This document shows, in pieces, positions 1-41,617 of a stretch of DNA of 41,617 bases (the first letter of the stretch is position 1; each line of letters opens with the position of its first letter). Made by a program: the position numbers and the translations under genes. Under the pieces are notes generated by a model, which was not told the DNA's origin, ran no database searches, and worked only from the letters and a program-made list of their open reading frames with translations. Origin of the DNA: an uncultured Alphaproteobacteria bacterium (GTDB taxonomy: Bacteria; Pseudomonadota; Alphaproteobacteria; RF32; CAG-239); assembly GCA_944393215.1 (NCBI GenBank), contig CALXZL010000002.1, forward strand, positions 205,226-246,842. The letters are read 5' to 3'.

Positions 1-325
1 AAGCGTGGCAGTAACCGCAAGAGAAATCAAAGAATTCGACAACGGTAACCGTAGCTTCTTTATTTCCGAGAGTCGGAGAATCAGGATCATTATTCAAAGC
101 CTCGATATTTTCATCAATCAGCTTTTGAGCATCGGCAAGAGCCTGTTCACGCAGTTTTTGTTCATAATTCTGCATAGCATTAATAATGATTTCGGGGTTA
201 TTTTGTAATGTTTCTTCAACACTAACTGCTTTATTGTTTTGGCAGCAAACAATGCACATAACCAAAGCGGCAATGGCAACAATCAACGCCAAAACAGAAA
301 TAACTAGAGAACTGTTCTTTTTCAT
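1..325 (-). CDS. DsbA-family thiol:disulfide oxidoreductase, N-terminal part (cut by window edge)
   Basis: The reading frame starts at ATG 325 on the minus strand, behind a good ribosome site (TAAGGAA, about 8 bases upstream), and runs off the left edge after 108 codons. The N-terminus (MKKNSSLVISVLALIVAIAAL) is a membrane anchor or signal sequence followed by a cysteine-rich stretch (CIVCCQ). A charged helical linker follows, and then the start of a thioredoxin-like fold: a VTVVEFFDF strand ending in the redox motif CGYCH. This order matches periplasmic DsbA-family proteins of the ScsC/Com1 type, which have an N-terminal helical extension before the thioredoxin fold and form or isomerise disulfides in exported proteins. 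The rest of the fold, including the cis-proline loop, is outside the window, so oxidase and isomerase roles cannot be separated. The short plus-strand frame over the same bases is a shadow. Confidence 0.82.
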   Translation of the reverse strand, partial: MKKNSSLVISVLALIVAIAALVMCIVCCQNNKAVSVEETLQNNPEIIINAMQNYEQKLREQALADAQKLIDENIEALNNDPDSPTLGNKEATVTVVEFFDFSCGYCHA

Positions 326-482
326 TATAATATTCCTTAAGGTTTAAACAATTACGAGATTCATATAGGAACTCTCGCTTTCAAAAACAAGAATATGTTG
401 CAAATATTTAAAATTACTTTAATTATCAAAATAATTTTTATATGATAAAAACAGATAAAAAAAGAATAAGGTTGCAAAAAAG

Positions 483-1142
483 ATGTTTCAGTTAAAAATT
501 TCATTATTTTCTCAAACCAAAGCCTTGGAAAATAAAATAGATTTATTTCATGACAAAATTATAGACGTTGCAATGACGTTCAAAAAAGCCATCACGGTTT
601 TTTTGCGAGAACAAAGAAGTGATGAATATCGAAAACTATGTAAACAAATAAAAAATATTGAACATGATGCGGATAATTTACGTCGAGACATTGAAAGTAA
701 ATTATACGGAAACAATCTGATTCCCGATTTAAGAGCCGATGTTCTGGAATTAGTAGAAAATCTGGATAGTATAATAAATAGATTCGACGAAGTGGCTTAT
801 AAATTTTATATAGAACGTCCGGAATTTCCTGAAGAATATCACAACCGCATGAAGGAATTATGTGAACAAGTCAGTGATTGTGCCGAAAATATGGCGATTG
901 CCTCACGAGCATTTTTTAGAGATTTCAGTACCGTAAGAGATTATTCCCAAAAAGTCTATTTCATAGAAGCGGAAAGCGATTTAACCTCCGGCAAAATGAA
1001 GGAAGCCATTTTTGATTCGGATATGCCTCTGGCAAACAAATTGCAACTCAGCGGCATCATCAGCGAAGTAGCTGATATAGCAGATATTGCCGAAGATTGC
1101 ATTGATGAGTTGCTGATATTTACCATAAAAAGAGACATCTGA
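483..1142 (+). CDS. DUF47 / PhoU-like phosphate transport accessory protein
   Basis: 219 residues, almost entirely helical, with no signal peptide. The pattern (KKAITVFLREQ near the start, then KQIKNIEHDADNLRRDIE, then LVENLDSIINRFDEVAY) is that of the DUF47/TIGR00153 family. These cytoplasmic proteins resemble PhoU and are encoded next to low-affinity phosphate permeases of the Pit type, which they probably regulate. The EHDAD segment is the conserved metal-binding type motif of this family. The stop codon overlaps the start of the downstream permease by one base (TGATG), so the two are almost certainly translated together. The next gene being a Pit permease supports the assignment. Confidence 0.88.
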   Translation: MFQLKISLFSQTKALENKIDLFHDKIIDVAMTFKKAITVFLREQRSDEYRKLCKQIKNIEHDADNLRRDIESKLYGNNLIPDLRADVLELVENLDSIINRFDEVAYKFYIERPEFPEEYHNRMKELCEQVSDCAENMAIASRAFFRDFSTVRDYSQKVYFIEAESDLTSGKMKEAIFDSDMPLANKLQLSGIISEVADIADIAEDCIDELLIFTIKRDI

Positions 1143-2191
1143 TGGATTTAAGTTATTTTATATTTTTGAGCAGTGGCTTATTTTTAGGTTGGTCTTTGGG
1201 AGCCAATGATGCCGCCAATGTTTTTGGAACGGCGGTTGGTACGAAGATGCTAAAATTCAAAACGGCAGCCAGCATAGCCTCCATTTTCATCATACTCGGA
1301 GCTGTTTTTGGCGGAGCCGGAACCAGCCGCACCCTTGTAGAACTGGGCTCTGTTAATGAACTGGCGGGAGCATTTATGGTTGCGCTTTCAGCAGCTTTTG
1401 CCGTTTATTGGATGGTCTCTGCAGGCACGCCTGTGTCAACAACACAAGCCATTGTTGGGAGTATTGTCGGCTGGAACTTTTACAGCAACCACCAAACAGA
1501 TTCGGGAATTCTTGCCAAAATAGTAAGCACATGGTTTATCTGTCCGATTCTTTCCGGTCTGATTGCCGTTGGATTATACATATTGGTAAAGCAATACATA
1601 AAACACTCCAAAACACATATAATCAGACAAGATTTATACACCCGAATAGGGTTGATTATTGTCTGTGCCTTTGGAGCATATGCATTGGGAGCAAACAATA
1701 TTGCCAATGTTATGGGTGTATTTGTAGACGCCTCACCTTTTCATGAGGTTACAATAGGAAAAGTAAACTTCAGCGGCACCCAAATTTTGTTTTTTATAGG
1801 TGGTTTGGCAATCAGCAGCGGTGTTTTCACCTATTCACAAAAAATAATCAAAACCATAGGCAATGATGTTATGTCAATGTCTCCGATAATTGCATGGGTA
1901 GTAGTGGTTTCACAATCACTGGTTCTGTTTTTATTTGCCTCTCAAGGATTAAAAAATTTATTAGAAGGCAACGGCTATCCGTCGCTTCCGTTGGTTCCGG
2001 TATCCAGTTCGCAAGCTGTCATCGGCGCCGTCATCGGCATTGGCATTGCCAAAGGTGGACGAGGAATTCGTTGGAGCTTATTAGGTAAAGTGGCATTAGG
2101 CTGGGTTACCACACCGATAATTTCGGCTTTACTATGTTTCATATTCCTTTTTGTTTTGGAAAATGTATTTAACTTAATAGTCTACCATTAA
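1142..2191 (+). CDS. Inorganic phosphate transporter, PiT family (PitA-like)
   Basis: 349 residues with about ten hydrophobic segments, consistent with an inner-membrane permease. The two PiT signature repeats are visible: GANDAANVFGTAVGT near the N-terminus and GANNIANVMGVF in the middle, reflecting the internal duplication of the family. A further conserved half-motif (GTPVSTTQAIVGSIVG, then VPVSSSQAVIGAVIG) is also duplicated. The family carries phosphate, often as a metal-phosphate complex, in symport with protons or cations. The gene forms a two-gene operon with the preceding DUF47 protein, and a terminator hairpin follows seven bases after the stop codon. The exact ion coupling cannot be read from sequence. 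Confidence 0.9.
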   Translation: MDLSYFIFLSSGLFLGWSLGANDAANVFGTAVGTKMLKFKTAASIASIFIILGAVFGGAGTSRTLVELGSVNELAGAFMVALSAAFAVYWMVSAGTPVSTTQAIVGSIVGWNFYSNHQTDSGILAKIVSTWFICPILSGLIAVGLYILVKQYIKHSKTHIIRQDLYTRIGLIIVCAFGAYALGANNIANVMGVFVDASPFHEVTIGKVNFSGTQILFFIGGLAISSGVFTYSQKIIKTIGNDVMSMSPIIAWVVVVSQSLVLFLFASQGLKNLLEGNGYPSLPLVPVSSSQAVIGAVIGIGIAKGGRGIRWSLLGKVALGWVTTPIISALLCFIFLFVLENVFNLIVYH

Positions 2192-2197
2192 AAAAAA

Positions 2198-2225
2198 GCC
2201 GTCAAGAAAGACGGCTTAATAATTT
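2198..2225. terminator. Bidirectional terminator between pit and the exported protein gene
   Basis: Stem GCCGTC (2198..2203) pairs with GACGGC (2210..2215). On the minus strand it is followed by seven T, so it is strongest for the minus-strand gene ending at 2241. On the plus strand the following T tract is interrupted (TTAATAATTT). Confidence 0.75.
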
Positions 2226-2240
2226 AGTAAAAAGAGGAAG

Positions 2241-3011
2241 TTAAAAACCTAAATCCAAATTATTCCAACCTTGATTTTCGGGTTTTGTTTCCTTTGGTTC
2301 TTCTTTTTTAACATCCCAATTTCGTACGGCTTTAGGTTTTTTGCTGACTAAATCGCGCTGTTCTTTTGTTTGGGGAACACCAACCGGTAAGAGTTGATCC
2401 AACAAAGCCGGAGAAACAAAATCGAGTTTATTTTTATCAAAACTGAAAATCAACGTATCAATAATCTTAGCGGCAGGTTTAGCATTAAAGACATGAACCG
2501 AGCCGGGATAATAAATGGTAAAAGAATAACAAGGAGATGATAACAAGACATCGGTTGCATCGATACCTCTGACAAAACGTAAAACGATTCGAGGTTTAAT
2601 CACACACTCTTCCCGCACATTAAACAAAACATTTTTACTATCCATAAAGAGCTGGGAGAGGACCTGTTCTTTAATTTCATTTTTGATAACGCCGCAAAAA
2701 CCGGTAATAGCCATAGAATCAAGCGTATAACCATCATAATCGCTGGGAATATTATCCACCTCATAGCAAAAAATCTTTTCAGAATTGGCAATATTATTCC
2801 AGGCATTATCACCAATAGCATTTTTAATTTCAGGCAACACTTGTTTTTTTTGATTTTTTGTCATGGCATTATTTTGATTAGGTTGACGCCGCCAAGAATT
2901 TTCTTGCTGAAATGATGTAATTCCTTCATTGGCAAAAATATCGTCATCAGCCCGAGCCGGAGACAAGAATAAAAAACCGGAAACAGCAACGATAAATAAT
3001 TTATCAAACAT
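2241..3011 (-). CDS. Exported protein of unknown function
   Basis: 256 residues. The start at 3011 has a strong ribosome site (AGGAG, 9 bases upstream). The N-terminus (MFDKLFIVAVSGFLFLSPARA) is a clear Sec signal peptide with an AxA-type cleavage site. The mature part contains three or four cysteines (FCYEVDN, GFCGVIK, EECVIKP, SPCYSF), which could form disulfides in the periplasm. The final 40 residues are lysine- and glutamate-rich with several prolines and look disordered. I do not recognise the family. It is a single gene ending at its own terminator and is transcribed away from the pilus-like genes, so linkage to pilus assembly is only possible. Confidence 0.75.
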   Translation of the reverse strand: MFDKLFIVAVSGFLFLSPARADDDIFANEGITSFQQENSWRRQPNQNNAMTKNQKKQVLPEIKNAIGDNAWNNIANSEKIFCYEVDNIPSDYDGYTLDSMAITGFCGVIKNEIKEQVLSQLFMDSKNVLFNVREECVIKPRIVLRFVRGIDATDVLLSSPCYSFTIYYPGSVHVFNAKPAAKIIDTLIFSFDKNKLDFVSPALLDQLLPVGVPQTKEQRDLVSKKPKAVRNWDVKKEEPKETKPENQGWNNLDLGF

Positions 3012-3225
3012 GATTATTAACTCCTAACACAACAAAAAACATCATACAGTCGAAAATAGAATAAACCAACAAAAAAAATAATAAAACGAGTATGTAAAAA
3101 ACATTTAATAAATAATTAGTAAAAATTGCAATAGAATAAATATAGGAATAAAATGTTTCAAAAATATGAATTTTGAGAAGATTCAAACCGTATTTTCTAT
3201 GAAAATAAGATTTTTTATGATAAGA

Positions 3226-3255
3226 TAAGGAGAAAGGTAATAAGGAGAAAGGTAA
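3226..3255 (+). repeat. Perfect tandem duplication of a 15-base purine-rich unit
   Basis: TAAGGAGAAAGGTAA occurs twice with no gap (3226..3240 and 3241..3255). Each copy contains an AAGGAG Shine-Dalgarno core. The next start codon is at 3270, so neither core is at ideal spacing; a weaker AAAGG at about 3254 is closer. The rest of the 3012..3269 intergenic stretch is AT-rich and shows no gene. Confidence 0.8.
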
Positions 3256-3269
3256 AAGGCTGGAAATAA

Positions 3270-4040
3270 ATGTATATATGGGTAATTTTGGCAACATTTA
3301 TGGTCGCATTATATTCCTTCAACCTAACATACCGTTCAGACTTACGTTCGGTAAAGGTTGAACCGGTTGCGCGTGCTCTGATATCAAAACTGATAATAAA
3401 GCAGCAAGCAGCGGGAAGATATATACAAGGCAACACTCCGCCTTATGCCAAAATAAACAATCCGGACGGAAGTTCAATATCATCTGATACGGTTACATAT
3501 GGGCCGGGAATTTTAACGGAAGAAGAGTTAAGACCGAGCGAAGGTGTAACTTATCTTCCGTATGGTTATAAAGATGACGGAACGGTATCGGTAGAAATAT
3601 ATTGTATAGATAAGAACAACCCTGCAAATGCAAAAGATTGTTCGGATGAAGACGCGGCAAGATATTTGGTTGCTTATATGGTAATACCGCAGAGATGGCT
3701 AAATGTGAAAACTGGACTACCTAACAACGACTTAAATGCCGCCATGAAGGAAATGGTTGGTTACGATTCGAGCTTTGGATATCCTCTATGTACAAAATAT
3801 GTAGAAGATCCGGATACAAATAAAAAAACCTGTGAACAATTAGTTATCCGAAGCCGCGAAGGAACATATCAAAAAGGCTATGATGAAAATGAAGACAGTG
3901 AAGTAACAGACGAATTTATGTTTGAAATTCCATATTACATAGCCAAAAGTGGAGGTTTTGCCCGAACCTGCAATAATGACCAATCTAATGCACTATGCTT
4001 AATGTATATATATGAATATAAAGCCAGATATTACTACTAA
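3270..4040 (+). CDS. Membrane-anchored pilin-like or pilus accessory protein
   Basis: 256 residues. The first 20 residues (MYIWVILATFMVALYSFNLT) form one membrane segment with no charged residues before it, followed by a soluble region with a helical start (VEPVARALISKLIIKQQAAG). The central and C-terminal parts are rich in tyrosine, asparagine and aspartate. Cysteines occur in spaced positions (YCIDKN, KDCSDE, PLCTKYV, KTCEQL, RTCNN, ALCLMY), so an extracytoplasmic, disulfide-bonded domain is likely. It ends 19 bases before the 1002-residue prepilin-like gene and is probably co-transcribed with it. I see no prepilin cleavage motif of the G-x4-E type here. A minor pilus subunit or assembly partner is my best inference, based on context. 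Confidence 0.55.
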   Translation: MYIWVILATFMVALYSFNLTYRSDLRSVKVEPVARALISKLIIKQQAAGRYIQGNTPPYAKINNPDGSSISSDTVTYGPGILTEEELRPSEGVTYLPYGYKDDGTVSVEIYCIDKNNPANAKDCSDEDAARYLVAYMVIPQRWLNVKTGLPNNDLNAAMKEMVGYDSSFGYPLCTKYVEDPDTNKKTCEQLVIRSREGTYQKGYDENEDSEVTDEFMFEIPYYIAKSGGFARTCNNDQSNALCLMYIYEYKARYYY

Positions 4041-4059
4041 GTAACGAAGGAGAAAAACT

Positions 4060-7000
4060 ATGTTGAGAAAGATAAATGAATTACGAGGCCAAAAAGGAAG
4101 CATGATGGTAGAAGCCATTGCCATGCTTGGTCTGATATCCATGGTTACTCCGGTTATCTATAAGAAAGCGGCAGAAAGAACCAATGAAATGCAAGATATA
4201 AATGCCGCCAGCCAAGTAAGAACTTTAGTAAATGCCATAGATGATTATCTTCGTGACAATTATGTAACAATCACCTCGGGAGGAACGGTTAGCTCCAACT
4301 CCGCCGCATCAGATCAAGATGTAAACTACGGCGATTATGATTTTGGTGCTAATGATGCCAGTACCACGCCCAAGACTACAGATTCAATCAATATAGAACA
4401 CTTTCGTGATTATTTACCTTTAGGTTTCAAGGCTCAAGGCAAAATATTCAATGATTTTGACGTTGTCATAAAACAAACCCGAGATCCTTCCGGAGAAAGA
4501 AAAGCTTTAACGACCATATTGGTTGCCAAACCAAACGAAAACAATCCTGATTTATCTAGGATTCGTTCATCAAGAATAGCCTCAATGATAGGAACCAACG
4601 GAGGTTTTTATGACGGAGAGAAAGCAACCGGTGTTCAAGGAGTATGGGAAATAGAGAAGGATGAACTTCCTAATAGTGATTCAATCAAAGACGGTAGTAT
4701 TGTAGCCACATCAATTGAAGCCGTAGCCGATGGTACCGGTGGCGGAAAGAACGTATTACACCGTGTTTATGTGCCGGGACGAGAAGAATATAACCGTATG
4801 GAAACAACACTTTATATGGGAGGAGAAGATTTGGCGGAAGTCTCCAACTTAATTGCCTTAAGCCATGATAACACGGTCAATGTTAAAGGAGCCACCGGAG
4901 ACGATACGGCAATATTACACGTAGATGGTGAAGGATTAGTAGATTCCACTTTAAAAGCTGCCGGAGAAAACTTTATTGCCGAGACAGGCTATATGCAGCA
5001 TACAACATCATTATATGTTGGAACCGAAAATACGGAAGGTGCATCCAAATTTGCCGTAATGGGAGATGAAGGTAGTGTAAGGGCTTTAAACGGCAAATTT
5101 AACGTAGATATCAATGCCAGCAAACCATACATAAAATTAACGGGAAGTACGAACGGTACGGTATTCAATGCAAATGAAGGTTTAGTATCATTTATGGATC
5201 AAAACGTAACCATTAGCCCGACAGGTAATACAGACATCGGCGGATATGCTCATGTAGATGGAGATTTAGGCGTAGGCGTAGCAACAAACGGCACCTATGC
5301 CGTTACCGCCAACAACACAACATCAGATTTTTATGCTTCAACTTTAAAAGTAACACAAAGCCCCAGACAAGTCACCATAGGAACAAGCACCAATTCAGCT
5401 GATCTTCGCGTATACGGAACAGCAACAATAGATGATTTAACTGTCGAAAAGAACTTCAAAGCCGGAAAAATTGGAGCAACATCAACATATGGGCTCACGG
5501 TAGCAGAAACAACCGGAGATGTTACGACTAATGCCAAAGTAATATCTAAAAACGCAGCTGGCACCAAAATTTTTGATGTTGGAGATACACTTGCCAACAC
5601 AACCGTTGCCAAAAGTTTTATTGCCGGTAGTTATAACAGCACTCGAGGAGGCATTGGTCTGGCAGCGGATGAAACCGGAGCTACGGTACGGTTTAAAGAT
5701 AATAGTAGTTCGTTTTTGGTTAAAGACAGCAACGACAACAATCAAATTCAAGCCACTCAGGGATCAACCAGCATTGCTTCCGGAGGAAGTACCATTGCCC
5801 AATTTTACACAACAACGGCAAATCAAACCCAAGCCAAATTTACGGCAGATTTGTCTGTATATGATGGCACATCCAACATTTTGACCGTCAGTAATGACAC
5901 CTCTTCCGCCACATACGGAGGATCTTCAATAGACAATGGACGCGGATCGGTCCATATTCGAAAAGGAGCAATTGAACTTGACCGAAATTCCAGCGCCAAC
6001 AACAATAAATCCAATCCGATAAGTTATGTAAAAGCCGATAGATTTGTAGCCAATGTTACCGGATCGGCAGATGCTGATAAAACAAACTCACTAAAAGGAT
6101 CCGGAACATATTCATTTGAAGTAAACCCGGCATATACCTCTATGATGAATGATATTAAGCTTGCTTCTCGAGGAGGAGCAAGATTAAGCGATATATTGCC
6201 TGACTTTATCAATAAAGGAATATACGTTTTGGATAACACATATTCGGGAAACAAAGACTGGACGGCATCATCATTATCATGGAACGGTCTGGTTTTGAGC
6301 GGATTAACGGATTGTGGAGCAACGGCAAACTGTGATACATCCCCATGGTTAGGATTTATTCCGACACCAAACTGCCCACCGGGTTATGCTCAGGTAGCAA
6401 CAATCACACCAATTCGATTTGCCATGGCGCAAGCAGGTATTCCGATTGCCACCAAACCGGCAACACCTGATTTTCGAGATGTTCAATTCCGAAGTGATCC
6501 GCGCGGTGATGATCTTTCCATTGGTTATGCAGCAGATGCAGCATCAACATATAATAAAATCTCTACACCGTTAGTTGTAGTTCGAGACAATGATCCGAGC
6601 AATTCGGCAGGAGGTTTAAACTATGCAATCGGCGGAATCAAACAAAGCAAGCCGCCATATTGGGCAGAAATGATGAACACACCGTATACGTTTCAGGTCA
6701 ACACATGGTTAAACACAACCTTAAAAGCTTATTATCATGGATCAAAATTTCAAGGTTGGCACGGCATAATGGGCTTTATTTACCCGGCACAAACCTATGA
6801 AGCATATGCCAAAGCAATCGGAGCCATACCAAGCGGCACCACCGTTAACAGTAATATGATCATTTGGAATTTGTTCCCGGTCAGAAAAGAAGAACTGTCC
6901 GCCATAGCAACCATATATTGCTATTTTGACAGAGGAAATTTTTCATCTACATATGTTGATCAGTACCTTCCCCACGCCACAACGACCATGGGTAATATAC

Positions 7001-7068
7001 GTTACCAAGAAAAGGGAACGACACCAACCTACAATGATCCTAACTTAAACTACACCGGAGTATGGTAA
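4060..7068 (+). CDS. Large type IV prepilin-like protein, PilV/shufflon-type tip adhesin candidate
   Basis: 1002 residues. The N-terminus has a short basic leader ending in KG, followed by SMMVEAIAMLGLISMVTPVI. This gives glycine at -1 and glutamate at +5 of the processed form, the hallmark of prepilin peptidase substrates, then a hydrophobic helix and a soluble helix. Residues of roughly 200 to 700 are low-complexity, threonine/asparagine/glycine-rich, with recurring patterns (Y-V-G-T-x-N, G-x-x-D-x-x-V-Y-G-T-A) like phage tail fibres or beta-helical stalks. The last 250 residues are different: cysteine-containing, aromatic-rich and globular (CPPGYAQVATITPIRFAMAQ). The arrangement resembles PilV tip adhesins, which carry a pilin stem, a long stalk and a receptor-binding tip. 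Start choice: GAAGGAGAAAAACT precedes ATG 4060. It follows another pilus-like gene and ends at a strong terminator. Confidence 0.7.
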   Translation: MLRKINELRGQKGSMMVEAIAMLGLISMVTPVIYKKAAERTNEMQDINAASQVRTLVNAIDDYLRDNYVTITSGGTVSSNSAASDQDVNYGDYDFGANDASTTPKTTDSINIEHFRDYLPLGFKAQGKIFNDFDVVIKQTRDPSGERKALTTILVAKPNENNPDLSRIRSSRIASMIGTNGGFYDGEKATGVQGVWEIEKDELPNSDSIKDGSIVATSIEAVADGTGGGKNVLHRVYVPGREEYNRMETTLYMGGEDLAEVSNLIALSHDNTVNVKGATGDDTAILHVDGEGLVDSTLKAAGENFIAETGYMQHTTSLYVGTENTEGASKFAVMGDEGSVRALNGKFNVDINASKPYIKLTGSTNGTVFNANEGLVSFMDQNVTISPTGNTDIGGYAHVDGDLGVGVATNGTYAVTANNTTSDFYASTLKVTQSPRQVTIGTSTNSADLRVYGTATIDDLTVEKNFKAGKIGATSTYGLTVAETTGDVTTNAKVISKNAAGTKIFDVGDTLANTTVAKSFIAGSYNSTRGGIGLAADETGATVRFKDNSSSFLVKDSNDNNQIQATQGSTSIASGGSTIAQFYTTTANQTQAKFTADLSVYDGTSNILTVSNDTSSATYGGSSIDNGRGSVHIRKGAIELDRNSSANNNKSNPISYVKADRFVANVTGSADADKTNSLKGSGTYSFEVNPAYTSMMNDIKLASRGGARLSDILPDFINKGIYVLDNTYSGNKDWTASSLSWNGLVLSGLTDCGATANCDTSPWLGFIPTPNCPPGYAQVATITPIRFAMAQAGIPIATKPATPDFRDVQFRSDPRGDDLSIGYAADAASTYNKISTPLVVVRDNDPSNSAGGLNYAIGGIKQSKPPYWAEMMNTPYTFQVNTWLNTTLKAYYHGSKFQGWHGIMGFIYPAQTYEAYAKAIGAIPSGTTVNSNMIIWNLFPVRKEELSAIATIYCYFDRGNFSSTYVDQYLPHATTTMGNIRYQEKGTTPTYNDPNLNYTGVW

Positions 7069-7078
7069 TCAAAAAAAA

Positions 7079-7103
7079 GGCTCATAAAAATGAGCCTTTT
7101 TTT
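7079..7103 (+). terminator. Rho-independent terminator after the PilV-like gene
   Basis: GGCTCAT (7079..7085) pairs with ATGAGCC (7090..7096), followed by seven T. It lies 10 bases after the stop codon. An A tract before the stem would also allow termination on the other strand, but no minus-strand gene ends here. Confidence 0.88.
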
Positions 7104-7213
7104 AATAATTATAAACAAATGTTTAATAAATGCAAAATTAACATTTATTTATAAAATAAATAATATAGAATATCTCAAGATTAATCATATAAAAAAGCAT
7201 CCGGAGCGAATAA

Positions 7214-7738
7214 ATGGCTGAGATTGATGATTTTGACAAGCAGGACGAAGAGGAAGAAGAAAGCAAGAAGAAGGTAAACAAAAAAAAGATATTGCTTTTT
7301 CTGGTACCGGCATTAATAGCCATAGGCATAGCCGTAGGATTGTACCATACCTTCGGAAGTTCATATAATGATATAGACAGCCTGCCCTATGATGTTTTGG
7401 AACAAGATGGGGCAGAAGGAAAACAGAGCACGATTTTTTATGATTTACCGGAAATAACCGCTCCTTTGCAAAATGCCGAAGGAGGAAATGATATAGTTAG
7501 TTTCAAACTCAGCATGGAATTAACCAGTCAGGAAGATGTAAAAAAAATAGAAATTCTTCTTCCTCGTTTTTACGATCTTATTTTAGCCCATACAAGAGAG
7601 TTAAGATCGGAAGAAGTCAGCGGTTCGGAAGGTTTATATTGGCTGAAGGAAGAACTGTTATACAGAATGAATCTGGCAGCGGCACCGATAAAGATAGCGA
7701 ACATAAATTTCAAAAGTTTTGAAATTCAAAAGAAATAG
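7214..7738 (+). CDS. fliL: Flagellar basal body-associated protein FliL
   Basis: 174 residues: a charged cytoplasmic N-terminus (about 30 residues with runs of E and K), one membrane helix (ILLFLVPALIAIGIAVGLY), then a periplasmic domain. This domain includes the FYDLPEITAPLQ strand, SFKLSMELTSQEDVKKIEILLPRF and a C-terminal HTRELRSEEV helix, which is the FliL domain pattern. FliL surrounds the stator at the flagellar motor and modulates torque or stator activation. It opens a run of flagellar genes in the same direction (fliM begins 12 bases after its stop), an order familiar in alphaproteobacteria. The ribosome site is CCGGAGCGA, about 8 bases before ATG 7214. Confidence 0.85.
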   Translation: MAEIDDFDKQDEEEEESKKKVNKKKILLFLVPALIAIGIAVGLYHTFGSSYNDIDSLPYDVLEQDGAEGKQSTIFYDLPEITAPLQNAEGGNDIVSFKLSMELTSQEDVKKIEILLPRFYDLILAHTRELRSEEVSGSEGLYWLKEELLYRMNLAAAPIKIANINFKSFEIQKK

Positions 7739-7749
7739 AGGAAAAAAAA

Positions 7750-8820
7750 GTGGCGGAAGATACCCAAAATACTCAAACATCCCAAGCAACAAAAAACTGG
7801 GCAGATAAAATAGAGGTTTCAGGAAAAAATGACACCTCATCGGATTCTCTTGCCGATGGGAAAATTCTCAATCAAGACGAAATAGATTCCCTTTTGGGCT
7901 ATCAAAATGACGAGGATACAGACTATCATGGTCTAAAAACCGGAGTTCGAGCTATTTTAAACGGCTCAATGGTGTCATATGAACGTTTGCCGATGCTGGA
8001 AATTGTGTTCGACCGTTTGATCAGACTAATGGCAACATCGCTGAGAAACTTCACCCAAGATAACGTTGAAGTATCCTTAGAGAATATTGAATCAATGAGA
8101 TTCGGAGAATATATAGATGCTCTGACACTACCAACGCTGTTAACCATATTCAAAGCCGAAGAATGGGATAATTACGGATTAATTTCATTAGACAGTTCAT
8201 TAGTTTATTCGATTGTAGACGTATTGCTGGGCGGCAGAAGAGGAACGGCAGCCATGCGCATAGAAGGTCGCCCGTATACGACCATCGAACTCAATCTTGT
8301 AAAAGACATGATTCAGCTGATATTATCAGACCTGTCAACCGCCTTTGATCCGATAACAACGGTCAATTTTGTGTATGACCGCACGGAGACAAACCCCCGT
8401 TTTGCAACAATATCACGTCTGTCCAACGCTGTCATCGTTGCTCGTTTGCGTGTAGACATGGAAGATCGCGGCGGAAAAATAGATTTAATGATTCCCTATG
8501 CAACTTTAGAACCAATTAGAGAACTTCTGTTACAAATGTTTATGGGAGAAAGATTCGGTAGAGATGCCATATGGGAAAATCATTTGATGGAACAACTTTG
8601 GGATACGGATGTAGAATTGGATGCCGTAATGAAGGAAGTAGAAGTAACCTTCGGAGAAATATCGAGCTGGGAAAAGGGTTCATTTTTAGCATTAGACATG
8701 GCACCGCATGATGATATTACATTATTATGCGGAGATGTTCCGTTGTTAACCGGCTCAATGGGAAGGAAAGGCAAAAAAGTGGTAATTCGGATAAAAGGAA
8801 AGGCAGAAAAAAATGGATAA
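7750..8820 (+). CDS. fliM: Flagellar motor switch protein FliM
   Basis: 356 residues, starting at GTG 7750 behind AGAGGAAA. The motif LNQDEIDSLLG (about residues 40 to 50) is the N-terminal FliM segment that binds phosphorylated CheY. The middle domain follows (SYERLPMLEIVFDRLIRLMATSLRNFT, the FliM signature, and LLGGRRGTAAMRIEGRPYT). The C-terminal SpoA/FliN-like domain (VEVTFGEISSWEKGSFLALDMAPHDDITLLCGDVPLLTG) is also complete. Family length is normal. FliM forms the middle of the C-ring, linking chemotaxis input to rotation sense. It overlaps the next gene by eight bases. Confidence 0.93.
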   Translation: MAEDTQNTQTSQATKNWADKIEVSGKNDTSSDSLADGKILNQDEIDSLLGYQNDEDTDYHGLKTGVRAILNGSMVSYERLPMLEIVFDRLIRLMATSLRNFTQDNVEVSLENIESMRFGEYIDALTLPTLLTIFKAEEWDNYGLISLDSSLVYSIVDVLLGGRRGTAAMRIEGRPYTTIELNLVKDMIQLILSDLSTAFDPITTVNFVYDRTETNPRFATISRLSNAVIVARLRVDMEDRGGKIDLMIPYATLEPIRELLLQMFMGERFGRDAIWENHLMEQLWDTDVELDAVMKEVEVTFGEISSWEKGSFLALDMAPHDDITLLCGDVPLLTGSMGRKGKKVVIRIKGKAEKNG

Positions 8821-9274
8821 TATAGATTTATTCATTAATTTATTGGTCATCATTTTACTGATACCGGCCATTATATATGTATACAAATTAGACAAGAATT
8901 TAACTTTAATGAGGCAGAATCAAAACGCCTTATTAAAATTAATAGAAGCATTGAATGACGCCACCTATAAAGCCGAAAACAGCATTCCCAAACTCAAATC
9001 GGTAACGGAAAGTTCCAGCAACGATTTAAAAGAAGTTGTCGATAATGCCAAAGAGCTGAAAGATGATTTATTGTTCATCAATGAACGCGCCGACAATTTA
9101 GCTGACAGATTGGAAGATGCCATCAAAACCGGAAGACAAATGAAAGACACGCCGCACATTGTAAGCAGCAAGCCTAGTAATGTTACGGCTGAAAATGATA
9201 CAGCATCTGCTGATGACCTAAGCCGTTCCGAAGCTGAGTTAGAACTGTTAAAAGCTCTGCGAGCCATAAAATAG
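8813..9274 (+). CDS. Flagellar-operon membrane protein (DUF6468-type)
   Basis: 153 residues. One membrane helix at the N-terminus (LFINLLVIILLIPAIIYVYKL) is followed by a long coiled coil (NALLKLIEALNDATYKAENSIPKLKSVTESS and on to ELKDDLLFINERADNLADRLEDAI). A low-complexity linker and a short C-terminal helix (EAELELLKALRAIK) complete it. This layout matches the small DUF6468 proteins found between fliM and the motE-like gene in alphaproteobacterial flagellar clusters. Their molecular role is not established; a structural role next to the motor is inferred from position. Its start overlaps fliM (ATGGATAA), which suggests translational coupling. Confidence 0.7.
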   Translation: MDNIDLFINLLVIILLIPAIIYVYKLDKNLTLMRQNQNALLKLIEALNDATYKAENSIPKLKSVTESSSNDLKEVVDNAKELKDDLLFINERADNLADRLEDAIKTGRQMKDTPHIVSSKPSNVTAENDTASADDLSRSEAELELLKALRAIK

Positions 9275-9289
9275 ATTTAAGGATATAAA

Positions 9290-9934
9290 ATGAAACCGAT
9301 AAAAAGACCTTTTCGCTTATTGCCTCTGTTTATCTTTGTTGCCGTATTATCATTGTCCGTAAAAATAAACAGTGTCTATGATATTATCATCAATAAAGAA
9401 TTGCCCAGAATAAGTATCAGCCAAAATAAAGCCTGGGCGGAAGAGCAAGAAACCAAAGAAACGGAAAAACTGACCGCGATTCTCGAGAACAATGCGGAAG
9501 CTCCGAATTCTGAAACAAATTCCGCAAGCAGTAACTTCAGCAAATCAGAAATTGCTATCCTGCAAGAACTCGCAGAAAGGAGAGAAGCTTTAGATATCCG
9601 CTCTCAAGAAATTGATAAAAAAGCAATTCAGCTGAAAGTGGCAGAAGAAGAAATTGACAAGAAACTTGCCCAACTTCAAACTTATGAAGAAAAATTACAA
9701 AAGCTGATAAACAAATATAACGAACAAGAAAAAGAACAATTAGCGGCTCTTGTAAAAATGTATTCCACAATGAAACCCAAAGATGCGGCAAGGATTTTCA
9801 ATACCTTTGATTTAGACATTCTCGTAGCCATCCTCAAAGAAATGAAACCATCATCCTCCTCGGCAATTTTATCACAAATGGATGCGATTAAAGCCAAAGA
9901 AGTAACCACAGCATTGATAAGTAGAAACATATAG
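9290..9934 (+). CDS. MotE-like flagellar protein (MgtE-N domain, coiled coil)
   Basis: 214 residues. An N-terminal membrane or signal segment (FRLLPLFIFVAVLSLSV) precedes a disordered acidic stretch. A long coiled coil follows (about residues 95 to 150, heptads of K/E/L), then a compact C-terminal domain (MYSTMKPKDAARIFNTFD and IVAILKEMKPSSSSAIL). That C-terminal pattern is the MgtE intracellular N domain used by MotE, a periplasmic chaperone for the stator-associated protein MotC in alphaproteobacteria, and by FliG-like proteins. The position after fliM fits. Whether it is a true MotE orthologue would need motC elsewhere in the genome. Confidence 0.75.
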   Translation: MKPIKRPFRLLPLFIFVAVLSLSVKINSVYDIIINKELPRISISQNKAWAEEQETKETEKLTAILENNAEAPNSETNSASSNFSKSEIAILQELAERREALDIRSQEIDKKAIQLKVAEEEIDKKLAQLQTYEEKLQKLINKYNEQEKEQLAALVKMYSTMKPKDAARIFNTFDLDILVAILKEMKPSSSSAILSQMDAIKAKEVTTALISRNI

Positions 9935-9941
9935 AAAAAAC

Positions 9942-12900
9942 ATGTTAACTTGCGTCGCAAAACATATCGTAAAGACAATAAAACAGGCAACAAAACTCTA
10001 CATAATGTTGTTGTTTTTTGCTATTTTAAATGCCGCGCAAGCCTCTGAAGTAAAATTTTCTCAAACACCGACCAAAGCTGAAATTTTTTTACCGCTAAGT
10101 AACAATGTGGACTATGAAATCGAAAGCAGGGACAATATAATTCAACTTTCCTTCAGCCAACCGCTCAGCAAAGATTTGAGTGAGACCAAAAAGAATTTAA
10201 ATTTATTTATAAAAGAACAGGATATCTCTTCCGATCAGAAAAGCATCCGTTTGGAGACAAAATTTCCGCACACAATAAGAACCGGCAACGAAAACGGCAT
10301 TTTGCACATTGAAATAGGTCTTCCACCAGAAAACAATCTTACTTCCGGAGCAAACGGCCATAAAATCATCAGTGAATACGGACAGCATAAAGACTATGAC
10401 CGAATTTCCTTCGCTCATAATAAAAAACCGCAATATGCCGTTAAGACGGCACAAGATAATACAATTATTTCCTTTATAAATCCGGTAGAAATAGATTGGA
10501 GCAAGGTTCAGAATAAAAATATATATCCATATATAGAACAAACTTCCAATAAATTAGGCGGAATAGATATAAAATTTCCGGGAAAACTCCTAAAATCTTT
10601 TGAATATCAAAATAAAATAGTTCTGGACTTTATTCCCAAAGCCGTAATAAACGTTCCGCAAGAACAATATTTACGTAGTGCCAACATAACCCAAAGCCAG
10701 AATACAATAGCCAATGCCAAAGATGAGGTACAAAACAGTATCAATAAAGAAAAAGTATCCAGTTTGGCTTTTCCGTGGAACATGGAAGTCGGCGTTAGTG
10801 TTTTCCAAAGAGGAAAATACATCTGGGTAGCATTTGATCACAGCCAAAATATAGATTTGGCAGATTTAAGACGTCAAAGTAAAGATGTGGCAGAAGAAAT
10901 TATCCAGCTTCCGCACTCTCAAGCATTAATACTCCGTATCACGCCTAAAAAAAATGTCAAAGTCGGATTGCGACAAGAAGGATTGCTCTGGATTATAGAC
11001 CTTTATACACATAATATTGAATATAAAGGAAAGGAACTTCCGATATTTTTACAATATAACAGTATGAACCAGTCATATTTGTATATTCCGAGCATCAGCA
11101 TCGGAAACGCTCTTTCTATCATAGATCCTGAAATTGGAGATGTAATTTATATAGGTACGGAAACAGAGTTAGGTTTATCTGTCAACGAAGATTATCATTA
11201 TCCAGATTTGGAAATATTACCTGCCAAACAAGGTTTTGCCATTGTTCCGAACAGCTCTGACATAATAGTAAGCAAAGGGAACACGGGGTTCAGTATCAAA
11301 GGCAATAACCGCGGGTTAAACATTTCAGACAATTTGGAAAATTTAAAACGCCAACAACAACTCTGGGAAAAAACCTCCGAAGTTTTTGATTTGAATATTC
11401 CGGCACAAATATTAAATTTAGATTTTAATACTGCCGAAAACCAACTCAAAGAAGACATCAGCAAAGCCTCTCTGGAACAAGAAGTCAAAGCCAAACTGGC
11501 GCTGATAAGATACTATTTAGGCATGGGTTTAGGCTCGGAAGCATTACGCAGTATCAAACAACTCACACCGGAAGAACACCGACAAATCAAACCGGAAACA
11601 CTGTCTGCACTGTCGGGAGTCGCCAATTTTCTGCTTCGCCGCTATGACGATGCACTGGATAATTTTTCGCAAGAAGCTCTGCAAAATAACAATGAAGCCA
11701 TATTCTGGAGAGCTTTAACGGATTCTGCCATAGAATTTAAAAAAGAAAATGATGCAGTTTTATTAACATTTATCTCCATTATCAGAAATTATCCGCAAGA
11801 GCTAAAGGAAAGAATAGCCTTGGTCGCAGTAGATACAAGCATCCAATCATACGATGATATATCCACCCAGAACTTTATGGATATTTTGAAATTTTCCAAA
11901 GTCAGCGATGCGCGTCGCTCTCAAATATTATATTTAAACGCCAAAAAGTTTTCCTTACAGGGATATCCGAATAATGCTATAAGAGAATACGGAAACGCCA
12001 CCCGCCACCAATCTCAAAAATATGCCTCACTGTCCCGTTATGAAAAAGCCAACATTGAGTTAAAATTAAGCTTATTAAAACCCAAAAAGGCGATTGAAGA
12101 ATTAGAACGGTTAAGATTTGCATGGGGAGCCCCCGAGTTTAAATTAATCTTGCTGCAAAGGTTGGCAGAAGTCTATGAAATGGATAGAAACTTTAGTAAA
12201 GCCATGCAAACTTATGAAGAAAGCATGAGTGTGGCAGAAACCCAGCAACAAAAAGATGAAATACTCAATAAGATGATTCAACTTTTTGAAAATCTTTATT
12301 TAAATGGAGTCATCGATGAACTTCAAGCCGTAAAAGCGATCGCCTTATATAAAGATTATGAGTGGTTGGCACCGCGTAGCCGTCATTTCACGGATATAAT
12401 ACAAAAAGTTGCCGACAGAATGGTAGCAGTAGATTTGCTCACCAGCGCTTCTGAGCTTTTAAAAGAACAGCTCCGAGTAGTCAATTTGTCGGAAGAACAA
12501 AAATCGGAAATAGGAATTCGCTTGGCACTGATATATCTGTTTGAACGAGACAGTATTGCCGCATTGGATATATTGGAGAAGACCGATTCACAAAATTTAC
12601 CGGAAAATCATATTCAATATCGCAAAATCATCAAAGCCAAAGCTTTGTCAAATTTAAAAAGAAATGAAGAAGCGTTAGAGCTTTTGGAAGGAAATTACAG
12701 TAAAAATGCCTTATTGCTGAAAACAGACATCTACTGGAAATCCGGAAAATGGGAAAAAGCCGCAGATTCAATAAAATATCTGATTGAGAAACCTAAAAAA
12801 GACCAGGCTCTGACTCAAGAACAAATAAGCTATATTTTAGATTGGATAACGGCATTGAAAAAAGCCAATCAAGACACGGTCATATTCCGCATAAGAAACA

Positions 12901-13091
12901 CCTTCTTACCGCATTTTCAAGGAACGCCCTATTACAGCACCTTTAATGTGCTGACCACCAATTTGGAAACCAACCGAGTTGACATGAACGCCATAGACAA
13001 AGCCGTTAATGACATTCAGGCATATAGCGATTTTTCAAAACTCTATGATGATTCTCTGCTCAAAAACTTGCCGAAACAACCTAAGAAATAA
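9942..13091 (+). CDS. Large exported TPR-repeat protein of the flagellar operon
   Basis: 1049 residues with an N-terminal signal peptide ([17 protein letters not shown]). The first 430 residues are mostly beta strand with repeated short strand patterns, possibly AMIN-like domains that bind peptidoglycan or envelope partners. From about residue 480 onward the protein is helical. Tetratricopeptide-type helix pairs are visible in several places (for example [64 protein letters not shown]). Large periplasmic TPR proteins of this kind occur downstream of motE-like genes in alphaproteobacterial flagellar clusters. An assembly or motor-scaffold role is inferred from context only. It starts 8 bases after the preceding stop and ends 15 bases before uvrB. 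Confidence 0.7.
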
Positions 13092-13105
13092 GTAGGAAGA
13101 ATATT

Positions 13106-15085
13106 ATGAAATTTAAGATTCATTCTCCATTTGCCCCGGCAGGAGACCAGCCGGAAGCAATTCGGGAATTATGCGAAGGTCTCGACCGAGGAGAAAAATC
13201 GCAAGTTCTTCTGGGGGTTACCGGTTCCGGCAAAACCTTTACCATGGCAAAAATTATAGAACAAACGCAGCGCCCTGCTCTGATTATGGCACCGAACAAA
13301 ATTTTAGCCGCTCAATTATATTCGGAAATGAAGGAATTTTTTCCCGAAAACCATGTTGAATATTTTGTGTCTTATTATGATTACTATCAGCCGGAAGCAT
13401 ATATCCCCAAAACAGACACTTATATAGAAAAAGATTCCGCATTAAATGAACAAATAGACCGTATGAGAAACGCCGCTACCAGAAGCATCTTGGAAAGTCG
13501 AGACGTCATAATCGTTGCATCAGTTTCTTGTATTTATGGTTTGGGAGACGTAGAAGCCTATTCGGCAATGACAATTCCGCTAACAGTCGGAGATAATGTG
13601 GAAATAAAAGAAGTATGTCGGCATCTGGCAGAGTTACAATACGAGCGCAATCAACAAAACTTCATCCGCAGTTCCTTCCGCGTCAACGGAGACGTACTGG
13701 ACATATTTCCAGCCCACTATGAAGACCGCGCCTGGAGAATATCCTTTTTCGGAGATGAAATAGAAAGCATCCATGAATTTGATTCATTAACCGGAAAAAA
13801 AACAGCCAGCTTAGATACAATTACGATTTATCCGGCAAACCATTATGTTACGCCGCGTCCGGCAATATCGCAAGCCATTGTCCGCATCAAAGAAGAATTA
13901 GGCGAAACCATAGAAGATTTTAAGAATAAAAATAAATTACTCGAAGCCCAAAGAATAGAACAACGTACCCGATTTGATCTGGAAATGCTCGAGGCAACGG
14001 GAAGTTGCAAGGGCATTGAGAACTATTCTCGCCACTTAACCGGAAGAAAGGCCGGAGAACCGCCTCCGACATTATTTGAATATCTCCCGCCGGATGCCTT
14101 GGTCTTTATAGATGAAAGCCACATATCCGTACCGCAAATCGGCGGAATGTATAAAGGAGACTATAGCCGCAAACATACCCTTGCCGAATATGGATTTCGT
14201 TTACCGTCATGTGTCGACAATCGTCCGTTAAAATTTGACGAGTGGGAAAAAATGCGCGGACAAACCATTTTTGTTTCCGCCACTCCCGGAGATTGGGAAT
14301 TGGCACAAAGTAAAGGCGTATTTGCCGAACAAGTTATCCGCCCGACCGGATTATCTGATCCTTTATGCATTGTTCGTCCGGTAGAAGATCAAATAGATGA
14401 CCTCATGCACGAGTGCCGAAAAACTGCCGAAAAAGGAGAGCGCGTATTAGTAACAACCTTAACCAAAAAAATGGCAGAAGATTTAACCGAATATTTAAAT
14501 GAAAACGGCATAAAAGTCAGGTATCTGCACTCTGATATTGATACTTTGGAAAGAATAGAAATTATCCGTGATTTAAGATTAGGTGTTTTTGACGTATTAG
14601 TCGGTATCAACTTGCTTAGAGAGGGCTTAGATATACCGGAATGTTCCTTGGTAGCAATTTTAGATGCCGATAAAGAAGGCTTTTTGCGTTCAACCCGTTC
14701 ACTAATTCAAACAATAGGACGAGCCGCCAGAAACGCCGAAGGTCGCGTGATTTTATATGCCGATAAAATGACCGATTCACTTAAATCCGCTCTGGATGAG
14801 ACTAATCGTCGCCGCGAGAAACAGATTAAATATAATATAGAACACGGCATAACCCCGCAAACCATTAAGAAAAAGATTTCCAACGCCTTGGAAGAAATGA
14901 CTAAAGGTGATTATGTTGAAGTGGAAAAAGACACACCAAATATTAAAGAAATACAAAACATTGACAAGAAGATAAAAGACTTGACCAAAGCCATGAAGGA
15001 TGCCGCGGCAAATCTTGAATTTGAACAAGCTATGGTCTATCGCGATGAAATCAAAAAATTAGAAACATTATATTTAAAAAGTTAA
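13106..15085 (+). CDS. uvrB: UvrABC excision nuclease subunit B
   Basis: 659 residues, normal family length. Walker A is GVTGSGKT (residues 37 to 44). The damage-verifying beta-hairpin region [11 protein letters not shown] follows (about 90 to 100). The DEAD-like Walker B is FIDESH (about residue 336). The helicase C-terminal motifs are [13 protein letters not shown] and QTIGRAARN. The final 40 residues hold the UVR motif ([19 protein letters not shown]), which binds UvrC. UvrB verifies lesions loaded by UvrA and positions UvrC for nucleotide excision repair. The start has AAGTAGGAAGA upstream. It lies at the end of the flagellar run, 15 bases after the TPR gene, so it may share its transcripts. 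Confidence 0.97.
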
Positions 15086-15110
15086 TCTTTCGGATGAAGT
15101 TGAAAGTAAA

Positions 15111-15138
15111 AGCTCCTCAAATGAGGAGCTTTTGTTTT
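15111..15138. terminator. Bidirectional terminator between uvrB and secA
   Basis: AGCTCCTCA (15111..15119) pairs with TGAGGAGCT (15122..15130), with TTTGTTTT after it. On the minus strand the same stem is followed by TTTACTTT. It serves the converging uvrB (plus) and secA (minus). The stem nearly repeats the one at 18873..18899. Confidence 0.82.
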
Positions 15139-17860
15139 AATTAAACTTACCGTGACAGTGTTTGAATTTTTTGCCGCTGCCGCAAGGACAGGGATCATTT
15201 CGCGCCACCCTTCCCCAAGTAGTCGGATCACTGGCATCAAACGGCTTATATTGAAAAGGAGTTTGTTTTTCATTTTCCGCCTGAGGAGCATGAGCCCCAT
15301 CACCCATAAGAGATTCAGGCGTTTCATGAACTTCCTTATAATTCTGTTGTGTCTGCGGACGGCTCATATTCTCGGCAGAATTACTTTGAATCTGAGCATG
15401 ACAAATCAAAAAAGTAACCTTCTCACGCAACTGATCTAACAAATAAGAAAACATATTAAAGGCTTCGCGCTTGTATTCATTAAGCGGATCTTTTTGCCCA
15501 TAAGCACGCAACACAATGGTATGACGCATCAATTCCAAAGCAGCAATATGATCCTTCCACAGCTGATCAAGAACTTGCAAGAGAATAGATTTTTCAACAA
15601 AACGCATAACCGGAGCCGGAACATCCTTGTTACGCTCGGTCAAAGTTTCTTCCATGGCATCAACAATTTTTTGAGCAAACATATCAGCGGTCAACTCTTG
15701 TCCTTTTGCCATTTCTTTGAGAGGGAAACTCATACCGATGGTTCGGTTAAGTTCTTGTGCCAAACCTTCCAAATTCCACTCACTTGCCATAGTTCCGTAA
15801 GGAGCATATTGATGAACAAGAGCATCAACAAATTCATCACGCATATCTTGAATTGTCTCGGACACATCTTCAGATTCCATCAATTCTTTACGTTGCTCAT
15901 AAATAACCTTACGTTGATCATTCATCACATTATCATATTTGAGCAAGTTTTTACGAATATCAAAGTTACGTTCTTCAACTTTTTTCTGAGCTTTTTCAAG
16001 AGCCTTACTGATAAACGGATGCACCAAAGCCTCACCTTCGGGCAAGCCCAAACGCTGCAACATCACGCTCATCCGTTCAGAACCGAAAATACGCATTAAA
16101 TCATCTTCCAAAGAGAGGAAAAATTTAGAATGTCCGGGATCACCCTGACGACCGGAACGACCGCGTAATTGATTATCAATACGGCGACTTTCATGACGTT
16201 CGGTACCAATCACATACAAACCACCGGCTTTTAATGCTTCTTCTTTAGCTTTTTCCACTTCGGCTTTGATTTCAGCACGAATTTCGGCAATTTGCTCAGG
16301 AGTTTCATCGCCTTTAAGACTTTCTTTAAGACGCATATCAACATCACCACCCAAAGGAATATCCGTACCGCGACCAGCCATATTGGTCGCAATGGTAATT
16401 GCACCCGGCACACCGGCTTGAGCGACAATGGCAGCTTCACGTTCATGGTGACGTGCATTTAAGACCTCAAAACGCACGGAAGACTTGGCTCTGAGTAAAT
16501 CTGCCAACAATTCCGATTTTTCAATCGAAGTTGTACCAACCAAAACCGGTTGATTACGTTTATGACAATCTAAAATCGTATTAATAATGGCATTATACTT
16601 TTCTTTAGCGGTACGATAAATTTCATCATGTTCATCAACACGGACAACGGGACGGTTAGTCGGAATTTCTACACAATTCAAACCATAAATTTCATTAAAC
16701 TCGCCCTCTTCGGTCATAGCTGTACCGGTCATACCGGAAAGTTTGGGATAAAGGCGGAAATAATTTTGGAAGGTAATGGAAGCCAAAGTCTGATTTTCTG
16801 ATTGAATTGTAACCCCTTCTTTGGCTTCAATGGCTTGATGCAAACCGCCGCTATAGCGGCGACCTTCCATCATACGACCGGTAAATTCATCAATAATAAC
16901 CACCTTATTATCTTTAACGATATAATCAATATCGCGAATATGCATTTTATGTGCACGCAAGGCTTGGTTAACATGATGAACCAGTGTAACGTTATTAATA
17001 TCATACAGTCCGCCTTCTTTAATCAAGCCAACCTCTTTTAAGAGCTGTTCCACATGCTCTTGTCCTGCTTCGGTCAAAACCACGGTTTTAGCTTTTTCAT
17101 CTTTTTCATAATCCGTTTCCAAAAGGTGCGGAATAATTTTATTCACGAGGACATATTTTTCAGAACTATCCTCAGCCGGGCCGGAAATAATCAGAGGCGT
17201 ACGCGCTTCATCAATAAGGATTGAATCCACCTCATCAACAATAGCAAAGTTAAACGGACGCTGAACCATATCGGCACGTTCAAATTTCATATTATCGCGC
17301 AAATAATCAAAGCCGAGCTCATTATTAGTACCGTAAATGATATCGCAATTATAAGCGGCGCGTCGTTCTTCATCATTTTTATTGTGAATAATATAATCGA
17401 CAGTCAACCCCAAAAAACGATAAACCTGTCCCATCCATTCGGCGTCACGTTTAGCCAAATAATCATTTACCGTAACGATATGAACACCTTTTCCTTCCAA
17501 AGCGTTCAAATAAGCCGCCAAAGTAGCAACCAAAGTTTTACCTTCACCGGTTTTCATTTCGGCAATCATACCTTTATGGAGAACAATACCGCCGATAAGT
17601 TGAACGTCATAGTGGCGCTGTCCGAGAGTTCTTTGTGCAGCCTCACGCACCACGGCAAAAGCCTCGGGTAAGATATCATCCAAAGTTTCACCATTTTTAA
17701 GGCGTTCACGAAATTCTAAAGTTTTAGCCCGTAGCTGCTCATCCGACAAGGGAGCGATTGATGGTTCCAAGGCATTGATTTTTTGCACAGTTTTAAATTG
17801 TTTTGCTACGAAGCGGTCATTAGCGCTGCCGAAAATTTTACGAGCCAAACTACCTAACAT
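15137..17860 (-). CDS. secA: Preprotein translocase ATPase SecA
   Basis: 907 residues, full length. Visible features are the N-terminal Walker A MKTGEGKT (about residues 102 to 109), a [16 protein letters not shown] Walker B region, [10 protein letters not shown] and [10 protein letters not shown] helicase-core motifs, and a long helical scaffold domain. The C-terminus carries the zinc-binding tail [13 protein letters not shown], which contacts SecB and phospholipids. SecA drives export of unfolded preproteins through SecYEG. Start ATG 17860 sits after TTAAGGAAAATATATA. Upstream is a divergent parvulin-type foldase gene, so two envelope-biogenesis genes share this 169-base intergenic region. 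Confidence 0.98.
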
Positions 17861-17966
17861 TATATATTTTCCTTAACTTAATTCAATAATCTAGGGAAGA
17901 AAATAGTGTTTTTGAGCCATAAAGTCAAGAGGAGCACAAAAGTTATGAACTAATAGAAAAAAATAT

Positions 17967-17995
17967 TTGGCAAGACAATGTTTCCGTAGTATAAG
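17967..17995 (+). promoter_or_regulatory. Sigma70-like promoter for the parvulin gene
   Basis: TTGGCA (17967..17972), a 17-base spacer and TATAAG (17990..17995). The start codon at 18030 leaves a short leader containing the ribosome site GGAGGAAA. Confidence 0.55.
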
Positions 17996-18029
17996 TATTG
18001 GCAGTTAAAATCTATACGGAGGAAAAACA

Positions 18030-18854
18030 ATGGATAGAAAATATATGGCATTAGCAATATTAAGCGGCATCATATTAAGCGCGAATAATGCTTTTGCAGA
18101 AGGGAAAAACGGTATTGCCGCAGTTGTCAACGGCGAAAAGATAACGGTAGACGAAGTACGCGAAGCCTATAAAGCCAATCCGCAATTAAAAGACCGCGTA
18201 TCCTTTGAAGAATTCTATAACAAAGCCTTAGATGGCTTTATCAGCGGCAAAATTGTATATCAACAAGCAAGAGAAGCCAAAATAGAAGATACTCCGGAAT
18301 ATAAAGCCCAGCTCAAAATAGCCAAAGAAGAGCTGGCAAGAAAAATATATATGGAAAAAGAAGTTGATAAAAAAGTAACCGATTCTGAAATTCAAAAATT
18401 ATACGATGAATATAAAGAAACCTTCAAATCAGAAAAAGAAATGAAAGCCAAACATATCTTGGTAGACAATGAAAAAACAGCCAAAGATATTATTGCTAAA
18501 CTCAAAAAAGGAGAAAAATTCAATGAGTTAGCAAAGAAATACAGCAAAGACAAACCCGAACTTGGCTACTTTACCAAACGTGTCATGGTTCCCGAATTTG
18601 CCAATGCTGCCTTTGCCATGAAAAAAGGTGAATATTCCAAAACTCCGGTCAAAACTCAATTTGGTTACCACATTATCATGGTAGAAGATATCAGAGATTC
18701 AAAACCGGCAGATTTGAAAAGCATCAAACCGCAATTAAGAGCAATGTTAGCTCAAAATACCTTGGCAGAATCATTCCAAGAAACCGTTCAAAACAGTAAA
18801 ATAGAAAAATATACACTAGACGGTAAAGCTTTGGAAGCCACCCCGAAAAAATAG
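18030..18854 (+). CDS. Periplasmic parvulin-type peptidyl-prolyl isomerase
   Basis: 274 residues with a Sec signal peptide (MALAILSGIILSANNAFA, cleaved before EG). Residues of about 30 to 130 form a SurA/PrsA-like N-terminal chaperone helix bundle (AVVNGEKITVDEVREAYKA, FISGKIVYQQAREAKIED). Then comes a parvulin domain: MKAKHILVDNEKTAKDII, FNELAKKYSKDKPELGYF, FANAAFAMKKGEYSKTPV, FGYHIIMVED. This is the PpiC/PrsA/SurA class that assists folding of exported proteins. In alphaproteobacteria such genes often sit beside secA and are annotated as peptidylprolyl isomerase or foldase. A strong ribosome site (GGAGGAAA) precedes the start. A terminator follows the stop codon. Confidence 0.88.
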   Translation: MDRKYMALAILSGIILSANNAFAEGKNGIAAVVNGEKITVDEVREAYKANPQLKDRVSFEEFYNKALDGFISGKIVYQQAREAKIEDTPEYKAQLKIAKEELARKIYMEKEVDKKVTDSEIQKLYDEYKETFKSEKEMKAKHILVDNEKTAKDIIAKLKKGEKFNELAKKYSKDKPELGYFTKRVMVPEFANAAFAMKKGEYSKTPVKTQFGYHIIMVEDIRDSKPADLKSIKPQLRAMLAQNTLAESFQETVQNSKIEKYTLDGKALEATPKK

Positions 18855-18872
18855 AATTAAAAATAATTAACA

Positions 18873-18899
18873 AAAGCTCCTCAAACGAGGAGCTTTTTT
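18873..18899. terminator. Bidirectional terminator between the parvulin and rubredoxin genes
   Basis: AAAGCTCCTC (18873..18882) pairs with GAGGAGCTTT (18887..18896), followed by a T tract. It serves the plus-strand foldase gene and the minus-strand rubredoxin gene ending at 18903. Confidence 0.85.
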
Positions 18900-18902
18900 A
18901 GA

Positions 18903-19052
18903 TTACATTTCTTTTTGTTCAAAGAAAGACTTATCTACACCGCACAATGGGCAAACCCAATCTTCCGGCAAATTTTCAAAGGGAGTTTCCTCATCATACA
19001 CATAACCGCATACGCTGCAAACCCATTTCAAATTTTTTTTCTCTTCAGTCAT
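18903..19052 (-). CDS. Rubredoxin-type iron protein
   Basis: 49 residues from ATG 19052, which has an excellent ribosome site (AAGGAGATATCT). A longer frame in the same phase has no good start signal. Two knuckles are visible: CSVCGY near residue 13 and CPLCGV near residue 37, with the [17 protein letters not shown] context of rubredoxins. Four cysteines bind one iron for one-electron transfer. It starts 10 bases after the flavin reductase gene. A flavin reductase with rubredoxin is the composition of high-molecular-weight rubredoxins, here as two proteins. A role in oxygen or peroxide reduction with a flavodiiron protein elsewhere is possible but not shown. Confidence 0.88.
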
Positions 19053-19062
19053 AGATATCTCC

Positions 19063-19572
19063 TTATTTTTGAGAGTTAGATTTATATTCTTGAAAACTTT
19101 GCAAAACTTTATCCTTAAAACCATCACGGTAATCGGCATAAGTCAAAGCCTCGTCCTCAAGGCAACATTCGGCATCAAGAACTTCTGCCGTAAACATTGT
19201 ATTGCTGGAAAAAACTTGCTTATTAAGAACTTGTGCCTTCAAAACGGCAGTACAGTCCTTTAAATACGGCAATCCGTCTTTAATATCATGAGGCACATTA
19301 TTCCATTTTTTCACATCACGAGAAGACTGAAAGCCAAAATTAGCCAACACAAACGGATTAACCTTTTTTCCCAAAATACTCAAAGAAAAAACGCCGGTTT
19401 GTTCCACCACTTGTTTGGTATAACTATTATTTCCGCAAGAAATAATAATAATATTGGGAGAATGTGCCACTTGGGTTACGGCGTCAATCAAACTGCCGAC
19501 CGGATTCCCATTATCAACGGCACCAAGTACATATAAGCCATTAGTCAATTTAAAAAGTGCATTATTATCCAT
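19063..19572 (-). CDS. Flavin reductase-like FMN-binding protein
   Basis: 169 residues, no signal peptide. The pattern ([68 protein letters not shown], then [17 protein letters not shown] at the end) is that of the flavin reductase-like/FMN-binding split barrel family. Such proteins bind FMN and reduce it or pass electrons to a partner. The immediate downstream rubredoxin makes rubredoxin the likely partner. Start ATG 19572 has GAGGAGC upstream. The natural substrate cannot be read from sequence. Confidence 0.8.
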
Positions 19573-19683
19573 AGTTTGCTCCTCAATTTTCTTCTATTAT
19601 ATAGTGAATAAAATTTAATTTTCAAATTGTTATTGAAAAAATTTGCTATAGTATGAATAAGAAGGAAAGGAACAAAATACGAT

Positions 19684-21207
19684 ATGCCGCAGGAAATTGA
19701 AATAACAGCAGAATTTTCTCAAGCACTGGAGATCATCAATACCGGAAACAAACACCTTTTTGTCACCGGGAAAGCCGGAAGCGGCAAATCAACTTTTCTG
19801 GAATATTGTCGAGACCACATCAACAAGAACATGGTTTTGCTGGCACCGACCGGAGTAGCGGCGCTCAACATCAAAGGACAAACGATTCATCGTTTTTTTG
19901 GATTTCCGGTTAATATAAGTGTTGAAAAAATTCGTAGCGGAGATTTCACTCCCCGCAGCAAACGTATATATAAAAATCTGGAAACATTAATAATCGACGA
20001 AGTTTCCATGCTCAGAGCAGACCTGCTGGATTGTATCAATAGCTTTTTAGAACTTTACGGACCGCAAAAAGATCAACCTTTCGGCGGCGTACAAATGGTT
20101 TTTGTCGGTGACTTATATCAACTACCGCCAGTCATATCCGGAACGGAACAAAGCTATTTTATGCAAAAATACGATTCGCCTTATTTTTTTAGTGCGGAAA
20201 TTTTCAAAAAAATCACACTTGAAATTATCGAATTACAAAAAATATATCGCCAAAAAGATCAAGAATTTATAGAAATGCTAAGCCGATTTCGAACCAATAC
20301 GGTTAATGATGATGATATAAAAAAGCTCAACAGCCGCCTTAACACAATTCAAAAATTTTATAATTTGACGGAATTTCAAATATTTTTAACGTCGACCAAT
20401 GCCTTAGCGGAAGAAATCAATCAAAAACATTTGGAGAAATTAGACGGCATCATCTACCATGCCACAGCCTTTGTTGAAGGAAGTTTCAACAAAGAATCAT
20501 ATCCCAATGCGGAAGAATTATATTTTAAAATCGGCGCACAAATAATGTTTTTGAATAATGACGCCAAAAATCGCTGGGTAAACGGCAGCTTAGGCTACAT
20601 AGAAAAAATAAATTTTGAAAACGGGCATATAAAACATATTTCGGTCAGATTAATGAGCAATCAAAAATTGGTTGAAGTCTTCCCCTACTCTTGGGAAATT
20701 TTCAAATATACAATGGAAGGCAAAGAAATAATTTCGGAAGTAGCGGGTTCATTTACACAATTTCCGTTTAAGCTTGCCTGGGCAGTAACAATCCACAAGA
20801 GTCAGGGCAAAACGTTTGAACACGTTACCATAGACATCGGCAGAGGAACATTTGCAACCGGACAATTATATGTAGCATTAAGTCGTTGCACCTCCTTTGA
20901 GGGATTAAGCTTAACCAGACCGATAGAAAAGCGCCATGTTCTGACGGATGAAAAGATAGGGGAATTTTTACAACAATATTTACCGCAAGAGTTGAGTAAG
21001 GACGAGAAAAGAACAAAATTAGAAGAAGCCATAAAAAGACAAGAACAGTTAAAAATAGAATATAAGAAAAACAACGGAGAAATAAGTATTCGCTGGATAC
21101 ATCCCAAAAAAATAGAAAAAGACAAATTATTGGCAATATGTGCTCAAAGGAAAGAGCCACGCTATTTTAATCTGGCAGGAATAACAAAAATTGCAAAAGT
21201 TAAATAA
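19684..21207 (+). CDS. PIF1-like AAA helicase with a WYL-like C-terminal tail
   Basis: 507 residues. Superfamily 1B helicase motifs are clear: GKAGSGKST (Walker A, residues 29 to 37), APTGVAALNIKGQTIHRFF (motif Ia), IIDEVSMLRADLLD (Walker B), GGVQMVFVGDLYQLPPV, then AWAVTIHKSQGKTFEHV and GQLYVALSRCTSFEGL from the UvrD-type C-terminal domain. PIF1-like helicases unwind DNA 5' to 3' and act at forks, R-loops or G-quadruplexes. The final 45 residues (ISIRWIHPKKIEKDKLLA, then EPRYFNLAGITKI) resemble part of a WYL ligand-binding domain, an arrangement I have seen in bacterial PIF1-like proteins. The start follows AAGGAAAGGAA. The gene stands alone just before tRNA-Pro. Confidence 0.85.
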   Translation: MPQEIEITAEFSQALEIINTGNKHLFVTGKAGSGKSTFLEYCRDHINKNMVLLAPTGVAALNIKGQTIHRFFGFPVNISVEKIRSGDFTPRSKRIYKNLETLIIDEVSMLRADLLDCINSFLELYGPQKDQPFGGVQMVFVGDLYQLPPVISGTEQSYFMQKYDSPYFFSAEIFKKITLEIIELQKIYRQKDQEFIEMLSRFRTNTVNDDDIKKLNSRLNTIQKFYNLTEFQIFLTSTNALAEEINQKHLEKLDGIIYHATAFVEGSFNKESYPNAEELYFKIGAQIMFLNNDAKNRWVNGSLGYIEKINFENGHIKHISVRLMSNQKLVEVFPYSWEIFKYTMEGKEIISEVAGSFTQFPFKLAWAVTIHKSQGKTFEHVTIDIGRGTFATGQLYVALSRCTSFEGLSLTRPIEKRHVLTDEKIGEFLQQYLPQELSKDEKRTKLEEAIKRQEQLKIEYKKNNGEISIRWIHPKKIEKDKLLAICAQRKEPRYFNLAGITKIAKVK

Positions 21208-21269
21208 AAAAGAAAAAAAAGACTTGTTAAATTTTTTTTTTGTGATATGTAGATACGAGTTAAGAGAAA

Positions 21270-21346
21270 CGGAATGTAGTTCAGCCTGGTAGAACGCTTC
21301 GTTCGGGACGAAGAGGTCGCTGGTTCGAGTCCAGTCATTCCGACCA
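21270..21346 (+). tRNA. tRNA-Pro (anticodon CGG)
   Basis: 77 bases fold into a full cloverleaf: acceptor CGGAATG with CATTCCG, D stem GTTC/GAAC, anticodon stem CTTCG/CGAAG around loop TTCGGGA, and T stem GCTGG/CCAGT (one wobble) around TTCGAGT. CCA is encoded. The loop gives anticodon CGG, reading CCG proline codons. A possible promoter is TTGTTA (21224) with TATGTA (21246), 16-base spacer. The 3' end of this gene is the boundary between ordinary chromosome and the phage/defence DNA, so it is a likely attachment site, although no second copy of its 3' end is seen in the window. Confidence 0.97.
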
Positions 21347-21362
21347 TTATAAAAAAATAAAT

Positions 21363-21391
21363 GCGGATACTTTAAAGTGTCCGCTTTTTTT
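21363..21391 (+). terminator. Terminator after tRNA-Pro
   Basis: GCGGATAC (21363..21370) pairs with GTGTCCGC (21377..21384, one G-T pair), followed by seven T. Confidence 0.85.
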
Positions 21392-21473
21392 ATACTCGCT
21401 TAAAGCCCAGTTTCAGCCACTATTCCCCTTTTCAAAATTTCCTATTACGCGGCTGTCATTTTAATTGTTACTC

Positions 21474-21507
21474 CCCAAAAAGTATACCTATACCCAAAAA
21501 GTATACC
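21474..21507 (+). repeat. Two direct 15-base repeats beside the tRNA, possible recombinase or integration site
   Basis: CCCAAAAAGTATACC occurs at 21474..21488 and 21493..21507, a 19-base periodicity. The copies contain the palindrome GTATAC. The stretch 21392..21778 holds no convincing gene apart from this repeat. Short iterated GTATACC-like repeats beside a tRNA recall the flanks of tyrosine-recombinase elements. That comparison is from memory, and no integrase gene is visible. Confidence 0.6.
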
Positions 21508-21778
21508 CTGCCATATCTGCCAACCCAAAAGTGCCGCTTTGATTTTAAGATATTGATTTACAATGTTTTCCATATAATTTTATTGCTCTTGTGTTTCTAA
21601 TCTACTCAAGAGAGGTTGACATTAGGTTGAGAAACGTCAGTTTAAGTTCTTGATTTTATTATTAATACAAACCTTTTTCAATGCAAGGTTCTTTTACGAA
21701 TGGGTTCGGATTTCCTTGGATTTCTTCGATACGTTTGGCCCGGGTGCATTCCCATGGCGTGACCGGATACAAAACATT

Positions 21779-22414
21779 TCAGGCATCCATCAGCCGCCGC
21801 GATTGCTTACTCATGTTATATGTCTGGTATTCGCTATCAAAATAAAGGTATGTCCTGGCGATTTCACCTTTGCTCATGTCCGCCGGCTCAACCTTGTGGC
21901 CCAGTACCTTAAAGTTACAGGCATCAATGATAAAATCAACATCTTCCGGTAACTCGGCAAAATTATAGTTTGACCGGATAGCATTAACCGCGCCAACGGA
22001 CGGGTAAAGATTATACATATCAGCCTGCATCATACGAAATTGATTGTTGGTTTTGTTTGCACAGCGGCGGCCTTTGAATGGTTGGCCTTTTCTGTTAACA
22101 CATGCCGGGTCTCCCTCACGCCATTCTCGGAAAGCTCGGCCAAAGTTCTCGGCCGGAATTATATGTTCCCATTCCATGCGGCCAGCGCGTTTTTTATGTT
22201 TCGCTATGTAAAAATCTGACGGTAATATGGTCCTATTATGAACATCAAAAGGAACATGACAGTAAAATGTCTGATGATGGTCATAATATACCAGGTTTTT
22301 CAGGTCATTTTTGGCCTTATTAAAGGATATAATGCGCTCATTTCCGTCTAACGCTGAGGTTGTGATGAACATCATCGAACATATAAGAGCATATTTACAC
22401 ACTATGTTTGACAT
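21779..22414 (-). CDS. Exported endonuclease I (EndA/Dns) family nuclease
   Basis: 211 residues. An N-terminal signal peptide is likely (YALICSMMFITTSALDG). The core contains MEWEHIIPAENFG, the H-E type metal-finger active site of the EndA/Vvn family, then RRCANKTNNQFRMMQADMYN and LYPSVGAVNAIRSNYNF, all family landmarks. Conserved cysteines (FYCHVPF, GDPACV, RRCANK) suggest disulfides, as expected for a periplasmic or secreted nuclease. Known members degrade DNA or RNA outside the cytoplasm and are inhibited by disulfide reduction or chloride in some species. ATG 22414 overlaps the upstream SLOG gene by 13 bases, so the two are co-translated. It is the last gene before the left boundary of the element. 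Confidence 0.85.
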   Translation of the reverse strand: MSNIVCKYALICSMMFITTSALDGNERIISFNKAKNDLKNLVYYDHHQTFYCHVPFDVHNRTILPSDFYIAKHKKRAGRMEWEHIIPAENFGRAFREWREGDPACVNRKGQPFKGRRCANKTNNQFRMMQADMYNLYPSVGAVNAIRSNYNFAELPEDVDFIIDACNFKVLGHKVEPADMSKGEIARTYLYFDSEYQTYNMSKQSRRLMDA

Positions 22415-22854
22415 ATGTTTATCACCTTTTTTTTGTGGGCCAACGCTGTTTTCATAGCGACATAGGCTCCTCCATAATCGCGCTTAACGTAACATATCAT
22501 GTAATCTGTGTTGAAAGACATCCAACGGTTGCGCCTTGTGATCGCAAATCGCTGAGGACCAACCTCAACACCGTCTGGTAAAAAGATATGATCATAATAA
22601 CGCTCTTTCCACTCGTAATCCTCTTTATTTGTTGGAACATAGGATAAAACAAGTGCCAGTTTTATGTTTGGGAATTTTTCTTTGAGTTGTCTGACTGTAT
22701 AGCTACAAAGGGAATCAAATTCGCCTTTGGCGCCGACCCAAAATTCAGTAACATCGTGATTTACGATAAGGTCGGTAATTGAAGCAGTTAATTTTTCTTT
22801 CTCTGCTTCTGTAAGCGGTGCGTATCTATGACCAAAGAACGTGCATATAGCCAT
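22402..22854 (-). CDS. SLOG-family (DUF1273/YpsA-like) putative nucleotide-binding protein
   Basis: 150 residues, Rossmann-like. It begins MAICTFFGHRYAPL, the typical strand and loop with GHR of the DUF1273/YpsA branch of SLOG proteins. It continues with TEFWVGAKGEFDSLC (glycine-rich loop) and ends with the helix-strand unit (YVAMKTALAHKKKVINI) of the same fold. SLOG domains are proposed to bind nucleotides or nucleotide-derived signals and are common in phages and defence loci. The start at 22854 has only a weak ribosome site (GGAT). Immediately upstream is a structured RNA segment reading in the same direction. It overlaps endA by 13 bases. The ligand is unknown. Confidence 0.65.
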   Translation of the reverse strand: MAICTFFGHRYAPLTEAEKEKLTASITDLIVNHDVTEFWVGAKGEFDSLCSYTVRQLKEKFPNIKLALVLSYVPTNKEDYEWKERYYDHIFLPDGVEVGPQRFAITRRNRWMSFNTDYMICYVKRDYGGAYVAMKTALAHKKKVINICQT

Positions 22855-22881
22855 TACTTATCCATTCAGCCCATAGTTTTA

Positions 22882-23105
22882 ACCCGCCATGTTTCAGGCG
22901 GGTGGATGTGCTAACTACGATCAGTATGATAAGTAGCCCAGTTATTGGGGCGAAGCCTTATTCACTGGCATCCACCCCTAAGGAGTAGATGCCCCAAAAC
23001 ATTCGATCTGCACCCAAAATAAGAATCAAAAAGGATGCACAAACGACTGCCCATACTGATCAGATTTAGCATATCCTAGCCACGATGGGCCATCGTGACG
23101 GGCTA
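22882..23105 (-). ncRNA. Structured RNA candidate upstream of the SLOG/nuclease pair
   Basis: There is no gene between 22855 and 23282, but strong base-pairing exists on the minus strand. A 10-base closing helix joins 23052..23061 with 22919..22928 (CATACTGATC/GATCAGTATG on the plus strand). Inside it, 22945..22951 (TTGGGGC) pairs with 22991..22997 (GCCCCAA), enclosing a hairpin from 22967 to 22993. That hairpin has two positions that are C-A mismatches on the plus strand but G-U pairs on the minus strand, so the RNA is minus-strand. A 5' hairpin lies at 23081..23097 (CACGATGG...CATCGTG) with a flanking TAGC/GCTA pair, and a 3' hairpin at 22882..22903 (ACCCGCC/GGCGGGT). No T tract follows the last hairpin, so transcription may continue into the SLOG gene. 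The family is not recognised; a leader/riboswitch-like RNA, an omegaRNA-like relic of an IscB or IS200/IS605 element, or a free phage RNA are options. Confidence 0.6.
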
Positions 23106-23106
23106 C

Positions 23107-23135
23107 ACTATACCCGATGTTAACAACAAACGCAA
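23107..23135 (-). promoter_or_regulatory. Candidate promoter for the structured RNA
   Basis: On the minus strand: TTGCGT (23135 to 23130), a 17-base spacer and TATAGT (23112 to 23107). The predicted start, near 23100, falls just before the first hairpin of the RNA. A second TATAAT on the same strand (23218 to 23213) lacks a good -35 element. Confidence 0.45.
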
Positions 23136-23261
23136 GGGATTTGTGAATTTTTTCGACAACTCATGCGCTGGACATCTACATTTTACTGGCAGACATCCCC
23201 ACCGGAATTAGAATTATACAAATAAAAAAGGATTACAACCGCACCACCGCAAACAGAAGTC

Positions 23262-23288
23262 AAAAAATGGCACAATGAGGCTGTGCCA
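23262..23288 (-). terminator. Rho-independent terminator for the small minus-strand gene
   Basis: TGGCACA (23268..23274) pairs with TGTGCCA (23282..23288) around a 7-base loop, and the minus-strand copy ends in six T. Confidence 0.7.
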
Positions 23289-23318
23289 TGTCAAAAATTG
23301 TCAGAGTTTGGATTTTTT

Positions 23319-23529
23319 CTACCAATCACGCTCTTCATCTTCACGCTCCCAACTCAGATTTCCATGTTCATTTATGGAATTGCGTTGGCCGTCATCGTAA
23401 TTATCGCGCTCGATCTCTCCGGATCGGATATAATCTTCTGCGGTGGGTTCTTGATTAAACGGACTGCGCCTTCTTGGTTGTTCGTTTGATTGATTCAATT
23501 CCAAAAAACAATTCACTAAAAAATCCCAT
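23319..23529 (-). pseudogene. Small phage-type gene, probably frameshifted
   Basis: A strong ribosome site (AAGGAGAAC) stands six bases before ATG 23529, but the frame from that ATG (MGFFSELFFGIESIKRTTKK...) stops after 24 residues at 23455. A second frame runs on over the same and following bases to 23319. It encodes a very hydrophilic acidic tail (EDYIRSGEIERDNYDDGQR, then WEREDEERDW), and a terminator follows. Good start signals in one frame and protein-like composition in another suggest an insertion or deletion between about 23455 and 23500. Alternatives are a genuine 24-residue peptide or a start in the second frame without a ribosome site. The family is not recognised. Confidence 0.4.
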
Positions 23530-23625
23530 AATAATGTTCTCCTTTGCCTGGAACATTTTAGCAGAAAATAAGCCAAAACTTAAATTTTTTTTACTGGTTC
23601 GTGCCATTTTTTGACATCTATTTAA

Positions 23626-23655
23626 TTGACATTCGAAATTGATTTAATGTATAAT
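23626..23655 (+). promoter_or_regulatory. Near-consensus sigma70 promoter for the WYL regulator
   Basis: TTGACA (23626..23631), an 18-base spacer and TATAAT (23650..23655), 33 bases before ATG 23688. A second TTGACAT is 15 bases upstream (23611..23617), inside the inverted-repeat arm. Confidence 0.75.
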
Positions 23656-23687
23656 CATTTCGCTATTAGTAAAAATGGAGCCGGAAC

Positions 23688-24623
23688 ATGTATAAAAAAA
23701 CGCAAACGCTCAATGACCTGATCTTGTGGATGCAGGACACAGATGACGGTATTTCCCTTAAAGATATCATGGAAAAGTATGACGTCTCCCTCCGGACAGC
23801 TGTCCGCATGAAAGATTCCATCGCCGAAAAATATCCTGAATTAAATGAAATCAGCGGTCCATACAACACAAAACGTTGGTATCTGCCAAAAGGAACCGGC
23901 CGCGATATGGTCAGCTTTTCAATGGAAGAAATTCACGCGCTACAAAACGCATCCAAACTTTTGGCTTCTAAAAAGATGATTGATTCTCGATATATCGATA
24001 ACGTCCTGCACAAGATAAAAGCCCTCATCGGTAAGGATGCCATCAACAGAATAGAACCGGATGCCGAAGCACTATTGGAAGCTGAAGGTTACGCTTTTCG
24101 GCCCGGACCAAAGATTATCATCAACACAGAACACTTAAAACAGCTCCGCTACGCAATTATTGCGTGCAACCGCATTAAAATAAAATATGATTCCGAACAT
24201 AACAAGGACTGGCGCGAGTTGTACCCTTATGGCTTCCTGTATGGAAATAAGCACTATTTAATTGCTTGGGATCCAGCAAAGCGCAAGATGTGTCACTTTA
24301 ATTTGAATAAAATAAAAGAAATTGAGGTCTTAAATACATACTTCAAGCGCGATCCTCATTTCTCACTAAAGGAATTCAGCGAACAAGCCTTTGGTGTTTA
24401 TCAAGAAAAACCTTTTGATGTTGAATGGCTGTTTGATGCAGAAGTTGCAGATTCCGCGGCTCAATATACTTTTCATCCGAAGCAAGAAGCAATCCGCAAT
24501 CCGGACGGTACGTTAACCGTTAAGTTCCGGGCTGGCGGCGCACGCGAGATGGACTGGCACCTTTACACATGGGGTGGCCACGTTAAAGTAATCAAACCGG
24601 AAGATTTTGATAAAAGAAAGTAA
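23688..24623 (+). CDS. WYL-domain transcription regulator
   Basis: 311 residues. The N-terminal 75 residues are a helix-turn-helix/winged-helix unit (LNDLILWMQDTDDGISLKDI, then SLRTAVRMKDSIAEKY, with a wing ending in KRWYLPKG). Residues of about 145 to 235 form a WYL domain (CNRIKIKYDS, RELYPYGFLYGNKHYLIAWD, CHFNLNKIKEIEVL). A C-terminal extension follows (VKFRAGGAREMDWHLYTWGG), typical of PafBC/CapW/BrxR-like regulators. Such proteins commonly repress or activate phage-defence clusters and respond to nucleic-acid ligands. The ribosome site GGAGCCGGAAC precedes the start. It lies at the front of the ssp cluster and is the best candidate for its regulator; the inverted repeats at its promoter may be its sites. 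Confidence 0.85.
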   Translation: MYKKTQTLNDLILWMQDTDDGISLKDIMEKYDVSLRTAVRMKDSIAEKYPELNEISGPYNTKRWYLPKGTGRDMVSFSMEEIHALQNASKLLASKKMIDSRYIDNVLHKIKALIGKDAINRIEPDAEALLEAEGYAFRPGPKIIINTEHLKQLRYAIIACNRIKIKYDSEHNKDWRELYPYGFLYGNKHYLIAWDPAKRKMCHFNLNKIKEIEVLNTYFKRDPHFSLKEFSEQAFGVYQEKPFDVEWLFDAEVADSAAQYTFHPKQEAIRNPDGTLTVKFRAGGAREMDWHLYTWGGHVKVIKPEDFDKRK

Positions 24624-24628
24624 CTTTA

Positions 24629-24853
24629 ATGTGGATTAGTAAGGAAAAATACGAAGATATTGAAAGGCGTGTAAAGGAACTCAACGAGGAATTACAACGG
24701 CTTTATAATTTAGCATATCTCGTCGATATAAAACAAGACGGAATGAAAATGGTAATGACCTTTTGCCAAGGCGATAAAATGTTCACAATTGAGGCTGTTC
24801 GGATCATTTCCGGCGGTAAGGATATATCAAAACTAATTCCGCCCGCTGATTAA
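24629..24853 (+). CDS. Small unknown protein after the WYL regulator
   Basis: 74 residues: a basic helical first half (EKYEDIERRVKELNEELQRLY, a coiled-coil-like stretch shown here only in part) and a beta-rich second half (MKMVMTFCQGDKMFTIEAV). It starts five bases after the WYL stop codon with no strong ribosome site, so it is probably translated by coupling. Its last 21 bases overlap the end of sspA, which converges from the other strand. No family is recognised. A role as a small partner of the regulator is possible from position only. Confidence 0.5.
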   Translation: MWISKEKYEDIERRVKELNEELQRLYNLAYLVDIKQDGMKMVMTFCQGDKMFTIEAVRIISGGKDISKLIPPAD

Positions 24854-26014
24854 TTCAATAGCGGTATTAATATCGTCCATATTAGAAAAGCGACCAACGG
24901 TAATTCGGAAAGAGTGTTCTGCTTCCTCTGTTGTCAGACCAATTGCCTTCAAAACGTGTGATGGCTCTTGAATACCGCTAGTACATGCAGAACCGGTAGA
25001 AAATGCTATTTTAGGCTGTAACGACAATATCATGTCTCGTGCATCGCGGTTAGAAAGCATAACATTAAGATTTCCCGGATGCCGGCTATCCATTGTGCCA
25101 TTGATTTTTATATCCGGGAATTTAGCCTTTAAACCCTCAAGCAATTTCGCGCGTAAATCACTAATATATTGGGCCTCTGTGTCCTTTAAATCTTTCATCA
25201 GGCTAAAAGCTTCACCCATCCCGACAACTAAAAAGGTCGGCATTGTACCGGATCTGTATCCACTTTGTTGACCACCGCCTCTTATAATAGGTGTCGGTTT
25301 CAATTCGCTCGCTTGATTAATATAAAGTGCGCCAATGCCTTTCGGTCCATAAACTTTGTGACCGGATAAACTCATCATATCCACGTGATTTTCGACAACA
25401 TCAATGTTTGCATACGCGCCTTGTGCCGCATCAACATGAAAAATTGCACCTTTTTCTTTGCACATTGTGCCAATTTTTTCTAAAGGTTGATTAACGCCGA
25501 TTTCGTTGTTTGTTGCCATTGTTGAAACAAGAAGTACATCATCTGTCAGAAGCTCATTTAATGCATTAAAGTCAATAATTCCATCGTGTTTCACAGGAAT
25601 TTTTTTAATAGTAAAGCCAAAACGTTCTAGAAAGCGCGATGCCCCTAGGACACATTTATGTTCAATTGCTGAAACAAGGATCGTTCTCCTTTTTAACTTA
25701 TCTAAAGCCGTGTAACCCATTCCAATGATCGCTAGATTATTTGACTCTGTTGCTCCTGACGTAAAAACTATTTCATCTTCAAGTGCATTAATATAATCAG
25801 CAACCATTCCTTTTGCGCTTTCAATAGCATCATTTGCTTTCCACCCGAAAGAGTGCTCTGATGAATGAGGATTACCAAATTCCGTTGTCATAAACGGGAG
25901 CATTTTATCCAAAACGCGCGCATCAAGAGGCGTTGATGCCTGATAGTCAAGATAAATACCTGTATTACCAGTATTTTCGCTGTTTTTAAGTAAATTTGAT
26001 AAATTATTTTTCAT
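24833..26014 (-). CDS. sspA: Cysteine desulfurase SspA/DndA of DNA phosphorothioation
   Basis: 393 residues from the chosen start ATG 26014. The frame is open further upstream but would run into sspB and adds only a poorly conserved basic stretch. PLP-dependent aminotransferase fold type I: SGATESNNLAIIG, HVDAAQGAYANID, the PLP lysine in SLSGHKVYGPKG (K220) and the mobile catalytic cysteine in STGSACTSG (C344). The GSACTSG loop is typical of DndA/SspA and IscS-like enzymes. It strips sulfur from cysteine and passes it as a persulfide, here most likely to SspD. It is divergent from sspBCD with a gap of about 92 bases, which is the layout known for SspABCD. An IscS housekeeping role is less likely because no iscU is nearby. 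Confidence 0.88.
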   Translation of the reverse strand: MKNNLSNLLKNSENTGNTGIYLDYQASTPLDARVLDKMLPFMTTEFGNPHSSEHSFGWKANDAIESAKGMVADYINALEDEIVFTSGATESNNLAIIGMGYTALDKLKRRTILVSAIEHKCVLGASRFLERFGFTIKKIPVKHDGIIDFNALNELLTDDVLLVSTMATNNEIGVNQPLEKIGTMCKEKGAIFHVDAAQGAYANIDVVENHVDMMSLSGHKVYGPKGIGALYINQASELKPTPIIRGGGQQSGYRSGTMPTFLVVGMGEAFSLMKDLKDTEAQYISDLRAKLLEGLKAKFPDIKINGTMDSRHPGNLNVMLSNRDARDMILSLQPKIAFSTGSACTSGIQEPSHVLKAIGLTTEEAEHSFRITVGRFSNMDDINTAIELISGRN

Positions 26015-26106
26015 TTTTTTCACTTTTCTATGGAATTTTTTTTTTGAATCCTGTATCATCATTTTCGACTGGAGAATGTCGCCAGCGAAAAAAAGGATAG
26101 CATAAA

Positions 26107-27045
26107 ATGAAAAATGAATCAACTCTAAAAAATTCAAAACCCGTTTTTTCGGGTCATGAAACATTTCCTCTTAGGTACGGATGGCTGAAAAAAGTGTACG
26201 ATGCGGCTACCGCTGTGGAAGAAAAAAAAGGAAATATTTCCAAGGACTTATTCAATAATATTGAGGCAATTTCAATCCTCGGCGTTGGTAAAAACATGGT
26301 TTCATCAATGCGTTATTGGGCTCTTTATACAGGCATTTTAGCTGTGAATGAAGATAAAAATTTGTATGTCACAGACTATGCAAAAAAAATTTTCGCAGAT
26401 ACCGGCTTTGATCCATGGCTTGAAAACTATGCTACCCTTTGGCTAATACATTGGAATTTGGCGACAAATCCGAATTTGTTTACTTATTACTGGGTTTTCA
26501 ACAGGCTCAATGCGGCAACTTTTGACAAGGATTCACTTGTAGCCTCTATTCAGGAAGCTCTTTCTGAGTACGATTTACCGGATGTTTCCCTCTCTACTTT
26601 AAAGCGTGATGTTGAGTGCTTTCTGGGGGTTTATTCCACCCGTTCTGCAAAGGAAAAATCTAACGAAGAGAGCATTGAGTCACCGTTGACAGAGCTTGCC
26701 TTGATTTCGCCGCTTACACGTAGAGATTTGTTTCAAACAAAGGTCGGTGCAAAACCTAATTTATCCGTTTATACCTTTATTTTCGGGCTTCTAATGTTAT
26801 GGAAATTTTATTCTCCTAATTCTAAGACTTTATCCTTAGAAGCGATTTGTTACGAAGAAATGTCACCGGGGCGCATATTTCTTATTAATGAAAATGCTAT
26901 TGGAGATTTTGCCCAGAATATTTCTGAAGTTACAAATGGTTTGTTAGAATGGTCAGAAACAGCGGGACTAAAACAAATCTTATTAAAAAAGGATATAGAT
27001 TTTGAAAAAGAAGCCTTTAAGATCTTTGAAAGGAATTACAAATGA
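26107..27045 (+). CDS. sspB: SspB, DUF4007 protein of single-strand DNA phosphorothioation
   Basis: 312 residues. The N-terminus contains FSGHETFPLRYGWLKK, the diagnostic DUF4007 motif. A winged-helix-like central part follows (ISILGVGKNMVSSMRYWA), and then a C-terminal domain with TFIFGLLMLWKFYS. In characterised SspABCD systems the DUF4007 protein SspB introduces the strand nick that sspD and sspC use to replace a non-bridging oxygen by sulfur. The start has AAAGGATAGC upstream. Its stop overlaps the sspC start. The divergent sspA and the order B-C-D make the identification strong even without a database search. Confidence 0.88.
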   Translation: MKNESTLKNSKPVFSGHETFPLRYGWLKKVYDAATAVEEKKGNISKDLFNNIEAISILGVGKNMVSSMRYWALYTGILAVNEDKNLYVTDYAKKIFADTGFDPWLENYATLWLIHWNLATNPNLFTYYWVFNRLNAATFDKDSLVASIQEALSEYDLPDVSLSTLKRDVECFLGVYSTRSAKEKSNEESIESPLTELALISPLTRRDLFQTKVGAKPNLSVYTFIFGLLMLWKFYSPNSKTLSLEAICYEEMSPGRIFLINENAIGDFAQNISEVTNGLLEWSETAGLKQILLKKDIDFEKEAFKIFERNYK

Positions 27046-30000
27046 TGGAAAAAATGTCCGACATCGTAAAAATAAATACTAGATTTTGTCGTTCAATTAA
27101 CATTAATCAAGATCTTGGAAATGCCGATATTCTTGCAGGCTTTATTTGTCCTGCTTCGTCTGAAATTGCTTTGCTTAATATTGCTGAAAATGTATATGCT
27201 ACGGGGCAAGCCGCATTTACATGGACAGGCCCTTATGGTTCCGGTAAGTCTTCTCTTGCTTTGTTTTTATCAGCATTAATAGGCAAAGATAAAAAACTAC
27301 GCGCCCTAGCGCAAAGTTTATTTAAGGAATCTGCAAAAGAAGAATTTTACTCAAAAATCAAAGTAAATGACGGTTGGGAAATTCTTCCAATAATCGGCGA
27401 TAAACAGGATCCTGCGATACTCTTAAAAGAAGCTATTGAAAAGAAGCAAGGTAAAAAGTGCACAGACATTCTAAAATCAATACAAGAAATCGCCGATACA
27501 TCAGATGGACTGCTAATTTTTATTGATGAAATGGGAAAATGCCTAGAGAGTGCGGCAAAAGGTCAAGGCGACGTGTATCTGTTTCAACAATTAGCTGAGT
27601 ATGTATCAAGAAGCAATGGCAAAATAATCCTTATTGGAATTTTACACCAGGCGTTTGCAGAGTACGCACGTTATTTGCCGCATACTATCCGCGATGAATG
27701 GATCAAAATTCAAGGACGTTTTGTTGATACACCCATCAATACTGCCGGCGAAGAACAAATTGAATTGATTTCTAAAGCGATAACAACAGACTTTACCTCA
27801 TCATCAATAAAGGATGTTGTTGAAAAAACGGTTACGTCCATTGCAAAAAATAAACTTATTACATCAAAGGATGGTTTAACGCAGTCACTTCTTCACTGCT
27901 GGCCTATTTCTCCAGTAGTAGTTACGTTGCTAGCTCAAATTTCAAGAAAAAGATTTGGCCAAAACCAGCGCAGTATTTTCTCGTTCTTGAGTTCCGGAGA
28001 GCCGAAAGCATTCAGAGACTTTATTAACTCAACAAGTTTTTCCGATGATAAGATGTACATGCCGGAGGATTTGTTTGACTATCTGAAGCTAAATCTTGAA
28101 TCTTCTATTTTATCATCATCTGATTCAAAGATTTGGAACATTGCTACTGACGTTTTAGCACGTTGCCAAGCAAAAGGAGCTTCCCTGGAACACATAAATG
28201 TCTTAAAAACGATTGCTCTGATTGATATGTTTAATGGTGCTTCTGGCCTTGTTTCAAATGAAGAACTCCTCCAGGCACTTTATCCAAAGGCAAATATAAA
28301 AGCTATTATAAAAGATTTAACATCCTGGTCAGTCATTATTCTTAAAAAGCACTTAAACGCGTATTCAATTTATGAAGGTAGCGACTTTGACATAGAAAAA
28401 GCACTTGCTGAAGCGTATGCCGCAATTCCAACGCTTGAAATTCAAAAACTCGTTGATATTGCCAATTTCAAACCGATTATTGCAAAACGCCATTATCATA
28501 AATACGGATGCATGAGATGGTTAGATATTCTGCTTACCCCGGTTGAAAATTATAAAGAGTTCTTGAACCATGAACATGATCATAACAAGTCTGTTGGTTT
28601 TTTTGCTATCTTCCTCCCGCAAAACCCGACTGAGGAACAAAAAGCAACCGAAATAACGCAAGGAAAAAATAAATTTGATTTTCCTGTGTTTATGACTGTT
28701 GCAAAAAACACTCAGACAATTAATGAGTACTTAAAAGAATTGCTTTCCCTTGAGTGGATCCAAAAAAACAAAAATGAACTAGCAGGCGACCATATTGCAC
28801 GCCGTGAAATAGAAAATAGACGGTTAATCATTATTTCGTTGCTAGAAGTCCAATTGAATGAAATTTTAACGGCTTCTGATTGGTATAAAAATGGTGAGGC
28901 TTTAGGATTAATTAAGCAGAATGAATTTAGTATTTTAGCTTCCAAAGTCTGTGAACAAGTTTATCCAGAAACTCCAATCATCAAAAGTGAGCTGGTTAAT
29001 AGAACAAAGCCTTCAGGAAGTGCAAACAGCGCATTGAACAATTTATTAAAGGATATGGTTTTGCAAGAAGGCGAAGAACTTCTTGGTATCAAGGGATTCA
29101 CCCCGGAACGCGGCTTGTTTAACATTTTGCTTCAAGAAACTGGTATATATCGCCTAACAGATAAGGAAACATACGGATTCGGAGCACCAAGGGCCGAGAA
29201 TTTATTAAGCCTTTGGAAAACAACAGATTCAATGTTTAAAAAAGTTAAACGAGCTGTTTCATTGGCTGATGTTTATGAGCAATGGAGTAAGCCGCCGTTT
29301 GGTATAAAGGCCGGATTATATAATTTCCTTGCTCTTGCATATATGCTAAGCAGAAAAACAAAAATAGCAGTCTACAGAGACGGAACGTATATTCCTGAGA
29401 TAAATGACCTTTTAGTGGATTATTTATTGAAATCACCTAAAACCATTTCATTAAAATTGGTTGATGCAGATGATGTAACTGGTCATATTTTACCGGCAAT
29501 CGCACAATTATTAAATACGCTTCAATCTACAAATCAAATTCCATTGAACGCATCACCGTTGACAATTGCTCGTAAGTTAGTGCAGATCATTGATAAATTG
29601 CCGCCTTGGGTATTGAAAACTAAAACACTGTCAAAGCGGACGATAAAATTTAGGGAAATTGTTAAATCTGCAAATGATCCACATAAGTTGCTTTTAGAGG
29701 ATATTGAGAAAGTCTTTTATGATGAAGTGGAAAATAAAGACGGTGATAAGTCTGCCATTATTATTCAAAATCTGAAGGAAGCCATGGAGGAACTTATTAA
29801 TATTTATCCGGCAACAATGACCAACATTGCTTTGTTGCTGACAAATGAGCTGGATGTTCCTCTCGCCACGCCAACGCACTTGGAAAAGTTGCGTGAGCGC
29901 GCTAAGAATATCAAAGGCGTATCTGGCAATTTCAAAATTGATGCATTTGCGGCTCGTATTTCTACATTTAACTCCAGCCTTGCAGATATCGCTGGTATTG

Positions 30001-30344
30001 TAAGTTTGGCAAACAACAAACCACCGCATGACTGGATTGATCTTGATATTGAAAATGCTAAAAAGGAAATCTTAAACCTTTGTACCGAATTCAAGAAAGC
30101 TGAGTTATATACGAAAGTCAAAAATCGCCCAGCTTCACGACAGGCTGTCGCTTTTATTGCCGGTATCGGAAATAAAGCTGAAGTTATCGAGGGCGAATTT
30201 GATTTGCTTACCGATATGCAATCTGACGTATCTAATTTAAAAAACAAAATTAAAGATGCTGTTAAAGATACGACAAACAAAAACGTACTTTTAGCCGCAT
30301 TAACAGAAATTAGCATTGAGTATTTAAAGGCAGGAAATGACTGA
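27042..30344 (+). CDS. sspC: SspC, large ATPase of the phosphorothioation system
   Basis: 1100 residues. Walker A is GPYGSGKSS (residues 63 to 71) and Walker B LLIFIDEMGKCLE (about 157 to 169). An AAA-like sensor region follows (KIILIGILHQAFAEYARYLP). Beyond residue 350 the protein is a long helical array with no motif that I recognise. Length and position fit SspC, which supplies ATP-driven energy or DNA handling for sulfur insertion. Translation starts inside the sspB stop (ATGATGG), and its end overlaps the sspD start by eight bases, so B, C and D form one tightly coupled operon. T-rich codon use differs from the chromosomal flagellar genes, which fits acquired DNA. Confidence 0.85.
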   Translation: MMEKMSDIVKINTRFCRSININQDLGNADILAGFICPASSEIALLNIAENVYATGQAAFTWTGPYGSGKSSLALFLSALIGKDKKLRALAQSLFKESAKEEFYSKIKVNDGWEILPIIGDKQDPAILLKEAIEKKQGKKCTDILKSIQEIADTSDGLLIFIDEMGKCLESAAKGQGDVYLFQQLAEYVSRSNGKIILIGILHQAFAEYARYLPHTIRDEWIKIQGRFVDTPINTAGEEQIELISKAITTDFTSSSIKDVVEKTVTSIAKNKLITSKDGLTQSLLHCWPISPVVVTLLAQISRKRFGQNQRSIFSFLSSGEPKAFRDFINSTSFSDDKMYMPEDLFDYLKLNLESSILSSSDSKIWNIATDVLARCQAKGASLEHINVLKTIALIDMFNGASGLVSNEELLQALYPKANIKAIIKDLTSWSVIILKKHLNAYSIYEGSDFDIEKALAEAYAAIPTLEIQKLVDIANFKPIIAKRHYHKYGCMRWLDILLTPVENYKEFLNHEHDHNKSVGFFAIFLPQNPTEEQKATEITQGKNKFDFPVFMTVAKNTQTINEYLKELLSLEWIQKNKNELAGDHIARREIENRRLIIISLLEVQLNEILTASDWYKNGEALGLIKQNEFSILASKVCEQVYPETPIIKSELVNRTKPSGSANSALNNLLKDMVLQEGEELLGIKGFTPERGLFNILLQETGIYRLTDKETYGFGAPRAENLLSLWKTTDSMFKKVKRAVSLADVYEQWSKPPFGIKAGLYNFLALAYMLSRKTKIAVYRDGTYIPEINDLLVDYLLKSPKTISLKLVDADDVTGHILPAIAQLLNTLQSTNQIPLNASPLTIARKLVQIIDKLPPWVLKTKTLSKRTIKFREIVKSANDPHKLLLEDIEKVFYDEVENKDGDKSAIIIQNLKEAMEELINIYPATMTNIALLLTNELDVPLATPTHLEKLRERAKNIKGVSGNFKIDAFAARISTFNSSLADIAGIVSLANNKPPHDWIDLDIENAKKEILNLCTEFKKAELYTKVKNRPASRQAVAFIAGIGNKAEVIEGEFDLLTDMQSDVSNLKNKIKDAVKDTTNKNVLLAALTEISIEYLKAGND

Positions 30345-31173
30345 AAAAGTAAAACACGTTTTAGGAATATCGGGTGGAAAGGATAGCGCGGCTCTCGCTG
30401 TTTATATGCGTGATAACTATCCTGAGCTTGATATTGACTACTTCTTCACCGACACGGGAAAAGAGCTTCCTGAGGTTTATTCTTTTCTTAGCAAACTAGA
30501 AGGATATTTAGGTAAACCTATTTTGCGTATTAATCCGGATCGCGATTTTGACTTTTGGTTGATGCAACACAATAACTTCCTGCCATCGGCACAGGCCCGT
30601 TGGTGTACGATTTGCATGAAACTTAAACCTTTTGAGGCTTGGGTCGGCAAATTCTTAAATGACGGATATACCGTGTATTCATATGTTGCTATTCGCTCAG
30701 ACGAAGAATATCGCGAAGGCTATCAATCTCGCCATGAAAATCTAAAGGTAAAAATGCCCTTTAGAGAAAATGGAATTGATAAAAAAGGCGTTATTGACAT
30801 TCTTGAATACTCAGGGCTTGGATTGCCGGATTATTACAAATGGCGATCAAGAAGTGGTTGTACGTTCTGTTTCTTCCAAAGAAAGATTGAGTGGGTTCGC
30901 TTAATGGAGAAACACCCGGATGCTTTTGAGGAAGCAAAAAGTTATGAGAAAAAAGCCACCGCCAGCGGATCACCTTTCACATGGTCAGAGCATGAATCAC
31001 TCGAGGATCTATCAAAACCTGAGAGAGTAGCCCAAATTAAGCAAGATTATGAAAGACGTCTAGAGCGGCTGAAAAAGCAACGCATGGCAAATCCGCTTCG
31101 TCCTGATAATGAAGAAATCGATATAGATGATTTATATGGAAAATCAAAGGTATGTTTAGCATGTCACAAATAG
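30337..31173 (+). CDS. sspD: SspD, PAPS-reductase-like ATP pyrophosphatase of DNA phosphorothioation
   Basis: 278 residues. The PP-loop ISGGKDSAAL (from residue 11) activates the target by adenylation. Cysteine pairs C90/C93 (RWCTICMK) and C175/C178 (SGCTFCF) are placed as in DndC/SspD, where four cysteines hold an iron-sulfur cluster; an extra pair lies at the C-terminus (VCLACHK). The protein takes persulfide sulfur from SspA and places it on the DNA backbone. It starts inside the end of sspC (ATGACTGA). A 91-base gap with its own promoter separates it from the next module. The same fold is in PAPS reductases and DndC, and the neighbours decide the assignment. Confidence 0.9.
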   Translation: MTEKVKHVLGISGGKDSAALAVYMRDNYPELDIDYFFTDTGKELPEVYSFLSKLEGYLGKPILRINPDRDFDFWLMQHNNFLPSAQARWCTICMKLKPFEAWVGKFLNDGYTVYSYVAIRSDEEYREGYQSRHENLKVKMPFRENGIDKKGVIDILEYSGLGLPDYYKWRSRSGCTFCFFQRKIEWVRLMEKHPDAFEEAKSYEKKATASGSPFTWSEHESLEDLSKPERVAQIKQDYERRLERLKKQRMANPLRPDNEEIDIDDLYGKSKVCLACHK

Positions 31174-31175
31174 TA

Positions 31176-31190
31176 TGTCATTTTTTGTCA
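31176..31190. promoter_or_regulatory. Possible operator shared with the WYL promoter region
   Basis: TGTCATTTTTTGTCA lies three bases after the sspD stop and 19 bases before the -35 element of the next operon. It differs at two positions from TGCCATTTTTTGACA at 23602..23616, in the repeat arm before the WYL promoter. A third similar site, TGTCATTTTTTGACA at 39601, is inside a coding region and may be chance. Confidence 0.35.
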
Positions 31191-31208
31191 TTACATTTTA
31201 TGCGGAGA

Positions 31209-31237
31209 TTGAATTTTCTGCAGAATTGGTGTACAAT
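31209..31237 (+). promoter_or_regulatory. Sigma70-like promoter of the helicase/ATPase/sigma operon
   Basis: TTGAAT (31209..31214), a 17-base spacer and TACAAT (31232..31237). The start codon at 31265 has TTGAGG upstream. This gives the second module transcription independent of sspBCD. Confidence 0.65.
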
Positions 31238-31264
31238 GTGGCGCAACTTTAACTTGAGGATATT

Positions 31265-33445
31265 ATGAGCCTAAAGGAGATACCCATAAAGCGGGAATAC
31301 CGCCCCGAAGATAATGTCGTGAGGAATTTTTATATTCCTCTGCTTTCTTCTGCTATCTCTTATCAGCGTGCTGTGGGCTTTTTTTCTTCCACAATTCTTG
31401 CTGAAATTGCCGTTGGAATATCTGCGCTCGTTCGCAATAATGGTAAGATCCAAATAGTTGCATCTCCTTACCTATCGGATGAAGATGTTGAAGCAATAAA
31501 AATGGGGTATAAGGCCCGGGACGAAGTCGTAAAAGATTCTATACTAAATGCTCTTGAGGATCCTAAATCTGACTTTGAAAAAGAAAATCTCAATTTGTTA
31601 GCAAATTTAATTGCAGACAGTGTTCTTGATATAAAAATTGCGTTTACTGAAAAAGGTCACTCGTTTGGTATGTACCACGAAAAGATGGGAATTATCTCGG
31701 ATGCCGAAGGAAATCGTGTGGCTTTCTCAGGATCCTTGAACGAGACATTTAACGCTGTTCATTTTAATTATGAAACAATAGATGTTTATTGCTCATGGAA
31801 GACTGAGGATGTAGAGCGCGTTAACGATAAAATCTCAGCTTTTGAACGTATTTGGAATAATGACGAAGCTAATATCACTATCATTGATTTCCCGGAATTA
31901 AAAGACGAAATGATCAGAAAATATAAACGAGAAAAGGTTGATTATGAAAAATTCGTAGAGCCGAAACTTCCGGATATCATCGACGCTCCGATAAAGATGG
32001 AAGTTTTGAATCGTCCGACCATGCCTGATTGGCTTGATTTACATGACTACCAAGAATCTGCAATTGAAGAATGGGCCAAACGTGGCTACAGAGGCATTTT
32101 TGATATGGCCACAGGTACAGGTAAAACATTAACTGGCTTAAGTGCGATTACAAAAATTTCAAAAGACCTAAATAATAAGTTGGCAGTAATTGTTGTCGCT
32201 CCCTATCAACACCTCGTTGATCAATGGTGCGAAGATATTGAAAAGTTTAACATAGCACCAATTATTGGCTACAGTTCATCACCGCAACGAAATTGGTTAG
32301 ATCGTCTTAAGAATGCAATCTTTGATCAAAACCTTGGAGTAAAGAACAGCGAGTTTTTCTTATTCGTTTGTACCAATGCGACATTTGGTCTTGAACGTAC
32401 ACAAGCACAGTTAGCAAAAATTAAAGGCGATGTACTTTTGGTAATTGATGAAGCTCACAATGCTGGTTCCGCCTCCTTTGAAAAGCTCCTTAATCCAAAA
32501 TATAAGTATAGGTTAGCACTTTCAGCTACACTTGACAGACATGGGGACGAAGAAGGTACACAACGTCTTTATGACTATTTCGGCGAAAAATGTATTACAT
32601 ATCCTTTAGACCAGGCGATTGAAGCTGGATGGTTAACTCGTTATTATTATCATCCTATTGTCGTGACTTTAGAGCCTGATGAATTAGAAGAATACATAGG
32701 CCTTTCCCGTGAAATTGGAAAATGTATAATTTGGGGCCGTGATGGGAAAAAACAGTTGAACGAACGCGGCAAAAGATTAGCTCTTGCTCGCGCTAGGATT
32801 GTGAGTGGAGCACGACAAAAACTGTCAGCTTTACGTCGTGAAATTGAACCGTTTAAGGATGACAAGTTTATTTTAGTCTATTGTGGTGCCACAAATGTTT
32901 TGCCGGATGATCAGGATAGATCCTCAACTGATGAAAATGATATTAGACAGGTTGAAGCAGTTTCTAGTATTTTAGGAAATGAACTCGGCATGAAGAGTGC
33001 ACGTTTCACTTCTGATGAGGATATGAGCGAGAGAAAAATAATCAAAGAACAATTTTCAATGGGCAATTTACAAGCTCTGGTTGCTATTAAATGTCTTGAT
33101 GAAGGTGTTAATATCCCAGCCATAAGAACTGCATTTATATTAGCAAGCACTACAAACCCAAAAGAATACATCCAACGCCGAGGAAGAGTTTTACGCCTGA
33201 GTAAAGGTAAGGAATATGCGAATATATATGATTTTATCACGCTTCCGCGGCCAATTGATACAGCACATTATCTTACAGATGACCAGGCGAAAATGGAGTT
33301 GTCACTAATTAAGTCAGAAATCAAACGAGCTGAGGAATTCGCTCGCATTTCTATGAATAAAATGGACGCTATGAAACTCATTGATTCAATCAAAGAGGCA
33401 TATAGTATTGATAAATACTTACTACTTGATGAGGAGGTTTTATGA
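31265..33445 (+). CDS. PLD-nuclease/DEAH-helicase fusion, probable restriction effector
   Basis: 726 residues. Residues of about 20 to 210 look like a phospholipase D-type nuclease domain: YHEKMGII (H138, K140) followed by FSGSLNET, the single HxK...S/N arrangement of restriction-type PLD domains. Residues of about 255 to 660 are a superfamily 2 helicase: DYQESAIEEW, MATGTGKTL (Walker A, 281 to 289), VIDEAHNAGS (DEAH, 395 to 398), ALSATLDR (motif III), LDEGVNIPAI and QRRGRVLR (motif VI, 637 to 644). The same fusion occurs in DNA phosphorothioation-associated restriction enzymes (TIGR04095-like). It probably cleaves DNA lacking the modification. Its stop overlaps the next small gene. Confidence 0.8.
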   Translation: MSLKEIPIKREYRPEDNVVRNFYIPLLSSAISYQRAVGFFSSTILAEIAVGISALVRNNGKIQIVASPYLSDEDVEAIKMGYKARDEVVKDSILNALEDPKSDFEKENLNLLANLIADSVLDIKIAFTEKGHSFGMYHEKMGIISDAEGNRVAFSGSLNETFNAVHFNYETIDVYCSWKTEDVERVNDKISAFERIWNNDEANITIIDFPELKDEMIRKYKREKVDYEKFVEPKLPDIIDAPIKMEVLNRPTMPDWLDLHDYQESAIEEWAKRGYRGIFDMATGTGKTLTGLSAITKISKDLNNKLAVIVVAPYQHLVDQWCEDIEKFNIAPIIGYSSSPQRNWLDRLKNAIFDQNLGVKNSEFFLFVCTNATFGLERTQAQLAKIKGDVLLVIDEAHNAGSASFEKLLNPKYKYRLALSATLDRHGDEEGTQRLYDYFGEKCITYPLDQAIEAGWLTRYYYHPIVVTLEPDELEEYIGLSREIGKCIIWGRDGKKQLNERGKRLALARARIVSGARQKLSALRREIEPFKDDKFILVYCGATNVLPDDQDRSSTDENDIRQVEAVSSILGNELGMKSARFTSDEDMSERKIIKEQFSMGNLQALVAIKCLDEGVNIPAIRTAFILASTTNPKEYIQRRGRVLRLSKGKEYANIYDFITLPRPIDTAHYLTDDQAKMELSLIKSEIKRAEEFARISMNKMDAMKLIDSIKEAYSIDKYLLLDEEVL

Positions 33446-33618
33446 CCGAAGAAAAAGTAATGCAAAACAACACCGAAATTGATGTTAAAAAGGCTCAGAT
33501 GATTTTGAAAAAAATCATTGTAAAAGAGAATAATAACATTAAGCGAAAAGACAAAAACGATGGTGAAATGGTAAAAATGATCCAAAAGTTGATCGAGGAG
33601 GAAGTAAAATGCTATTAA
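33442..33618 (+). CDS. 58-residue coiled-coil protein between helicase and ATPase
   Basis: It starts at ATG 33442 with a very strong ribosome site (GAGGAGG), overlapping the helicase stop (ATGA), and ends at 33618, overlapping the ATPase start by ten bases in another frame. The product is basic and helical (TEIDVKKAQMILKKIIVKEN, then KMIQKLIEEE). No family is recognised. The excellent ribosome site and the overlaps on both sides make it a real gene. A small adaptor between helicase and ATPase is a plausible inference. Confidence 0.65.
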   Translation: MTEEKVMQNNTEIDVKKAQMILKKIIVKENNNIKRKDKNDGEMVKMIQKLIEEEVKCY

Positions 33619-35609
33619 AATCCATAAAAGTAAAAGATTTTAGACAATTTAAAGGAGAGCAGTATGTTTCTTTCTCTACTGATCCTGAACGCAATGTAAC
33701 CATCATTCAAGGTGATAATGGTGCTGGTAAAACATCTTTTGCACAAGCCTTTCGTTGGTGTTTATATGGCGAAACTGACTTTTCTAACAAGACTCTATTA
33801 TCAATGGCTGTTTCAGATCAAATGTTGCCAGGAGATGAAAAAGATGTTCAGGTTGAAATTTGCCTGGTACACAATGATATAGAGTATACCGTAACAAGAC
33901 GTCAAAGATATAAAAAGGATACGGCAAATAGAATTTCTAATTCGGGTCGTAATAAGTTTGTTATTTCATATAAGAAAAGTGACGGTAACACTGAATATGT
34001 CCCCGAATTAGAAACAGAGTTAAAGATGAAGGAAATTTTACCGGCTGATCTTTCTCGCTATTTCTTTTTTGACGGCGAACATATTGACCATATGGGAAAA
34101 GAAATTCGTAATGGACGTAGCTCCGATTTTGCAGATGCTGTTCGTAGTCTTTTGGGATTAAATGCTTTTATTGCAACATTAAATCACCTTAAAGGAAACG
34201 GGAAAAACTCCGTTATTGGTCGTTATAATGAAAGTTATAATGCCGGTGCAGATGAAACTCTCTCTCAACTTATTAAAAACATTAATTCATACAATGAAAG
34301 AATATCAGCGATTGACAAACGCTTGAACGAGTTAGAACAACAAGATGCCTTTGCAAATGATAAATGCCAACAATTGAGACTCAGAATTGAAAAAAATCAA
34401 GATAGTAAAGAATTGGCCGAAGAGAGAAATAAGTTGGAAAAAGAACTTGCAGGGCTAGAAGTTACAAAGAAAGAAAAGACTGGATTACTTCTGAAAAATT
34501 TTAATGCCCATGCACCAAGGTACTTCTCGAAAAAAATGATGAAAGATGCTCTAGAATTATTAAAGAGTGCTGAACAGTTAGATAAAGGAATTCCTGATGT
34601 AACAGCAAAAACTATAGATTACTTGCTTGCACGAGGATATTGCTTGTGTGGCCATAAAATTGAGATTGGCGATGATGCATTTAACGCTCTCAATAAATTA
34701 AGAGACTTCATTCCTCCGAAATCAATTGGTAGTTTGATCTCAGATTTTAGTTCATCCTGTCAGGAGAAAACTGCGAGTACCTCTAGCTTCTTTGATAACT
34801 TTCAAGATATAATTAAGTTCATTCGTGAGTTTGATAATAACAGAAATACACTTGAAGATAGACTTAAAAAGATCAAAGAAAGACTCCTCGGAATGGAAAA
34901 TGTTGGAGCTCTACAGCAAGAATTGACCAACTATGAACGTGATATTAGAAAGAATTCAGATGAGCGTGATAATCTAAATCAAGAAAAAGGTGTTGCACAA
35001 AGTAAGCTCCAGAGTGACGAAGAAAAGCGTAGTTCTCTTGCAATCGGCGATGCCAACAATAGAAAAATTGAAACGTATCGTGCTTATGCTGAATATATGT
35101 ATAATACACTTAAACAAGAGTATGACATTAAAGAAACAGAAACTCGTGAACAATTAGCTAAAACAGTTAATACGATCTTTAAGAAGATTTATAACGGTGG
35201 TTTTTCGCTTTCGCTTGATGCAAAATATAACATCATATTGACCGCCGATGGAAGAAGTAAGGCAAATGACGATGACAACATAGAAACTTCAACAGCACAA
35301 AGTATTTCAATTATTTTTGCATTTATTGCCGGCGTGATTAAAATGGCAAAAGAAAATCAAGGTTCTGATGAACGTTTAGCCCAAACGGAGCCTTATCCGC
35401 TCGTTATGGATGCTCCTCTTTCTGCTTTCGATGAAAAGAGAATAGACACTGTATGCGATGTACTACCCAAAATTGCAGAACAAATTATTATTTTTATAAA
35501 TCCAAAAGATGGTAAATTAGCAGAAGATAATCTTGGTTTAAGAATTGCTAAACGCTATACATTTACAAAGAAAACAGAATTTGAAACTGATTTGATGGAG
35601 GTAGGCTAA
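33609..35609 (+). CDS. DndD/Rad50-like ATPase with a central CxC hook
   Basis: 666 residues. The N-terminus is IKVKDFRQFKGEQYVSF followed by IIQGDNGAGKTSFAQAF (Walker A, residues 35 to 43), as in DndD, Rad50 and RecF. A long coiled coil fills the middle. It is interrupted near residue 345 by GYCLCGHKI, which sits where Rad50 and DndD carry a zinc hook (usually CxxC; here CxC). The C-terminal ATPase half has SISIIFAFIAGVIKMAKEN and the Walker B-like PLVMDAPLSAFDEKRID. In Dnd systems DndD is part of the modification complex; here it stands outside sspABCD, next to a helicase-nuclease, so it is more likely part of restriction. It ends one base into the following start. Confidence 0.82.
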   Translation: MLLKSIKVKDFRQFKGEQYVSFSTDPERNVTIIQGDNGAGKTSFAQAFRWCLYGETDFSNKTLLSMAVSDQMLPGDEKDVQVEICLVHNDIEYTVTRRQRYKKDTANRISNSGRNKFVISYKKSDGNTEYVPELETELKMKEILPADLSRYFFFDGEHIDHMGKEIRNGRSSDFADAVRSLLGLNAFIATLNHLKGNGKNSVIGRYNESYNAGADETLSQLIKNINSYNERISAIDKRLNELEQQDAFANDKCQQLRLRIEKNQDSKELAEERNKLEKELAGLEVTKKEKTGLLLKNFNAHAPRYFSKKMMKDALELLKSAEQLDKGIPDVTAKTIDYLLARGYCLCGHKIEIGDDAFNALNKLRDFIPPKSIGSLISDFSSSCQEKTASTSSFFDNFQDIIKFIREFDNNRNTLEDRLKKIKERLLGMENVGALQQELTNYERDIRKNSDERDNLNQEKGVAQSKLQSDEEKRSSLAIGDANNRKIETYRAYAEYMYNTLKQEYDIKETETREQLAKTVNTIFKKIYNGGFSLSLDAKYNIILTADGRSKANDDDNIETSTAQSISIIFAFIAGVIKMAKENQGSDERLAQTEPYPLVMDAPLSAFDEKRIDTVCDVLPKIAEQIIIFINPKDGKLAEDNLGLRIAKRYTFTKKTEFETDLMEVG

Positions 35610-36130
35610 TGTTATTTACACACGATTATTCCTTTAAGGGGGCTCATGCTGAAAAAGTTAAAGCACTTGTTGGCCACAAATTTGATAAAGAACACACTCT
35701 TTTTGAGAGAAATATGGACGTGTATTTAATGGCCCCGGTTGTCGGTTTTTTGTATAGCCGGAAAGCTGAACTAGATAAAAGTAAGCCATCAACTACAAAT
35801 ATCTTAGCAGAAATCATGATTAAATATCAAAAAGAGCTTACATTCACATATCGTCTTGTCATGTTGTTAGATAAGGAATATGAGCCTGATACCGAAAAGC
35901 GCATTAATAAGGCTTTTAGAGATTATGCAAAAGAAGATACTAAAGATCTGGAAGAGTACGACAGCTATGTTCGTGGTGGCGTTGATGTCCTATATGAAAA
36001 GCTGATGAAGGATGCAACACAAGCTGATGATTACATCAGAAATCTGTATGAATTTATGGCAGATTTTGAAGACCGTTATTCACAAAATTCAGATGAAATT
36101 ATGGATTTGTGTGAGCTGGCCAGAGAATAA
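35609..36130 (+). CDS. 173-residue helical protein of the restriction module
   Basis: It starts at ATG 35609, the last base of the ATPase stop codon (TAATG), so it is translationally coupled. The ribosome site is GGAGGTAGG. It is nearly all helix (for example TTNILAEIMIKYQKELTFTY, KRINKAFRDYAKEDTKDLEE). It has no signal peptide, metal motif or catalytic motif that I can recognise. The tight coupling suggests a complex with the DndD-like ATPase. In position it could be the third component of an SspFGH-like set, but I cannot confirm the family. Confidence 0.7.
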   Translation: MLFTHDYSFKGAHAEKVKALVGHKFDKEHTLFERNMDVYLMAPVVGFLYSRKAELDKSKPSTTNILAEIMIKYQKELTFTYRLVMLLDKEYEPDTEKRINKAFRDYAKEDTKDLEEYDSYVRGGVDVLYEKLMKDATQADDYIRNLYEFMADFEDRYSQNSDEIMDLCELARE

Positions 36131-36141
36131 ATGGGGGCATT

Positions 36142-36651
36142 ATGACCGATGAGACAAATAAAATTGTACAAGAGCTTTTTCAAAAATCCCATCGCTTTCT
36201 TGCCGAGGACGAGGTAGTAAGTGCGGCACTTGAAGCAAAACTATCTCTGTTCGAGACAAACGCTGTCATTGAAGCTCTTATAGCTAAAGGTGTCTATATA
36301 TCGGATAACATTCAAGATGCGTTAAAACAGGTTTGCAAAGACAAAGTGGAAAAAGTAAGCACAGGAATGTCTAGAAAATCGCCAGAGAGTGCTACAACAT
36401 TTTCTATGTTACGAATACCAGCTGGCTCGAAACTTACTTTTTTAAAGGATCGCAATATTGTTGCAATTACTCTTGATGAAACAAATAGAATTAGATTAGA
36501 GGATGAATCTCTTGAGGGTTCAACATCTAGATTAGCACAAATCCTTGCTGTAAAGTTCGGCTACGCTGATGTTGCACGCCAAGGACCTCGTTGGTGGTTA
36601 TACCAAGGTCAAACACTCCTTGCTATAAGGGAAGAACTAGAGAACGATTGA
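36142..36651 (+). CDS. Winged-helix-like protein with a RAMA-type C-terminal domain
   Basis: 169 residues. Residues 1 to 55 (IVQELFQKSHRFLAEDEVVS, then SLFETNAVIEALIAKGVYI) resemble sigma70 region 1.1 or a small winged helix, and match in pattern the N-terminus of the next gene. Residues of about 85 to 166 look like a RAMA/DUF4357-type domain: TFSMLRIPAGSKLTFLKDR, then SLEGSTSRLAQILAVKFG, and the terminal RWWLYQGQTLLAIREE with its W and R positions. RAMA domains are predicted to read modified DNA and occur beside modification enzymes. Here the modification in reach is phosphorothioation. It lies between the 173-residue gene (11-base gap) and the sigma-like gene (one base between stop and start). 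The domain call is from pattern memory. Confidence 0.65.
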   Translation: MTDETNKIVQELFQKSHRFLAEDEVVSAALEAKLSLFETNAVIEALIAKGVYISDNIQDALKQVCKDKVEKVSTGMSRKSPESATTFSMLRIPAGSKLTFLKDRNIVAITLDETNRIRLEDESLEGSTSRLAQILAVKFGYADVARQGPRWWLYQGQTLLAIREELEND

Positions 36652-36652
36652 G

Positions 36653-37714
36653 ATGGCGAATGAAGCAAAGCAAAAAATCATTGATCTTTTGACGGACCTG
36701 TACAAAACAAACGGTTATGTAACAGAAGATGAAGTTTTTGAGCTTTCAGAACGCGAAAATCTTTCAGTTTTTGATATAAATTACATTACAGAGTATTTGC
36801 TCTCGCATGGAGTTATAATAAGCGAAGAAAAAGAAAAAATAACCACTAAAAAAGGACGTGGATACAGGCGCGATCATACAAAATTCTTTAAGGAAATTTC
36901 AAAGGAATACAAGGACCTTAAATTTTTTATTAGATATTATAATTCAATTGATGGCTTGGCTGAAGGAGAATGGGTCACTCTGATACAACAGGCGCGACAT
37001 GGGAATGAGTGGGCTAGAACAAGATTGTTTGATACCTCAATGCAGAAAACAATAAAACAAGCCTATGCTGTTTCAAAAAAATTCGACTTGGACTTTGAAA
37101 ATACACTGCAGGCTTCATCTTTTGGAATCCTGTATGCAATAAGCGCATTTGATGAAACGGAACACTCTTCGTTCCCTTCTTATGTTCCTCTCGCTGTTAA
37201 TAGTCAGTTGCGACGAGATGTTTATCTTCATTCAAACCCTGTCATTGATTTTCCAACGTACTTGATGAACGATTTCTTCAAAATTCATACTCTTGTAAAA
37301 GAACATAATTGTAGCGAATGCGCATATAGCAATAACAAATTAACGTGTGAAAATTTACGTAATGAGATCCAAGATAAATTAAAATCAACCGCAGAGGAAG
37401 TTGATGAATGTATTAAATACTTACAACCGCTTGAAGATTTATGGGAAGATACTTGCATAGATGATTCGGATATCACTAAAGGCTTACGTGAGAATGAAAT
37501 GAGAATAAGTGTAAATCAACTACTATCGCATCTAAAACCTCAAGAGGAAGAAGTTATCCGAATGCGCTTTGGAATTGATAGTGAAGAATATTCGCTAGAA
37601 AGCATTGCACAGATAAAATCCGTAACCAGACAGCGAATTCAGCAGGTTGAGGTAAAGGCACTTGATAAATTGCGACAGCTTGCTAGAAGTGTCTTAAAAG
37701 TTGAAAGACCATAA
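36653..37714 (+). CDS. Sigma70-family protein encoded in the phosphorothioation cluster
   Basis: 353 residues. Residues 1 to 57 are a region-1.1-like winged helix similar to that of the preceding gene. Residues of about 105 to 190 match sigma region 2 (HGNEWARTRLFDTSMQKTIK, DFENTLQASSFGILYAIS, FPSYVPLAVNSQLRRDV), although the usual -10 recognition residues are poorly kept. Residues 217 to 234 hold a cysteine cluster (C220, C223, C232) not normal in sigma factors. Residues 285 to 345 are a good region 4 (LKPQEEEVIRMRFGID, SLESIAQIKSVTRQRIQQVE, ALDKLRQLA) with its helix-turn-helix. It may direct RNA polymerase to defence genes or have been recruited for DNA recognition. It is the last gene of the operon before a terminator. 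Confidence 0.8.
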   Translation: MANEAKQKIIDLLTDLYKTNGYVTEDEVFELSERENLSVFDINYITEYLLSHGVIISEEKEKITTKKGRGYRRDHTKFFKEISKEYKDLKFFIRYYNSIDGLAEGEWVTLIQQARHGNEWARTRLFDTSMQKTIKQAYAVSKKFDLDFENTLQASSFGILYAISAFDETEHSSFPSYVPLAVNSQLRRDVYLHSNPVIDFPTYLMNDFFKIHTLVKEHNCSECAYSNNKLTCENLRNEIQDKLKSTAEEVDECIKYLQPLEDLWEDTCIDDSDITKGLRENEMRISVNQLLSHLKPQEEEVIRMRFGIDSEEYSLESIAQIKSVTRQRIQQVEVKALDKLRQLARSVLKVERP

Positions 37715-37724
37715 ATAAAAAAAT

Positions 37725-37754
37725 CCCCGCAGGTGTTATTCCCGCGGGGTTTTT
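37725..37754. terminator. Bidirectional terminator between the sigma-like gene and HU
   Basis: CCCCGC (37725..37730) pairs with GCGGGG (37744..37749), with five T after it on the plus strand. On the minus strand the stem is followed by ATTTTTTTAT, so it also ends HU transcripts. Confidence 0.8.
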
Positions 37755-37770
37755 AGAAACTTTATAAAAT

Positions 37771-38043
37771 TTATTTCACTGCATTTTTCAAAACTGCACC
37801 GGCTTTGAACTTAGGAGCTTTTGTTGCAGCAATTTTGATTTCTTTACCAGTTCTTGGGTTACGGCCTGTACGAGCAGCTTTTTTAACAACATCAAATGTA
37901 CCAAAACCAGTTAATTGAACAGCTTCACCTTTTTTCAAAGATTTTGTAATAACAGCTAAACAAGCATCAACAGCAATTGTAGCTTGTGCTTTTGTCATTC
38001 CTGCAGCTTCAGCAACAGCTGCTACGTATTCAGTTTTATTCAT
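37771..38043 (-). CDS. HU-family DNA-binding protein
   Basis: 90 residues, starting at ATG 38043 with AAGAAAGGAAA upstream; a longer open frame has no ribosome site. The pattern MNKTEYVAAVAEAAGMTKAQ, then VQLTGFGTFDVVKKAAR and TGRNPRTGKEIKIAATKAP, is a standard HU, including the arm sequence RNPRTG. HU bends and packages DNA and helps recombination and phage packaging. It has its own promoter and terminator and lies downstream of phage lysis genes, so it may be a phage copy, although a host gene at the junction is possible. Confidence 0.93.
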   Translation of the reverse strand: MNKTEYVAAVAEAAGMTKAQATIAVDACLAVITKSLKKGEAVQLTGFGTFDVVKKAARTGRNPRTGKEIKIAATKAPKFKAGAVLKNAVK

Positions 38044-38101
38044 GTTTAATTTTCCTTTCTTAACGTTAAGTTTATAGAGGTTCATGACACCTACGCTTAT
38101 G

Positions 38102-38130
38102 ATTCGAGCCATTTTCCGAGGAAAAGTCAA
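38102..38130 (-). promoter_or_regulatory. Candidate promoter for HU
   Basis: On the minus strand: TTGACT (38130 to 38125), a 17-base spacer and TCGAAT (38107 to 38102). It sits between the end of the o-spanin gene (38141) and the HU start. Confidence 0.45.
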
Positions 38131-38140
38131 ACAAAATCTT

Positions 38141-38335
38141 TTAATTTGTACATAAATCATCGTAAACCACATTGTTTCTATCAATTTGACGGACAGTTTC
38201 CGGGGTGTCATGCTCATAATCTGCATACACCGGCTCATATAACAGGCAAAAATCACCGTTTATATTTGTTGTGCAACCGCTCAACGCGCTTAAGGCTAGC
38301 CAGGCTATCCCAACTTCTTTTAGCTGTTTTAACAT
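38141..38335 (-). CDS. Rz1-like outer-membrane spanin lipoprotein
   Basis: 64 residues. The lipobox ALSALSGC gives cleavage before C20 and a 45-residue mature lipoprotein. The C-terminal pattern (VYADYEHDTPETVRQI, then NNVVYDDLC) is that of small phage o-spanins annotated as Rz1-like. With the inner-membrane spanin it fuses the two membranes at the end of lysis. Its start lies inside the 3' part of the i-spanin gene in a different frame, the typical nested Rz/Rz1 arrangement. Confidence 0.75.
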   Translation of the reverse strand: MLKQLKEVGIAWLALSALSGCTTNINGDFCLLYEPVYADYEHDTPETVRQIDRNNVVYDDLCTN

Positions 38336-38474
38336 TGTCCACCGTTCCTTTCATTACTTTGACTTGTTCTTTTTCCTTGCCGCGCCGATAGCCGAGCATA
38401 TATAAGACGGCCACCGCTCCGGTGATTATCCAGTATTTACCATTATTCCAAAGTTTTGTTATTCTGTTCAACAT
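38253..38474 (-). CDS. Rz-like inner-membrane spanin
   Basis: 73 residues: one membrane segment (YWIITGAVAVLYMLGY) near the N-terminus, followed by a basic helix (RRGKEKEQVKVMKGTVDNVK) that could form a periplasmic coiled coil. It is short for an i-spanin but is paired with the overlapping Rz1-like lipoprotein gene (38141..38335). The start overlaps the end of the holin-like gene by 32 bases. Confidence 0.65.
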   Translation of the reverse strand: MLNRITKLWNNGKYWIITGAVAVLYMLGYRRGKEKEQVKVMKGTVDNVKTAKRSWDSLASLKRVERLHNKYKR

Positions 38475-38661
38475 CTTGTTTTTGCCTTTCCTTTAATCCA
38501 ATATCTCGTGCGCCACTGACACCGAGTAAAATGCCCATGGCCGTTAATAAATATTCCCAGTCTACTACCGGCAGGCCCGTTATAGGTGCGATCAGGCAGT
38601 TGTGCAGAAATCCGTAACACAGGATCCACCCGAGAACCGGGATCCAAAGCCGCTTTTTCAT
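38443..38661 (-). CDS. Holin-like membrane protein
   Basis: 72 residues with two to three hydrophobic segments (LWIPVLGWILCYGFLHNCLI, then WEYLLTAMGILLGVSGARDI) and a short charged C-terminus (KERQKQDVEQNNK). This is the size and layout of small phage holins, which form holes in the inner membrane to release the endolysin. The start overlaps the endolysin stop by four bases (ATGA). Confidence 0.65.
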   Translation of the reverse strand: MKKRLWIPVLGWILCYGFLHNCLIAPITGLPVVDWEYLLTAMGILLGVSGARDIGLKERQKQDVEQNNKTLE

Positions 38662-39065
38662 GCCATTTGTATTCCTTTCAATAGAGTTTCATTAGAGTAT
38701 GGCTGTATGCCGTTTTCATGTCTGATGATTGCCTTAATAAAGACCAGTAAGACACCATCTTCCGAAAGGTCGACCGGTGTGTCCGGAGTGATGTTTAACT
38801 GCCGGGACACGCTGTCTATATATGAAACTGTTTCGTTTTCGGTTGGTGGTGCATACCGGCTGATAATCTTCCGGGGCGTGTTCAGGCCATAGAGTTGCTT
38901 ATAGTTACGAAGTAATTTGGCCAACGCCCGGATACCATATTCCGGTGTTTTAAATATACAAAAGGACGGGTCTTGCTGTTTCCCGTCCTTTTTTAATCCT
39001 TTCCAGTCCGAACCCCAACGGATGTTCCCAGGGTTGTTATTTCTTATGCCGCGTGGTGTGTTCAT
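38658..39065 (-). CDS. Phage endolysin-like peptidoglycan hydrolase
   Basis: 135 residues from ATG 39065 (MNTPRGIRNNNPGNIRWG). A longer frame to 39179 overlaps the previous gene. The N-terminal RGIRNNNPGNIRWG with FKTPEYGIRALAKLLRNY is typical of phage muramidase/transglycosylase-like structural proteins (P5-type). The C-terminal half has DTPVDLSEDGVLLVFIKAII and the HENG motif. It lies between a coiled-coil membrane protein and a holin in the lysis module. The catalytic mechanism is inferred. Confidence 0.75.
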   Translation of the reverse strand: MNTPRGIRNNNPGNIRWGSDWKGLKKDGKQQDPSFCIFKTPEYGIRALAKLLRNYKQLYGLNTPRKIISRYAPPTENETVSYIDSVSRQLNITPDTPVDLSEDGVLLVFIKAIIRHENGIQPYSNETLLKGIQMA

Positions 39066-39279
39066 TGTGCATTTCCCATAAAAGCTGATGTAATTCATCA
39101 ATCTTTGTCTCCAGGCGATTGATGTTAACCTGAGTGGCATATTCCTTGGCCACCGCAACTTTGAACTCGTTGAGGTCACGCTCGAGGTTTTTTAATTCCT
39201 TGCGCTGTTCGCCGAGCTTATAAAAAAACCAGCCAAAGGCCGGTACGCAGATGATCTGTAAAAATTGAATCCAATCCAT
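39037..39279 (-). CDS. Small phage membrane/coiled-coil protein
   Basis: 80 residues from ATG 39279 (AAAGGACAAAC upstream), starting MDWIQFLQIICVPAFGWFFY, a single membrane segment. A heptad-rich coiled coil follows (KELKNLERDLNEFKVAVAKE, then INRLETKIDELHQLLWEMHN). Its end overlaps the endolysin start by 29 bases. Proteins of this shape in lysis clusters may be holin partners or antiholins. The family is unknown. Confidence 0.6.
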   Translation of the reverse strand: MDWIQFLQIICVPAFGWFFYKLGEQRKELKNLERDLNEFKVAVAKEYATQVNINRLETKIDELHQLLWEMHNEHTTRHKK

Positions 39280-39292
39280 TGTTTGTCCTTTC

Positions 39293-41527
39293 TTAGTTGG
39301 TGTGAACTCTTGAGTCCTCAATTGCCGCTGTGATTTCAACTTTACCGGAACGCGGTTTTATCCCGGTAACGCGTGCCAAGGTTCCCCATTTATCCTGAGT
39401 TCCAAAGGCAAAATGTGTCCGTTCTGAGTTCGTGCCGGTTTCAATTTCAATGTCCGGCGTTTCTTGCAAGATGACCTCATTTGGCAGTGATCCGGCTGTT
39501 ACCCGGTATGGTCCGGAAAGGCTCCCGGTTCGAGTTCTTAAAGCCAAATAGTGATTTTGGCCCTCGGTAAACTCAACCGGTTCAGATAGCGTTAAAGTCA
39601 TGTCATTTTTTGACAGTATTTCACCGCCTGAACCCCAATGCGGCATATCATGCGTGATAGAAATCAAATCCCCATAGCTTGGAATCAGACCTTCCAGTTC
39701 GGTTGAAAATGTTACAATGCGCCGGCGATATCGGTTGGCCAACGCCATATAGATGGCCTCCCGGAGAGCTTGGTTTTTATCGGTACAACCGAAAAGCTCA
39801 ACAGTTGCCGTCTTATCCGAGGTGGATCCTACAAAACTGCCGGTTATCTCTGAGTTCTTCCAAGTCCGGTCCGAAAAATACTGAACACAAACGCTGTCCG
39901 CCGTATCTTCAGACGGCATGATATATTGAATTGTCAAGCTGTTTTTAACGATATTTCTTGGTCCGAACAGCGCAACCGGTATTGATTTTGGCTCATCCCG
40001 GACAAAGCGAACAATTCCGCCTTGAATGTAGGGAACGGAACGTCCGACTTTGCAGGTACGCGACAAGGCATCATAAACCGTTAGTTTGGAATCAAAGACG
40101 GCATTAAACGTGTCACCGCGTGCGGCCCAAATCTGATCCAGCCGGTATAAACCTTCAAGATCTATGGACTTATCGGTCAGCCTTGCACCATAGTTGGCCT
40201 TTAAGATATCGGCTATAGCCCACGCAATAGAGCGTGTCGGCACTCTGCCGGTCCAGCCACCAGACGGCGACCATGTCGGCAATTTTCTTGTCACGATGCA
40301 GTTAAGCATGCGGCTTGAACGTTGTGATAGGTTGTTTGTGGCTTTCATTTTAACGGCGATCAATGTTACGTCGCCGTAACTTGGGCTCGATACAATAAAC
40401 CCTTTTGCCGAAGCCCATCTAATTTCATGTCCGGCGCGTGAAGATGTGTCTTTTACATCTAAACGAACGGCGCGAACCTCGTATCTTCCGCTGGCGACAG
40501 CATATGAGTAAGTGCGGAACATGCTATTGTGGTTATTTGATGTAAATGATTCGCTACCCAGTGTAAACCAATCACCAAGGGGGAAATCCTCATCGTCAAT
40601 TAGCCTTGCATCAATGCGCCATTGAATGGTTTTATTGTCCATGCCTCCGTTGTTGTTTGCATAATAAAGGCCTCTTTGAAAAGCTACATCAATTTCTATT
40701 TTATCGATAACGCTTTCGGTCGGATTTAATACAAAAGGTCCACATACCTCATCTTTTAGCAGTTCTTGCCCGGCAACTTCAGGCGAAGTTACAACATCAT
40801 CACGAAAGAGCGTATTTTGCTCGCCCGGATTGATTATTTGGTATGTAATCTCTTCAAATGAATTAATCGGAGTATCTTCAATTCTTATTTGTTCGATATT
40901 GTATTCACCTTGACCGATGCAGTGGAGCTGATAAACATACTGCTCATCATTTACATATCCGTAATAAGGCTGACTGGCAAAATCCGGATAAATCAAATGC
41001 CGTCCGTAAATAACCGGTATCGGGCTACCGAGCCTTGCTTGGTTTCCTTGAGCTTGTAAAGAGTAAGTCGGACTTTGCGCCGCTATGGAGTTGGCCGAGC
41101 CGGACCCATTAAGCGATGCCCTTGGGGTGGGAACAAATGTATTAACCAAAAAGCTCCCGGCCATAGAGACACCGGCCGCCGCAACGCCACCCCATACAGC
41201 ACCATAAGCTGCTCCTACAGCACCGCCAGTATAAACAGAAGCAACCACAACGGCCACCATCAAAACAACTTGAATAGGGTTTGATGACTTTTTACCGCCA
41301 CCGCCTTGTGGTAAAGTGATGAAGCAGACCAAGGATTTCGGCTGAACGGTATCGTTCCAAAACTTCCTGAGGACTGCGGCACCGTCTATCATGCATATTG
41401 TCGGGCGCGAAAGGTCCACTTTCTGTTCCCGGACCATGTCCCAAACGGTTTTGCCGTCATCAAGGACATTGTCTATCCGACCCTTATTCGGCTGAAAAGG
41501 GTTTGTAATGTGTGAAAAGTAAATCAT
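39293..41527 (-). CDS. TipJ-like phage tail tip / host specificity protein
   Basis: 744 residues. Beyond the first 75 residues is a glycine-rich hydrophobic stretch (VVLMVAVVVASVYTGGAVGA). Then comes YSLQAQGNQARLGSPIPVIY, the typical central-straight-fibre/TipJ signature (conserved G...P.YG... in tail tip J proteins), with Y-Q-L-H-C-I-G-Q-G-E-Y and further beta-rich domains to the end. The C-terminus has no knob domain like lambda gpJ, so it is a short version. It forms the tail tip of a siphophage and contributes to host recognition. It is transcribed leftward toward the lysis genes and is strongest evidence that the right part is a prophage. Confidence 0.82.
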   Translation of the reverse strand: MIYFSHITNPFQPNKGRIDNVLDDGKTVWDMVREQKVDLSRPTICMIDGAAVLRKFWNDTVQPKSLVCFITLPQGGGGKKSSNPIQVVLMVAVVVASVYTGGAVGAAYGAVWGGVAAAGVSMAGSFLVNTFVPTPRASLNGSGSANSIAAQSPTYSLQAQGNQARLGSPIPVIYGRHLIYPDFASQPYYGYVNDEQYVYQLHCIGQGEYNIEQIRIEDTPINSFEEITYQIINPGEQNTLFRDDVVTSPEVAGQELLKDEVCGPFVLNPTESVIDKIEIDVAFQRGLYYANNNGGMDNKTIQWRIDARLIDDEDFPLGDWFTLGSESFTSNNHNSMFRTYSYAVASGRYEVRAVRLDVKDTSSRAGHEIRWASAKGFIVSSPSYGDVTLIAVKMKATNNLSQRSSRMLNCIVTRKLPTWSPSGGWTGRVPTRSIAWAIADILKANYGARLTDKSIDLEGLYRLDQIWAARGDTFNAVFDSKLTVYDALSRTCKVGRSVPYIQGGIVRFVRDEPKSIPVALFGPRNIVKNSLTIQYIMPSEDTADSVCVQYFSDRTWKNSEITGSFVGSTSDKTATVELFGCTDKNQALREAIYMALANRYRRRIVTFSTELEGLIPSYGDLISITHDMPHWGSGGEILSKNDMTLTLSEPVEFTEGQNHYLALRTRTGSLSGPYRVTAGSLPNEVILQETPDIEIETGTNSERTHFAFGTQDKWGTLARVTGIKPRSGKVEITAAIEDSRVHTN

Positions 41528-41617
41528 TTATTTTCCTTTTACTCGTTGTTGGGCATCATATTTAACGGATTTTGCTTCATAAATTTGATACCTCATTTTT
41601 TTGATTATTTGATGTGT
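41528..41617 (-). CDS. Possible end of an upstream phage gene (cut by window edge)
   Basis: The minus-strand frame just upstream of the TipJ-like start is open to the window edge and stops at 41528, directly before ATG 41527 (TAAATG). The visible 29 residues (THQIIKKMRYQIYEAKS...) are basic and not recognised. In tail-tip clusters the preceding gene is often an NlpC/P60 or tail assembly protein, but nothing here shows that. Confidence 0.35.
   Translation of the reverse strand, partial: THQIIKKMRYQIYEAKSVKYDAQQRVKGK

What the first reader, a model, noticed from the sequence alone, without database searches (positions are those of the whole stretch)
36142..37714. A RAMA-like protein and a sigma70-family protein sit at the end of a phosphorothioate defence operon and share a similar N-terminal domain
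Known Dnd and Ssp loci, as I recall them, do not include a sigma factor. Here the last two genes of the helicase/ATPase operon are a protein with a region-1.1-like winged helix plus a RAMA-type (modified-DNA reader) domain, and a protein with the same kind of N-terminus followed by sigma regions 2 and 4. They are separated by one base. The shared N-terminus suggests a common partner, or that one evolved from the other. This could be an undescribed sensing arm: the RAMA-like protein reads phosphorothioate or its absence, and the sigma-like protein redirects RNA polymerase or marks promoters. Region 2 looks degenerate and there is an unusual cysteine cluster, so it may no longer act as an ordinary sigma factor.
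Basis: partly seen in the sequence, partly recalled or inferred. Interest (0 to 1): 0.85.

Follow-up and report, generated by a model that had tools for sequence, protein, structure and literature searches.

The report
Sigma-derived pair in phosphorothioate defence operon
The last two genes of a bacterial anti-virus operon that marks DNA with sulfur encode a likely reader of DNA marks and a remodelled relative of a transcription-start protein; they share a front domain and may help the system dock on DNA or on RNA polymerase, but this has not been tested.

Summary

The sigma protein keeps a normal region 4. Its region 2 keeps 11 of 65 RpoD-invariant residues, against 23-32 in nine control sigmas. 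The tryptophan pair and the core-contact segment are replaced, yet region 2 changes little between the two known copies, so it looks repurposed rather than decaying.

The premise that such loci lack sigma-like proteins is partly wrong. Of 23 other PbeA-bearing records examined, 8 (one weakly) carry a sigma-region-4 protein beside the module; five were profile-scanned and showed no region 2. MZA defence also has a sigma factor.

The exact pair is rare: two genomes, 2 of 153 in the family and no other found in the searches made. Most likely it is a sigma-derived docking subunit with a modification-reading partner serving the Pbe nuclease. Function is inferred. New variant of a known kind.

The parts
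24833..26164 (-). SspA-type cysteine desulfurase, divergent from the operon (the ORF as listed probably starts too early: family matches begin at residue 70-71)
   Evidence: PADLOC SspA 1.4e-136, DndA 3.1e-134
26107..27045 (+). SspB (DUF4007)
   Evidence: PADLOC SspB 2.4e-94; Pfam DUF4007 7.8e-77
27042..30344 (+). SspC ATPase
   Evidence: PADLOC SspC, E 0, 1161.7 bits
30337..31173 (+). SspD, PAPS-reductase-like
   Evidence: PADLOC SspD 3.8e-136
31265..33445 (+). PbeA: PLD (HKD) nuclease-type domain fused to SF2 helicase
   Evidence: PADLOC PbeA 1.3e-246; NCBIfam TIGR04095 5e-154 (below its cut-off); Pfam PLDc_2 just below its cut-off
33442..33618 (+). candidate PbeB, 58-aa charged small ORF overlapping both neighbours
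   Evidence: position and size only; no NCBIfam match
33609..35609 (+). PbeC: CxC-type ABC ATPase
   Evidence: PADLOC PbeC 1.9e-104; CLC motif in the sequence
35609..36130 (+). probable PbeD / DndE cognate
   Evidence: no HMM hit; hhalign with nine PbeD-position proteins probability 42.5, E 2.6e-4; position after PbeC
36142..36651 (+). RAMA-like protein: N-terminal domain (about 1-60) shared with the sigma protein, linker, RAMA-type C-terminal domain (about 85-169)
36653..37714 (+). sigma-70-derived protein: region-1.1-like N-terminus, degenerate region 2, region 3 with Cys cluster and shortened finger, conserved region 4
37725..37749 (.). inverted repeat at the operon end, a possible two-way terminator; called by the scan only on the - strand, imperfect with TTTTT on the + strand

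Best explanation
The two proteins are an accessory targeting arm of the Pbe/CxC-ABC restriction module that is here coupled to Ssp modification. The sigma-derived protein no longer opens promoters as a normal sigma does. It uses its intact region 4 to dock on promoter-35-like DNA and/or on the RNA polymerase flap, and its rebuilt region 2/3 with a cysteine cluster for another contact. The RAMA-like protein binds DNA and reports its modification state. The two meet through, or compete for the same site by, their common N-terminal domain, so that the PbeA helicase-nuclease with PbeC/PbeD is licensed on incoming, unmodified, transcribed DNA. Shown: gene order, domain make-up, N-terminal relatedness, selective constraint between two copies, recurrence of sigma-region-4 proteins in Pbe loci. 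Inferred: operon co-expression, complex formation, DNA reading, polymerase docking, link to restriction.
Against: No experiment. The exact pair is known from only two genomes. 15 of 23 other PbeA-bearing records show no sigma-4 protein in the stretch seen, so it is not essential to Pbe. The sigma-4 proteins of other Pbe loci share little beyond region 4 with this one, so a common role is not shown; the region-4 HMM was built with the Ruegeria protein among others, so the Ruegeria and Pontibrevibacter hits are partly by construction (the Ruegeria one also has an independent Pfam match). Sequence relation to RpoD region 1.1 is modest. The AF2 model of the RAMA-like protein is poor (mean pLDDT 49.7) and gives no significant PDB match; no model of the sigma protein could be made.
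Confidence: 0.4

Rival explanations
1. A genuine, divergent alternative sigma factor controls expression of the operon or of other genes, and the RAMA-like protein is its co-regulator, for instance letting the restriction genes be expressed only once host DNA is modified (as controller proteins do in restriction-modification systems).
For: The sigma part can be aligned with RpoD from before region 2 to region 4, and the N-terminus resembles region 1.1; region 4 is as conserved as in the control sigmas; last genes of the operon.
Against: The core-contact and tryptophan segments of region 2 are replaced and the region 3.2 finger is shortened. The sigma-70 pattern scan of 35500-38300 finds 6 promoter-like sites against 8.2 expected, although this scan cannot see another promoter type.
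Confidence: 0.22
2. The RAMA-like protein is an inhibitor or antitoxin-like partner of the sigma protein, which itself poisons host or phage transcription by occupying RNA polymerase (abortive effector).
For: Adjacent genes one base apart with a common N-terminal domain, as expected for a pair that competes for or masks one site.
Against: No toxicity data; the RAMA-type domain points to DNA rather than to an inhibitor.
Confidence: 0.15
3. The pair is cargo of the neighbouring prophage or of a hypervariable site, perhaps phage-derived, and has no functional tie to the defence module.
For: Prophage endolysin and tail genes lie close downstream, and the sigma protein's best PHROG match is a phage sigma family (phrog_351, E 7e-21, 75.5 bits, slightly above MzaA and RpoD models). 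A human-gut phage-collection contig keeps only the last 67 residues of the sigma gene next to the same tail genes, without the operon. The pair is rare.
Against: Tight spacing with the PbeD-position gene; no + strand promoter-like site between 35500 and the end of the sigma gene in the scan, and the only + strand terminator-like site there is a weak one inside the sigma gene. Both genes stay with PbeC/PbeD in the two copies within one 83%-identical stretch.
Confidence: 0.15
4. The shared N-terminus is only a generic small winged-helix resemblance with no common partner.
For: Profile relation to RpoD region 1.1 is modest (probability 62), and no meaningful PDB match by sequence.
Confidence: 0.08

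Closest known systems
PbeABCD / CxC-ABC-ATPase restriction module (Xiong 2019 PMC6459918; Rakesh 2024 PMC10853773)
   Same: PbeA (PLD plus SF2 helicase), small PbeB-like ORF, CxC ABC ATPase, DndE-position protein, in the same order
   Different: Coupled here to Ssp instead of Dnd, and followed by a RAMA-like protein and a full-length sigma-derived protein that neither paper describes in the passages I read
SspABCD
   Same: sspBCD with divergent sspA
'sigma factor-like helix-turn-helix DNA-binding protein' of other Pbe loci (RefSeq name)
   Same: Sigma region 4 in a protein encoded before PbeA or after the PbeD-position gene
   Different: 437-1141 aa in the annotated cases; no region 2 match in the five scanned (weak matches of two L. 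plantarum proteins reach into region 3); RNAP-alpha-CTD-like matches in two
MzaA (MZA anti-phage system)
   Same: Sigma-70-family protein inside a defence system
   Different: 726-position model of which RpoD matches the last 480; the window protein scores 69.4 bits against a cut-off of 800
GIY-YIG (T5orf172)-RAMA proteins, PADLOC PDC-S57
   Same: C-terminal RAMA-type domain, up to 43% identical
   Different: Nuclease-type N-terminus instead of the region-1.1-like domain

Membership tests
PbeABCD / CxC restriction module | PbeA with PLD plus SF2 helicase | tested here: met
   PADLOC PbeA 1.3e-246; Pfam ResIII and Helicase_C over cut-off, PLDc_2 25.7 bits just under cut-off 27
PbeABCD / CxC restriction module | CxC-hook ABC ATPase | tested here: met
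   PADLOC PbeC 1.9e-104; CLC motif
PbeABCD / CxC restriction module | DndE cognate (PbeD) | tested here: inconclusive
   hhalign probability 42.5, E 2.6e-4, right position
PbeABCD / CxC restriction module | small PbeB protein | tested here: inconclusive
   58-aa ORF in the right place, no NCBIfam match
SspABCD | sspA, B, C, D present | tested here: met
RAMA domain | match to Pfam RAMA over cut-off | tested here: not met
   no hit for the window protein; 1 of 11 family members, at E 0.097
RAMA domain | profile-profile homology to established RAMA domains | tested here: met
   probability 95.3, E 2.4e-8 against 12 Pfam-RAMA-positive domains
RAMA domain | binds modified DNA | not testable with these tools
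   needs binding assay
sigma-70 factor (functional) | conserved region 4 (-35/flap binding) | tested here: met
   Pfam 4.4e-12; 25 of 45 RpoD-invariant residues, controls 16-26
sigma-70 factor (functional) | conserved region 2 (core binding, -10, melting) | tested here: not met
   no Pfam Sigma70_r2 hit; 11 of 65, controls 23-32
sigma-70 factor (functional) | binds core RNA polymerase and initiates transcription | not testable with these tools
   needs biochemistry
MzaA | score over curated cut-off 800 bits | tested here: not met
   69.4 bits
sigma region 1.1 | Pfam Sigma70_r1_1 over cut-off | tested here: not met
   15.7 bits against 22.5, E 0.015 for the sigma protein; none for the RAMA-like protein

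The most novel reading that the evidence does not exclude
A phosphorothioate defence system has captured a sigma factor and rebuilt it, with a sister protein carrying a modification reader on the same N-terminal domain, into a two-part sensor that steers the Pbe helicase-nuclease to unmodified DNA at promoters or at transcribing RNA polymerase; region-4/alpha-CTD proteins in other Pbe loci do the same, so that transcription-coupled restriction is a general, undescribed mode of CxC/Pbe systems.
Probability: 0.2. Interest if true: 0.85.

Novelty: new variant of a known kind. Interest (0 to 1): 0.55.

Why it matters
How Pbe systems stop viruses is unresolved: the original paper saw no cleavage of viral DNA (PMC6459918), a later analysis argues for cleavage (PMC10853773). 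Neither assigns a role to transcription-machinery parts in Pbe in the passages I read. A recurrent sigma-region-4 component beside the Pbe genes, and here a reader/sigma pair with a common domain, gives a testable route: restriction directed by, or coupled to, RNA polymerase or promoter DNA. It would also be a clear case of a sigma factor rebuilt into a non-sigma role under selection.

Tried and rejected
Rejected: (1) that the similarity of the N-termini is chance. (2) That the sigma protein is MzaA (69.4 bits, cut-off 800). RpoD-like proteins of most genomes match the MzaA model without reaching the cut-off (178 of 190 genomes at E <= 1e-60, 0 over the cut-off), so a weak MzaA hit means only 'sigma'. 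(3) That region 2 is decaying: dN/dS about 0.03 (4 non-synonymous, 22 synonymous changes), with the caveats of two sequences and very high dS in PbeC, PbeD and the RAMA-like gene.

Not excluded: a phage origin of the sigma gene. The best PHROG match is phrog_351, a phage sigma family (E 7e-21). In the phage collection 33 of 50,697 records match at E <= 1e-5: 30 at 22-27% identity over 54-73% of the protein, two short ones at 42-47%, and one close piece (82%, MT839233.1), which is a relic of this same gene beside the same prophage end.

Led nowhere: plasmid search with the RAMA-like protein (one distant C-terminal hit in 72,556 records). The Burkholderia aenigmatica sigma, which has ordinary regions 2 and 4 and served as a control. 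Viral-contig scans with the sigma, PbeC and RAMA-like proteins (none; these scans find close relatives only). PDB sequence searches with the RAMA-like protein, A3 and A5 (nothing at E < 0.4). Foldseek of a weak model (nothing at E <= 0.001). HMM of RpoD region 1.1 (at background). Paper searches (listings are capped, so 5 to 20 papers were seen of 5 to 179,102) showed no title or abstract describing a sigma protein in Pbe loci or this pair. The 2020 ABC-ATPase paper (10.1093/nar/gkaa726) and the HARE-HTH paper (PMC3272235) are not held.

Full report
WHAT IS THERE. The window lies at the end of a contig of a 1.72-Mb genome in 27 contigs; the related record SIG57 is titled Alphaproteobacteria. 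From 24.8 to 37.7 kb there is a divergent sspA and then, on the + strand, sspB, sspC, sspD, PbeA, a 58-aa ORF in the place of PbeB, PbeC, a PbeD-position protein, the RAMA-like gene and the sigma gene. Gaps between neighbours are -10 to +11 bp except 91 bp between sspD and PbeA. An inverted repeat follows at 37725-37749. The scan calls it a terminator on the - strand only, for the opposite HU-like gene; on the + strand, by reading, it has six outer G-C pairs, a mismatch and then TTTTT, so it may serve both. So this is an Ssp modification module joined to a Pbe (CxC-ABC ATPase) restriction module, with two extra genes at its 3' end.

THE RAMA-TYPE DOMAIN. The window protein has no Pfam RAMA hit. 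Its C-terminal half matches PADLOC PDC-S57 at 4.8e-14 and a PHROG of unknown function at 9e-5. Of 385 genomes of the class, 10 have a match at E <= 0.01: the own genome and nine others. All 11 places in the nine others match only the C-terminal part (query start 58 or later). Two of the 11 were scanned and both have a T5orf172 nuclease-type N-terminus. A family alignment of 11 sequences (the two RAMA-like proteins and 9 of those 11 C-termini; the ones from L031 and L034 were left out) against 12 RAMA domains found by the Pfam model (CcrM-like by length and end, recalled) gives probability 95.3, E 2.4e-8. GIY-YIG-RAMA fusions are mentioned in PMC11037411 (passages read). That paper also says that a preference for methylated adenine by the RAMA protein MPND could not be confirmed. 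So 'RAMA-type, probably DNA-binding' is supported, and 'reads phosphorothioate' is a guess.

THE SIGMA PROTEIN. It aligns with RpoD from about residue 75 to 346. The RpoD yardstick is 18 proteins from genomes of the class (19 loci fetched; one of 365 aa was dropped). Of residues invariant in them, region 2 keeps 11 of 65 (SIG57: 12), region 3 keeps 9 of 44 (SIG57: 8) and region 4 keeps 25 of 45 (SIG57: 26). Nine control sigmas, one from a Burkholderia plasmid and eight unnamed ones of 281-369 aa from the class, keep 23-32, 6-13 and 16-26 (one search gives slightly different counts for regions 3 and 4 because of another alignment and another end of region 4). So only region 2 stands out. All nine controls keep the tryptophan pair of region 2.3; here it is Leu-Ala. 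The segment LDLIQEGN is ENTLQASS (KDTLQASS in SIG57). That these positions contact core polymerase and melt the -10 element in E. coli is recalled knowledge. The stretch that corresponds to the region 3.2 finger is shortened, and region 3 carries an insertion with H218, C220, C223 and C232; C253 and C268 are also conserved. Between window and SIG57, dN/dS is 0.09 for the whole gene, about 0.03 for region 2 (4 non-synonymous and 22 synonymous changes), 0.10 for region 4 and 0.23 for the first 65 residues; for the RAMA-like gene it is 0.08. Thus region 2 is altered but constrained. Caveats: only two sequences, and very high dS in this part of the operon. The SIG57 contig also has a 71-bp repeated junction inside PbeA, with 96% identity to the window before it and 83% after it, which may be recombination or an assembly join; PbeA is there split into two ORFs.

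HOW COMMON. The sigma protein at a strict threshold: 2 of 153 genomes of the family (own, and G789, whose coordinates equal those of SIG57; E <= 1e-20) and 1 of 398 in a sample of the phylum, the own genome (E <= 1e-18). The pattern scan of 84,980 species genomes, which finds close relatives only, gave one, SIG57. It has the same gene order sspB(part)-C-D-PbeA(split)-PbeC-PbeD-RAMA-sigma-HU. Six other SspD-bearing genomes among 289 of the class have no sigma-4, RAMA-like or N-terminal homologue in the stretch fetched; one stretch ends just after sspD and one inside PbeC. A phage-collection contig from human faeces (MT839233.1, 4,464 bases) keeps only the last 67 residues of the sigma gene (82% identical) next to the same prophage end, with DNA upstream that does not match the window or SIG57. 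The operon therefore probably sits at a site of gene turnover beside a prophage.

SIGMA PARTS ELSEWHERE IN PBE LOCI. I opened 17 of 27 plasmid records with a PbeA match and all 6 other genome loci from a sample of 398 genomes. A region-4 HMM finds a sigma-4 protein in 7 of the 17 and 1 of the 6: Ruegeria, Pontibrevibacter, Arthrobacter, three L. plantarum plasmids (E 9e-6, 2e-4 and 0.021) and genome G643 before PbeA, and Aurantiacibacter after the PbeD-position gene. The HMM was built from the RpoD set, the window protein, the Burkholderia control and the Ruegeria protein, so the last and its relative Pontibrevibacter score partly by construction; Ruegeria and L. plantarum PC518 also have independent Pfam matches. 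One further L. plantarum record (H103) is a second entry of an already counted plasmid, cut by its origin, and counts as none. Two genome loci are cut close to PbeA by contig ends (G487, G638), so absence there says little. Two further Rhizobium Dnd-Pbe loci came from a search with the Ruegeria protein and are not part of this count. Five of the proteins were scanned with profile libraries (Ruegeria, Aurantiacibacter, three L. plantarum): region 4 in all, one of them weakly (E 0.018); weak matches of two L. plantarum proteins reach into region 3; no region 2; RNAP-alpha-CTD-like matches in Ruegeria (below the Pfam cut-off) and Aurantiacibacter. RefSeq calls several of them 'sigma factor-like helix-turn-helix DNA-binding protein'. 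In the papers searched I saw no description of this association (listings; PMC10853773 read in passages and one section; PMC6459918 passages; PMC8092258 passages; PMC12839542 passages; PMC12707154 passages). PMC10853773 has one mention of sigma, a sigma-related HTH inside some DndH proteins. Supplementary tables were not open to me, and the 2020 paper on the CxC ATPases is not held, so I do not claim that it is unpublished.

HOW IT MOST LIKELY WORKS. The module shown to be present (modification by Ssp; helicase-nuclease with an ABC ATPase and a probable DndE-like protein) needs to tell incoming from own DNA. A region-4 fold that binds -35-like DNA and the polymerase flap, without the parts that open promoters, suits a docking subunit. 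A RAMA-type domain suits a reader of DNA state. A common N-terminal domain suits mutual binding or competition for one partner. Shown: parts, order, homology, constraint between two copies, recurrence of region 4 in Pbe loci. Inferred: everything about binding and action. I put 0.4 on this general picture, 0.22 on a true alternative sigma with a co-regulator, 0.15 on a polymerase-poisoning effector with its inhibitor, 0.15 on unrelated cargo, and 0.08 on a mere fold resemblance.

VERDICT. It is a new variant of a known kind. The wider point, that sigma region 4 is a recurring part of Pbe loci, is of more general interest than the pair itself.

Noticed in passing
L042 5876-8956; L053 5903-8956; L039 3018-6266; L071 4753-7995; L073 4579-8004; L049 10926-13979; L051 6761-8986; L054 13615-14928; L074 8866-11112; L081 8779-11073: Proteins with an embedded sigma region 4 (weak in L073; RNAP-alpha-CTD-like matches in L042 and L054) beside the Pbe genes in Pbe/CxC loci of Proteobacteria, an Arthrobacter and L. 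plantarum.
   Followed up: partly
L039, L071, L073 (L. plantarum plasmids): PbeA is a helicase of about 460-475 aa that matches the window PbeA only from residue 257-259 on (the part with the PLD match is missing), with a 1080-1141-aa protein bearing a (clear to weak) sigma-4 match directly upstream.
   Followed up: no
L075, L076, L079, L080 and L037: Several ssp loci have, in place of the Pbe module, a run of genes that by annotation (L037) or by reading the ORFs (the others, no profile scan) look like a helicase, a GHKL/MORC-type ATPase and a PLD-like protein: a possible further Ssp effector module.
   Followed up: no
window 38140-41527 and L096 461-3565: Prophage endolysin and tail genes beside the operon; a human-gut contig has the same prophage end (67% DNA identity) with only a relic of the sigma gene, so the operon may sit at a cargo-exchange site.
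   Followed up: partly
window 23688-24623: WYL-domain protein upstream of the ssp genes, as also seen near ssp on Mesorhizobium plasmid pOM4 (L037); possible regulator of the locus.
   Followed up: no
L002 5756 / window 32411-32481: 71-bp repeated junction inside PbeA of SIG57, with 96% identity to the window before it and 83% after it; recombination or assembly join.
   Followed up: partly
window 37771-38256 and L002 11118-11438: ORF that looks like an HU-family DNA-binding protein directly after the operon in both copies (by reading, no profile scan); no DNA match to it in the human-gut contig.
   Followed up: no
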